Source: Haliotis asinina (lineage: Eukaryota > Mollusca > Gastropoda > Lepetellida > Haliotidae). From it: 64,000 nucleotides of DNA. Each line of letters begins with the position of its first letter. The first letter of the stretch is position 1. Under the pieces are notes generated by a model. It was not told where the DNA came from and ran no database searches. It saw nothing but the letters and a program-made list of their open reading frames with translations. The stretch spans positions 41,278,747 through 41,342,746 of the forward strand of contig NC_090292.1 of the NCBI RefSeq assembly GCF_037392515.1, in the 5' to 3' direction. The translations under genes and the position numbers were made by a program. This document shows positions 1-64,000 of this stretch, one piece after another.

Positions 1-736
1 GTATGACTCAGCACTTTGGGAATTGGTGAATTAAGTACAATCATTGTGCTCCAAAGAGAGACCACAGATTCCTTTTAGTCTACACCACACCTTTAACTGT
101 GCGGACAAGAGAGAAATGGACTCGAAATGTTTTCTCAATAAACACAGAATAGTACTATTCTGAAATCAGCGATAAATTGGTCAGAGAACAACCTGGGCCT
201 TACAGAGTTATCCCCCTTGTCACTGAAGCTGACATGGATCAATAACAGGTTCGTATGGACTCATCAGCTATAATCCATAATCAGTACTTGATAATGACAT
301 TTAGTTCTCGGAACAAAAGACGCGAATAATTTCGACACAAGAAATGCACTATATCAACTCTTGAACACTTTAAAAAGTCCTATCAGAATTTTACAGATGT
401 AGAGCGATCCGTAAAAAGGAGGTAAAAGCAAGTTTCTGTCTTAAGTGCGATCCGACTGGCCTATATAGGCAATGATTCTTATAAGACCTACTGCCCCACT
501 AGATCTACGCCATTGTCCTCTGTAACAGCAGGGATTTCTCGGTTCTCGTTTTCAATGGTGGTCCCGTGTTTACTGATGCCCGTCCCGTGTACGTTCTGTT
601 AGAGAAATATCACCTCACCTCAACTCTTGCACAGATTACAAACATTTCATACAGCTGGCATTTCATATTACCTGTAGAATGTAAAAGGCCGTTGTTGGAC
701 TATATTGTCGCCGTCGTTTGGACAGTGACTTACACG
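1..736. other. Unassigned sequence
   Basis: No open frame with recognisable content, no repeat family seen. Confidence 0.6.
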
Positions 737-1140
737 TGTTAGTGTGTGTATGTGTATGTGTGTGTGAGAGAGAGAGAGAGTGAGTGAGTGTGCGTGTGTT
801 TGAGTGAGAGAGTGAGTGTGTAGTGTGTGTGTGTGTGTGTGCGTGTGTCAGTGTGTGTGTGAGAGAGAGAGAGAGTGAGTGTGCGTGTGTTTGAGTGAGA
901 GAGTGAGTGTGTAGTGTGTGTGTGTGTTGGGGGGTTGGGGTGGGGGTTGGGGTGGGGGTGGGGTTTGTATGGGGAGGTGAGACTCCATGTGTGTGATTCT
1001 TTGTGTGATCTGTGTGGAGGTGAGGGGTGGAAAGGAAGAAGAGGTTGCCGTTGTGTTTTTCTGGAGGGTTTTTGACGACATGTGGCTGTGATATGGTGGA
1101 ACGGCGTGCGTGCGTGCGTGCGTGCGTACGTGCGTGTGTG
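737..1140. repeat. GT/GA microsatellite complex
   Basis: TGTG and GAGA runs. An ~90-bp block (GAGAGAGAGAGTGAGTG, GTGCGTGTGTTTGAGTGAG) is duplicated at about 765 and 860, followed by G-rich GGGTTGGGG and a GTGC run at 1104-1135. The long open frames are repeat artefacts. Confidence 0.9.
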
Positions 1141-2174
1141 TAAGGGGGTAGGGGTGAAGGGGATTTGAGGATATGTGACAGGGTATGTGGTTGGGGTAAT
1201 GACATCCGTGTTTTTGCTCGTGTGCGTGTGCGTTTGCGTGCCAACTATAGGTGATTTTATATTTGGATGCACAAAGGGTGAGATTTCAGTAATCAATATT
1301 TTTTTTCCCTCTCATTTTGGAAACGACTCTCCCGTTGTATGTGAAACGCGGACAGTAACAACAGTCTTAATTTTGGTGTCAGTTTGTGTGAATTTTAATC
1401 TTCACGAAATAATATTTTAGCAATGCCGAAATGAAGAATGTATAAATACTTTTAGTTTAAAACCAACCTTTCCCCAAACAAACAATAGCGTTATTAAAAA
1501 AGTAAATTCATTGTGAGTAAACTAAAGTATTTTTGAAAATGTGATGCCTGAAGAAAAAGAAAATAAGAACTCGTCGTTTAAATCTTGTCAGAAAACAGCT
1601 ACACAATATCCCCTACAGTAGAGTGCAGACGGGGGTTTTTTAAGCGGATGTTTTGAATTCCGAGCGTATCAAGTAAACATCGAAGGTCCTATCGCATTTG
1701 GAAGTGACTTCAACATTCAATACACGATTCAACCCGAACTCAAAACACCAAACAAGTATTGTAACTCAATAATGTCATATATTTAACAATCACATACAGC
1801 TACAATGGGCTACCCGGATATGCGTTTATGATATTCGCTGTGCTTTCAAGGCAATCTGAAGTGTTGACGAACAGGCAACGAATGACTTATAGTCTTTTTC
1901 AGGGATTGGGCCCTTCATGACAAAAAGTACTTTGCTTGCTTGCACTAACAATATGTTTGATAAATAAGCTCCGTCCGAATGCGACGTGAACGTTGAGTAA
2001 TAGGTGCGACTTGACCTGCTTTGAGGACAAGGATTTTGTGTTTATCTACCCAGTATGTACCTTGAGACGGGTGGACTTTATCCGAGGTAACTACATACGG
2101 GTTGGTGTTTAACCGGAGGCCGTGGAGTGGCCTAGTATACTACCCACCAAACGTTAAGACTCACTTGTGAAAAT
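1141..2174. other. Unassigned AT-rich sequence
   Basis: One 81-codon plus frame at 1175-1420 begins in the microsatellite and has no recognisable domain. Nothing else seen. Confidence 0.6.
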
Positions 2175-2487
2175 GTACCCACGTACTTAAGTCAGCTGTT
2201 TTGCACAAGATCAATCCATTAATAATCCATTATGTTTTAAGGTACTGTTTACACAAGAACTGGTGTACAGTATAATAAATTCGTAATGTGAAAAATATTA
2301 TTGTAATGAGTTCAGTAATTGATCAAACTCAGCGAAAATTGGCGGATGTTTAACAAAACTCTATACCAAAACACAACTGTTTACATGGACGATATTTGTA
2401 AATTCTTTGAGTAATTTGATGCATAATCCTCACACAATTCATATGTATAAAGTGTATGGGTTGGTTCCCCTTTATATAACAAACAGT
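2175..2487 (+). repeat. Dispersed repeat family C, copy 1
   Basis: About 300 bp shared with copies at 32095 and 34862. Landmarks are ACTGTTTACACAAGAACTGG, ATGAGTTCAGTAATTGATC, AAACTCAGCGAAAATTGGCG and CACACAATTCATATG. No coding potential. Class unknown. Confidence 0.75.
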
Positions 2488-2559
2488 GATTGCCTTAAGT
2501 GAGTCTAATCATTTATATATTCCAGCAACATCACAGCAGGCGTCAACAGAAATGACTCT

Positions 2560-5500
2560 CCTACCTACACCCTGACTCTCCTACCTGTACCCGGTTCTCT
2601 GTCTCGCACCGTCTTTGGAGACAACTACTCCCTGTCTGCCTCTTGGCCTTCCCGCCTACACCCTGACTGTAATACATACACGCTGACACTCCCGCCTACA
2701 CCCTGACTTTCCCACCTTCATTCTGACTCTCCCACCTACACCCTGACTCCCCTGTCTACGCCCCGAATCTCCTGACTGCGCCCTGACGCTAATATTTATT
2801 CTCTTAATCTCCCACCTACAACTGACTTTCCTAGATACACCCTGACTCGCCCACCGACAACCTGACTCTCATGCCTACATCCTGTCGCTCCCACTTACAC
2901 AATGACTCTCATGCCTACACCCTGTCTCTCAAACCTACTCTCCTGACTGTCCTGCCTACGCCCAGACTCTCCTACCGACACCTGACTCTCTGAGCCATAC
3001 CATCTCTCCCACCTACAACTGGCTCTCCTACCTACTCTCTGATTTCCCATATACATCCTGACTCTCCCACCTAGACCTGACTCATGCCTACGCCCTGACT
3101 GGCCTACTTACACCCTGACTCTCACATATACATCTGACTCTCCCACCTACATCTGACTCTCCCACCTACATCCCCACACTCCTCCCTACGACCTGACTCT
3201 CCCACCTACGTTATGACTCTCTCGCCTACATGATGACTCTCCTACCTACATCCTAACTCTACTATCTAAACTACCTTCCTCATCTAAACTCTTAGACTCC
3301 CGCGTAGTCGCGACTCTCCTGCCTACACTCTGGCTCTCCCGCCTACTCCCTCACTCTCCTGCCAACTCCATCACTCTCCTTCCTGCGATCTGACTCTCTC
3401 AACTACACTTCGCACTTTGACTCTCCTGCCTACACCCTGACTCTTCTGCCTACACCCTGACTCTTATAGCTACAACTTAACTCTCCTGCCTACACCCTGA
3501 CTCTTCTGCCTACACCCTGACTCTTATAGCTACAACTTGACTCTCCTGCCTACACCCTGACGTCCCCATCTACACCCTGACTTCGGCCCCTACACACTGA
3601 TTCTCCTGCCGACACCCTGACTCTTCCGCCTACACCCTGACTCTTCTGCCTACACCCTGACTCTCCTGCCTACACCTCGACTCTTCTGCCTACACCCTGA
3701 CTATTCTGCCGACACACTGACTCTTCTGCCTACACCCTGACTCTTCTGCCTACACCCTGACTCTCCTGCCTACACCCTGATTTCCCCACCTACACCCTGA
3801 CTCTCCTGCCGACAAACTGACTCTTCTGCCTACACCCTGACTCTTCTGCCTACACCCTGACTCTTCTGCCGACACACTGACTCTTCTGCCTACACCCTGA
3901 CTCTCCTGCCTACACCCTGACTCTCCTGCCTACACCCTGATTTCCCCACCTACACCCTGACTCTCCTGCCGACACACTGACTCTTCTCCCTACACCCTGA
4001 CACTTCTGCCTACACCCTGACTTCCCCACCCACACCCTGACTCTCCTGAAGACACCCAGACTCTCCTGCCTACACCCAGACTCTCCTGTCTACGCCCTGA
4101 CTTCCCCACCTACACCCTGACTCTTCCACCTACACACTGACTCTTCTGCTACACCCTGACTCTTCTGCCTACACCCTGACTCTTCTGCCTACACCCTGAC
4201 TCTCCTGCCTACACCTCGACTCTTCTGCCTACACCCTGACTCTCCTGCCTACACCCTGACTTCCCCACCTACACCCTGACTCCCCTGCCGACACACTGAC
4301 CCTTCTGCCTACACCCTGACTCTTCTGCCTACACACTGACTCTCCTGCCTACACCCTGACACTCCTGCCTACACCCTGATTTCCCCACCTACACCCTGAC
4401 TCTCCTGCCGACACCCTGACTCTCCTGCCGACACCCTGACTTCCCCACCTACACCCTGACTTCCTCACTTACACCCTGACTCTTCTGCCTACACCCTGAC
4501 TCTTCTGCCTACAAACTGACCCTTCTGCCTACATCCTCATTCTTCTGCCTACACCCTGACTCTTCCGCCTACACCCTGACTCTCCTGCTTACACCCTGAC
4601 CTCCCCACCTACACCCTGACTTCCCCACCTACACCCTGACTTCCCCACCTACACCCTGACTCTTCTGCTACACCCTGACTCTTCTGCCGACACCCTGACT
4701 CTCCTGCCTACACCCTGACTCTCCTGCCTACACCCTGACTCTCCTGCCTACACCCTGACTCTTCTGCCTACACCCTGACTCTTATAGCTACAACTTAACT
4801 CTCCTGCCTACACCCTGACTCTTCTGCCTACACCCTGACTCTTATAGCTACAACTTGACTCTCCTGCCTACACCCTGACGTCCCCATCTACACCCTGACT
4901 TCGGCCCCTACACACTGATTCTCCTGCCGACACCCTGACTCTTCCGCCTACACCCTGACTCTTCTGCCTACACCCTGACTCTCCTGCCTACACCTCGACT
5001 CTTCTGCCTACACCCTGACTGTTCTGCCGACACACTGACTCTTCTGCCTACACCCTGACTCTTCTGCCTACACCCTGACTCTCCTGCCTACACCCTGATT
5101 TCCCCACCTACACCCTGACTCTCCTGCCGACATACTGACTCTTCTGCCTACACCCTGACTCTTCTGCCTACACCCTGACTCTTCTGCCGACACACTGACT
5201 CTTCTGCCTACACCCTGACTCTCCTGCCTACACCCTGACTCTCCTGCCTACACCCTGATTTCCCCACCTACACCCTGACTCTCCTGCCGACACACTGACT
5301 CTTCTCCCTACACCCTGACACTTCTGCCTACACCCTGACTTCCCCACCCACACCCTGACTCTCCTGCCGACACCCAGACTCTCCTGCCTACACCCAGACT
5401 CTCCTGTCTACGCCCTGACTTCCCCACCTACACCCTGACTCTTCCACCTACACACTGACTCTTCTGCTACACCCTGACCCTTCTGCCTACACCCTGACTC

Positions 5501-7588
5501 TTCTGCCTACACCCTGACTCTCCTGCCTACACCTCGACTCTTCTGCCTACACCCTGACTCTCCTGCCTACACCCTGACTTCCCCACCTACACCCTGACTC
5601 CCCTGCCGACACACTGACCCTTCTGCCTACACCCTGACTCTTCTGCCTACACACTGACTCTCCTGCCTACACCCTGACACTCCTGCCTACACCCTGATTT
5701 CCCCACCTACACCCTGACTCTCCTGCCGACACCCTGACTTCCCCACCTACACCCTGACTTCCCCACCTACACCCTGACTTCCTCACTTACACCCTGACTC
5801 TTCTGCCTACACCCTGACTCTTCTGCCTACAAACTGACCCTTCTGCCTACATCCTCATTCTTCTGCCTACACCCTGACTCTTCCGCCTACACCCTGACTC
5901 TCCTGCTTACACCCTGACCTCCCCACCTACACCCTGACTTCCCCACCTACACCCTGACTTCCCCACCTACACCCTGACTCTTCTGCTACACCCTGACTCT
6001 TCTGCCGACACCCTGACTCTCCTGCCTACACCCTGACTCTCCTGCCTACACCCTGACTCTTCTGCCTACACCCTGACTCTCATGCCGACACCCTGACCCT
6101 TCTGCCTACACCCTGACTCTCCTGCCTACACCCTGACTTCCCCACCTACACCCTGACTCTCCTGCCTACACCCTGACTTCCCCACGAACACCCTGACTCT
6201 CCTGCCTACACCCTGACTTCCCCACCTACACCCTGACTCTCCTGCCGACACACTGACTCTTCTGCCTACACCCTGACTCTTCTGCCTACACCTTGACTTC
6301 CCCACCTACACCCTGACTCTCCTGCCTACACCCTGACTTCCCCACCTGCACCCTGACTCTTCTGCTACACCCTGACTCTTCTGCCGACACCTAGACTCTT
6401 CTGCCTACACCCTGACTTTCCTGCCTACACCCTGACTCTCCTACCTACACCCTGACTCTTCTGCCTACACCCTGACCCTCCTGCCGACACCCTGACTCTT
6501 CTACCTACACCCTGACTTCCCCACCTACACCCTGACTTCCCCACCTACACCCTGACTTTCCTGCCGACACCCTGACTCTTCTGCCTACACCCTGCCTCTC
6601 CTACCTACACCCTGACTCTCCTGCCTACACCCTGATTTCCCCACCTACACCCTGACTTCCCCACCTACACCCTGACTCTTCTGCCTACACCCTGACTTCC
6701 CCACATACACCCTGACTCTTCCGCCTACACCTTGACTCTCCTGCCTACACCCTGACTCTCCTACCTACACTGCCTACACCCTGACTCTCCTGCCTACACC
6801 CTGACTCTTCTGCCTACACCCTGAATTCCCCACATACACCCTGACTCTTCCGCCTACACCCTGACTTCCCCACGAACACCCTGACTCTCCTGCCTACACC
6901 CTGATTTCCCCACCTACACCCTGACTCTCCTGCCGACACACTGACTCTTCTGCCTACACCCTGACTCTTCTACCTACACCCTGACTTCCCCACCTACACC
7001 CTGACTCTCCTGCCTACACCCTGACTTCCCCACCTACACCCTGACTCTTCTGCTACACCCTGACTCTTCTGCCGACACCTAGACTCTTCTGCCTACACCC
7101 TGACTTTCCTGCCAACACCCTGACTCTCCTACCTACACCCTGACTCTTCTGCCTACACCCTGACCCTCCTGCCTACACCCTGACTCTTCTACTTACACCC
7201 TGACTTCCCCACCTACACACTGACTCTCCTGCCGACACCCTGACTCTTCTGCCTACACCCTGTCTCTCCTACCTACACCCTGACTCTCCTGCCTACACCC
7301 TGATTTCCCCACCTACACCCTGACTTCCCCACCTACACCCTGACTCTTCTGCCTACACCCTGACTTCCCCACATACACCCTGACTCTTCCGCCTACACCC
7401 TGACTCTCCTGCCTACACCCTGACTCTCCTACCTACACTGCCTACACCCTGACTCTCCTGCCTACACCCTGACTCTTCTGCCTACACCCTGAATTCCCCA
7501 CATACACCCTGACTCTTCCGCCTACACCCTGACTCTCCTGCTGACACCCTGACTCTCCTGCCAACTCCCTGACTCTCCCAAGTCCCAA
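2560..7588. repeat. 5-kb minisatellite, 20-bp unit, with higher-order repeats
   Basis: About 250 copies of a 20-bp unit near CTGCCTACACCCTGACTCTC. It is degenerate at the left end (2560-3400) and homogeneous after that. Rare variants recur at fixed spacing. The TATAGCTACAACTT variants at 3465 and 4783, and CTACATCCTCATTC at 4528 and 5846, are both 1318 bp apart. GCTACACCC with CACCTAGACTC recurs 688 bp apart (6363 and 7051). The unit is not a multiple of 3 and contains TGA. Confidence 0.97.
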
Positions 7589-9344
7589 TCTCCAACCTAA
7601 GACTCCACCATGAAAAGGATTGACTTCCTGTTTGGGCTGCGCGATAACCTGTCAGAAAAGGTCCACGCCAGCTCAACATCAAAGCGCTTGCGTGCACAAA
7701 CCGTGCCGACACGGTGCTTTCATACCTTGGAGTGTTTGTTCAGTTAAACCATTGCACAAAACGGGCATTGTATCGAAATGTCGTGCTTTTTACGGTTTCA
7801 CTTAACCTCTCAACAATCAGACTCACACACACCCGAGAAATCCATCGGTCAAGTACCTTTCAATATTATGCAGGTGTTCACTAGAGTCGTGAAAGATGGC
7901 TTTATGTATATCTATATTTATGTTTGTAACAAGCACAAGGTCGAGTAAGTGATACAACAGTGTGTGATGATTCACCTATCCTTCTCGTCAACACATCGTA
8001 GAGCGGAAAGACGATGAAACAACAAGCACGTAGAGCAGATTTGGGATAGGTTCATATGCATTAAATATCACGAAACAAATGTCATAATAGCAATACAAAT
8101 CGCTACAAAAGAGTAATTCAGTTCCTCGGGAACATTCCCGGATGTGGAGTCTACGTTTTGGATAGTCTGATGTATACATAGCTCAGTGGCAGTGCCCTTG
8201 AAACTATTACCGGAGCCGCCCCTCCAACAAACACACTCACTCGGTTATGTTTAGTGAAACCCATGTGTTCGTTCTTGGTTGTATGTAAGAATGTTTTACA
8301 TGTATAGAGGGATAGATGGCTCTCATGTACAGTGTTGACGAAGCCAAGTTTTAAAGCCTATGTATTTTTAGCCTACTTCTTTTCAGATATCGAAGTAAAA
8401 TCGGACACGAACTTACTGTTCACTGTTTACAGGTGTTCAGGAATGTGAACCAGTGCGCTCAGAAGATAAAAAGGCATTCGTATCCAACTCGGGGAATAGC
8501 AAAATAGCGACACGTGCCTCTTTTTTGGCCATTTTGGGTGGATGGGAGGGTGGGTGAGCGGGTAATGGGTGGGAAAATGAGAAATGAGATGATGGGTGAT
8601 TGGGTGGTGGATGGTTGACTTAGAGGGTAGGTGAGTGGGTGGGTAGGTGGGTAACTGAGCGGGTGAGTGAGTAGACACGTGCATATTTTAAGTGTAAGAG
8701 TGTCTCTTAAAATGCTCATTTAACCATAATTGTATTATTTATAAACGGAAAAGAAATTTGTCATTCAAATTAGGCTACATAAAAAAATAAGTGTTACTCG
8801 CGCACACTTTTTTCAACAGTTAATTTTTGATTAAAAAAGTAGTGACCAGGGAGGAACACATTTTGACGTTTTATTCTGTCAGAAATACATCTTTGGAAGT
8901 TTAGCGCGTGTTAATGAGTTGTAGATACAGTTACACTCGTTCTTACAAACACTCATTCATATAGTGGACAAATGGATGATCGGGAGGCGTCCAAGTCAGA
9001 ATTGTTTTTGAAAATGTCATTAAGAAGTATTACGCGCACAAATAAAAGTGACGCGCCGATGCCTGAGAGACATTTCACTTTCTTATTCAGCCATACATAG
9101 TTACAATTTACGATACAAATCAATTTCTCTCAAGTTATTTAATGCACAATGAAACGCCCGCTGACGTCGAAAAACATATTTGTCGCTCCATGATGTGAAG
9201 CCTTTAGTTTGAAAAGTCCACTTAGAATAGGTAGATATACCTCAATATGAATTCATATGGATATACAGAAATAAGTATGGTATGTACACATTGACGGTGA
9301 ATACCTCATTGCGAGAGAGCCACTTGGGAGGTCCATGTCCTCAT
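7589..9344. other. Unassigned sequence
   Basis: Contains a GGGTGGGTGAGC-type G-rich stretch at about 8530-8670. Short open frames have no recognisable content. Confidence 0.6.
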
Positions 9345-9414
9345 GCTGTGAGTAGTGAGTGAATGAGTAAGTGAGTGAGTGGGTGAGTGAGTGAGTGAGT
9401 GAGTGAGCAAACCG
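9345..9414. repeat. (GAGT)n microsatellite
   Basis: Imperfect GTGAGTGAGT run, probably seeded by a SINE tail. No SINE body is recognisable beside it. Confidence 0.85.
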
Positions 9415-9925
9415 ACTGTTGACAATACGACACCGTCGTACAATGACCTCATCTCGTCTTGGCTGACAACCCAAGCAGGTATAACCAGTTGTTGGTTTCA
9501 ATTCAAGAAGTTCATTTCTTCGTGCCTGCAGCTGGGTGTCCCACCTTTTTTCACATAAAGCCACGAGTATAAATTGATTGTGGGTTTGAAGTCACTATGC
9601 GGGGTTATAGTGAGAATAACGGTTAGTTGGTTTAATGCTGCGATATCGCCTTTGTGTTACCTGCTATTACTACATAACTCGGTAACCAGGACGATGTCAC
9701 ACTGGCCAGTAGAAAGATCGTTACAAAGAAAGATCGTTACACAGCTATACGAGTTGTCAGTTGGTTACCTCCTCATTTATCATATTATATATGATACAGT
9801 TGAATTTGGGTGTATTTTGATATACAAGACGTTTTATAAAATCCGAATTTCTTCTATCAGGTTTCTTTATCCGAGATTCCTGAAGTCAATCACATATTCT
9901 GATAATCGCTTATAAGTTTCTTGGT

Positions 9926-10084
9926 GTGAGTGAATGAATATACTTTTACACCGCTTTTGCAATATTCCAACAGTATCATGAACACCAAAATGGGACATGA
10001 CACATTGTAGCCATTTGGGGAATCGGACCCTGGTTTTCGGCGTGACTAGCCAACGCCTTAACCACCAGGCTACCCTACCGCCAC
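9926..10084 (-). mobile_element. SINE-B, diverged
   Basis: GTGAGTGAATGAATATAC, AATATTCCAACAGTATC, GGGGAATCGGACCCTGG, TTCGGCGTGACTAGCC and AACCACCAGGCTACCC. Confidence 0.8.
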
Positions 10085-10796
10085 AAATTTTCTGGGACAA
10101 GTGTGAGAGCTGTTTTGCAGGTTAAAGGGGCGAGTGTTTATTAGTATGTAAGCACTTAGGTCGGACAAGCATAATCACATAAACACATGTGGCTAAAGTG
10201 GGTCGTTCTAACACACGATGTTGAACCGTCATTTCGCTTCGCACCCACTCACCAGTGCATATGTTTTTAAGCATTGGCTTATTTACGTCTTTGTAATTTT
10301 GGATTCATTAAAAAGCTGTTGATCGAGCAACCTTAAAGTCATATTCCCGTTTTCGGAAAACAATCGAGTCCATACCGGATAAACCACTGGTTGATATCAT
10401 GAGCACAGCTCCAAGCTATTTTCGACAAATAGAATTTTTCTGTCAAGAATTTGAAGGGGATGTGACGAGGGCGAGACTAATGTCACCCTGACACTTGAAC
10501 GAATTTTGCCTCTACAAAACTTTGCCTCTCGTGGCAATGCATATAATTTAGATGGTACGAATAGAAGCGTGAAGCCCAGTTTTCTCACATTTCGCGTCCT
10601 GCTTCCGCATAAGTTGCGAACTTGGCGCCAGAATATTTTAACATTTCAAGATTTTCTTTGCGCACTGGTACGCAGCCCCACACAATTTATTCACACTTCA
10701 TAACAGTTTACGCCGAGTCTACCTATTGGCACGCAAAACTGAGTACCAGTTGGGGGATAAAATTCGTGCAAGTGTCAGGGCGGATTAGGTAAATAT

Positions 10797-10948
10797 TGTT
10801 TTACGCCTCTGTGGGTAATATTCCAGCAGTGCCTTGGTGGAGGACAAATAAATGAACAGGGTTCTTAAGATGCAGCCACGAGAGGATTCCAACCAGGCTC
10901 TCCGCATGACGAGTGAAGGTTTCAACCTCTAAGCTACCCGAACGGCGA
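10797..10948 (-). mobile_element. SINE-B, strongly decayed
   Basis: TTGTTTTACGCCTCTGTGG, TAATATTCCAGCAGTG, AGAGGATTCCAACC and AACCTCTAAGCTACCC preserve the order of the family with many substitutions. Confidence 0.55.
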
Positions 10949-11405
10949 AATGCTTACGATTTCTGTGTCGCCATCAAGGTTCAACTTTCTGACATCTGTG
11001 TTTCCATCACTCACTTATCCTTCCTGCCTCCGGATTTGGATTCAGCCTTTTGATTAGGTGGCCACGATCTTGTGCTATTTTATCCTGATCTTAGATTAGG
11101 ATCTTAGCGACAACGGTACCCCCGTGATGCTTTCTGTGGACCCTTGGAAAGCATTGATCAAAGTTGCCGTATCGATGTCGCTGTACTGCTTCCTATGAAC
11201 ACTCTGATAGTGTTAAGCAAAGGTGCCATAACCGCAATCTTATTGCTGAACATGGGTTATTCGTGATAGCGATTATTTCTCTTAGTAGAAAAGTTGCAAT
11301 TGTTTTCAACACCATAGTAAAACTCCTATATTATCAATATAAGTAGCCTCATTTGAAGGCAAGACTAGAGATATGAATCTAACATTTTGTCTTCACATCA
11401 TGATA

Positions 11406-11632
11406 CACCCGTGAAGATCCGGGTTAGAATTGATCTTCAGTAACCCATGCTTGTCATACGAGGCGACTGACTAACGGGAAAGGGTGGTCAGGCTCGCTGA
11501 CTTAGTGGACACACCATCATGTCACAGTAGCGTAGATCGATGCTCATGCTGTTGATCATTGGATTGTCTGTTCCAGACTATTTACAGACCGATGATATTT
11601 ACAGCGGTAGATGAACACCAAACTAACAAAAC
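11406..11632 (+). mobile_element. SINE-A, diverged
   Basis: CACCCGTGAAGATCCGGG, GGTGGTCAGGCTCGCTGAC, GTAGATCGATGCTCATGC and GATCATTGGATTGTCTG. The tail is degraded. Confidence 0.75.
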
Positions 11633-12018
11633 AAAACCGTTCAGTCCACTAAAGCAGGGAAGTGCAAACCCAAACTATGCAACTCTCGTGAGAACACCGT
11701 AGTAACTTAAGGTGAGTTCGTTTAGGCGTACGTGAGACCTGTGCTTATAATTATCCTTGGATAACAAACCACCGCAGAGGAGGAAGTGTCTTATCTGAAA
11801 GTAGTGATCCATTTTTCCGTTTCTACAATGACAGACGTAGTCATGACACGAACTGATAATCTGTGTATCCCGGTGTCACATGGTAGAAACTAACCTTAAA
11901 ATGAATCATGAACGTATATTTAGGAATACATGCTGACACTCGATACAAGAGGAGAGAGGTAAACGTTCTCCCTGGACCCCCTTCACAAAGTTAGCTTAAA
12001 TGACACACAAAAGACAGG

Positions 12019-12645
12019 CTGGATAGTAACAACAATTATATCACTACATTGCTTGTCACTTATAATTTTAAGCACAGCAGCAATTATGTCTCTACGTTGC
12101 TTGTCACTATAGTCTAAAGAGCAGCAACATATTTATCACTACATTACTTGTCACTATTGTCTTAGAGTAGCAACATTTATATCACTGTGTTGCTTGGCAA
12201 GACACTCTTAAGAGCAGCAACAATTATGTCTCTACATTGCTTGTCACTATAGTCCAAAGAGCAGCAACAATTATGTCTCTACATTACTTGTCACTATTGT
12301 CTTAGAGTAGCAACATTTATATCACTGTGTTGCTTGGCAAGACACTCTTAAGAGCAGCAACAATTATGTCTCTACATTGCTTGTCACTATAGTCCAAAGA
12401 GCAGCAACAATTATGTCTCTACATTGCATGTCACTATAGTCCAAAGAGCAGCAACAATTATGTCTCTACATTGCTTGTCACTATAGTCTAAAGAGCAGCA
12501 ACAATTATATCACCACATTACTTGTCACTATAGTCCAAAGAGCAGCAACAATTATGTCTCTACATTGCTTGTCACTATAGTCCAAAGAGCAACAACAATT
12601 ATATCACCACATTACTTGTCACTATGGTCCAAAGAGCAACAACAA
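12019..12645. repeat. Minisatellite, 47-bp unit
   Basis: About 13 copies containing GAGCAGCAACAATTATGTC and TCTACATTGCTTGTCAC. A longer block with TTGCTTGGCAAGACACTC occurs twice (12190, 12330), so higher-order structure is present. The last units switch from ATGTCTCT to ATATCACC. Confidence 0.93.
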
Positions 12646-13500
12646 TTTTACCATGGGGTAGGTATCATCCACCTGATCAGTTTCCATGCTAACTTCACTG
12701 AACATATTCACCATCTGTATTTGTTATTCTAAGGTCGTCATGACTATAATTATACTCTATATTAATTGCATACATTACCCAAGTGGGACATTCGACCACT
12801 CACTCAACTGCGCATGTCTGTTTAGGTTTTCCCGAAATTCGATTAAAACGACAGCTGCCACATGCTTGCAACACACGGAGTTTGCTCTTGGTACATATCG
12901 TTATTCTACAAGTAATACAGTGCCAATCCACGGTGCTTTTACGATTTCCGCATAATTTCATTTCGATCGCAGCCGACAAATACAATGCAGAAAAGAAAGT
13001 ACAGTATACTCATTCGTGCAGTGAAGAGGAGTTGTGAATACACGGTACTGGACTGAAGGCGACGATAATCGCCCAGCTTGAGCCAAATGTTCTGTCACTT
13101 CCTACTGGTTGGTCACGATTCCTGAATGGCAGTAAATTCTATTGTTCGTCTTGTTACTCTCACAGCTCGGGGGATTCCCCCTGCCTACATTCATTGGCAA
13201 ATAAAACGCGAATGAATGCAGTGACTGCAAGTGCGAATAATTCACATAAACATAACGGTAGTATTATAACGGCTCAATGAACCGTACTGTGTGGTATTCA
13301 CGAATGTATCTATAGCTCCTGGCGAAATTTCATTTCCTTACCCGAGTCGATGTGAGTCTCGAGGAATTGACATTGTAGTGCCATGTGAATTGAGTGTGCA
13401 AGCCAATGCGCTTTCAGCCGCGTTGTTTGTTAAAGTGCAAACATTATGAATGAAATTGTAGGCAGATATCTTGGCGGAATATGCAATTACAAATGCGGTT
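12646..13500. other. Unassigned sequence
   Basis: Overlapping 84-89 codon frames at 12686-13037 show no known domain. Nothing else recognised. Confidence 0.55.
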
Positions 13501-13925
13501 TATTGTTGGCCTAATAGATAAGGGAACAGGAAGGTCACAGATTCGATTCCCAGAAAGTGTTTTGGGATAGTTTTGTGGATAGTGTGTAGGCCGGAGATTG
13601 GAAGGTTGGTGGTTCGAGTCCTTGAACGTCCATTGGTTTTGGGGATGGTGTGTCTGCCTGGGGAATGAAAGGCTGGTGGTTCGGGTCCTTGAACGTCCAT
13701 TGGTTTTGTGGATAGTGTGTCCACCCGGAGAATGAAAGGTTGGTGGTTCGAGTTCTTGACCGTCCCTTGGTTTTGTGGATAGTGTGTCCACCCGGAGAAT
13801 GAAAGGCTGGTGGTTCGGTTCCTTGACCGTCTCCATGGTTCAGTTGATAGTGTGTCCGGAGAACGTTTGATCGGAGGTTCGATTCCCTGACCACAGCAAA
13901 GGGTTTGTGGATAGAGTGCCTGTAT
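13501..13925 (+). repeat. Tandem array of tRNA-like ~67-bp units
   Basis: Six to seven head-to-tail units. Most carry TTGGTTTTGTGGATAGTGTG (A-box-like) and GGTGGTTCGAGTCC or AGGTTCGATTCCC (B-box-like) about 35 bp later. They resemble a tRNA minus its closed acceptor stem. Units share 70-95% by eye. The first and last are the most divergent, and the array ends in a cut unit. None folds into a convincing cloverleaf, so they are not called tRNA genes. Confidence 0.7.
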
Positions 13926-14460
13926 GACATCGTCTTCGCTTTATGACCATAGCGCACCTTCCAAAACTCTACCCATCAAAAACTATCACTTTTCTGGGAA
14001 GAAAGAAAAGACCAATTTATGTTCAATAGTATATCAAACTGAGAACCTGATTTGCATTGTTCCTAAAAACGTTTTTAAAATTAATGATAAGGAATCTGTT
14101 ATCAGACAAACTACGGGGTGTCCATTCAGTTCACTATTCAATTACTTCTGGGAGGCCTGGGGGATTATCGATGCTGAACCTACGACACAGACACATATCT
14201 TACACGGCAGGGCTTTGAAAAATCAATTCTGTTGTATTTTTTTGTTCTATGTTTAAATTATACATTTTACATATACATTTGTAAATGACCACTTTGATGC
14301 CACCTTGTCGCCACATAGTCTGCCATTCTGCTACTTCAAACTGATGACGTAATCTCCAAACAGTGAATTTCATTTCCCATGGCTTGTGTGTGTGATGCTT
14401 TTTAATTGCAAGACATACTTCATTGCATGTAAACCAGCTGTGGGAGTAGCGTTAGATATG
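13926..14460. other. Unassigned sequence
   Basis: A 110-codon plus frame (13924-14256) starts inside the tRNA-like array. I recognise no domain and do not call it a gene. Confidence 0.55.
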
Positions 14461-15632
14461 TACCGTTACATGAGTGCCGATAGTGCCGTTACATGAGTGC
14501 CGAAAGTACCGTTACATGAGTGCCGATAGTGCCGTTACATGAGTGCCGATAGTGCCGTTACATGAGTGCCGATAGTGCCGTTACATGAGTGCTGATAGTA
14601 CCGTTACATGAGTGCCGATAGTGCCGTTACATATGACTCCCATTAGTACTATTACATGACTTCCCTTTGTACCATTAAATGACAGCCGTTAGTACAATTA
14701 GATGACTGCCGTAAGTACCATTACTTGAGTGCCGTTAATACCATTAGATGACTGCCGTTTGCACCATTACAGGAGTATCGTGTGTACCGTTACGGGAGTG
14801 CCGTTAGCATCGTTACAAGATTGTCTTTACTCGAGAGCCGTTACAAGAGTACCGTTACATGAGTACCGTTTGTACCTTTAGGGGAGTGCCCTAGGCATCG
14901 CTACAAGATTGTCTCTACATAAGTACCGTTTGTACCTTTACGGGAGTGCCCTAAGCATCGTTACAAGATTGTCTTTACTCGAGAGCCGTTACAAGAGTAC
15001 CGTTACATGAGTACCATTTGTACCTTTACGGGAGTGCCCTAAGCATCGTTACAAGATTGTCTTTACATAAGTACCGTTTGTACCTTTACGGGAGTGCCGT
15101 TAGCATCGTCACAAGATTGTCTTTACATAAGTACCGTTTGTACCTTTACGGGAGTGCCCTAAGCATCGTTACAAGATTGTCTTTACTCGAGAGCCGTTAC
15201 AAGAGTACCGTTTGTACCTTTACGGGAGTGCCCTAAGCATCGTTACAAGATTGTCTTTACATAAGTACCGTTTGTACCTTTAGGGGAGCGCCGTTAGCAT
15301 CGTCACAAGATTGTCTTTACATAAGTACCGTTTGTACCTTTACGGGAGTGCCCTAAGCATCGTTACAAGATTGTCTTTACTCGAGAGCCGTTACAAGAGT
15401 ACCGTTACATGAGTACCGTTTGTACCTCTACGGGAGTGCCCTAAGCATCGTCACAAGATTGTCTTTACATAAGTACCGTTTGTACCTTTACGGGAGTGCC
15501 GTTAGCACCGTTACAAAGTTGTCTTTACTTAAGTGCCGTTAGCACCGTAACATGAGTACCGTTACATTAATACCGTGAGCGCCGTGAGAATCGTTAGTAC
15601 CGCTACAGAGAGCCGTTAGTACCGTTACACTG
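14461..15632. repeat. Compound minisatellite: ~23-bp then 60-bp units
   Basis: Left part (14463-14640) repeats CCGTTACATGAGTGCCGATAG. From 14860 a 60-bp unit dominates (AAGTACCGTTTGTACC, TTTACGGGAGTGCC, GCATCGTTACAAGATTG), in places alternating with a TACTCGAGAGCCGTTAC variant. Both are built from the motif 'xCCGTTA', suggesting common ancestry. Confidence 0.93.
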
Positions 15633-15675
15633 TTCTGTTGAGGATGTTTATAATGGATCACAGTCCTTTGTTTCC

Positions 15676-15755
15676 AGCAATACTGACTGATGTAATAAAG
15701 CTCCACGAGACGTCCAGCAATACTAAGACTGATGTAATAAAGCTCCACGAGACGT
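15676..15755. repeat. Short tandem duplication, ~42 bp
   Basis: GACTGATGTAATAAAGC and TCCACGAGACGTC occur twice in a row. Confidence 0.8.
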
Positions 15756-15935
15756 CAGTACGCCATGCGACGTCGACGTTCATACGTGCTGACATCAGAT
15801 GCACTGAGCCCAGGTTATCCCCTGAGAGACTCAACATGTTGGCCAGGTCATTGTCACCCATACTGAATAATGACCACATGTCCGCATAAATCACCCTAGG
15901 GGACCATCATGTCGATCCGCCCCGTGACGTCACAG

Positions 15936-15981
15936 TGAGTGAGTGAGTTTAGTTTTACGCCGCACTCAGCTAATATGGCGG
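15936..15981 (-). mobile_element. Tail-only SINE copy with target-site duplication
   Basis: Just 46 bp of the shared tail (TGAGTGAGTGAGTTTAG and TTTTACGCCGCACTCAGC), flanked by CGTGACGTCACAG (15923-15935) and CGTGATGTCACAG (15982-15994). This fits a severely 5'-truncated retroposition event. Confidence 0.7.
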
Positions 15982-16939
15982 CGTGATGTCACAGCCCAAA
16001 CCTAAACCCTCAAACTAGTCCTTACCTTCGCTCCATACAAAATGACAGACACAGCGTTCTCACAGTCTCTTCATCCCTTTACGCCTGTCCACAAACGACA
16101 TCTTCTAGACCCGTTAAAGGAAAAATATTTGTTAATGTTACATAGTTGGCATATTGCTGGACAACGACAACAAACAAACACTTACAGTGAGAAGCCATGG
16201 CTGTTTGCCAACAAGCAGACTGGGTTGTATAGTCCTCAGGGAGCTGAGAATGAAATTCGAGTGTATTCTGTTCCAAGGATAGCAATGTAACTCTTGGAAC
16301 TTTAAAGTGACGTTCTGGTTAATTAACGCCAAACCCTGCTAATTTGGAGCCCAACAAACCTGACCAATGGAATATTGCTGAGATCGGCGTTAAACCGCAA
16401 CCAACCAACCAACTTATTTTTTATCAAATCGATCAGCACTATTCTTTCATTGCAACCGACGTATTATGTGACACGGAAATATTATTCCAATAATCCTGAC
16501 TGTGTATAAAAGTATGTCTTATTTGGATTTCTTTTTCTTTTTTTCTCTCTTTCTTTATTTTTGGCACTTCAAGGGATTGAGTTGTAGGCAAATTCGTTAA
16601 TCCAGACAATGTTTTAGAAAACGCACCTGTTTTAATTGAGATTCAGCTGAACACTTTTTATTGTGAAACATGCCCAGATCCTATACGTTTTACAATACAG
16701 AAACAGCAAGCGCATTAACATTGTTTCATAAAATTCAGTTAATATGTTCAAACTTGTCCATTGGAAAACACTTGCTTTAACGAATCTAGGCGAGAACAAC
16801 ACACGCAGCTGTTCAAGTAGTTACCACCTGAGAGAAACATGCAAATTCATGTTTTCAAAATATTTGCCCGACGTTTGGGTCACGCTTAACCACGATGATC
16901 ACGACGTAGAGGAAGGTGATATCGCCCAATGATGTGTGA

Positions 16940-17203
16940 GTGAGTGAGTTTAGTTTTACTCCGCACTCAGCAATATTCCAGCTATATGGCGACTGTCTGT
17001 GAATAATCAAGACAGGACCAGACAACCCAGTGATCAACAACATGAGCATCGATCTGCGCAGTTGGGAACCGATGACATGTCCCAACCAAGTCAGCGAGTC
17101 TGACCACCCGATCCCGTTAGTCGCCTCATACGACGAGCATAGTCGTCTTTTATGGCAAGCATGGGTTGCTGAAGGCCTATTCTACACCGGGACCTTCACG
17201 GGT
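16940..17203 (-). mobile_element. SINE-A, near full length, with target-site duplication
   Basis: Reference copy of SINE-A. Read on the plus strand it starts GTGAGTGAGTTTAG, passes TTTTACTCCGCACTCAGC, CTGTGAATAATCAAGACAGG and CCCGTTAGTCGCCTC, and ends near GGGACCTTCACGGGT. Flanks CCCAATGATGTGTGA (16925-16939) and CCCAATGGTGTGTGA (17204-17218) form a 15-bp duplication with one mismatch. No tRNA-like promoter box is evident in the head. Confidence 0.85.
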
Positions 17204-17267
17204 CCCAATGGTGTGTGACATATAAGATAACCCCCTTCCTAGTCTAAAACCAGAAATCCAGGAAGAT

Positions 17268-17535
17268 CACGCTTATATTTAGCTCACCTGTCTGAAAGAC
17301 TGCGTGACGTTACACCACGGTCGAGTTGTCAACGTCGGCGTCATTAACGTCTCGTAGGACCAATGAAGCTGAAAAATGAATCTGTCCAAAGTGAGTGAGT
17401 ATAGTTTCTTTCACGTTTATATTTAGCTCACCTGACAGTACGATTTCCTGACGTTACACCACAGCGGTGTTTTCGCCGTCGGCGTCATTAGCATCACGTT
17501 GGACCAGTCATGATGAAATCTGACAGGCGTTCTCG
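17268..17535. repeat. Diverged tandem duplication, ~145-bp period
   Basis: TATATTTAGCTCACCTG, GACGTTACACCACRG and GTCGGCGTCATTARC occur in the same order at about 17275 and 17420. Confidence 0.75.
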
Positions 17536-17567
17536 CTATTGATGAGGGTGATCTTGTCCACAGTGAA

Positions 17568-17706
17568 TGAGTGAATTTGGTTCTTCGTCTCTTATAGCAA
17601 TGTTTTGGCAATACCGAGGCAGGGTTCGCCAGAAATGGGTTTCTTACATCATACCCACGAGGGAATCGAACAAACGAACGCTGTAACCATTAGGCTACCA
17701 CACCGG
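17568..17706 (-). mobile_element. SINE-B, diverged
   Basis: GCCAGAAATGGGTTTC, GAGGGAATCGAACAAACG and GTAACCATTAGGCTACC. The gap between the B-box and A-box is shortened. Confidence 0.7.
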
Positions 17707-17766
17707 TTCTGATTTTGTCCAGAATGTTCAAAATCCACCAGGAGTTAGAATATCCCTTGATAACTA

Positions 17767-19432
17767 GACAGTGATGTTATTAACTAAAACAGTCGAGATG
17801 TTATTAACTAAAACAATCGAGATGTTATTACCTAAAACAGTCAAGATGTTATTACCTAAAACAGTCAAGATGTTATTACCTAACACAGTCGAGATGTTAT
17901 TACCTAAAACAGTCGAGATGTTATTAACTAAAACAGTCGAGATGTTATTTTCTAAAACAATCAAGATGTTATTAACTAAAACAGTCGAGATGTTATTACC
18001 TAAAACAATCAAGATGTTACTACCTAACACAGTCGAGATGTTATTAACTAAAACAGTCGAGATGTTATGACCTAAAACAGTCGAGATGTTATCAACTAAA
18101 ACAGTCAAGATGTTATTACCTAAAACAATCGAGATGTTGTTACCTAAAACAGTCGAGATGTTATTAACTAAAACAGTCAAGATGTTATTACCTAACACAA
18201 TCGAGATGTTATTACCTAAAACAGTCAAGATGTTATTACCTAACACAGTCGAGATGTTATTACCTAAAACAGTCAGGATGTTATTACCTAAAACAGTCGA
18301 GATGTTATTACCTAAAACAGTCAAGATGTTATGACCTAAAACAGTCGAGATGTTATTAACTAAAACAGTCAAGATGTTATTACCTAAAACAGTCAAGATG
18401 TTATTACCTAAAACAGTCAGGATGTTATTGCCTAAAACAGTCGAGATGTTATTAACTAAAACAATCGAGATGTTATTAACTAAAACAGTCAAGATGTTAT
18501 TACCTAAAACAGTCAAGATGTTATTACCTAAAACAGTCAGGATGTTATTGCCTAAAACAGTCGAGATGTTATTAACTAAAACAATCGAGATGTTATTAAC
18601 TAAAACAATCGAGATGTTATTAACTAAAACAGTCAAGATGTTATTACCTAAAACAGTCAAGATGTTATTACCTAAAACAGTCAGGATGTTATTGCCTAAA
18701 ACAGTCGAGATGTTATTAACTAAAACAATCGAGATGTTATTAACTAAAACAGTCAAGATGTTATTACCTAAAACAGTCAAGATGTTATTACCTAAAACAG
18801 TCAGGATGTTATTGCCTAAAACAGTCGAGATGTTATTAACTAAAACAATCGAGATGTTATTAACTAAAACAGTCAAGATGTTATTACCTAAAACAGTCAA
18901 GATGTTATTACCTAAAACAGTCAGGATGTTATTGCCTAAAACAGTCGAGATGTTATTAACTAAAACAATCGAGATGTTATTAACTAAAACAGTCAAGATG
19001 TTATTACCTAAAACAGTCAGGATGTTATTGCCTAAAACAGTCGAGATGTTATTAACTAAAACAATCGAGATGTTATTAACTAAAACAGTCGAGATGTTAT
19101 TACCTAAAACAATCGAGATGTTATTAACTAAAACAGTCGAGATGTTATTAACTAAAACAGTCGAGATGTTATTAACTAAAACAGTCGAGATGTTATTAAC
19201 TAAAACAATCGAGATGTTATTAACTAAAACAATCGAGATGTTATTACCTAAAACAGTCAGGATGTTATTGCCTAAAACAGTCGAGATGTTATTAACTAAA
19301 ACAATCGAGATGTTATTACCTAAAACAGTCGAGATGTTATTACCTAAAACAGTCGAGATGTTATTAACTAAAACAATCGAGATGTTATTACCTAAAACAG
19401 TCGAGATGTTATTAACTAAAACAGTCGAACAC
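17767..19432. repeat. Minisatellite, 24-bp unit, open on both strands
   Basis: About 69 units of the type GATGTTATTACCTAAAACAG plus TCAA/TCGA. Because 24 is divisible by 3, long frames stay open on both strands (up to 387 codons on plus, 410 on minus), encoding 8-residue repeats (LLPKTVKM and NNILTVLG). A 120-bp, five-unit higher-order repeat starts at 18421, 18541, 18685, 18805 and 18925. I treat the frames as non-coding. Confidence 0.96.
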
Positions 19433-20651
19433 CGGTATGTCTCCAGGTGGAAGCTTGTCCTTCAGTTTTCAATATCTACTCGCAATTTTCCTGTTGTGTC
19501 GAACACGTTTTAATTCGAATCACTTGATTTTCTTTCAACTTCGACGTAACGGCAATTGACTGTACAAATCATTACCGTGATGATGGCACGCATTTTCCGA
19601 ACGCATAATACATGGTGATGGTTGAAAAACATGAATTATGTGAGGTTGGCTCCTAAGTGATTAAAATGATATTGATAAAATAAATGGGATTTTTTTGTTT
19701 TGTTTTGGAGGTTTTTTTGTTTGTGCTCATTGATAACAACAATGTTATTCGGTTCGGAGAAAAAAGGCGAAATTTATAGTTGCTTAAAGTTTACAATCGT
19801 CTGTATTCAATTTGTGATCAACACATTGAGCAGTGGTTCTGCTACAAAGCTCCTCTAACAAGCACTCGTCATCGCTGTCATCGTTACATCCCATTCTACC
19901 TACAGTGCCAATCCGTCTACATCCCAGTTTACCTACAAAAATCCTGTAGGCACAATGGGAAATGATTTTTTACCCGTAGAATAAATGGGAAATGTTCAGC
20001 GTGTCGAATTCATCACTAGTCTTATGTGCATTCCGCATGCAAGGGCCACAGTTTCACAACTGGAGACTTCCTTAAATCCATAGTAAGCACAGGCATGACC
20101 CATTAGCATGAGTTCAGTGAGGATATGTCAAGCACATGGGTCGACTACGAGGAACCGGCACAGCAATATTGGGCCCAGGGCGAGTAACCATCTTGAGGGG
20201 TGGCACTATATTCCCTTACATTTTGGCAATTCCAATGAATGAAACGCATGCAGAAAGAAGATATTGCCTTCGGTTAGCTCTTGGTCCAGTTCATTTTAGT
20301 AAAGGTAGAATAAGTCAGTTCATTAACCTTACTTCCTGGTCACTGGGCACAATGGGAAGACGCCGCTATCATACAAACCCAAAGCAGAGCTGCTTGAAAT
20401 TGTCAAATGTCTCTCAGGCAAAACACAAGGGAATCACATCCAATGGAGCAGGCCAGTGACTAAAAGAAACCTGACTGGTTTAAAAATACAGAACGTTAGC
20501 ATCTTAATTGTCTTTGTTGACATTGTCGATATTAAAGATGAAAACAAAACCATATTCCGTAAGAACATGAAATGAGTGGTAATACCCACAGTTACTACAT
20601 GGCGGGACAAATGTAGTATCACAGCTGCAGTGGCATGTAGGCAATTCATCT
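19433..20651. other. Unassigned sequence
   Basis: A 107-codon plus frame at 20136-20459 has no recognisable domain. 19870-19935 shows a weak ACATCCCATTCTACCTAC / ACATCCCAGTTTACCTAC repetition. Confidence 0.55.
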
Positions 20652-20772
20652 GATGAATGAATGAATGAATGAATTCATTATATGAATGAATGAATGAATG
20701 AATGAATGAATGAATGAATGAATGAATGAATGAATGAATGAATGAATGAATGAATGAATGAATGAATGAATG
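20652..20772. repeat. (TGAA)n microsatellite
   Basis: About 28 copies, broken once near 20670-20685 by GAATTCATTATATG. Confidence 0.97.
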
Positions 20773-22028
20773 GACTTTTTTCTTACTGGTTGGGCTGGTC
20801 GGAAGGGAAAGTAATTTGGTTCAGGGAATGTCAGAAAGGCGACCGGGTGGGCTGATCGAACAAGTGGGCGTTTTATCAGTCTGCATGATTCTACACCATG
20901 CATTATGACGTGAGCCTATGTCTCCAAACCATTATTCTCGATTTTTGCATCGCAGTGGTGTGTGGTCCTGTGCATAGAGCTCAGGTCACAAATCAGGTGA
21001 GGTTAAACCACGGCGGTCGCAGAGAAATCTTGGATGGTTTACTTCCGACACCTGAGAGTTTCTCGGACATCAGTCTTGTACCATGTCGAAGCACATGCGA
21101 AGCATGTGGAATCACCTTAGGCAAGCGTGTTTGTTCACGGATTACCTCTGTTCACCCAGCAATGAATGGGTACCCGGTAGGATATTTGTGAGTAAGTAAT
21201 ATGACTGTCAACCTTCTTGCAGTTTGAGTTAACCGAGGCATTAATGTCTCAGCGTGTACGCAAGCACAAGTATGTGGAAACAAACACGTTAAAATGTCTT
21301 ATATTACCTATAATTATGCTGAATAAGTCTGCATGAACTCAAGTATCCAGTAATATAAAAGTCTGCATGTATCTAGTCTAGATGTATCTAGGTGCAAAAT
21401 GATTACTCACTGAAAGAATTAACATGGAAACATAAACACTGGACGCTCGATCAAGCAAACTCAAATACATCAGTCCCAAGCCGAAAGCCATTGGTTGCAT
21501 GAACGTCCCAGTTCAACCAATCAGCATTCCGTACTCAATGGTCACACCGCAGGATGTAATCACTTGTACACAGCAACCAGTCATTTCCGAATATTACAAG
21601 GATCCAGTTTGGTATTGCTCATCGTGGACTTACTAATGACTATTAATCAACATAGACGTTACCGTTTACCGGTGTTATTGTCTGTACTGCAATTCCGTCC
21701 GTTTCGTAAATAGTTAGCGTTTCCTGTAGTAATGTTGCTGTGATATTGGTGCCATGTTGCTAAAAGCGGGGTAAACCCAAACTAACCCACCCACTAGGAG
21801 ATGTTGTACTGCACGATATTACACGAATACAACTGCCAAAAGGTGTACCGCACCTGTGTTAATATTTAGCTAAGGGCTCTTTGACAAGGTTCATGAGAAA
21901 ATGATGGACCTCATATACACAATGTATACTCATTGAAACAAATAAGGGAACACATGAAAGTACAAGTGTTCCTTTAATTTTTTTTCCAGGTTTCTTAACA
22001 AGCTATTTATTAGTAAACGTTTCTGGGC
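20773..22028. other. Unassigned sequence
   Basis: A 97-codon plus frame at 20898-21191 has several cysteines but no recognised pattern. Nothing else seen. Confidence 0.55.
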
Positions 22029-23072
22029 TATAACTTTTTCTTTATTGTATGTCACAAGGTATCTTGGATATTATAATAACTTTTCTTTATTGTATGTCAC
22101 AACATTTCTGGGCTATCATAATAACTTTTCTTTATCGTATGTCACAACATTTCTGGGCTATCATAATAACTTTTCTTTATCGTATGTCAAAACATTTCTG
22201 GGCTATCATAATAACTTTTCTTTATCGTATGTCACAACATTTCTGGGCTATCATAATAACTTTTCTTTATCGTATGTCACAACATTTCTGGGCTATCATA
22301 ATAACTTTACTTTATTGTATGTCACAACAGTTCTTTATTGTATGTCACAACATTTCTGGGCTATCATAATAACTTTTTCTTTATTGTATGTCACAACATT
22401 TCTGGGCTATCATAATAACTTTTCTTTATTGTATGTCACAACAGTTCTTTATTATATGTCACAACATTTCTGGGCTATTATAATAACTTTTCTTTATTGT
22501 ATGTCACAACATTTCTGGGCTATTATAATAACTTTTCTTTATCGTATGTCACAACATTTCTGGGCTATCATAATAACTTTTCTTTATCGTATGTCACAAC
22601 ATTTCTGGGCTTTCATAATAACCTTTCTTTATCGTATGTCACAACATTTCTGGGCTATCATAATAACTTTTCTTTATTGTATGTCACAACATTTCTGGGC
22701 TTTCATAATAACTTTTCTTTATCGTATGTCACAACATTTCTGGGCTATCATAATAACTTTTCTTTATTGTATGTCACAACATTTCTGGGCTTTCATAATA
22801 ACTTTTCTTTATCGTATGTCACAACATTTCTGGGCTATCATAATAACTTTTCTTTATTGTATGTCACAACATTTCTGGGCTTTCATAATAACTTTTCTTT
22901 ATCGTATGTCACAACATTTCTGGGCTATTATAATAACTTTTTCTTTATTGTATGTCACAAGGTATCTTGGATATTATAATAACTTTTCTTTATTGTATGT
23001 CACAACATATCTGGGCTATTATACCAACTTTTCTTTATTGTATGTCACAACATTTCTGGGCTATTATAATAA
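22029..23072. repeat. Minisatellite, 45-bp unit
   Basis: About 23 copies with TATGTCACAACATTTCTGGG and CTATCATAATAACTTTTC. From about 22600 to 22920 units alternate CTATCA/CTTTCA, giving a 90-bp higher-order period. Multiples of 3 keep long plus-strand frames open. A 389-codon frame runs through the array and 140 bp beyond, but nothing marks it as a gene. Confidence 0.95.
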
Positions 23073-24144
23073 CTTTTTATGTATGAAAATTGTAGCCGTT
23101 TACAAACTGTTAAAGTCTGATGAGTATATGTGCGAACACTGGGGTAAGAAACCCAAATCTGATTTTGTCAAGTTTCTAAATAAAAGACATAAATATAAAA
23201 GTTTACCTTTATGAAATTTCAGTTTTTTTAATGCTCAGTACACATCTGAATCGCGGTATGAACTTGCCAACATTGCACCATCAGTGTTTTTCGTCACATG
23301 CCTGAAGGTAATATGACTACAAATCTATTATCCTGCGATCCTAACTTCACTTTAAGTGAATGTGATTGATCATAATTCAGACTGACACACGATATGCGTA
23401 CAAGGTGTGTAGTGTGTACTACAGAACACAAACTGTCTCCCAGAACTGAGGGAATGACGTAACGAATACTGGGCCACTGTCTGTTTTTTATACAATCCTA
23501 TAATTCTCATCGTACGAGCTCTCCGCAGTGGAAGACAATAAAAGTCTGTATACATGAGGGTAACAACAAACCAGAGATTTAAATGAGCGCATTCACAGCT
23601 TACTCGTGTATCAGAAATGAAATGGTCCGTGTGTTCGCTATACCCTGTGGTACTTACACGATAAGCAAACCTACATCGCTCTGTTCAGAGAAATCGACCA
23701 AGCACGGCTTCTCATATGTTAATAACCATTGACTGGTATGTTGTGGTGACCTACTTCAACGACTGGTGACCTACTTCAACTGTAAGTGACCCACTTTGGC
23801 TACCCTTGCCTTCAGTTGTTGATCATGCACTGTAACAGATGGCTTTACTGGACCAGAAACAACACACTTTAGTCAACCCTGTATTGCTTTAACTATTGTT
23901 GACGGACTTTTGCTATTGTAAACTACTCCAGCTTTCATTTTAGCAAATACTTGTTAAGCAATGAGTTGGTAATGAAGCTTAAGGCTATATGAATAACATG
24001 GAACTACGTTTTGCTTGTCGACTGCAAGGTATCTACACTCAATCACCAAACGTCATTAAAAAAGTTGTTATAAAGGGTATTATTGTCATTTTCACGACTG
24101 TTAATCAATTTATGAGACTGTTTTACTCATTTTAACATGAGGAC
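23073..24144. other. Unassigned sequence
   Basis: Holds the tail of the frame that leaves the 45-bp array (to 23214) and a short GACTGGTGACCTACTTCAAC duplication at 23740-23780. No gene. Confidence 0.55.
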
Positions 24145-24232
24145 AATGTGTGAAGCCCTTTTATGGTGTCCCCCGCCGTGATATTGCTGGAATATTGGCA
24201 AAAGCAGCGTAAAACAAAACTCACTCACTCAC
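24145..24232 (+). mobile_element. SINE-B, 5'-truncated
   Basis: TGTGTGAAGCCCTTTTATGG, CCCGCCGTGATATTGCTGG and the CTCACTCACTCAC tail. The tRNA-like head is absent. Confidence 0.75.
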
Positions 24233-24277
24233 AGTTGACATTTATGAAAGTGCGGATGAATAGATTGTAAGCCTAAA

Positions 24278-24494
24278 GTGAGTGAGTGAGTATTATAAAT
24301 TTTGGTCGGATTGCTATGTAACCCCAGCAACAAAATGAGATCTTCTGTAAATAATCGAGCATGGTCAAGACAATGCAGTGATTCAGCAACGATCAACGCA
24401 ATCGGGATGCAATGCCGTGCACTTATCAAGTCAGCGAACCTGACCACCCGATCCCTCCTACGAAAAACACTGTTCGCTGAAGATCAATTCAAAC
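24278..24494 (-). mobile_element. SINE-A, diverged
   Basis: GTGAGTGAGTGAGTATT, TCTGTAAATAATCGAGCATGG, ACAATGCAGTGATTCAGC and GCGAACCTGACCACCCGATC. The first module is substituted and the 5' head is cut. Confidence 0.7.
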
Positions 24495-24497
24495 TCG

Positions 24498-24536
24498 AAG
24501 TGAGTGAGTGAGTGAGTGAGTGAGTGAGTGAGTGCG
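24498..24536. repeat. (GAGT)n microsatellite
   Basis: AGTGAGTG run directly after the SINE-A copy at 24278-24494. Confidence 0.9.
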
Positions 24537-25204
24537 GAAGTGAGAGTAATGAAGGGAAAAAGGAATGGAAATTCAAGTTATCCATATGAATTGTACTAGT
24601 GCATATAAACTGCCACTGCTTATTAACAATATGTACATAAAACAATCAACAAACGTTACGAAAATAGAGGGCATTATATGAGTGCCCATATACCAGCTAA
24701 AGCAGGTATATACCAATATTTAGGCACGAGTGTCGTAAACATATAGTATGATATGGGCAAGCATATAATATTCTGTTTATTACTTAAGTCGCTCGATCAA
24801 ATACTTGATAGGAAGGACACCCGTTTCGCATAATTCGTATACAACGAGACCTCCAATCCACAAACGTGAAGTACCATACGGATGGACTTTTCAAAATACG
24901 GACAGTCAGTATTAGGTCCTGTACGTCGAGACGGTGCGTATTTAACCATTTACACTTCGCCCAAGTTAAACTGACATAAAAAAGAAAGAACATAACTTCA
25001 ATCAATGTTTATCAGTACTTACAATGGACACAGACGTGTAGCAGTCATTTACAATTCTTTTCTATAAGAGTCCTTTTTCGTAAACTCATAGCGAAGCTGT
25101 GTTCGGTAACTGTGCTTGTTTCAGTAAAGGGGATCACCGGCCCATTATATAGGCACATGCAACATGATGTGTATGAGACGATGAAGTACCGTAAGATACC
25201 ACAT

Positions 25205-26385
25205 TTCATCGATTCAATTAAGAAATTCAATTAAGCTACTAGAAATACGTATTTAGCTAAATTGTTAATGACAGAAGCGTTTTTAGATAACAACAATTGT
25301 ACATATTTATGAAGAGATGGAGAAGAGAACTAACGTATTTGGATCAAGGCCTGGGCTTTTTTTTATTGTAAAATAAACATTCAAAGCATGAGTTGTATTC
25401 AGACTGTGGGTACGATACAAAAATGGTATAATCTTTTGCTAGGTGCTAGGTCGATCTTTCGTCTTTCTTCAATTAGAAATTGATGATTAGAGCGTCGGCG
25501 GTTACAGAGAGCAATACGGTAAACCGATACCGTAATTAACAGTAAATAATCCTCATATTTTAATTTCACTTTTGAAGGATTTATATAACTTAAGTTTGGG
25601 ATAACTGGACATGCTTTCAAAAAAACACGGGATATCGATCACAACACAGCTTTCCTTAAAACTGAAAATGAAACTATTAATACAACCAACATCTTGATTA
25701 ACCCTTACATAGACGAATCCGTAACTAACAACAAATTTTGAACATTTAATGCCCAACACGTCCTTCAAGCTTCTGCCAAACTACATGTATATTGAAAGGT
25801 ATAGGTTTTGATTAAAATAGCATTATCTCCTTGGGACAACAACATTACCCAATATTTAATAATCTTAACGTAGCGATTAATGTGAAGAGAATAGTACCAA
25901 GTTCACCACGAGCTACCAAATTAGGCGTAGTTCTACTCAAGTGTAAAACGTCCATACAATGGTCATAACGAACCCACGCAACCCAGTCTTTATGCTGCTC
26001 TGATCGCCATGTCCCCAAAAGTCAATAATATGATTTACAATGCAGAGAAAATATGAAAGGTGACAACTGAGAGCGAACGCCATACATACACTCAAAGAAA
26101 TCAGTAAAGCCTTCGTTAAGTGAGACACTAGACTTAACATTGAAATACATATTTGTGATCAATCGACAGAAAAAACTCTACCCATAATATTCGCCTGCCA
26201 CAGCTTGAATAGAAGACCGTACCTGAAAACGGAATCAATTGAGGCCTTTAGGTCGAAAACTGCACAATATACTCTTCCCTTGTGAAGTGCTAATATATAA
26301 ATATTTAGAGATAATAGTGTCGAACACAAAAAATATCGTCCGAAGTTTGGAAGCTTTTCCTAAAACCCGCCTGCTCTGGAATAAC
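25205..26385 (-). mobile_element. Decayed non-LTR retrotransposon (LINE) with reverse transcriptase traces
   Basis: The minus strand reads a broken reverse transcriptase followed by its C-terminal region. In order: SRAGGF near 26375, GRVYCAVFDLKASIDSV near 26228-26275 (motif A, DxKxxxDSV), YGVRSQLSPFIFSL near 26044-26085 (motif B, GVRQGDxLSPxLF), VLGIKCSK near 25750, then YPKLKLYKSFK, RRRSNHQFLIEERRK near 25450-25500, and SLHKYVQLLLSKN with INNLAKYVF near 25235-25310. This order fits molluscan LINE proteins. The YADD motif is lost and stops and frameshifts are many. It cannot be active. Confidence 0.75.
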
Positions 26386-26881
26386 AAATTGCATAGCGAA
26401 ACAGATGTACATTGCCAGATTCCGTAACAAAATTGTGGTAGTATCTGTTAATAGTAAAATTTATTTTCCACACTTGGATGCTTTCAATAGCTTGGCTTTA
26501 GGTATTTCGTTCGCACAGTCTTATAGGCGGGGCAGTTTAGAAGAAAATGCAGTTCATCCTCAACAGTATTACATAACATAATGGACATATTTTCTCACAA
26601 TATGTTGCTGAAAGATTGCTAATGTGACTATAAATGTTAACTCTCCTTACCTGACTGTTTTCGTTTTGTATCCCTGCATACCTGCAGGTTTCAATGAATA
26701 ATTCATAGGAAGACCAAAGAAAACGAGAGTGATATTTCCGAAACCTTTTATGTCGAGCTTTACGTATACCCGAATTCCATTGATCATAGTATAAACATGC
26801 TGTTGACAGAAGTAATGATTCGGAACAAGATTAGAAATATATCATTCTTTTTCCACAGAGGTTACTCATATCATCATACCC

Positions 26882-27400
26882 AGCGTCACTACCCAACAAG
26901 AAGACCGGTATTTACGGGTGTTTCATCTGAAGAACCGATACGTCACTGTGACGTCATCAATCGCCAATAACCTTGGACATCGGTCAGCACACACACAGTG
27001 GCCGGACGACTCTGCTATCATGGTAGCTGTGGCAATGGACCTTCCAAGGGCATGATGTTGACGTGCCAACACCGACGTGTCACATATAGATGCACCGGGA
27101 CTGTACCACACTGGCAGCAGCGAAACTGGCGATGAGAACTCCTTAGTGACGAAAGCAGGTTGCAGCTCTTCAAGATCTGTCCCCAATTGAGCACGTTTGG
27201 CACCAGCTGATACGACACATTCGGAAACACCAAATAAAACAACAACAAAAAAACAGCCATTGATGCGTAACGCTTTGGCAGCTCCCCAGAACGAGTAATG
27301 GCGTCGGGTTCCTAATCAAGATGTCAGAAGACTCACCTACTCACTTCGACGCCGAGTTCAGGCCTGCATCACTGCTACGGTTGGCCACATCCGATACTGA
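26882..27400 (+). pseudogene. Tc1/mariner transposase remnant, internally deleted
   Basis: Plus-strand fragments match a Tc1-like transposase in order: EDRYLRVFHLKNRYVTVTSS near 26900-26960, GMMLTCQHRRV near 27050, TVPHWQQRNWR near 27110, LLSDESR near 27140 (catalytic Asp in SDESR), PIEHVWHQLIRHIRK at 27183-27227 (Glu of PIEH is the last catalytic acid), and the closing LRRRVQACITATVGHIRY ending at the TGA at 27400. There are frameshifts, an in-frame TGA at 27133-27135, and the ~100 residues usually lying between the SDESR and PIEH motifs are missing. No terminal inverted repeats were found. Confidence 0.8.
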
Positions 27401-29394
27401 ACAATATGTACTGCCCAGAAAGTTATAAAAGCTCCCAGTGGATTCTGCATTGGTGATCGAATACTGGATAATGCACCCCAGTGTCATTCACGTGACATTT
27501 TATCACATGTGTTTATTTTCACAAACACCGACTTAAACTGTACATACCTTGTGAGAATTATTTTCTAAAATAATTACATATTTTTAAAGGAATTTTGACT
27601 TGCAATTTCTGACTCATTTGTGTTCTTTTCTTTGAATGTCGAAGTACATTTAGTTAATATCTGAGACTAAATTATATATGTTCTTCAAATCAAAGGCAAA
27701 TAGATGCATTCCTTCGTCTAGACGCGTCAATTAATGTTGACAGATTGACTTTACAATTACTATTTCTTGCACATAAAATTCACAAACACAGCTATACATC
27801 AGTCAAAGCTTAATCTTCAACATCAAGAGCGGTTTTGCACTTGTGTAGTCTTGTAATATACTCATCAAAATTAAAAACTTGACACTGATAAATTTCGACA
27901 TTTCTTCCTGTTAATCAAATAAATTTATAGGCATATCAAACAGTAGTAAGCAGTATGAATGCTCTCATTTTTCGTGAAATTGTAAGTCCACGTCTAAACC
28001 CTGACTATGTAATCAAAAACACGAAATGCACGTTTGAAACGTAAATTCATGAGGTCATTCGATGCATGTTTCAACTGGACACGCACACTGAATGGCAGTT
28101 GTCAAAACAAAGTATACTTTTAATCTTTGTACAGAAATGCCACGCCTTTCAAAATGACCGCCCGGGGCCTGGGTATCACTTGTGACAATTACGTCATCTT
28201 GGGAGCAGATTTGTTAATGCAACTTATTGGAGCTGCGACGATATATCGTGGTATCGATAATCCTGACACTTTATCGGACGATGAAAATATCGATATTTTC
28301 TTCCGTATCGTGATACGTATTGTTGACCTTAAAATTGTTAATTTTCAATAGAATCTGAAAGTTATGTCAAAACTGTTACCCGCATTCATGTATATCAAAC
28401 TATCAAAACATCTAGAGGTAGCGTATCGTGATGTATATCGGATCGAATTGTATCGTTACAAGGTATCGCGATACGTATCGCGAATTTTCTGTATCGTCAA
28501 ACCTCTTCTTATTATCGAAACATTGAAACATGACCATACTACCGAAGGCACGTAATGGACGATGTCCGAACGAAGCAAACATTTGTACCACTTGAAAATG
28601 GATAGTCGTGCACGACTTACATGCAGAATGCTCCAGCGCTTGCGTCAGTGTGCAATGTCTCTGAATAGATTTTCTTCAAAGTTAGAGAAAGAGCACCCAC
28701 ATCCGGGCACAATTGTCATATAAGGACTTAAAGCAGACGACATTGTCAGCGTTCCGGTTGTTATTGTATCGAGACGACAGTTTCAAATAATTGTAGGCCG
28801 TTGTAACCTTCATTAAATTATCTGTCTTGTTTTGAAAAACTGGATTCTTTTCCCACAACTGTTTTCTTTATTTTATGTTATTAACGTTCGTGAGTGATAC
28901 GTCATGTTGCGATAGTTTAGAGTTTCACTTCCTGGTATTTCGGCGCTTTGCGCGTAGGAATGTCAACACCAGTTTTGTAACAAATAAAAACTCCTCTCTG
29001 CGCCATAGTCTTCGCTAAGTGCTTTTGCGGAAACTGTGTGAAATTATGTAAAGTGTAGTCTATTTCGTATTTATTGGTTTGACAACAAAATGGGCTTGCA
29101 GATTTCATTCAAGGACTTTAAGCCGTCCCTGATGGCCAAATGGCAATTAAAATATGGAAAATACTGCACATTCGATGTCAAGTAAGGACCATGACACGTC
29201 AGATTACGACATATTGGTGTATAGAGAGCATATGAAATTATTTCTTAGGTTCATGTTTCAGTCAGTGAACATACATGAACTTGTTATTTTAAAATTTTAC
29301 ACGTCTTAACAGGTCTTCCTCTTGATAAAGCAAATTCATCGTTTTCGCGTTCCTCTTAGACCATGGCTTCATCATAAATGTTCTTAGGGCAAAG
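27401..29394. other. Unassigned AT-rich sequence
   Basis: Apart from the TATCG-rich repeat at 28230-28515, nothing recognised. May hold further degraded transposon sequence. Confidence 0.55.
28230..28515. repeat. TATCG/CGATA-rich degenerate repeat
   Basis: Dense TATCG and CGATA motifs (ATATATCGTGGTATCGATAA, GTATCGCGATACGTATCGCG). The type is seen in many animal genomes as part of non-autonomous elements. No terminal repeats were found. Confidence 0.6.
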
Positions 29395-29525
29395 TCATCG
29401 GTTCCCAATTGTGCAGATCGATGTTCATGCGGTTGATCACTAGATTGTCTTGCCCAAATTCGATTATTTACAGACCGCCGCAATATAGCTGAAATAATGC
29501 TGAGTGTGGAGTATAAACTAAACTC
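29395..29525 (+). mobile_element. SINE-A, 5'-truncated
   Basis: Starts TCATCGGTTCCCAATTGTG and continues with TCGATTATTTACAGACCGCC and a CTAAACTCATT tail. The head is missing. Confidence 0.75.
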
Positions 29526-31138
29526 ATTCTTAGGGCAAAGGCATCATCGTCATCATGAACAGGTTCCGTGGTTGACCATTTGTGTCAGCTTGTTCAACAG
29601 TTTAAGACAACAGAATATGCCCTATCCCAGCGGGAACCCATTCACTGCTGGGGGAACATAGCAAATTCCTGAAAAACCTTACTTGCCTGAGGTGAATCCA
29701 CATGTACGACATGTTTACCGTTTTCATGTAGGACTGAAAACTCTCAGGAATCAGTACGGTCAATACGGTCACCCATCCAAGGACTCCCCGCCACCAAATT
29801 TGCTTCAACTGATTTATGCACCAATTGATCAAATATGATCACTTTTTACAGGTCTTCAGCTTCAATGTGTCTCACGCAAATCATTTTCGGATCTGCAGGA
29901 CTCATACGACAGTGATGTCGTGTGTGAATAAATGGACCAACAGTGACAGAAATAGGATCAGTGATAGGACCTACTGAATGGATATTCTTTCGCAGGATGA
30001 CCTTCCCTTGCAACTAGTTCAGTTCATTCCACATTGGAGGTTATTCACCCCTAATCAAGAGGTGTTTCACCCACCTAACTCAGCATGGAGCATGGTATTG
30101 ACCTCATTTGACCTCATTCTCATCATGCTTCAAACCTAAAACAACATAAAATAGGTCAACATTCAGTTGGACACTACATTTGCATTTCTACCAAGGCGAT
30201 TGTATATTTGGGTATCTGCACCAGCTGCAAGAACGTATTAAGACCACGTAAAGATTGACTGCAGTGGAAAACTTGTCATCACCATCAACGAGAAACTACT
30301 TTACCTCTGGACAACTGGAACTCTGTACAAGTTCATTCCTGTCAAAGCTAGTTGCTATTGTCGCTGAATGTCTTCGGCCGATGCAGCACAGCCAGTACTG
30401 GCATGTTTCGACACTATACACAAATTAATAAAATATTGAAACAATTTTAAAGTTGTTAATAATTTTGATAATTATTTCTGGAGTAATACAATCTCACCGT
30501 CCCTGAACCACACTATTTTCCAAACAGCTTAGCCCTTCCTGCAATGCTAAAGCCCTAAATGAAACAAGTCTAGATTTCCTCTGAATCACTGGTCTCCCTG
30601 GTGCTCCTTTTCGTGTTAATTGGGTTTGTATGTTTCAATCAAAACTTATAAGCCTTAGTCTACTGTACGAACGCGGGTGAAACAGACAGTGGTGAACCCG
30701 TGCTAGGGCGAACGTGTTGAAATAACCCGTTACCTTCTCGGACAAGACTTTTCGGATCGATATGTCTCATACGACAATGTCACCGTGTGTAACTTGGTCT
30801 TTAGTGACATGAGGTGTTTCGTCTGAGAGGTACATGGTGTCAGACAGAGGCGTACCCCCGGGGTTGTCACGTCACCGATTTACAAACTGCCCCAGTTAAC
30901 CCCAAAGGCAATGGCCTTGCTGTTATAACCAGACATGTAAAGGTTGTCTCAGAGTTCTGTGCGCGCACTTGATTAATGCGGTCCAGAACAAAGGAAACCG
31001 ATCTACTGTACGTTTAATAGATATATTGCATAATTTCCCGTTGCTTATGTTGCACATTTTTGTACATGTCTAAATTTATTGGAGTGACAAGTATAGATGT
31101 AGTTACATGTAACAGTTATTTCGCTTTTAATATGTCAT
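29526..31138. other. Unassigned sequence
   Basis: No frame over 76 codons and no recognised repeat. Confidence 0.6.
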
Positions 31139-31228
31139 GTTTGTTTGTTATTTGTTTGTTTGTTTGTTTGTTTGTTTGTTTGTTTGTTTGTTTGTTTGTT
31201 TGTTTGTTTGTTTGTTTGTTTGTTTGTT
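31139..31228. repeat. (TTTG)n microsatellite
   Basis: About 22 near-perfect TTTG copies. Open frames encoding CLFV repeats are artefacts. Confidence 0.97.
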
Positions 31229-31302
31229 CAGCCCGGCACTTAGCAATACTCTGTACGTCAAGAGTGGGGTATGGACTGGTGATAAACGTGTAAATAATGT
31301 GG

Positions 31303-31455
31303 GAGTGAGTGAAGATTTTCTCCGCTCTTAGCAATGTCCCAGCAATATCACGGCGAGGGACACTAGAAATGGGCTTCGCATATTGTACCCATGTCGGGTA
31401 TCGAACCCGGGTCTTCGGCGTGACGGGCGACCGCCTTACCCACTAGATTACCCCA
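31303..31455 (-). mobile_element. SINE-B
   Basis: GTGAGTGAAGATTTTC, AGCAATATCACGGCGAGGG, TATCGAACCCGGGTC, TTCGGCGTGACGGGCGACC and CACTAGATTACCCC. A short SINE-A fragment (GCGAGCCTGACCACCCG) follows at about 31480-31498. Confidence 0.85.
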
Positions 31456-32094
31456 TATTCCCATATGTAATGAGCATCAGTCACATCAGCGAGCCTGACC
31501 ACCCGAAGTCGATGTCCAAACTGGCATTTGCAAAAGTCCATATAACAGCACACACACATTAAATGAGTGAATATCTGGCCACAGACTTGTGTAAACTCAA
31601 TGTAGATCTTCAGTTTCGGGAGCAGTTCTGACTTTTTCACAGCTTACAGTCATAACTGTGAGTGAGCTGATGGACGAGTGAGTGGGGGATTTTAATGTAT
31701 CTATGATATTTTATATGTTTATATTAATGGTGTACTGTTGTAAAAACGGCAGTTATACTGACGTTCAAAAGAAAGTACACACATAGTCTTTGGGAATTGT
31801 TTTCCAACTATGCACCACACAATGTGTTCGTGCAGCCAAAAATCACCATATTTCGTGCCAGATGTCGTATCATCGAAAAAAGAACACTTTTCCAAATATT
31901 TATGTTGAGTTTTTGTTTGTGAGTAATCCAGGCACTTTGCGTGTGTTCGGAATTGATGCCGTATTCATTCCACTATTCTCAAATCGTCGCAGTCTAATTG
32001 AGGAGAGATCGAAGTCCAAATGTCGATGTAAATTCTTTCTGATGACAAGTGTTAATCCATACTACCCATCACAAGACTCACAGATGTTAGTATA

Positions 32095-32402
32095 ACCACT
32101 TACTTCAGGCAACTGTTCTGAACCCAATTGTGCAAAATATTCCATACTGTTTAAATGTACAGTTTACACATGAATTAATGTAATGTAAAACAAATTCGCA
32201 ACATAAAAGATTATTGTCATGAGTTCAATAAGTGATGAAACTCAGTAAAAATTGGCGAATGCTTAACAACACATTACAGCTAAACACAATATGCCAGATA
32301 TTTGCACATGTATTTCAGCAAATTCATCTGCACATGTTTTGCACTCGGTTGTCACACGTTTTTGGAGAAATTCATCATTGATGTAAACATGTATACATAA
32401 CA
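32095..32402 (+). repeat. Dispersed repeat family C, copy 2
   Basis: CTTCAGGCAACTGTTCTG, CAGTTTACACATGAATTAATG, CATGAGTTCAATAAGTGATG, AAACTCAGTAAAAATTGGCG and GCAAATTCATCTGCACATG. The copy continues after the SINE-B inserted at 32403 (to about 32640). Confidence 0.8.
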
Positions 32403-32573
32403 GTGAGTGAGTGAGTGAGTTTGGTTTTACGCCGCTTTTAGCAATATTCCGGCGATATCACAGCGGGGGACACCAGAAAATGGGCCTCACACATTGTACC
32501 CATGTGGGGAATCGAACCCGGGTCTTCGGCGTGACGAGCGAACGCTTTAACCACTAGGCTACCCCACCGCCCC
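32403..32573 (-). mobile_element. SINE-B (tRNA-derived), full length, with target-site duplication
   Basis: Reference copy of SINE-B, 171 bp. On the minus strand it reads GTAGCCTAGTGGTTAAAGCG (Pol III A-box region), CTCGTCACGCCGAAGACC, GGGTTCGATTCCCCAC (B-box), then TGTGAGGCCCATTTTCTGG, AGCAATATTCC complement and the tail. A 13-bp duplication TGTATACATAACA flanks it (32390-32402, 32574-32586). It is inserted within a copy of repeat family C. Confidence 0.92.
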
Positions 32574-33158
32574 TGTATACATAACATATAGTGAGTGAGT
32601 CTAAGTGAGTCTGAACCTTTGATGAGTAGTATAGCATGCATGGCGACCCTCCGCATTATGAACTGTCAAAACTAAAGATGGCTTTTTATTTAACATTTTT
32701 AAGAATTACTTAAAAGACCCCAGCAGTGACAATGCAGCAGAGGAAACAGCACCTGTGATGACGTCAGAGGTTGCACGACAATATGCCGTAAATGGTTGAA
32801 CACAAAACCTGCTTTCACCATCACCCATTTAAATGTATTCATGACTCTCGAAACGAAACTGAAGGACACTACACGGTCATATTTTTGTAATTTTTGTCAA
32901 GTTTTGAATGAAGGTAGACCTTGTTCTCCCCCTGACATGCAACCAAATCACATCAAAACTGCCCATGCGCAAAGCATTGTGGTGTAATCGCGTGTATAGG
33001 TCAAGGCCGCTATTGTGCGTCAACGCTTCAAGGTCAGGATGCACGTGGATGAAGACGTAAGTGTAGTTCTGGTGTCGGTGTTAGTTTCACGTTTTATATA
33101 TCACAGTATTGCAGGCTTTAAATACGAAACATTCCTAAATCCATAGTCTTATATTCTG

Positions 33159-33418
33159 GAGACCCGTGAAGATCCCGGGGTAGAATAGGCCTTCAGCAAC
33201 CCATGCTTGCCATAAAGGCGATTCTGCTTGTGGTAAGAGGCGACTAACGGGAACGGGTGGTCAGGCTTGTTGACTTGGTTGACACATGTCATCGGTTCCC
33301 AATTGTGCATGTTGCATGTTATTGGCCACTGGATTGTCTGGTCCAGACTCGATTATTTACAGACCGCCGCCATATAGCTGGAACATTGCTGAGTGCGGCG
33401 TAAAAATAAACTCACTGA
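33159..33418 (+). mobile_element. SINE-A, near full length, with target-site duplication
   Basis: Starts GAGACCCGTGAAG and ends in the AAACTCACTGA tail. It contains AGAGGCGACTAACGGGA, TCGATTATTTACAGACCGCC and GAGTGCGGCGTAAAA. An 11-bp duplication CTTATATTCTG flanks it (33148-33158 and 33419-33429). Confidence 0.88.
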
Positions 33419-33824
33419 CTTATATTCTGAACAAGAAAGGCATTGGCCCGACAGGTTGGTAATGTTTCATGGGATCATTTTTTAAATATATCACTCTCTC
33501 CGACTTGTTAAGGTTAAATACCCCTTTAAATACTGCAAAACTATGGCCTGATCAATATCGGTATTTCCTTTTTTGTTATCTTATGCTTAATTTCTAAATT
33601 CAAATTTTGAGTAGGTGAATTTTTTTGTTGGCTACTAATTTCCAGATATACCTATCTGTTCAATCAAGACATCGATCATGAGGAGCGTGCGAGCATGTGT
33701 GCGTGCGTGTACATGTGTGTACATGTGTGTTTGTGACGGCAGGTCGCAGTCAGCACTATTCCGGCTATTCGAGTCTGGACCAGACAATTCAGTGGTATAT
33801 TATAGTATAGTAATACCGTGGTAT

Positions 33825-34150
33825 ACTATACATTTGTATAGCGCCGATATCCAGTTTGCCAGTCAACTGCTCAAAGGCGCCTTGTTTTTCCCCGATCATT
33901 GGATGTCCATCACAACGGCACATCGTATTTTCAATCTCAACTCCCTGGGGACCATACAACTCTTGCAGCCTACTAGGCGCAACGGGTTAATGTGGCTTTT
34001 CCATATGTACGACGTACCCATTCACGGCTGGGTGGACTTTGTCCATGTTTACTGCACGTTGCTGTACCCGCAACTAGGTGTTTGTACGTATTCGTTTGGC
34101 CACCTTGTGGTCATCTGCCAACGGATTTGTGGCTTCTCTGAAGCGACGGT
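33825..34150 (+). repeat. Dispersed repeat family D, copy 1
   Basis: Landmarks are TTGTATAGCGCCGATATCC, CGATCATTGGATGTCC, AATCTCAACTCCCTGGGGACC and CAACTCTTGCAGCC. It is followed 30 bp later by a second copy in the same orientation. The open frame through it is incidental. Confidence 0.75.
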
Positions 34151-34179
34151 TCGATGTAGATTATTACATCGTTATTATT

Positions 34180-34450
34180 ATCATTACAGGATATTTATAT
34201 AGCGCACATATCCATGCATCTAGTGCTTGCACAAGGCGCTGGTATTGGTTCCCTCGATCATTGGATGTAAGTCTCAACGTCACACCGTATTATAAATCTC
34301 AACTCCCTGGGGAGTATACAACTCTTGCTGTCACATTACTTTGTCCAGGTTCACTGCCGCAACTAGCTGTATGCACGTATTCCTGTGGTCACCATCTGGT
34401 CATATACCAACGGATTCATGGGTCCTTTTCAGTGCACAGGGTTGTGTACT
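34180..34450 (+). repeat. Dispersed repeat family D, copy 2
   Basis: ATTTATATAGCGCACATATCC, CGATCATTGGATGTAAG, AATCTCAACTCCCTGGGGAG and ACCAACGGATTCATGG align in order with copy 1, with a deletion in the middle. Confidence 0.75.
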
Positions 34451-34861
34451 GTAAACAAGGGGTTGTGACAACACTGCAAGAGTGCACACAAAGTTGACTC
34501 CAAGTTTTTTTTAACTGCCGATATTGGCAGCAAATCTCTCAAGATGCTGATACGTAAATAAACAACAGCACAGTGATCTAACAATATTATACGCCACATT
34601 TTATTTCATACGAAATGTGAGATTACACTACAGGTTGCAACAGACACCTTGGGTATATGTGTTGTTTATACACCTTTCCCACATTTACACAGTGATATGT
34701 TCTCGTGAAATCTCGTGATACATTGGCTATTATAAAAGATTCTGAATACCAAATCACATCTCGTTTCGGTAATTTTATTAAAAGCTAAAACGAATATGGA
34801 GTTTTGATAACATTCATATATACGTCCCATCACACGTTTAGATTCACTAGTGTAAATATAT

Positions 34862-35265
34862 CCTCTTACTTCAGTCAACTGTTCTAAACGTAATTTAGCA
34901 AAACATTCCACACTGTTCAGAAGTACTGTTTACACATGAACTGATGTATTTCAAACATATCGGTAACGTTGGAACGATTACTGTTATGAGTTCAATAAAA
35001 GATAAACTCAGTGAAAACTGTCGAATTCTTAAGAAAACCTTTCACTAAAACGTAGGTGTTCACATGTTCGATATTTGCACATGCTGTTCAGCAATACCAT
35101 ACATGATCCTCATGCAGTTCATCTGCATAAGGTTTGCAGTTGCTTCCCCCAAGTTAGTGGAAAAATCCGTCTTCGTTGTAACCATATATATTTGCGTAAC
35201 ATACAGTGAGTGTTTTAAGTGGATCTAAACTTTGGATAGGAAGTATATCATGTCTTTACGGCCAT
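34862..35265 (+). repeat. Dispersed repeat family C, copy 3
   Basis: CTTCAGTCAACTGTTCTAAAC, CTGTTTACACATGAACTGATG, TATGAGTTCAATAAAAG and CAGTTCATCTGCATAAGG. It aligns to copy 2 on both sides of that copy's SINE, so the family is at least ~400 bp long. Confidence 0.8.
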
Positions 35266-35425
35266 GTGAGTGATAGAGGTTAGTTTTATACCGCTTTTGA
35301 CAATATTCCAGCGACATCACTGTGGGCGACACCGGCAATGGGCTTCACACGTTGCACCCATGTAGGGAATAGAACCCGGAAGCTCAGTTCGACGAGCGAA
35401 CGCTGTAACTACGAGGCTACTCCAC
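35266..35425 (-). mobile_element. SINE-B downstream of the P450 gene
   Basis: GTGAGTGATAGAGGTTAG, CAATATTCCAGCGACATC, GGGAATAGAACCCGG and ACTACGAGGCTACTCC. It is embedded in the end of a family C copy. Confidence 0.8.
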
Positions 35426-35646
35426 AGTCCTCAAAAAATATATAATCGTCATATGTTGCACGTTAAGCGAATAACATGGAGAATATACAAAGCTAAATAT
35501 TTTCTTTTATAAAAGATGAATGTGTCTATCAAAGTCGACATAAGGATTTCGTTATTGGACGCGATTTGAATTGAGTCACGTGATTTGTTTTCAACGTGAC
35601 GTGTTTTCAATATATACATGAACACACGTCGAACTGGAGAACTTCT

Positions 35647-35703
<57 letters not shown>

Positions 35704-35706
35704 CGA
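35647..35706. repeat. (GAT)n microsatellite
   Basis: About 19 GAT copies ending GACGACGAT. It lies ~300 bp past the P450 stop and may fall in its 3' UTR. Confidence 0.95.
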
Positions 35707-35999
35707 CGATACATAAAGGATTGTAACTGAGTTTTTGATTAGTTTGTTATGGGCAAAAGTCTTTAGTCTCGTTCAGATCACAGCCATACGACGTCTCTTT
35801 TCACGTTATGGCGACCTGACGTGCATCCAATCAAACTTTTGAAATCGTTCTTCCTACAGCAAGTGCTGTAACGCTGAAACTCGCCATCTCAGTCAGCCAT
35901 GGATGACGTCACATTTTGGGTTATGACGTCAGAGAAGAAAGCGCGATACATATCACAGATTTTGGCGACCTCACGCTAGATTTGCAAAACACATGATCT

Positions 36000-36080
36000 T
36001 CATGTGTTTCTCTTCACCAGACCGATGTGGACAGGTCCATGAGGGGTCAAGAATGGCCTTAGGGCGGTTTTCAGTGGAAT
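36000..36080 (-). CDS. P450 exon 12: C-terminus and stop
   Basis: Last coding exon, 26 codons plus TGA, residues 474-499, beginning IPLKTALRPFLTPHGPVHI. It joins TQ|IPLK exactly as CYP3A does (TQIPLKL). Acceptor TGTTACAG at 36081-36088. It sits 1.9 kb beyond exon 11 and is too short for an ORF scan. Confidence 0.92.
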   Translation of the reverse strand: MPLKTALRPFLTPHGPVHIGLVKRNT

Positions 36081-39000
36081 CTGTAACAGGCAACAAATAT
36101 TAAAGGTTAGTTAAACAAAAATACCAAATGACTATCGTTCGTATGTGTCTACAATAGAATCAGTAACGAGCCCGGTTAACAGGCACTCGAGCGAGACTAT
36201 TATCATACGTTTCTGGTGCGTCTAAGGGACGCAACTCGTATGAAAACGTAACGAACTACGTAAGGTCCTAATGGTTAAAGCGTCTGCTCGTCACGCCGAA
36301 GACCAGGGTTCGAATCCCCACATGGGTGCAATGAGTGAAGCCCAATCCGATGTCCTCCGCCGTGATATTACTGGAATATTGCTAAAATGGCAATGCATAA
36401 CTTAACTCATTCACTCACTTATCGGGTAAGACGGGACTACAATCAGATGTCGACAAATCAGCGTTAGAAAACAAACATATGCATTCGTCTAGACATGTCG
36501 ACTGTTGACATAGAAACGTGTTGTCAACACGTATGAAAACATATAGGTCATGTGGAAATACATGAGATAATACAAACAATTTTCAAAGTCTATAGACACC
36601 TAAATCGTAAACATTACGAAGTACTGTGGATTGTCTTTCGAAGCGTGGACAATGTTCAGCGTTCTATTAACGCGTCAGTGGTTCATTGCGAACAGAAATT
36701 CAAAAACGACTGCATGACGCTATTGACCCACGACTAATGCGAAGCTCTTCAGACAAAACTATCCTACGGTCATGAGACATCTCTGACAGAAGCAATGTCT
36801 GTTTGAAATTCCGACTTCTGACAGCGGCTATAACACGTCATGCATGTACGCACAGGACAACAACGTAGGTCAAGGACAATGCGCATGCGCAAAAAGCCGT
36901 TAAGTTGCGTGAAGTTGAACATGATTAACCTGGCTCAACATTTACAAGGAAGTTTGGTCTTTCAGTTTGTTCATATGGCCTTCTGTAAAACCTTTTTAAA
37001 GCCAACTTTGCCTGCTGGAGCGTAATGTCTTTGTGCATGAGACAAACACGTGTACATTTATATAACTTGTGTGTTCGAAGTGGGTGATGCTGGTTGATAA
37101 AATTGTGTTTGGATTAAGTATTGTACAGTAAAAGAAATTCCAACTCGCTCGCCACTCACTCACTCAGTCACTCAATTACTGAACTCGTATCTTGAGCCCT
37201 TAATTGTCATTATATCTGATGTGAATCAACCGCCGCCCCGGCAAACGTGAGTGCCTGAGTTGAGTTTTACGTCGCTTTTGCCAATATTCCAGCAATGTCA
37301 CGAACCCAGGCGTGGGCTCCTCACGTTGTACACATGTGTGAAATCGAATCCAGATCTTCAGGGTTACGTGCGATCACTTTGTCCACCCCTTATCTAACGC
37401 ATCTGACATGATCAGATTAACAAAGTAGCATAGTAATGTCTCTTCGTTTACGTCAGGATGTTGTGAAGCCCATTTCTGGCGTCCCCCGCCTTGATTATTA
37501 ATATTAATATTGATAAGTTTAATATTGAGAGAACCCTTTGTATACAGAGAGCGGACCGTCTGTATGTAGAGAGCAGACCGTCTGTATGCAAAGAGCGGAC
37601 CGTTTGTATACAGAGAGTGGGCGTCACCTACGGCATTGACGACCAGGCCATACACTAATGTGGACTGGTTTGAATCAGCGAACCGTCAAACTCTGACAAG
37701 ACTGACAGTTGGAGACTCTGTGTACAGTTACACTTCATTTATCCGAAACCCTAAACTTTCTACTGTAAAGGTTTGGTAACATCACTGAGTGAGTGAGTGA
37801 GTTTAGTTTACGCTGTCTCAGCAATATTCCAGCGTTATTGCGGAGGGTTGTAAATATACGAGCCTGGACCACATAATCCCGTGATCAACAGCATGAGCAT
37901 TGATCTGCACAATTGGGATATGATGACAAACAAGACAGCGAACCTGACCACCAGATCAGGTTAGTCATCTTTTTGAACATCGATCTACGAAGCTGGGACA
38001 CATTACATAGGAAGTAGAACTCACCTGTGTTTTTGAGGATGACGTGAGGACGTAATGGCGAAGTATCTGGACAAGAGCAACCTTTATCAGAACGAGGCCG
38101 AACTTGAAGCCTACGCACATGCGCGGACCGTGTCCATAAGGAAGATAACTGTAGAGAGGTCGCTTTTCCTTGTTTTGTTTGCTGAATCTCTCTGGGATGA
38201 ATTTGTCCGGCTCGGGGTAAAGGGTCTCATCGGCATACATGCTAACAGCCATAACTCTGATTTTCATCCCTTTACGGAAAGGAATTCCATCGACTTCACA
38301 ATCTTCGGTGCAGGTGCGTGCAACGCTGTATACAAAAAGCATACTGTAAACATTTGTTTGTAGATGAGGTGAAATATTCACCATGTTCAAGAATATACGG
38401 CGTAAATCTCTAATTACTCATTCATTCCTTCATTCAAGTGAGTGAGTTTAGTTTTACGCCGCACTCAGCAATATTCCAGCTGTGTGGCGGCGGTTTGTAA
38501 ATAATCAAGTCTGGACCAGACATTCCAGTGATCAACAGCATGAGTATCGACCTGCGCCACTGGGAACCGATGACATGTGTCAACCAAGTCAGCGAGCCTG
38601 ACCATCCGATCCCGTTAGTCGACTCTTAAGACAAGAATAGTCGCCATGGGTTTCTGAAGACCAATTCTACCCCGGTCTCATTCGTTCAGGATAAAGTGAA
38701 ACGGGGTCCAGCGTCGTATTTAAGAATATGCGCCTACATTGGATGACGTGCATGCGTGTGTGCGTGTGACTCCTTGTACTAGACAAGACCAAAGAAGTCT
38801 TTCCATCGCCCCTGTACTCATATGGGGAATCGACCAAGGACATGGGTGTAATCAGAACATTTTCCACCCAGGACCAACGTTATAACTTCGTCATCAGTGA
38901 CGTGAGTTATACGAGGCGACTCAGGGGATCGGATGGTCAGACTCGATGACATGGTTGACATGCATCATCATATCGCAATAACGTAGAGCGATGCTCGTGA

Positions 39001-42000
39001 TGTCAGTCACTGGATTGTCATGTCCAGACTCGATTTACATACTGCTGTCACATAGCAGGAATATTGCTGGGTTTGACGTTAAACATACGAACTAGAACCC
39101 TTATCTAACAGTTTGAATACAACATCTCCCGTAAGCATATGTGCGTGTGCGTGTGCGTGTGCGTGTGCAATTAACATACCCAGGTATCACGGGGAATACT
39201 CGACTTGTTTCTTCGATAACCATGTCGAGATATTCCATCTGCGACAGCAAGTCGTAGTCAAAAGTCTGAAAACAACAATGGGTAAACGGAACATTCTCGC
39301 AAGCCAGGGGTATTTTCTGTTGAGGCTCTTTATCACATACAAGTCAGCCATGTTCACTTGTTCTGCTGAGAATCAATGATATCGCAAGGGTTAAAAAAAT
39401 CATCGCCCGGGACAAGTCAGTTTTCAATTCGGGCAATCAAATAATGGTAGTGGGCTACTAGGTAATTTCCGCGTACGGTTTCAAACTAAAAAAAACCAGT
39501 TACTTGGATTTCATCTCATATATTCTTAAACTGCAGCTATTAAAGTTCGCAACGATAATAAAGTAGAGTTATGTTTCTTGGCTATTTATCACTTTGCGCT
39601 TAATAGTCCAGTAATAATTAACATGAAATACCATGTTGATTTATTCTTTCATAAGTTCACCATTATGACTACGTCATAAAAATCAGGCTAGTTGAATATT
39701 GGTCCTTCAACAAGTGGCTTTTAAATACATTTTGAACAGTGGAAAACACAACCAAGAAATTACCCTACCTCATTTTGTGAGACTTTATTTATTTCATCTG
39801 TAAGCCTTTCCTGCACATCTGGGTTGGTTGCCAGAAGGTGAAGCGCAAACGACAGAACTGAACTTGTTGGGCCAAGACCTCCTCCAACCATGGTGGCTGC
39901 CTGACTTAGTAATTCGTCATCCGACAGATGGCGCTTGACGTCGTTATTGTCTTCGTCAGTGGAAACTGAGTAACCTTCTATGAGACGACGAAGGAGATGT
40001 TTTGACTGGTTCTCTGGGCACTGCGCCATCTGTCAACAGATGTTCCCCTTTAATAATACTGCGTCATGAACATTTCACCGAAAACAATTTCAGATTACAA
40101 CACCTGGCATTGATTAATCCTTATTTTTCTATTGATCGTAAAATCTAATTTAAAAAAGACCTATCAAAATGAATTCGTTGGAGATCTGTTTTACGAAAGT
40201 AAGTAGAAATTAGCAATTTGTTTCATATATAAATCTCTAAGTCAATAACATTTCAACAACATCGCGGCGTGGCACACCAGAAATGGGTCTCACACACTGT
40301 ACCCATGTCGTGACGAGCAAACGGTTTAACCACTTGGCTACGACCCCCCTCCCCTCTCGAAGATAAATTAACAGTACAAGTCATGTGACGCTGTCGAATT
40401 ATTCAGATTTATATTATTTAGTGAGACACAAACAAGGCAAACATTGTTATTATACATTATACATAGCATTCACTGTTTACCTTGACATAATTATGTTTCT
40501 TAAGTGATCATAACAAAATTCTAAGTTGAACGCTCTTTTCCTAAATGCGGAAATACAACGTAAAATTCCCCCAAAACCAGACCATAGAGCAAATGATACC
40601 TTTTGTTTTTCTTTCTCAATGAGCTTTTTCATATTCTTTAAATGCAGTGCGTGGAGTTGGCGATGTTCTGTGTCAAACAGCTGTAGGAACCATGTGAGTG
40701 ACGGGAACAACCCTGTAAGGAGAATGTACTGTTACATTAGCCCTACGTGAGCATAATATATGCACACAGGAGCGTTGAATCACATCACTCTCAGCAATAT
40801 TCCAGATTTAACTAGATGCTGTGTATGAGCTTAGGCAAAGCTGACAGGTCGTTGACACTACCGTCAACACAGGACGCCGGACGCCATCAAGGTACACAAA
40901 GAAACAAGTCTGACAGCCCGATCCACTTAGACAACGGGACCCGTGAAGATCGGGGTTAGAATTGATCTTCAGTAACCCATATTTGTTTGTCGAGGTGACT
41001 AACGGGATCGGGTGGTCAGGCTCGCCGCGTTGGTTGACGCGCCATCATATCCCGAGTACATAGGTCGATATCCATGATGTAACGACAAACGGAAATCTGG
41101 TGTCCTTGGCGTCTTCAGCACCGACACCTTCTGTGCAGAGTTGCGGCCCTTGAACATGCGTCAATGCTCACACTGATGACCACTACATTGTCTGGCGCAG
41201 ACTCGATTGTTTACAGCCCGTCTCCAAATAGATGGAGTATTTCTGAGTGCGGCTTAAAACAACAAACTATCACAAGGATGCAGTGGGGTAACCTAGCAGT
41301 AAAAGTGTTCTCTATACACGCCGACGACACCAGTTCGACTCTCCACATGGGTACATCATGAGAATTCTGGTGTCTCACTCTAAAACATTCCATCTTTCAA
41401 CATTGACACTGGGCAGCAGTTACGCTGGGTATCTTCATAGTTTAGGTGTCCTGACTCACGGAGATGCCCGGAGTTACCCGAAGTTACCAGAGTCTCCCCT
41501 AGATGACATTGTTGGTACAGTGCATGCTCATCAAGCGCATGACCGGGGTCGATTCCCACCAAACGCCCATTTCTGGACCAGACAATCCAGTGATTCATGA
41601 ACATCGATCTAAACCACCGGATCCCGTTAGTCGGTCTGTTACGACAACCCTGGGTTACCGAAGACAAATTGGTCACACTCGCCTAAATGGGTTCTGTCTC
41701 CTTTACGAACGGGTCTTTCAACATAATGAAGCTTGTACCAATATAGTTTAGTCGGGCACAAAGATACATGTAGTTTGATGTAGCAGTTTAGGTTTCCACA
41801 AACACATACGCGCAAAGCCAGCGAGTTGGTTCTCCGCTGCACCCGATCTGTTGAACGCCAACATGTATCTGTACAATATCTCCTGGGCGTTGTTGAGGCT
41901 GTCGCAGTCATAGTCAAATGCTGCGTTCGCGAAGGCGTCGAGGGTGTATCGCTCCGCCAGTCTGAAACAGAAGCAGTGGATTGGTAACGATGACGTTACT

Positions 42001-45000
42001 GAGTGAGTGAGTGAGTGAGTGAGTGAGTGAGTGATGTTTGAGCTTTTAGCAGAGTGACAAGTTCAACCTTATCCCCCATCAAATCATTTATATCGACTCC
42101 AGATCTACTCTTGAAATATATATCCCTGGACTGAGTTTACACAACGATTATTTTATGGTGTTCTATTGAGTCGGTTTGATCTACGTCCGAAGACCGACTA
42201 GTCAAGCCAAAACCATCTTTTTCTCTAAACTCCGTTTCAGCCAAATGTGTGAAGCCCATTTCTGGTGTCCCCTGCTGAGGTACTGCTGGAAAATTGCTAA
42301 AAGCGGCGTAAAGTAGTACATAATTTGAGAGTGATTGAATGGGTTTCGCATGTAAGGCTTCGACCCCGGTGCCACAGACGAACGATTTAAAAATTAGGCT
42401 ACACGTTTATGGAGGCGACAAACCAAGGACAGGATTTGAACAACAATTACGAAATACGAGGTTGGGGCAGTGATTGAGGTGACCATATACTCACCCAGCG
42501 ATGTCCACATTTTCCACACCATCTTCAACTGAAGCTTCAAGTCGTTGTAGTAGCTTACTTGATGTTCGAGTTACGCCAGAGACAATCTGTTATGAAATAA
42601 ATATGCCATATACAACAATCCACGGTTTAAACGAATTAAACCAAATATAAATTCGTTAATTCGCCAGTTCGTTACACCCGTGTTCTTTCTAAACGCAATC
42701 TGCTGCAGCAATTGACCACAGACACGCTTCTAAACGCAATCCGCTGCAGCAATTGACCACAGACACGCTTCTAAACACAATGTGCTGCAGCAATTGACCA
42801 CAGAAACGGTTCTAAATGCAATCTGCTGCAGCAATTGACAACAAGAACGGTTCTAAACGCAATCTGCTGCAGCAATTGACCACAAAAACGGTTCTAAACG
42901 CAATCTGCTGCAGCAACTGACCTCAATAACGGTTCTAACGCAGTCTGCTGTAGCAATTCATAGGTGATTTAGGCTACTTGTTTGGCTGTTTACGCCGCAC
43001 TATTTCAGCAATATGGCGTCGGGCTGTAAATAATCGAGTCTGGACCAGCCAAGCCAGTGATCAACAGCATTTGCATCGATCTACGCAAGAAGGATGCAAT
43101 GGCATATGTCACCCAAATCAGTGAACCTGACCTCCCGATCCTGTTAGTCGTCTCTTACGACAAGCTGAAGACCCATTCTAACCTGGATCTTATTCGGGCT
43201 GATAATTTAGGAATTTTCACTGTCAAAGCAGCAGATCTGTGCCTGAAAAGATCTTCAAAGAAGACCTTGGCAAGGAGGGCTTGGTCACTGGAGATGAGTC
43301 GGTTCTGTTGTGTACAGTTGCGTCCCTTTGACAAGTAAGAGTTACGTCCCTTTGAGGAGTGATAAATTAGGATCGGGAATTTGACATTCACATTTTTGCT
43401 GCCATGTTTGCAAGTTTGCCATGAAGTTGTAAAATCAAATATACCGACATGTCTATTCAAATATTATTGTTCAAACCCGCGTTAAACTAAACGGTCCCGC
43501 TAACACCTATTCAAAAAGGCGCGGCAATGACGACCTTGACCCCACGATAATCTGCTCACCTCTTTCAAACATTTGGAATGGAACGCCTTAGCAACCACCA
43601 TTCTCTGTCGTTTCCACAATTCGCCGTTAGCGTTCTGAATGCCCAGCTCATCAAGAGGGTTGAGGAACGGCGTGCACGCCTGTAAAGATATCAATAAAAT
43701 GTTTGAATTCTTAAGTGTACGACTTTACTTCATTATGCTTAAGTTATTGTTTGTAAATATCTCACTGCAAATCTGCTTAAATTCCCGACATTTGGATGCC
43801 TTTGCTGGACGCTGATCTATTTATAATTTGGCGATGATACTTCATTTGATGTATGTCAGTTTTTAGGCCTACAATTTTCGGTGTTAATCGGGTTGAATAC
43901 AGAGAATGTCATTTAATATTCTGGGTTGATGTTTGGTGGAGACAGACGAGAAAGACACAGTTTAGGGAAGGAACTCACTTTTGTTTCTCGACGTCCAAAT
44001 TTCAAATAATAAACGATCGGACTCTAAACATCTAGGAATAAAAGAATTATGTAATAATTTAAGCATGATTTTTTTTTACTCAAACGTATGGCAAGAGGAA
44101 TCACTGAACACAGCCATGTTTTATTTAAAAGACAATTTCCAGGTCGTACCGGTCGATCGCTGAAACAAGCGAACCTCTTGACCAGGATCTGCTGGGTCAG
44201 CCGCGGGTCAGAGATGACCATACTTGGGTGGAGGCCCTCGTAGAAGCTGTCGTAAAACAAGATGGACAACATTACAGTCCCGGCTGCAACAACTTCGTCA
44301 ATACACGTAGATGAATAATTTATTGTGAGTGAGTTTAGGTTTACGCCCCACTCAGCAACATTCCAGTTAGATGGTGGCAGTCTGTAAATAATCGAGTCAG
44401 GGACAGACAATCCAGTGATTAACAACATGACGATTGTGAGTGATAAAATATTGTTTTAAGCCGCATCCTAGAATAACCCTTGGGGGAATTCTATGAATTG
44501 AAGAAATAATTAGATATGTTCCCGTCAGCCCTTCAAACAGTCGAGTCTGGACTATCAAACACCAGTGATTGATAGTATGAACAACGACCATGAAGGTTAG
44601 GGGAGACGGCCATCAACTTGGCCATCATCTGATCCATTTAGCATTTTATATGTGTGTTCCAAGATGTCACAAGGGACGAATAAAATAAAGCAATATAAAA
44701 ATGTATGATCCGATAGCGTTGGTCAAACTTAAAAGCTTCTTGATGAAGAAAATAGTACGGTACCCACTGAAGCAAAATATATCTTACCCAAAAACCTTTC
44801 CATATGTTTTACTCCAGTCTTTAAACACATCAAGTGCAAACTGAAAAACAAAGGTGGACGCTGAAGTCAAGTACATGTGTACTGTAGTTTTAAAAACTGA
44901 TGATGATGGTGAGGGTGGGGGTTAGTGGGTGGTGACGTGATAGTCCAGTGATCATCGCCTGGGTCCGAGTATATATATGAAACAAAGCTGAAGCTTTAAA

Positions 45001-48000
45001 ACATAATCTACGGCTGTAGACAGTTTCCTAAATGCTGCGATTTAAAAAGTTAAAATTTGAATTAAAAATAAATAAGAATATAAACAGAGCTTCTTCCGAC
45101 GTTAATGTTTGGCTCACAATCCGTCCCGTGTCTAGATCAAGTTATATTTAGCCGTTGAAACCCGGTGACGCGGAAATAGTCTGTGTGCTATATTTGCATT
45201 AAGCTTGACATCACAAGCATTGTGATCCGAGTTAAATATTGTAGTCTGCACTGTCAACTACATCCAGCAAACCGAAGACGGTCAAAGACAGGCATCCGCG
45301 TGATGTTGGGGTATTGGGAGCTGTGCCACAGGGGAGACACTGAAGGGGTGGAAGAGGGGGTGGGGGAGGGTGTACACGTAAATATGAAATACCTAGGATA
45401 TGTGCAACCAAAATCCCATCTGGTACTCTTATATCGACCACGTCCCATCAATCTCGCCCAACGTCACTACACCCAATCTCACCGTATGCCCTTGTAATCC
45501 TCTTCACCTCTAAACGCCTTCCACCCCCACCCCTAACCCTCACCCCCACCCCCACCATCACTTCACCCAAACCCACACCAACACGATCTCGTTAGTCGCC
45601 TCTTACGACAGGCATAGTCGCCTTTTATGGCAAGCATGGGTTGCTGAAGGCCTATTCTACCCCGGGACCTTCATGGGAAGATATCATATCGACTTTCTGA
45701 CAAAAATACACGACTTCTAAATGAAAATTGTCAAATTTCAAAACCATACCCGCGCTTGATAACCATCACTGACGGCATGCCCACCTTTAAGACAATCGGG
45801 GCTGCAGGGTAGCCTTATGGTTAAGGCGTTCGCTCGTCACACTTAAGACCCAGATTCGATTCCTCACATGGGTACGATGTGTGATGCATGTTCCCGCCGG
45901 GATATTATTGCTAAGGCGGCGAAAATCTAAACTAAACCAACGCCCTCATTAAATCACTTTAAGCCAATCCACATTGAAATTTGCTTTGTTTATTATTTTC
46001 GTAACACTAACATTGTTGAACTCGCCATTTTTTCTAGCAGTTTAACAGGTTTATTTTCTTCATAACGAAGTGTGATGATTTGCTTGTATCAACTCTTGAC
46101 ACGTGTTTATATCGTGAACATCACCTACAGCATTAGTGACCAAGTTAAGTGTGGGCGCAAGTTAATTTTACACTCAACAATAGTCCAGCTACATGGTGGC
46201 GGTCTGTAAATAATCGTGTCTGAGCATCGATCTACGCAATTGGGTTATGATGACCTGTGTCAACTAAGTCAGCGAGAATGATCAAGTTAGTCGCCTCTTA
46301 CCAGACAATCTGGTGATCGACAGCATGAGCACCACTCAATTGGAATTCTAAGCACGATCTTCACGTGACTGGCAGTCTAACAAATTTCTTTTCTTTTTAT
46401 AACGAAGCATAATTATTTCCTTGTTTGTACCAATTCCTGAAACGTGTCTGTTTCGTGAATATCGCCTACACTGGCCCAGTTAAGTGCCTGACCCGGCAAT
46501 CCTGTTCACCCTTAGAGCGTGTTACGCTTACCTTGGACTTAAACTCGGCCACGTTGCCGAATAGAAGAATCGGCTTTGGCCCTGGGATCCCGAGTTTTTC
46601 AAAGACAGAATGGCACTGCTTCAAGTACCTGAAAATATACGCAAACCGGTAATATATTGTCACAACATTAGAGTGAGTGAGGTTTTACGCCGCGTTTAGC
46701 AATATTTCCAGCAATATCACTGTGCGGGACACCAGAAATTGACTTCACACATTGTACCCATGTGTGGAATCGAACCCGGGTCTTAGACGCGACGAGGGGA
46801 CTCATTCTCCACTAGGTTACCCCAGAGCCGCTATAATTTGAAGTGAGACTTATGCACATCATAGTAAGGCGCTATTACACGCTTAGATTTTACGTTCTCA
46901 TTGTAATTTACGACAATGCAAAATGAGTAAGCGGAATATATTTACATGACGGCGGTCTGTAAATAGGTCTGGACCAGACAATCCTGTGACCACCCGATCT
47001 TACGACGAGCATGGTTCATGAAGATCTAACACGGATCTTCACGTGTCCGGTGAGACAGAGATAGCAAGACAGAGCAAACGAAGGAGAATGGAGAGAGGGG
47101 GAAGGAGAGAGAGGGGAGGTGGCGGTAGAGAGAGAGGGGGGTAGGGATAGAGAGAGGGGAGGTAGGGGTAGAGAGTGAGGGAGGTAGGGGTAGAGAGAGG
47201 GGAGGTAGTGGTAGAGAGGGGAGGTAGTGGTGGAGAGGGGAGGTAGTGGTGGAGAGAGGGTAGGTGGCGGTAGAGAGAGAGGGGGGTAGGTATAGAGAGA
47301 GGGGAGGTAGGGGTAGAGAGTGAGGGAGGTAGGGGTAGAGAGAGGGGAGGTAGTGGTAGAGAGGGGAGGTAGTGGTAGAGAGGGGAGGTAGGGGTAGAGA
47401 GAGGGGAGGTAGCGGTAGAGAGAGGTAGGTAGGGGTAGAGAGAGGGGAGGTAGGGGTAGAGAGAGGGAGGTAGGGATAGAGAGGGGAGGTAGGGGTAGAG
47501 AGAGGGGAGGTAGCGGTAGAGGGAGGGAGGTAGGGATAGGGAGAGGGGAGGTAGCGGTAGAGAGAGGGAGGTAGGGGTAGAGAGAGGGGAGGTAGCGGTA
47601 GAGAGATAGAGGAGGTAGTGTTAGAGAGAGGGGGATGTGGGGGTAGAGAGAGGGGAGGTAGGGGTGGAGAGAGGGGTAGCTGTAGAGAGAGAGAAGGGGG
47701 TAGCGGTAGAGAGAAGTAGAGGTAGAGTCGAGATAAGGAAGTGGAGGTAGAGAAAGAGGTAGAGGTAAAGAGAGAGTTGGCAAGACAGGGAAGTGGGGGT
47801 GGGAGGGAGTGAGAAGAGAGAGGAGAGATATAAGAAGAGGATATGCGTGGGAGGAGTCACTTAAATGCCACATGGCAACAAATACGTACTTTATCGTCTT
47901 GGAAACTAGAAAACTGCATTAAACGAAAGACACCGCTGAATCACTAGCTCAACGATTCTATATAAAATGCACATTTTCAGCTTTGAAATTCTCGTCAAAC

Positions 48001-50061
48001 GGTGGTCACATAACACCGCGACGTTTTTAAGTCTCGTTAAAGCCGATGTGTTTTTCCTTTTTTACATTTAAGATGAGAATTTAATTATTACCGATACAAG
48101 AACTCGACAAACGTCTTATTTTTGGCATTATGCCTTCGCACTCAATGTATCCTTCAGAAAAACACATGCATACAAGGGGAAAGGTTTCAACGACTCTCTG
48201 AAAGCACCAAAAGCAGAAGAACGCCGCCTCCGCAATTCCATTCTGCGTACAGGATACAGACGTGTAGCTAGAACGTTAAGTTAGTGAGTTTAGTTTTACG
48301 CCGCACTGAGCAATATTCCCGCGATATGGCAGCGGTATGTAAATAATCGAGTCTGGACCAGACAATCCAGTGATCAATATCATGAGCATCGATCCACGCA
48401 GTTGGGAACCGATGACATGTGTCAACGAAGTCCCCCGATCACCCTGAACACCTGATCCCGATAGCCGCATCTTAGGACAAGCATGAGTTAGCAAAGATCA
48501 GTTCTTACCCGGGATCTTCACGGATATGTAAAACGTTACACAAAGCATTTGGAAAATTAATTGTATTTAATTACCGTTGCTGATGACAGCGTAAAGTGAC
48601 TGGTTATGACTTTACAACGCCATAAGTCAGTTTACCCATGTGGGGAGCGAACCCAGTTTTTGCGGGATTAGCATATCACCCTGTTATCCAGCCCTCAGAT
48701 TTAAAAGTATGTGTTTACAGATTACGGCCTAATCCTTCGAAATTTGAACAGTCAGCAGTGCAGATCCGTCGAATCATGCTCGAGTGGTTCTGTGCTCATC
48801 GGTCGAATTTCAGACAGCGTTAACACACTGGAAGAGTCATATGTTAAGGGAATGGCTTGTATTGGATTATTAGATACCGCGCTACTGATTTGGTTTTTTT
48901 CCTCCTTTTTTCTGTTTGTGTATCTGTTTATTTAAAAGAAGCACTAAGCAAGATTGTGCGATGAGGTTCTGTACATATTCTGCCCGAACCAGACAATCCA
49001 GTGATTGATGTCATGAACAACAGTCTGTATAGCTGGGATACGATGAGATGCATCAAGCATTTGCCTTTGGCAATGAACGTGAATGGTGTTCAGTGCCTTA
49101 GTGATCAGAATTGTCTAGAGATCTATTTTTAACCATCTAGTTATCTCGAACTGGAGTGGGGTAGCCTAGTGGTTAAAGCAGCCGCTCGTCACGCTTCAAA
49201 CACGGGTTCGATTCCCAAACACGGGAACTATGTGTGAAGCTCATTTCTGGTGTCCCCTGCTGTGATTATACTGTAATGCTGCTAAACGCGGCGTAAAACC
49301 ATACTCACCCACCACTCATCTAATTGCTGCATATTGATCAAGTGCTAGTTGTCTAGTGCTAAACTGACATACCGTCTATCGAACTCATGGACGAGGGGCC
49401 TACTGACAACACGGGCTATTGATCTAAAGATCGTTTCCCCCTAGTCAAAACACGCTCACTGCTGGCTTCGATGTCGAGGCTGCGAGTGCGGAGGGCGACC
49501 TTCGTGGACTGAGACGGAGGGTTAGATGGGGAGGGTTCAGAGACGGTCGTGAGCCGCCGTCAGATTGACATAGCTCCATAAGTCAAACATCGCGCACTTC
49601 CCTTCAAATGTCGGTCACTGGGTCGAACCAAGAAGTAGGTCTGGTTAGTTTCACTAGACGACCTTGGGTGTGGACGCCGTATTAGTATTTTTTTATTGTT
49701 ACTTTTTCTATCACCAGTTGCAGTATAGTAGTAGCTGTAGCAGTAGTAACCGTAGTCATTCTATTAATTGCTGTTAGTATATTGTTGTCGTTGTTGTATA
49801 TAGTAGTAGGAGTAGTATAGTAGTAGCAGTAGTGGTAGCAGTAGTAGTGGTAGTAGTAGCAGTAGCAGTTGTAGTAGTAGTAGTAGCAGCAGCAGTAGTA
49901 GTAGTAGCTTAGCAACAGCAGCAACTGTAGTAGTAGCTTAGCGAAGCAGCAGCAGTAGTAGTAGAAGCAATGGTAGTTGTGGCAGTAGCAATAACAGTAT
50001 AGTTGTAAAAGTAGCAGCAGTAGTGGTAGTAGCTTAGCAGCAGCAGCTGTAGTAGTAGTAG

Positions 50062-50114
<53 letters not shown>

Positions 50115-51976
50115 GTACTAGTACTACTACTAGTACTACTACTACTAGTACTACTACTACTAGTACTACTACTACTACTAGTACTACTACTACTACTACT
50201 AGTACTACTACTACTACTAGTAGTAGTAGTAGTAGTAGTGCGTCTACGAACTTTAAATTGAACTTGTAAACACTACAGTAAGTTCAACACAGTACACCTT
50301 GACCATACTGTGTTGATTAAATGAAACTTTTTTCACAAAACGAACAATTACGGGAATCTGTAGTAAGCTTTGGGTGGTGTTATAGAGGGATAAGTGGGTG
50401 ATGCTGGCTAATTTGCTGTCCGAAGCTCGATTTCAACCTGTGTCAGGTATATCCATTATAGAAACACGAGTGGAAACCCAGCACTGGACACTGTATCTCT
50501 TTATAGCATATATAACACAGAATTACATAGTGTAGGTTGGTCATAAACCATGCTACTTATAAACTGCGGGACAAAGATAGTATACAGTTTTAAACACCAG
50601 TGTTCGATGGTCCCTGGGAACATTTAAAAGGAAAGACACGGCGGTGTATTTTAATAGGTACCATCGATATGTTTTAAAATTAATTTTGGTTGGTTGGTTA
50701 AAAGCAACACTCGAGGTTGTAGGTCATGTGATATCTGATATCTGTATATTTTTCATTCGAAGCAATGTAATTTCAGCCTTGGAATATTTCCAAAACCTTT
50801 GTTATTACCTTGGCTAAAGTTTATTCTTTCATTCGTCCTAAATGTAGAATGCTGCGAGCACGAGTAAGTCCGATTAACCACGTTTTATTAACTAGCTGGT
50901 ATTTTTTTTTTAAATGCAGTGAATTGCGTCTGTTACAAATACGCTTATAACGAACAGCCGGATGTAACGAACAGTGTTGTTGGTCTTTGCCACCTGTTTT
51001 ATGCTTCAGTCGAGTGAGTGTGGTTTTACGCCGCTTTTAGCAACATCCCACCAATATCACGGCGTAGGACACCTGAAATGGCCTTCACACACTGTTCCCA
51101 TGCAGGGAAGCGAACCCGGTCTTCGGCGTGACGGGCGAACGCTTTAACCACTAGGATACCCCACCGCCACTGTTTCCGTAGCATTTATTAAAATTTACAA
51201 CCAATAAGATTTAAACCCGACTAAAGAACATAGTTATTATGCATATAACAGGGCTAAATGAATTTTTACAGATTAAAAAATTTTCAATAAAGCTGAAATG
51301 AGTTATATGCAAATTATATGTGACATTGTTTTCTAGAATACGATCAATAAAAATATAACAGCGCAATATTTGTGAGATGTATGAGAATTATTGTAATGTT
51401 CCACGCATGTATAAAAGGATTAACAAAAGCATGCATTTGTTATGGAATATTACGTGTTTCCCAACAAACACACGTTTGTGTTACGACTGTCATCCGTCAA
51501 GTGTGCACATATAAGTCTTATATATGTACACTTGACGGGGTGAAAGACGTAATCTTTCGGCAAGTGACATATAAATACATATAAACTTTTTAAATATTAT
51601 AACAATAATCAATTACTAAGAAAGTTTCAACAGTTTGTTATCAGAAACAATTGGAGTAAAAATATGAACCAAAATTTACCTGAGATTTACTACTTTCATA
51701 ATTTGACAAATTATTTCAAGTGAAATATATTTCATGAATTTTATGTACTTTCGTTTTCATACACATACCTATTTCATAAGCGTTTAGAAATAATTTGTAT
51801 TCTCAACATGTGTAACGCTACGGCCAGTGACAATGTATTTTCTGAAAAATGCAACAGAAACATCAGCTATGTAAGACAACTTTGAAAAGACGACAAAAAA
51901 AAAAGAAAAGGAAAACGTCTTGAACTCACCGATAGAGAACAAGCAGCAGGCAGCCGAGCAGAACGAGAGTTATCAT
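36000..51976 (-). CDS. Cytochrome P450, CYP3 clan (CYP3A / thromboxane-synthase-like), 12 coding exons
   Basis: This is a heme-thiolate enzyme anchored in the ER membrane. Exons in order: 51930-51976, 46532-46628, 44788-44840, 44150-44246, 43560-43679, 42495-42586, 41810-41961, 40600-40712, 39769-40029, 39180-39265, 38025-38325, 36000-36080. They total 1500 nt, giving 499 residues, close to the ~500 usual for CYP3A. All introns are GT-AG and all phases agree. Visible parts are a hydrophobic N-terminal anchor (residues 1-16), PGPKP hinge (31-35), C-helix WKRQR (Trp120, Arg124), K-helix ETSR (Glu363, Arg366), FIPERF (415-420) and the heme loop YGHGPRMCVG with ligand Cys443. The I-helix reads GGLGPTSS where CYP3A has AGYETTSS, so the acid and catalytic threonine are Gly310 and Pro311. 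The ATG chosen is the first in its frame after the upstream region and opens directly into the anchor. No AATAAA is seen within ~350 bp after the stop. The substrate is unknown. A CYP5-like isomerase is an alternative to a monooxygenase. Confidence 0.95.
36263..36419 (+). mobile_element. SINE-B in P450 intron 11
   Basis: CTAATGGTTAAAGCGTCTGC, TCGTCACGCCGAAGACC, AGGGTTCGAATCCCCAC, CCGCCGTGATATTACTGG and CATTCACTCAC. It lies about 180 bp from the last exon. Confidence 0.85.
37247..37388 (-). mobile_element. SINE-B, diverged, in P450 intron 11
   Basis: GTTGAGTTTTACGTCGC, CAATATTCCAGCAATGTC and GTGTGAAATCGAATCC. The A-box end is degraded. A second partial copy in the opposite direction lies at about 37450-37497. 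Confidence 0.7.
37786..37972 (-). mobile_element. SINE-A (5'-truncated) in P450 intron 11
   Basis: GAGTGAGTGAGTGAGTTTAG, then CTCAGCAATATTCCAGC, TGATCAACAGCATGAGC and GCGAACCTGACCACC. It stops 52 bp short of the exon 11 donor. Confidence 0.8.
38025..38325 (-). CDS. P450 exon 11: PERF and heme-binding cysteine
   Basis: Completes Gly373 and encodes residues 374-473. Contains EPDKFIPERFSKQNK and the heme loop PYGHGPRMCVGFKFG with Cys443. The usual leading Phe of FxxGxRxCxG is Tyr. Acceptor TATACAG|C, donor CAG|GTGAGT. The open frame upstream of the acceptor and past the donor is intronic. Confidence 0.97.
38438..38690 (-). mobile_element. SINE-A in P450 intron 10
   Basis: Near full length: GTGAGTGAGTTTAGTTTTAC at its left end, then TCTGGACCAGACATTCCAG and GATCCCGTTAGTCGACTC. 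It lies 113 bp beyond the exon 11 acceptor side of intron 10. Confidence 0.85.
38908..39090 (+). mobile_element. SINE-A fragment in P450 intron 10
   Basis: GAGGCGACTCAGGGGATCGG, ATGGTTGACATGCATCATC, TCACTGGATTGTCATGTCC and AGGAATATTGCTGGG, ending in a degraded tail 89 bp from the exon 10 donor. Confidence 0.75.
39140..39168. repeat. (GTGTGC)n repeat beside the exon 10 donor
   Basis: GTGCGTGTGCGTGTGCGTGT type run. On the transcribed (minus) sense it is a GCACAC repeat beginning 12 bp into intron 10. Confidence 0.9.
39180..39265 (-). CDS. P450 exon 10: K-helix ExxR
   Basis: Encodes residues 345-372 plus two bases of Gly373. TFDYDLLSQMEYLDMVI is followed by EETSR (Glu363, Arg366), then VFPVIP. 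CYP3A has MEYLDMVVNETLR here, so the match is close, with Leu replaced by Ser inside ExxR. Acceptor TTTTCAG, donor GG|GTATGT. A GCACAC-type repeat lies 12-40 bp past the donor. Confidence 0.93.
39769..40029 (-). CDS. P450 exon 9: I-helix with altered oxygen-activation motif
   Basis: Eighty-seven codons, residues 258-344, phase 0 at both ends (acceptor TTGACAG, donor GAG|GTAGGG). Contains LSDDELLSQ and the I-helix. After MVGGG it reads LGPTSSVLSF, aligning without gaps to the CYP3A segment YETTSSVLSF. The acid position is GGC (39871-39873) and the threonine position is CCA (39868-39870), each one base from a canonical codon. It continues LATNPDVQERLTDEI, the conserved J-helix. Confidence 0.95.
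40255..40351 (-). mobile_element. SINE-B fragment in P450 intron 8
   Basis: CACCAGAAATGGGTCTCACAC, TACCCATGTCGTGACGAGC and AACCACTTGGCTACG. The B-box is deleted and the tail is absent. Confidence 0.65.
40600..40712 (-). CDS. P450 exon 8: F-G region
   Basis: Completes Arg220 and encodes residues 221-257, starting LFPSLTWFLQLF (compare VFPFL in CYP3A) and ending in a lysine-rich G-helix segment. Acceptor CCTTACAG, donor AAAAG|GTATCA, phase 0. An open frame continues past the donor but is intronic. Confidence 0.9.
40929..41265 (+). mobile_element. SINE-A interrupted by an insertion, P450 intron 7
   Basis: Head at 40929-41090 (GACCCGTGAAGATCGGG, CTAACGGGATCGGGTGG) and tail part at 41160-41265 (ACATTGTCTGGCGCAGACTC, GATTGTTTACAGCCC). 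About 70 bp of foreign sequence separates them. Confidence 0.7.
41568..41690 (-). mobile_element. SINE-A fragment in P450 intron 7
   Basis: CTGGACCAGACAATCCAGTG, GAACATCGATCTAAACC and GGATCCCGTTAGTCGG are visible. Both ends are degraded. Confidence 0.6.
41810..41961 (-). CDS. P450 exon 7: E-F helices
   Basis: Completes Gly169 and encodes residues 170-219 plus one base of Arg220. RYTLDAFANAAF and DSLNN match the CYP3A E-helix (YSMDVITSTSFG...DSLNN). Acceptor CTGTTTCAG|A, donor GCGC|GTATGT. Confidence 0.92.
42000..42033. repeat. (GAGT)n microsatellite in P450 intron 6
   Basis: About 8 GAGT copies, 39 bp upstream of the exon 7 acceptor on the minus strand. Confidence 0.9.
42243..42403. mobile_element. 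Two opposed SINE-B fragments in P450 intron 6
   Basis: 42243-42315 is a plus-strand body (TGTGTGAAGCCCATTTCTGG, TGCTAAAAGCGGCGTAAAG). 42338-42403 is a minus-strand piece (ATGGGTTTCGCATG, CTTCGACCCCGG, TTAGGCTACAC). Confidence 0.55.
42495..42586 (-). CDS. P450 exon 6: D-helix region
   Basis: Encodes residues 139-168 plus two bases of Gly169, ending VENVDIAG, the segment before the E-helix. Acceptor CATAACAG, donor GG|GTGAGT. No stop interrupts the exon and its phases fit both neighbours. Confidence 0.9.
42685..42958. repeat. Minisatellite, 41-bp unit, in P450 intron 5
   Basis: Six to seven copies with TTCTAAACGCAATCTGCTGC and AGCAATTGACCAC. Confidence 0.93.
42974..43195 (-). mobile_element. 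SINE-A in P450 intron 5
   Basis: TTTACGCCGCACTATTTCAGC, then TAATCGAGTCTGGACCAGC, GTGATCAACAGCATTTGC and CTGTTAGTCGTCTCTTACG. The GTGAGT tail is lost. Confidence 0.8.
43560..43679 (-). CDS. P450 exon 5: C-helix WxxxR
   Basis: Forty codons, residues 99-138. Contains GELWKRQRMVVAKAFHSKCL. The Trp120/Arg124 pair is the C-helix motif that contacts a heme propionate. Phase 0 at both ends, acceptor TTTACAG, donor GAG|GTGAGC. Confidence 0.93.
44150..44246 (-). CDS. P450 exon 4: beta-1 sheet and B-helix region
   Basis: Encodes residues 67-98. FYEGLHPSMVISDP matches the CYP3A FYDGxxPVLxITDP pattern, and the exon ends at FSDRP as in vertebrate CYP3A (FTNRRP). Acceptor ACGACAG|C, donor CCG|GTACGA, phase 0. 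Confidence 0.92.
44324..44600 (-). mobile_element. SINE-A fragment plus degraded second copy in P450 intron 3
   Basis: 44324-44428 is clear (GTGAGTGAGTTTAGG, TAATCGAGTCAGGGACAGAC, AGTGATTAACAACATGA). 44430-44600 repeats the pattern in degraded form (GTGAGTGATAAAATATTG, CGAGTCTGGACTATC, AGTGATTGATAGTATGAAC). Confidence 0.65.
44788..44840 (-). CDS. P450 exon 3: short exon with YGKVFG
   Basis: A 53-bp exon encoding residues 49-65 plus two bases of Gly66. It ends in KTYGKVFG, matching the A-helix/beta-1 start of CYP3 enzymes (KYGKVWG). Acceptor TTTTTCAG, donor GG|GTAAGA. It is too short for an ORF scan. It was found by phase and by homology to the family pattern. Confidence 0.9.
45582..45680 (-). 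mobile_element. SINE-A head fragment in P450 intron 2
   Basis: Only the head remains: TCGTTAGTCGCCTCTTACG, CATAGTCGCCTTTTATGG, GCATGGGTTGCTGAAGG and CCCGGGACCTTCATGGG. Very close to consensus, without the tail module. Confidence 0.75.
45800..45937 (+). mobile_element. SINE-B in P450 intron 2
   Basis: GGTAGCCTTATGGTTAAGGC, GTTCGCTCGTCACACTTAAG, CAGATTCGATTCCTCAC, then a shortened body and lost tail. Confidence 0.8.
46030..46490. repeat. Diverged ~120-bp direct duplication in P450 intron 2
   Basis: 46030-46155 and 46369-46490 share order and spacing: ATAACGAAG, ATTTCCTTGTTTGTACC-like, ACGTGTTTATATCGTGAA / ACGTGTCTGTTTCGTGAA, CACCTACA / CGCCTACA and CAAGTTAAGTG / CAGTTAAGTG. A SINE-A fragment lies between them. 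The second copy ends 42 bp from the exon 2 donor. Confidence 0.65.
46155..46335 (-). mobile_element. SINE-A fragment in P450 intron 2
   Basis: TGGTGGCGGTCTGTAAATAA, GAGCATCGATCTACGCAATT, GTCAACTAAGTCAGCGAG and GTTAGTCGCCTCTTAC are recognisable, with internal shuffling of the dimer-like segments. Confidence 0.7.
46532..46628 (-). CDS. P450 exon 2: proline-rich hinge
   Basis: Completes Arg16 and encodes residues 17-48, including KLGIPGPKP, the hinge that orients the catalytic domain after the anchor. The wording is very CYP3A-like (LGIPGP). Acceptor TTTTCAG|G, donor AAG|GTAAGC, ending in phase 0. Confidence 0.93.
46671..46828 (-). mobile_element. SINE-B in P450 intron 1
   Basis: GAGTGAGTGAGGTTTTACGC, TTCCAGCAATATCAC, GAATCGAACCCGGGTC and CTCCACTAGGTTACCCC. 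It begins 43 bp upstream of the exon 2 acceptor. Confidence 0.88.
46940..47050 (-). mobile_element. SINE-A fragment in P450 intron 1
   Basis: GGCGGTCTGTAAATAGG, CTGGACCAGACAATCCTGTG and a degraded ATCTTCACGTGTCCGG end. It abuts the purine-rich array that follows. Confidence 0.6.
47060..47790. repeat. Purine-rich ~20-bp minisatellite in P450 intron 1
   Basis: GGTAGGGGTAGAGAGAGGGG-type units with GGTAGCGGTAG variants, almost pure A/G on the plus strand for 700 bp. The pre-mRNA would carry a long polypyrimidine stretch. A 285-codon minus frame is an artefact. Confidence 0.93.
48277..48530 (-). mobile_element. SINE-A in P450 intron 1
   Basis: Near full length, opening AGTGAGTTTAGTTTTACGCC, with GTCTGGACCAGACAATCCAG and AACCGATGACATGTGTCAAC, ending in ACCCGGGATCTTCACGG. 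Confidence 0.85.
49152..49312 (+). mobile_element. SINE-B in P450 intron 1
   Basis: GGTAGCCTAGTGGTTAAAGC A-box, CGGGTTCGATTCCCAAAC B-box, CATTTCTGGTGTCCCCTGC body and CGGCGTAAAACC tail. Confidence 0.88.
49682..50240. repeat. Trinucleotide array (AGT)n / (ACT)n / (AGT)n in P450 intron 1
   Basis: Interrupted GTAGTAGCAG sequence to 50066, a sharp switch to ACTACTACT (50067-50215, with ACTAGT interruptions), then back to AGTAGTAGT (50216-50240). The switch points make self-complementary arms. Confidence 0.93.
51012..51174 (-). mobile_element. SINE-B in P450 intron 1
   Basis: GAGTGAGTGTGGTTTTACGC, TTTTAGCAACATCCC, AAGCGAACCCGGTCTTCGGC and AACCACTAGGATACCCC. Slightly decayed B-box. Confidence 0.85.
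51494..51538. repeat. Near-perfect hairpin in P450 intron 1
   Basis: CCGTCAAGTGTGCACATATAA at 51494-51514 mirrors TTATATATGTACACTTGACGG at 51518-51538, with 2-3 mismatches and almost no loop. It lies ~390 bp into intron 1. Confidence 0.8.
51930..51976 (-). CDS. P450 exon 1: start codon and membrane anchor
   Basis: Begins at the ATG and encodes residues 1-15 (MITLVLLGCLLLVLY) plus two bases of Arg16. This is a short hydrophobic signal anchor typical of microsomal P450s. The donor is CG|GTGAGT (phase 2). The frame upstream stays open through the putative 5' UTR but contains no earlier ATG back to about 52080. Confidence 0.9.
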
Positions 51977-52081
51977 AGCGTGGTATAACTTGTAGATTTC
52001 AGGGCCGGGTGATATCGTGTCGATTGCACTGTCAGTCAGTCGGCTGTCATTCGATGTGCCGCATGTGCCACTTCCTACCGG

Positions 52082-52088
52082 ATTTATA
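52082..52088 (-). promoter_or_regulatory. Possible TATA box of the P450 gene
   Basis: TATAAAT on the minus strand, about 106-112 bp upstream of the ATG. A start site ~30 bp downstream would give a 5' UTR of about 80 nt. Position is the only support, and upstream noncoding exons cannot be excluded. Confidence 0.35.
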
Positions 52089-53189
52089 CGACAGCTCTGC
52101 TGGGGGTCCTCGTTGTAGACTGGCTATAGTCAGTTTCAGTAAAGCCCCTGCGACCTCCGTTGTTTGACAAACGATATCGTTTATATTACATCGGTGAGCT
52201 CAGAGTACGTAGTGGTAGGTAAGAGTACATTTGAGGGCGGGGAATCGACTTTTGATTGGCGTGACGCTAAATGAGATAGATAACAATTCCCAAAGTACAT
52301 TGCCGTTGTGGGACTCGTCACTCATGAAAGAGGGGAGAGAGGGTGCGTGTTTGGGAATACGGATGGAGGTGTTGTTAAAAAAAGACGAAAGAGGGGGTGG
52401 GGGACCTGAAACAAATGTGATTTTTTTAAACAAACAATTTTTAATTCCAATCTTTTTAACCACTTGTTACTACTTACAGAGTGAAATGTCGTCACACAAA
52501 TTGGCAGAAGAAAAGGAAAATTTGACAGTCCTGAAATGAACAAATTGCGTATAGAATATTTGCAACATTGAAAATCAATAAACGATTAAAGTGCTGCGTT
52601 TCATTTTCGAATCTCGCACCACTTTGATATCGACGATTTTAATCAATGGTACATTCTAAGAAAGCATCTAAAGATCGTAACAATCTGTAAGTTTATAAAT
52701 ATTTAATGATTATAAAATGAAAATTCCAAACGACAATTTCCTTGAGTGAATAATGCTGGCAAAAATGTGAAAGGTAAATAAATCCGTCATAATTCAAGAA
52801 ATAAGTAATAAGTCATGAATAAAATTATCCCATGAATCATACACAGATATTACCTCTGACTGACACCGGAACATACTTCCTCTGTGACAACAATGAACAA
52901 CGAGATAGTGGGGATGTGTTGTGGGGGTTGATAGCTGTCACGTATCGATCTCAGTCTTCGTTATGTTGAATGGCTGTCTGAAATACATGCTGATGTAATT
53001 GGTGGAGTACATAGGTATATATAGTCATATAAATCAATTTTAACAGTGTAACGGTAGATTGCATGTACTAATAGGACGATCTTCAGTTTGGTTATTAACT
53101 AGGTGATGATGTCGTTCTGGAATATTCTGACGAGAGAATGTAACTTTATTACATGGTGGAAGACATTAGGAGCGGATACAGGAGAGAGG
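52089..53189. other. P450 upstream flank
   Basis: AT-rich. A 102-codon plus frame at 52231-52539 has no recognised domain. It may hold promoter or 5' noncoding exon sequence, none of which I can define. Confidence 0.5.
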
Positions 53190-53925
53190 GTGGGGTTGGG
53201 GGTTGGGGTGGGGCGTGGATTGAGGGGGGATGGGGTGGATGTAGGGGTAGAGAAAGAAGGAGGTAGCGGTGGAAAGAGATGGGGGTAGCGGTAGAAAGAG
53301 ATAAGAGAGGGGTTAGGGGTAGAGAGAGGAAGGTAGCGGTAGAGAGAGGAAGGCAGCAGTAGAGAGAGAAGGAGGTAGCAGTAGAGAGAGGGGGAGGTAG
53401 CGGTAGAGAGAGATAGGAGAGGGAGGTAGCGGTACAGAGAGGAAGCGGTAGAGAGAGGGAGGTAGCGGTAGAGAGAGAAAGAGGAAGCGGTAGAGAGAGA
53501 TAGGAGAGGGAGGTAGTAGTAGAGAGAGGTGTGGTAGTAGCAGAGAGAGAAAGTGGTAGAGAGAGAGGGAGGTAGCAGTAGAGAGAGAAACAGGTAGCAG
53601 TAGAGAGAAAAAGAGGAGGCGGTAGAGAGAGATGGGAGAGGGAGGTGTGGTAGCAGTAGAGAGAGAAAGAGGTAGTGGTAGAGAGAGGGAGGTAGCAATA
53701 GAGAGAGGGGGTAGCGGTAGAGAGAGGGAGTTAGCGGTAGAGAGAGAGAGAGAGAGAGAGGTAGCGGTAGAGAGAGAAAGAGGTAGCAGTAGAGAAAGGG
53801 AGGTTCGCAGTAAAGAGAGGGAGGTAGCAGTAGAGAGAGAGGGAGGTAGCGGTAGAAAGAGATGGGGGTATCGGTAGAGAGAGGGAGGTAGCGGCAGAGA
53901 GAGGGAAGGAGATGAAGAACGATGA
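53190..53925. repeat. Purine-rich ~20-bp minisatellite upstream of the P450
   Basis: Same unit type as the intron 1 array (GGTAGCGGTAGAGAGAG), same orientation, with GGTAGCAGTAGAGAGAG variants, 1.2-2 kb upstream of the P450 start. Open frames here are artefacts. Confidence 0.93.
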
Positions 53926-54119
53926 AGAGTTTCACAGAGAGGCAGAGATAGATAAAAGTATTGAATAGTGGATAGTGAGGTAGAGACAAACAGAGACATA
54001 TACAGAAAGTTCAGAGAGTAAGTAAGTTGGGTTTTACGCCATATTTTTAGCACTATTTCAGCAATATCAGAACACCAGAGTTAAGAGAGATACACAGGAA
54101 AACATAGAGGGATATTTAG

Positions 54120-54296
54120 AAGTGAGTGAGTAAGTGAGTTTATAATTAGTCTTACGTCGCTTTTAGCAACATTTCAGCGATATCAAGCGGGGGACACCAG
54201 AGAACGGGCCTCACGTATTGTGTACATGTCGATAATCAAACCTGGGTCTTTGTTGTGGCAAGCGAACACTTTATCCACTTGGCTACACCATCGTCA
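54120..54296 (-). mobile_element. SINE-B, with a partial copy just before it
   Basis: AGTGAGTGAGTAAGTGAG, CGCTTTTAGCAACATTTC, AGCGGGGGACACCAGAG and CCACTTGGCTACACC. 54014-54080 is a partial copy of the tail module (GTTGGGTTTTACGCC, TTTCAGCAATATC). Confidence 0.75.
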
Positions 54297-54367
54297 TATT
54301 GAGAAGCGGATATCTGAGCAAAAAAAAAATGCCTTCAGTCACAATCCTTACTGTAATGTAATTAGGA

Positions 54368-54545
54368 GATAAACATCATGTGTTGGCCAATTTCCGGGTG
54401 TTATTGAGTATTTGAAGCACGGCCAATTTCCGGGTGTTATTGAGTATTTGGAACCGACGGCGTCAGCCGGAGGTTTCAAATGAAATATTCCCGTGCTTCA
54501 AATACTCAATAACACCCGGAAATTGGCCAACACATGATGTTTATC
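54368..54545. repeat. Perfect 55-bp inverted repeat (foldback) with internal direct duplication
   Basis: 54368-54422 is the exact reverse complement of 54491-54545 (arm includes TGTTGGCCAATTTCCGGG and TGTTATTGAGTATTTG). The 68-bp loop holds another direct copy of part of the arm (54421-54450 equals 54386-54415) and a CCGACGGCGTCAGCCGG segment. It resembles a small foldback element. No target duplication identified. Confidence 0.9.
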
Positions 54546-55129
54546 GACATTGTAAACACAAAAGTAAACCAAAGGGGTTTTAGTGTCTGCACTCGTTCAC
54601 ATCGAATACGGACACAGCAGTGAAGTGTCATCAGCTGGCCGTTTCAGCTGGTTCTCATGGTAGCATCTGGAGTTGTTCATTTGTGACGTCATTCTAACTT
54701 TACGTCACAATATGATTTGAATGACGTCACCACTGTTGATGACACAACAAAACAATTGTTTACATGTCAATACGCGGTGAATAGTCTTTCAGTTTCCGGG
54801 AATCTAAAACCATGTAATCATGTTTTTCAACCAATCAGATTACAGAACACAGTAACTTTTGGTTTACAATGCTGAATGAAAAACGCGTATTGTATGATTA
54901 TGTACGAATTATTTTGTAACGTACTAGTAATGATTACTGTAGTAATGATTACTGTAGTTCTGTGTCAAACCCGTGTCAGCCAACTAACAACATCTTTCTG
55001 TTAAATCTGGTTAATATTGTCTTAAACATATATCTGAAAGTATATCTGAAAGTATAACCCACAAAAGATGTAACTCTGTAGAGATTATGTTGTATCATTT
55101 GTACTTTTGGGTGTATATGTCATTTCAGG
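54546..55129. other. Unassigned sequence
   Basis: Nothing recognised apart from a short AGTAATGATTACTGT duplication near 54926-54957. Confidence 0.55.
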
Positions 55130-55527
55130 GACAATGGGTTATCCTAGTGGTAAATTGTTTGTTCGTTATGCCGAAAACCCGGGTTCGATTCCCAGCATGT
55201 GTACATTACAAATTGTTTACTTCTCTCGAAGGTAATACGGTCTTATGCACGCCTGTTAGTAGCAGTGTCGCTCGGGGAGCAGGGAGGGGAGGGATGACGG
55301 TTACCGTTACAGTTACAGGAGGGTTACCGTGGCAACGGGTAATATTTTTTCCTGTTGTCACCCTCCCGAGCGGGCGGCTCGGAGACTTGTTAAACCGTCA
55401 TTGTCTATTGAAAGTAAAGTGTTTTACATGAATGTAAGATAATGCATGATGCCGATTTCGGGTGTCTACAGGCATGATGTTGCTGGAATGTTGCCAAAAG
55501 CGGCGTGAAACTCACTCACTCGCTCAT
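55130..55527 (+). mobile_element. SINE-B split by an insertion
   Basis: Head with both promoter boxes at 55130-55212 (GGTTATCCTAGTGGTAAATTG, CCGGGTTCGATTCCCAGC). Body and tail at 55445-55527 (TGTTGCTGGAATGTTGCC, AAAAGCGGCGTGAAACTC). About 230 bp of unrelated G-rich sequence lies between. Confidence 0.65.
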
Positions 55528-55596
55528 TATGGCCTTTAGTCAAACAAACATCTTGAATCATGAATCTTGAACATCGAGGGTACATTGCGAGAGGAG

Positions 55597-55748
55597 ATAA
55601 TTTTGTAAGCTGCTTTTAGTACAATTCCAGCCATATGACGACGGGGACATCAGAAATGAGCTGCACACATTGTATTTATGTTGAGAAACGACTCTAGGTC
55701 CTGCTTGAGGATTGACAAGCAAAACCTTTTACCACTTGGCTTCCAACG
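55597..55748 (-). mobile_element. SINE-B, strongly decayed
   Basis: GCTGCTTTTAGTACAATTCC, GGGACATCAGAAATGAGC and ACCACTTGGCTTCC keep the family order. Confidence 0.5.
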
Positions 55749-56490
55749 CGACGAAATTGAGCGAAGGACGCAGCATGCGCAGCAAGAGAACGCAGAACTA
55801 GAAGATAAAGTGCGATTTCATACCATATTTCCGTATTTCCGTAGCTCAGTCGCACTATGAAGGTTCCGTTGGGTGAGTGTTGTTGAATTTCATTGCGTCT
55901 ACAAACCACAACATTGTAGCTTGTAGGAATATATATTTGGCAATGTTTTGACGATCGCTTCAAACACTAGATATGAATTTGTGTATTTTTAATCATAAAA
56001 TGAATCTCTGCTATTCAGGAAACACGGTTCCTTGTTCTCGGTTAAAGTACAACTGACCTACTTATTTTGGTGTCGATTGCGTTTGTGCGACACAGATATA
56101 TGCCTTATTGTACACAATGCAAATACCTCCGATCCGGGTGAATGATCTGGACTGCACTTTAAAATGTGTCTCTAGGTCGAAGTCCCGTACATTCGGGTCG
56201 AAACTCAGTGTAATTGTGCTAAGATGGTGTCTTTCCTCGCAGGGGAACAACTTTTCTGATTTCAGTAAAAGTTCATTTGAAGTGATCCACATGTAGCAAT
56301 AGGGGATTTAAGTGGTGGTTAGGTTCAAAAGTCGAATTCGACTGCGGAAAGAACTAAAAGAAAGAAAAACTGGTAGTATCAATGACATTTATTATTTTAT
56401 TGATTATCTTTTATCGGAAGTACCTGTGAGTTATTATATTAAGTTGTTTTCTAAGGAAGTGATTTGACACAGGGGATAAACCGTGAAGAT
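55749..56490. other. Unassigned sequence with a smooth minus-strand frame
   Basis: The minus frame at 56062-56292 (76 codons, containing FDPNVRDFDLETHFKVQS) reads smoothly and follows a pyrimidine-rich TTTTCTTTCTTTTAG. I do not recognise a domain. It could be an isolated exon or part of a dispersed element. Confidence 0.3.
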
Positions 56491-56700
56491 ATGAGTGAGT
56501 GAGTGAGTGAGTAATGTTTAAAGCCAAGTTTAGAATATTTCCGCAATATTACGCAGTACACATGAAGCTGGCCTCACTCTCATTACTCACGCATGCACTC
56601 AATCGAACCCCGGAATACATATCGATAGTTACATCCGAAAAATCACTCTTCTTTTCCATTGACCAATAAGGGTTTTCTGTTGTGTACGTTTGATCCCATA

Positions 56701-56867
56701 GTGTGAGTGAGTGTAGTTTTACGCCGATTTTAGCAAGTATTCCAGCAATATCAAGGCGAGGGACAGCAGAAATGGGCTTCACACATTGTACCCATGTGGG
56801 TGACTGAACCGGGGTGTTAGCCGTAACGAGCAAACGCCTTACCACTGGGCTACACAAGCGTCCCTGC
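56701..56867 (-). mobile_element. SINE-B
   Basis: GTGTGAGTGAGTGTAGTTTT, AGTATTCCAGCAATATC, GGGACAGCAGAAATGGGC and TTACCACTGGGCTACAC. A tail-like fragment with a GAGT repeat lies at 56491-56560. Confidence 0.82.
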
Positions 56868-57151
56868 AAGGCCATATATGACCCGAAGTACAGATGATAT
56901 GGCATAAATTTCGGAGTGATGAGCGAACGCTGTAACCACCATTTGCCCCTCAAGCTCACCTACGCACGAAATGTGCACATACACACACCAAGCTTAATTA
57001 CTCACCACACCCACTTACCAATCAAACTCACAAACCCTCTAAACGCACGCACGCACAAACACGTCAAGACTACACGCACCAAACTTACCACACTCACTTA
57101 CCATCCAAACTCTCCCACCCACTAACGTATACACGCTCGTGCATGCGCGCG

Positions 57152-57171
57152 TGCACGCGCACACGCACACG

Positions 57172-57228
<57 letters not shown>
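57152..57228. repeat. (CA)n microsatellite
   Basis: GCGCACACGCACAC grading into a pure AC run. Confidence 0.97.
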
Positions 57229-57229
<1 letters not shown>

Positions 57230-57726
57230 AAATCTGCTCACACACCAAATACACTCATGCTCGACCTATTTCACTTCGTCAGTAGTCAAGTTAAATGCCA
57301 ATTGTTCCCTGTGGAAGATTTCGAGATTTTAGACAAATACGCACTTTACAACCGTCCATAAGTGTCGACCTGTTAACCTACTTGGTCACATAAAGTGCAA
57401 AATACATATGTGACACTTATGATATCAAATCCTTTGCATATGCATCAAGTCCCCTCAGTGTAAGATTCACCCCATTGTACAACATACGCTTGCATAAAGG
57501 ATATGATAATGATGTAATATAGTCAGTCTTCGCCAGCACAGCTATAAAACCAAATTAAATTCCAATAAATTTCAGCATAAATAAATGTCAGGCAGTTGAG
57601 TTCTTGAAATAATATTTCATAAGAGAATCACAGCATATTAGGTACATCTGTTAAAATGATCGATATACATCAATATATACCGGATCACCTGATCGTCATA
57701 TATGTAACCGTGGCTTCTTAATAAAG

Positions 57727-57901
57727 TGAGTGAGTGAGTGAGTGAGGTTAGTTTTAAGCCGCTTTTAGCAAGTATTCCAGCAATATCACGGCAAGGGACA
57801 GCAGAAAATGGGCTTCACAAATTGTACCCATGTGGGGAATCGAACCCGGGTCTTCGGCGTGACGAGAGAAGGCTTTAACCACTAGGCTACCCCACCGCCC
57901 C
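57727..57901 (-). mobile_element. SINE-B, full length, with target-site duplication
   Basis: Intact A-box and B-box, with TTCGGCGTGACGAGAGAAGG between. CTTAATAAAG flanks both sides (57717-57726, 57902-57911). Among the best preserved copies. Confidence 0.92.
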
Positions 57902-58013
57902 CTTAATAAAGAGATATTTGTTAGACACCTGCAGTACGAGCGAGCCTAGTTACTGCGCAACAGCGGACTGAGTACTATCGCTTAACAGGTTAGAGTACGT
58001 TTCCTGTGTTGTC

Positions 58014-58178
58014 GATGGAGTAGCCTAGTGTTCTAAGCGTTCGTTCGTCACGACGAAGAACGGGTTCGATCCCCCCATGGGTGCAATGTGTGAAGCCCAT
58101 TTCTGGTGTTACTAGTCGTGATGTTGCTGAAATATTTCCAAAAGCGGCGTGAAACTTAACTCACTCACTCATCTCACT
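58014..58178 (+). mobile_element. SINE-B
   Basis: GAGTAGCCTAGTGTTCTAAGC, ACGGGTTCGATCCCCCC, GTGAAGCCCATTTCTGGTG and GCGGCGTGAAACTTAAC, then the CACTCACTC tail. Confidence 0.85.
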
Positions 58179-58236
58179 ATCTATTCTTTGAGTTAGTGAG
58201 TGAGTGGGTGAGTGAATGAAACAGAATCACGAATAT

Positions 58237-58400
58237 ACTCCAGTATGGTAATAAGGGGCCGTAATATTGCTAAAAGCAGCCTGAAACTCAACTCAACTCA
58301 CTCACTCACTCACTCACTCATACTCCAGTATGGTAATAAGGGGCCGTAATATTGCTAAAAGCAGCCTGAAACTCAACTCAACTCACTCACTCACTCACCC
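58237..58400 (+). repeat. Tandem duplication (~83 bp) of a SINE tail segment
   Basis: ACTCCAGTATGGTAATAAGG, GGCCGTAATATTGC, TAAAAGCAGCCTGAAACTC and a CACTCACTC run occur twice back to back (starting near 58238 and 58321), almost identical. Confidence 0.85.
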
Positions 58401-58452
58401 ACAACATCGCCCCTAAAAGAAAAAACGCTAAAGAACATACATACACCTTCAG

Positions 58453-58487
58453 GTGAGGTGAGGTGAGGTGAGGTGAGGTGAGGTGGG
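58453..58487. repeat. (AGGTG)n microsatellite
   Basis: Seven AGGTG copies. Confidence 0.93.
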
Positions 58488-58726
58488 ACTTAACGTCCCA
58501 CTTAAGAATACTTAGGACATGTGACACGCGTGGCTGTGTATATATGTTGCTGCTTGTCCTTGTACAGACTTAATCTTGTTTTATATTGCCAGCTCACCGA
58601 GAAACCTTGCCGTAGTAAGCATGAATACCCCACTTAGGGACTGCTCACTTGCTTTGCATATTAACTTTGGGGGTCATTCACAGTGTACATGCAACTCCAT
58701 AAAATCATCATCACAACAGCTCCCCC

Positions 58727-58746
58727 CCCCCCCTCCCTCCCCTCAA

Positions 58747-58777
<31 letters not shown>

Positions 58778-58870
58778 CAAACATACACAAACACACACAC
58801 ATACACACACAAACACACACACACACATACATACGCGCGCGCACGCACGCACACACACACACACACACAA
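58727..58870. repeat. C-run and (CA)n microsatellite
   Basis: CCCCCCCCCCTCCCTCC then ACACACACAAACACAC runs with GCGC interruptions. Confidence 0.95.
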
Positions 58871-59744
58871 TGTAACTACTGAACAGCAACAGAAAACCAA
58901 ATGTCGAAAAAATGACATCTCACAAAAGTAAGCGTCCAGGTTAATCTTCTACTTAAAAACCTGACAACAAAAACAGAGTTGCGTTTCTTTTGCTGTCATT
59001 ATATGACCATGTTTCCGATGGCACAATAACGGCGTTTCAGTTGTTAGCAGTCGGTACGGGTTCGAATCTGGTTCAGTCTGCGATGTACTGCTCCATCAAC
59101 CAAGTCAACGATGGAAAAAGTCTGCCAACACACAATGAAACTTAAACCACTAAAGTACATCCGAATTTCACAACACACCTTGAACTTTCTTCTTTGTGAC
59201 CTTTGACCTCAACATAAGCATAAATCACCTTTGTGTTTACATACTCTAGATAGTGATCGACATGAGTAGCTACCTCAGTCAGCCGGCCGAGGAGGGTAGC
59301 TGAGCTTAAAGTACATGAGGTAATTACGCTTAAAGTACATGAGGTATGTAAGTGGCTTACAGAACTCTCCATCGATGAAGGAATAAGAATATAATCTGTA
59401 ACTCATGTCCTTTATAATGGAGAAGCTGACGTCCACTTTACCCTTTGAAAGATTAACAATATATCCCGAAGTTCATGTTGACATCCGTATTATCTGCTCC
59501 TTTACAGTACATGCTTGTAAAATTAATGCAAAAACTTTGCCAAGCTTTCAGTGTGAGCTTTTGTTACTATGTGAATGACATATTTTAAAGATGCTTCATC
59601 ACTGAGCTACTGCCCCGGGTGTTTATAGAACGGGTGACGAACAGGGAAGTGCATACCTCTGAAGGGCGTGTGTTTACATAAGTCGCCCGCTGAACAACGT
59701 CAACGAAAGTTCGTGCTCGCAATACTCACGCGGAGAGTTTACGG
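58871..59744. other. Unassigned sequence
   Basis: Contains a 26-bp-spaced duplication of GCTTAAAGTACATGAGGTA (59305-59346). No gene recognised. Confidence 0.55.
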
Positions 59745-59890
59745 GGTGGTGGGTGGCATAGTGGTTAAAGCGTTCGCTCGTCACGCAGAAAACCCGTGAT
59801 CGATTCCCAACATGAGTGAAGACAGTCTCTGGTGTCTCCGCGCTGAAACTGCACGAAAATGGTTAAAAGGGCCTATAACCATAATCAGTC
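59745..59890 (+). mobile_element. SINE-B, shortened
   Basis: GGCATAGTGGTTAAAGCG, TTCGCTCGTCACGCAG, TGATCGATTCCCAAC and CTGGTGTCTCCGCG. The body is partly deleted. Confidence 0.75.
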
Positions 59891-59915
59891 ACGCGGTCTG
59901 AAAATTATCATATTA

Positions 59916-60055
59916 AACCGGACAATCCAGTGATCAACAGCATTGCTCTTTCACTTAGAATACGATAACCCGTGTCAGCCTAGTCAGCGAGCCTGGCCAA
60001 CCGATCTCGTTAGTCGCCCCTTACGATTTTCTTAAGACTATTTCTAGCCCTGATC
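59916..60055 (-). mobile_element. SINE-A fragment
   Basis: CGGACAATCCAGTGATCAAC, CCGTGTCAGCCTAGTCAGC and CTCGTTAGTCGCCCC, without the tail module. Confidence 0.7.
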
Positions 60056-60387
60056 ATCAATCAGGAAATGTATGTCTTAACGAAGTTTCTTGGTAAACTC
60101 TTGGTAATGTACAAATGTCTGTTTTATGGTTCTAATGATCTCAAGTCGTAATGCGTGTGTTATATATCCATGGTTGAGATTATGACTGACATTAAACATT
60201 GCTTCATTCACGTCCCCTATGACAAACCTTTACTGAAATGTTTTAATGTAGATTAAGTGGCGAAGTACTTTGGTACACTGGAATGATTATGATCACTGCA
60301 CCAATCTCAATTTGATCTCAATTAATGTTGCGTTTTCATGTAATGTTGGAATGTTTTCATAACAACAGGATGTTCTTTTTAAACCCG

Positions 60388-60656
60388 ACCCGTGAAAGTC
60401 TACCCGGAGTAGAATAGGCCTTCAGCAACACAATGCTTGCCATAAAAGGCGACTATGCTTGTCGTAAGAGGCGACTAACGGGATCGGGTGGTTGGGCTCG
60501 CTGACTTGGCTGACACATGTCATCGGTTCCCAATTGCGCTGATCGATGCTCATGCTGTTGGTCACTGAATTGTCTGGTCCAGACTCGATTATTTACAGAC
60601 CGCCGCCATATAGCTGGAATATTGCCGAGTGCGGCGTAAAAGTACACTCACTCACT
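60388..60656 (+). mobile_element. SINE-A, near full length
   Basis: Well-preserved copy from CCCGTGAAAGTC to the CACTCACTCACTC tail, including TAAAAGGCGACTATGC, AGGCGACTAACGGGATCGGG and GCCGAGTGCGGCGTAAAA. Flanking TAAACCCG and TAACCCG may be a degraded duplication. Confidence 0.85.
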
Positions 60657-61654
60657 CCTTTCTAACCCGGATCTTCAAGGGTCGCTCACAAAGTAAAAGA
60701 ACCTTCGTCTCCAGTGAATCGACTAGTGTGTTACGATTTGCTTGGAAAATTTGGAAACTATTTTACACTCTGCTTCACAGTGTTCTTCTCTTGGTGAAAG
60801 GCGTCAAACAAAGCAGATTGACATCATTTGTATTTTGTGTATCTGACAGCAGTCAAGTGGAAAGTTGGTGACCGGGTTAAAGGTGAAGATTATGACTAAG
60901 AGTACACTGGTCACTATACAATGCTCTAGAGCAGAGTGGAAAATAGATTTTTTTTGCTGGCCAATCGGGCTTGCCGGGCTGGAAAGTTAATATCCCACAA
61001 AACAATTCACGAATCGTGAAATTCGAATGTAGACACTATGATGAACATTTTTAACACGACCATACTCTTGCATGAGTTAAAAGTGTATTATAGTTTAACA
61101 AGTCGGAGAGTGATATATTTACTAAATGACTCCATGAAAATTCATTAGTCACTTAGGCTGGTGACTGTGAAGATTTGCAGGCTCAACTGTGTTTTCAATA
61201 GCCACGAGCTAGTGGGGCAATGGCTGTTTGGCACATTGTCCTGTAGACCGCTTACAAGTGGTTGAAGCTCTGCGACAGTGTGAGTGAGTTTAGTTTTACG
61301 CCGCACTCAACAATATTCAACATCGAAAATATATTTTAAAACAAGTTGAAAAATGTTCTCTAAATCTATGAACACCCTAAATTTTTTTAACGTTAATTTA
61401 TAGGTTTTCTGAAAACAAACTACCCAAACTGTACGTTAAAGTACATACGTCAACGTGCGAACCTATCCGTCAGACCCTGTGCGACCCGATCGATCACGGG
61501 ACATGTAATAAGACCTTAACGCCAGACTCTAAAGTACGTCTCACCTTTCACCTTTGACAGATACCGAATCTGCTGTGAGCTTGTGACAAATGTGTTTCAG
61601 GTTCTCTAAAAGTACATAGTCACAGGTTATTGTCAACATCGCCAAGAATCACGG
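60657..61654. other. Unassigned sequence
   Basis: An 80-codon plus frame at 60629-60871 begins in a SINE tail. Nothing recognised except the SINE tail fragment at 61279. Confidence 0.55.
61279..61320 (-). mobile_element. Tail-only SINE fragment
   Basis: GTGTGAGTGAGTTTAG, TTTTACGCCGCACTCAAC and AATATTC only. Confidence 0.6.
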
Positions 61655-62560
61655 GTAGATTTTGGGGGTACAGGTTCTTAGTAAGATAATGTGAGGGGTA
61701 GACATTGGGGTACAGGTGATGGGTATAGCTAGATATTGGGGGCACCGGTGATAGCGTATAGCTAGATATTGGGGAACAGGTCATGGGGTATAGGTAGATA
61801 CTGGGGTACAGTGGTAGGGTATGGGTAGATATTGGGGTATTTGTGATGGGGCATACTTAGATATTTGAGTACAGTGATGGGTGGGGGCAGTTATTGGAGT
61901 ATAGGTGATGAGGTATAGGTAGATATTAGGGTACAGGTGATGAGTATAGGTAGATATTGGGGTATAGGTGATGGAACAGGGGTAGATATCGGGGTACAGG
62001 TGATGAGGTGTACGTAGATATTGTGTACAGGTGATGAGGTACAGGTACATACTGGGGTACAGGTAATAAGGATGGATGGATGTTGGGGTACAGTGATGGG
62101 GTATATGTAGATATTGGAGTACAGTGATGGGGCAGGGGTAGATATCGGGGTACAGTGATGGGGTATAGGTAGATTTTGGGGTACAGTGATGGGGCAGGGG
62201 TAGATATTGGAGCACAGTGATGGGGTATAGGTAGATATTGGAGTACAGTGATGGGACAGGGGTAGATATTGGAGTTCAGTGATGGGGTATAGGTAGATAT
62301 TGGAGTACAGTGATGGGGTATAGGTAGATATTGGAGTACAGTAATGGGGCAGGGGTAGATATTGGAGTACAGTGATGGGGTATAGGTAGATATTGGAGTA
62401 CAGTAATGGGGCAGGGGTAGATATTGGAGTACAGTGATGGGGTATAGGTAGACGTTGGAGTACAGTGATGGGGTATAGGTAGATGTTGGAGTACAGTGGT
62501 GGGGCATAGGTAGATATTGGGGTACAAGTCATGGGTCAGGGGATGGAGGAATAGATTATG
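61655..62560. repeat. Minisatellite, 31-bp unit
   Basis: About 29 units of TTGGAGTACAGTGATGGGG plus TATAGGTAGATA, degenerate at the left. Units with GGGGCAGGGGTAGAT alternate with GGGGTATAGGTAGAT, giving a 62-bp period. Minus frames (up to 213 codons) are artefacts. Confidence 0.95.
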
Positions 62561-62829
62561 GAATACAGGTATCATCACGGTACAGATTCTTTTGCATTAG
62601 CACAGTTTACATATGTATACTGCGGCATCATTTCTGACACCCCATGCCTCATGCTGGAATTTGCTCCAAGCGGAGTCAGACACCATTCACTTTCTAAGTA
62701 GTTGCTTGACAGATGACTCTCCGCTGGTGTTATGACTTGAACCTTTGCCGACTTTAATACACCTTACCGCAGATAGTTATAGGGCACACCTTACATAGGT
62801 AGGTTTGGAGTGGTTTTGGGAAAGCGTCA

Positions 62830-63245
62830 TCCCGGAGCATAGTCAGAGAGAGTAGGACTGGGTGTGCAAGAGAGAAAGTGAGAGGGAAAGTGTGTGCAAG
62901 AGAGAAATTGAAAGAGAAAGACAGTGTGTGCAAGAGAGAAAGTGTAAGACAAAGACAGTGTGTGCAAGACAGAAAGTCAGAAAGACTGTGTTTAAGTGAG
63001 AAAATGAGAGAGGTAGACTGTGTGCAGGAGAGAAAATGAGAGAGGTAGACTGTGTGCAAGAGAGAAAATGGGGGAGATAGACAGTGTGTGCAAGAGAGAA
63101 AGTAGGAGAGATAGTGTGTGCAAGAGAAAAAGTGAGAGAGATACACAATGTGTGCAAGACAGAAAGTGGGAGAGAAAGACAGCGAGTGCAATAGAGAAAG
63201 TAAGACAGGCACAGAACGCGTGCTAGAGAGAGAGTGAGACAACAA
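62830..63245. repeat. GA-rich tandem repeat, ~30-bp unit
   Basis: GTGTGCAAGAGAGAAAGTGA-type units, about 13 copies, drifting to the right. Confidence 0.88.
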
Positions 63246-63365
63246 AGAGACAAAGGGATAGAAGAATCAGAGGTGGAAACAACGGTGGAATAGAGCCAGA
63301 AGGAGATAGCGAAAGAGACATAGGGGTGGACGGTTTGGGGGGAGGCGTCGGGACATGGGGTTAGT

Positions 63366-63671
63366 GGGGGGGGGGGGGGGGGGGGGAGAAAGTGAGAAAG
63401 ACACACAGAGAGACTGAATGGGATATAGGGGATGAAAAAGAAAGAGTGAGAGAGACAGAGTGTGACGGAGAGAGAACGAGCGAGAGAGAGAGAGAGAGAG
63501 ATTTCAGAATCTAGTGTAGACACAATCACCGCGGATATATTTCCATGAATGATATATTCCTGATAGTTTTAAGAGAGACGAGGCCTTTGACAAAAAGAGA
63601 GAGACACACACAAATACGTCGAAGGAGACAATGAGACGGAGGAAGTGAGGGGACAGACAGACAGACAGACG
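63366..63671. repeat. Poly-G run, GA and GACA microsatellites
   Basis: A 21-base G run (63366-63386), GAGAGA at 63481-63500 and (GACA)n at 63655-63671. The G run is a likely spot for assembly or length error. Confidence 0.9.
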
Positions 63672-64000
63672 GGCGGGGAGGAATATGATAACAGATAGAG
63701 ACTCACTAAGATAGAGATAGGAGGGGGAAAATGCATGGAGAACGCTAATGATATGATGTGGTTCATCAACAGGAGGAAATGAACAGGACACTGAAAAAAC
63801 TGAGTACATATTTTGGACCAATATACACTCTACCACACGGGTTCGAATCTCTGCTTGGACAAAATCTTTCGGAAATATAAATCTAGAGTTTTGCAATCGT
63901 ATATTGTTTTTATATGTTATGATTAACACATGTTTCAAAGGACAAGGTATGATAAGGGTGGTTTTTGGCCCACTAACAAAATTGGCTGAAAACATGTTAT

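Follow-up and report, generated by a model that had tools for sequence, protein, structure and literature searches.

In canonical P450s the I-helix already bulges at the proton-relay site, with the hydroxyl of the conserved threonine bonded to a backbone carbonyl, and their I-helix motif, [AG]Gx[DE]T[TS], contains the acid-threonine pair of classical O2 activation. The bacterial CYP152 peroxygenases (P450 BS-beta, SP-alpha and OleT) carry Arg-Pro at the place of this pair and lack the phenylalanine of the heme loop, as described in the available part of PMC5818669. Of 23 candidate bacterial stretches, 14 were confirmed by us as CYP152 relatives; all 14 loci, which are 35 to 94% identical to CYP152A1, have Arg-Pro at the pair, and none has phenylalanine seven residues before the cysteine. 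The same proline has been introduced artificially into P450 BM3, where T268P, also together with A264G, yields an active peroxygenase that uses H2O2 with a helper molecule; the guaiacol turnover of F87A/T268P was 321 versus 539 for the F87A parent (excerpts of PMC9143554), and the V78I/F87A/T268P variant has been crystallised (7ydd; PMC11900375, in part).

The CYP8 and CYP74 enzymes are named in the accessible text of PMC11900375 as being without the heme-loop phenylalanine and as working without O2 activation. Two relatives of prostacyclin synthase, CYP8B1 (...QGNTGPTSFW...) and CYP7A1 (...QANTIPATFW...), have glycine and alanine, respectively, at the place of the acid and asparagine at that of the threonine, the register being set by the distance to the NP/HP motif; they are named 12-alpha-hydroxylase and cholesterol 7-alpha-monooxygenase. 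Thromboxane synthase CYP5A1, presumably a CYP3-clan enzyme and taken here to read AGYEII at the I-helix, itself changed chemistry.

A CYP3A-like P450 gene of twelve exons

One P450 gene was found in the window, the whole 64-kb stretch of DNA that was analysed. Rebuilt from the DNA, this gene runs from 51976 to 36000 on the minus strand and comprises 12 exons, with 1500 nt of coding sequence including the stop and 499 residues. Its features are:

51930..51976, minus strand: exon 1, with the ATG and the start of the hydrophobic N-terminus
46532..46628, minus strand: exon 2, containing KLGIPGPKP
44788..44840, minus strand: exon 3
44150..44246, minus strand: exon 4
43560..43679, minus strand: exon 5, with the C-helix WKRQR (W120-R124) at 43602-43616
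42495..42586, minus strand: exon 6
41810..41961, minus strand: exon 7
40600..40712, minus strand: exon 8
39769..40029, minus strand: exon 9, the I-helix exon (261 bp, phase 0), with the boundaries ...GACAG/ATGGC... and ...ATGAG/GTAGGG
39859..39885, minus strand: I-helix core GGGLGPTSS (residues 306-314), with Gly310 (GGC) at 39871-39873 and Pro311 (CCA) at 39868-39870
39180..39265, minus strand: exon 10, with ExxR (E363-R366) at 39200-39211
38025..38325, minus strand: exon 11, with R376 at 38316-38318 and PERF (417-420) at 38184-38195
38109..38138, minus strand: heme loop YGHGPRMCVG (436-445) in exon 11, with Cys443 at 38115-38117
38136..38138, minus strand: Tyr436 at the place of the heme-loop phenylalanine, seven residues before the cysteine ligand (BM3 Phe393; role of the phenylalanine after the available parts of PMC5818669 and PMC11900375)
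36000..36080, minus strand: exon 12, with the stop TGA

All 11 introns are GT-AG, the exon phases agree throughout and no internal stop is present. In the unspliced DNA the next in-frame stop upstream of the ATG at 51976 is 50 codons off, with no in-frame ATG in between. The N-terminus of the protein is hydrophobic, which suggests membrane anchoring; KLGIPGPKP follows, and the protein ends in TQIPLKTALRPFLTPHGPVHIGLVKRNT. It matched the Pfam profile p450 (PF00067) with 298.4 bits over positions 2-457 of 462, i.e. over nearly the full length, and W120, R124, R376, ExxR, PERF and Cys443, which form the core motifs and heme contacts of P450s, were all found to be kept. A first-pass annotation of this DNA had described a 499-residue protein with Cys443, ExxR, PERF, WxxxR and intact splice sites, and the rebuilt gene agrees with it in each of these respects.

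Comparison with the PDB supported the affinity to the CYP3 clan that had also been proposed. Among the best 60 of 360 matches, the 14 best were all CYP3A4, CYP3A5 or CYP3A7 (E values of 4e-82 to 1e-75), followed by the next family at 2e-34, and no chain among these 60 was named CYP152 or CYP74; CYP8A1 and CYP8B1 did not figure among the named CYP3A-like matches. On this comparison the protein belongs to the CYP3 clan, CYP3A being its nearest relatives with a solved structure. Over 485 aligned positions it shares 34% of its residues with CYP3A4, which places it outside the CYP3 family proper, for which identity above 40% is the usual threshold. It is like CYP3A in length, in the heme motifs and in the I-helix stretch TSSVLSF, and unlike it in having GGGLGP for FAGYET, tyrosine for the heme-loop phenylalanine and YADETLY for HRDPKYW. 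Judged from its sequence, the gene is a protein-coding heme-thiolate P450 near CYP3A from which the proton-relay pair of the I-helix is missing.

A tblastn match at 59085-59351 (E 0.004) was considered as a second P450 and rejected, CYP3A4 matching nothing there and all three minus-strand frames containing stops. Relatives of the protein were confirmed in neither the viral nor the prokaryotic contig collections, as one would expect of an animal gene with many introns. Seven of the 32 other open reading frames of at least 120 aa, picked by eye, had no Pfam match at E<0.01 and were not accepted as genes; further frames of at least 120 aa sit in tandem arrays.

Several repeats were observed in the window. 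A 20-bp minisatellite of about 246 copies spans 2650-7580 (GC skew -0.63 over 4001-8000). An array of 69 copies of 24 bp (17773-19428) is open on both strands, and its frames of 565 aa (minus) and 392 aa (plus) are repeat-driven and no evidence of genes. Similarly, 23 copies of 45 bp (22030-23077) lie inside a 418-aa open frame of the plus strand (21958-23214) that is probably repeat-driven, and 6.7 copies of 41 bp (42687-42958) lie within the fifth P450 intron (42587-43559). The dispersed repeat TTTACGCCGCnnTnAGCAATATTCC (TTTACGCCGC..AGCAATATTCC), presumably the one known from abalone (Haliotis), was present across the whole window in 18 copies with at most three mismatches, versus 0 expected, for example at 38453-38477 and 48295-48319; nine of the 18 are inside P450 introns. 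It looks like a short interspersed element.

The I-helix and the heme loop

When FAGYETTSS of CYP3A4 is aligned with GGGLGPTSS, Phe304-Ala305-Gly306-Tyr307-Glu308-Thr309-Thr310 of CYP3A4 (in what we take to be its residue numbers) correspond to Gly306-Gly307-Gly308-Leu309-Gly310-Pro311-Thr312, so that Glu308 is replaced by Gly310 and Thr309 by Pro311. The register is secure because the stretch from LSD to NPDV/HPDV is ungapped against CYP3A4 and TSSVLSF on the 3' side is identical; both relay residues are therefore absent, in accordance with the earlier comparison of LGPTSSVLSF with YETTSSVLSF, and GGLGPT stands where the canonical motif would be. To that observation we add Gly306 and Gly307, glycines in place of two further side chains that lie over the heme in CYP3A4 (Phe304 and Ala305), and Tyr436. 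A mutually exclusive I-helix exon carrying the canonical pair had no candidate in the window: with the exon-9 peptide as query, the best tblastn match other than exon 9 itself had an E value of 1.1, and with the CYP3A4 I-helix piece the corresponding match had one of 0.85.

The frequency of such departures among animal P450s was taken from the available motif tables for Capitella (PMC4229089) and cnidarians (PMC8110760), which have 114 rows, or 108 for the I-helix after six gapped or missing rows were dropped. The acid was absent in 12 of these 108 motifs and threonine or serine at the second place in five; both were absent in a single one, Capitella CYP39B1 (ASLANA), and proline at the threonine place in none. 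The heme-loop phenylalanine was present in all 111 loops tabulated there (three of the 114 rows dropped). Unusual motifs may in truth be more frequent, since the Capitella authors tabulated a subset, 29 of 84 full-length genes (PMC4229089), and cnidarian genes missing a motif were called fragments by their authors (PMC8110760). In their available text both papers count the I-helix among the more variable P450 motifs, and two cnidarian CYP20A1 rows are without it (PMC8110760). No described animal P450 with the conserved threonine replaced by proline was found in the open-licence literature.

With the CYP152 enzymes the present protein shares the replacement of both acid and threonine, the proline at the threonine place and the loss of the heme-loop phenylalanine. 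The arginine by which CYP152 enzymes hold the fatty-acid carboxylate corresponds to Gly310, so that only the proline of Arg-Pro is found, and the heme loop has the usual FxxGxRxC spacing, unlike that of CYP152. The BM3 T268P variants (with F87A, V78I or A264G) match it in the proline and, with A264G, in the glycine at the Ala264 place (Pro311 and Gly307), and are unlike it in being man-made, retaining Glu267 and Phe393 and requiring the helper molecule. As the BM3 Thr268Pro structure indicates that proline alone does not wreck the fold, and as such variants are active with H2O2 and the helper, the earlier suggestion that the proline would kink the I-helix over the heme carries little weight.

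The CYP74 allene oxide synthases likewise lack the pair and the heme-loop phenylalanine and have glycine in the I-helix (FNTWGG), and differ in their heme loop, TVGNKQC, and in being a plant family. CYP8A1 and CYP8B1 also lack the pair, have glycine at the acid place and carry an aromatic residue other than phenylalanine (tryptophan) seven residues before the cysteine; unlike the present protein they have asparagine at the threonine place, and CYP8A1 is an isomerase, CYP8B1 a monooxygenase. Their own Gly-Pro is not the site of Gly310-Pro311: by the distance to NP/HP it lies three residues further on. The I-helix motif thus cannot decide the chemistry, because an isomerase and a hydroxylase that belong to one small group share these absences.

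Possible chemistry of the enzyme and constraint on its sequence

Our tentative preference is for a P450 that is fed already reduced oxygen, in the form of peroxide, instead of carrying out classical O2 activation. Such an enzyme would most likely form no compound I from O2 through the classical second protonation; instead, H2O2 or a lipid peroxide (hydroperoxide or endoperoxide) would bind the ferric heme directly and then be split or rearranged. The stretch Gly306-Gly307-Gly308-Leu-Gly310-Pro311 could give space over the heme for this, and the substrate or water could supply the acid-base help. Frame, splice sites, core motifs and heme contacts are intact while both relay residues are lost, a combination that would fit peroxide use. 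Proline at the threonine place has a peroxide-using precedent, since CYP152 peroxygenases carry Arg-Pro there, and the peroxide use of BM3 T268P/A264G and the absence of the heme-loop phenylalanine from CYP152, CYP8 and CYP74 point by analogy in the same direction. A more specific version, in which an animal, probably gastropod, CYP3A-like lineage independently turned into a peroxide-fed peroxygenase or endoperoxide/hydroperoxide isomerase by means of Gly-Pro, converging on the CYP152 proline and on BM3 A264G/T268P, is in our estimate unlikely.

Several observations speak against peroxide use. The monooxygenases CYP8B1 and CYP7A1 are also without the pair, and CYP8B1 in addition without the heme-loop phenylalanine; tyrosine is a mild substitute for that phenylalanine; BM3 T268P needs its helper and turns over less guaiacol (PMC9143554, in part); and the CYP152 arginine is replaced by Gly310. 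The first-pass annotation had taken the loss of the pair to suggest an isomerase, a lyase or a peroxide-using P450. Of this, the peroxide part has gained precedents in CYP152 and BM3 T268P; the loss of the pair by itself is no pointer to an isomerase, given the monooxygenases CYP8B1 and CYP7A1, and an isomerase is on this evidence possible.

These same enzymes underlie the second reading, a reductase-driven O2 monooxygenase whose proton is delivered by water or by a substrate hydroxyl, on the model of other P450s that lack the pair, which we regard as rather doubtful. CYP8B1 (GNTGPTSFW) and CYP7A1 (ANTIPATFW) are named hydroxylase and monooxygenase without acid and threonine; their asparagine, however, could still hold a water, and we know of no natural monooxygenase with proline at the threonine place. 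The absence of the acid or of threonine/serine in the 12 and five of 108 tabulated animal motifs (PMC4229089, PMC8110760) is compatible with such a route, and so is the mild nature of a change from phenylalanine to tyrosine, BM3 F393Y having a turnover near that of the wild type in the portion of PMC9820634 available. On the other hand, BM3 T268A and T268N turn over more slowly and with poorer coupling (PMC11900375, available text). The C-helix of the present protein has a net charge of +5, compared with +4 in CYP3A4, +4 in CYP152A1 and -2 in CYP5A1 as taken here. A basic C-helix is part of the reductase docking site, and its retention would fit a reductase-driven enzyme and speak against peroxide use. 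As proof of reductase use the charge was rejected, and we give it little weight because the peroxygenase CYP152A1 is basic there too.

Relaxed constraint, in a recent pseudogene whose frame is still unbroken or in a P450-like protein that catalyses little or nothing, we regard as about equally doubtful. As a stand-in for constraint we used a single alignment of four P450s (the present protein, CYP3A4, CYP5A1 and BM3), with verified BM3 letters and a provisional CYP5A1 sequence, and counted for each protein the columns in which the other three agree. Counted in this way, 28 of 75 deeply shared positions were changed in the present protein, versus 18 of 65 in CYP5A1, seven of 54 in CYP3A4 and 43 of 90 in BM3, with 47 kept in each (47/75, or 63%, 47/65, 47/54 and 47/90, respectively). 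The changes include A307G, E310G, L365S, H403Y, W409Y and F436Y. Ser365 takes the place of the ExLR leucine in exon 10 (39180-39265), and YADETLY, in place of CYP3A4 HRDPKYW in exon 11 (38025-38325), accounts for further deeply shared places lost. The size of this loss, and the acquisition of several glycines and one proline together in one helix, would favour relaxation, although the count of 28 in 75 comes from this one alignment of four sequences, in which the CYP5A1 sequence is provisional. Against it stand the 499 codons and 22 splice sites, all intact, and the heme-contact residues, all those checked being kept. Much of the branch was probably under constraint, because 63% of the deeply shared positions are kept at an overall identity to CYP3A4 of 34%. 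The loss, proportionally larger than in CYP5A1 and smaller than in BM3, would fit a changed function, a recent relaxation after long constraint or an early branch. Hence the earlier judgement that this is 'not simple decay' stands as far as frame and splice sites go, whereas decay by missense changes, with 28 of 75 deeply shared positions changed, is still compatible with the data.

A special link to CYP5A1 was not seen. CYP5A1, again in its provisional sequence, is 27% identical to the present protein and 35.5% to CYP3A4. In the four-sequence tree CYP3A4 and CYP5A1 group together with the present protein outside, at an ultrafast bootstrap of 82%, which is below the usual bar, and the raw site patterns (present protein with CYP3A4 8, with CYP5A1 6, CYP3A4 with CYP5A1 6) are nearly even. 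That the present protein is orthologous to thromboxane synthase is accordingly unlikely, subject to that bootstrap and those patterns; no described thromboxane synthase of molluscs was found in the open-licence literature. CYP5A1, in that sequence, resembles the present protein in its CYP3-clan membership, in the lost threonine and in an equally long branch (0.97 for both), and is unlike it in keeping the glutamate, in its acidic C-helix and in an insert missing from the present protein.

A sequencing, assembly or allele artefact at codons 310-311 is very improbable: GGC CCA is known from one assembly, but reaching it from GAC ACA (Asp-Thr) would take two separate substitutions, and from GAG/GAA ACA (Glu-Thr) three, none of them changing the frame, and the surrounding frame and splice sites are clean.

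Meaning for P450 function

Three readings are live on the sequence as it stands, namely peroxide use, O2 activation by another route and a function that is being lost. If the protein proves to be relaxed or a plain monooxygenase, it would warn against inferring chemistry from the I-helix motif alone, as the comparison of CYP8B1 with CYP8A1 already does. Should it turn out to be conserved and active, it would represent a naturally occurring animal P450 whose relay site holds proline, a residue that this analysis encountered there solely in peroxygenases of bacteria and in engineered BM3, and would provide both a natural test of the need for the pair in O2 activation and a lead to an oxylipin-forming mollusc enzyme.
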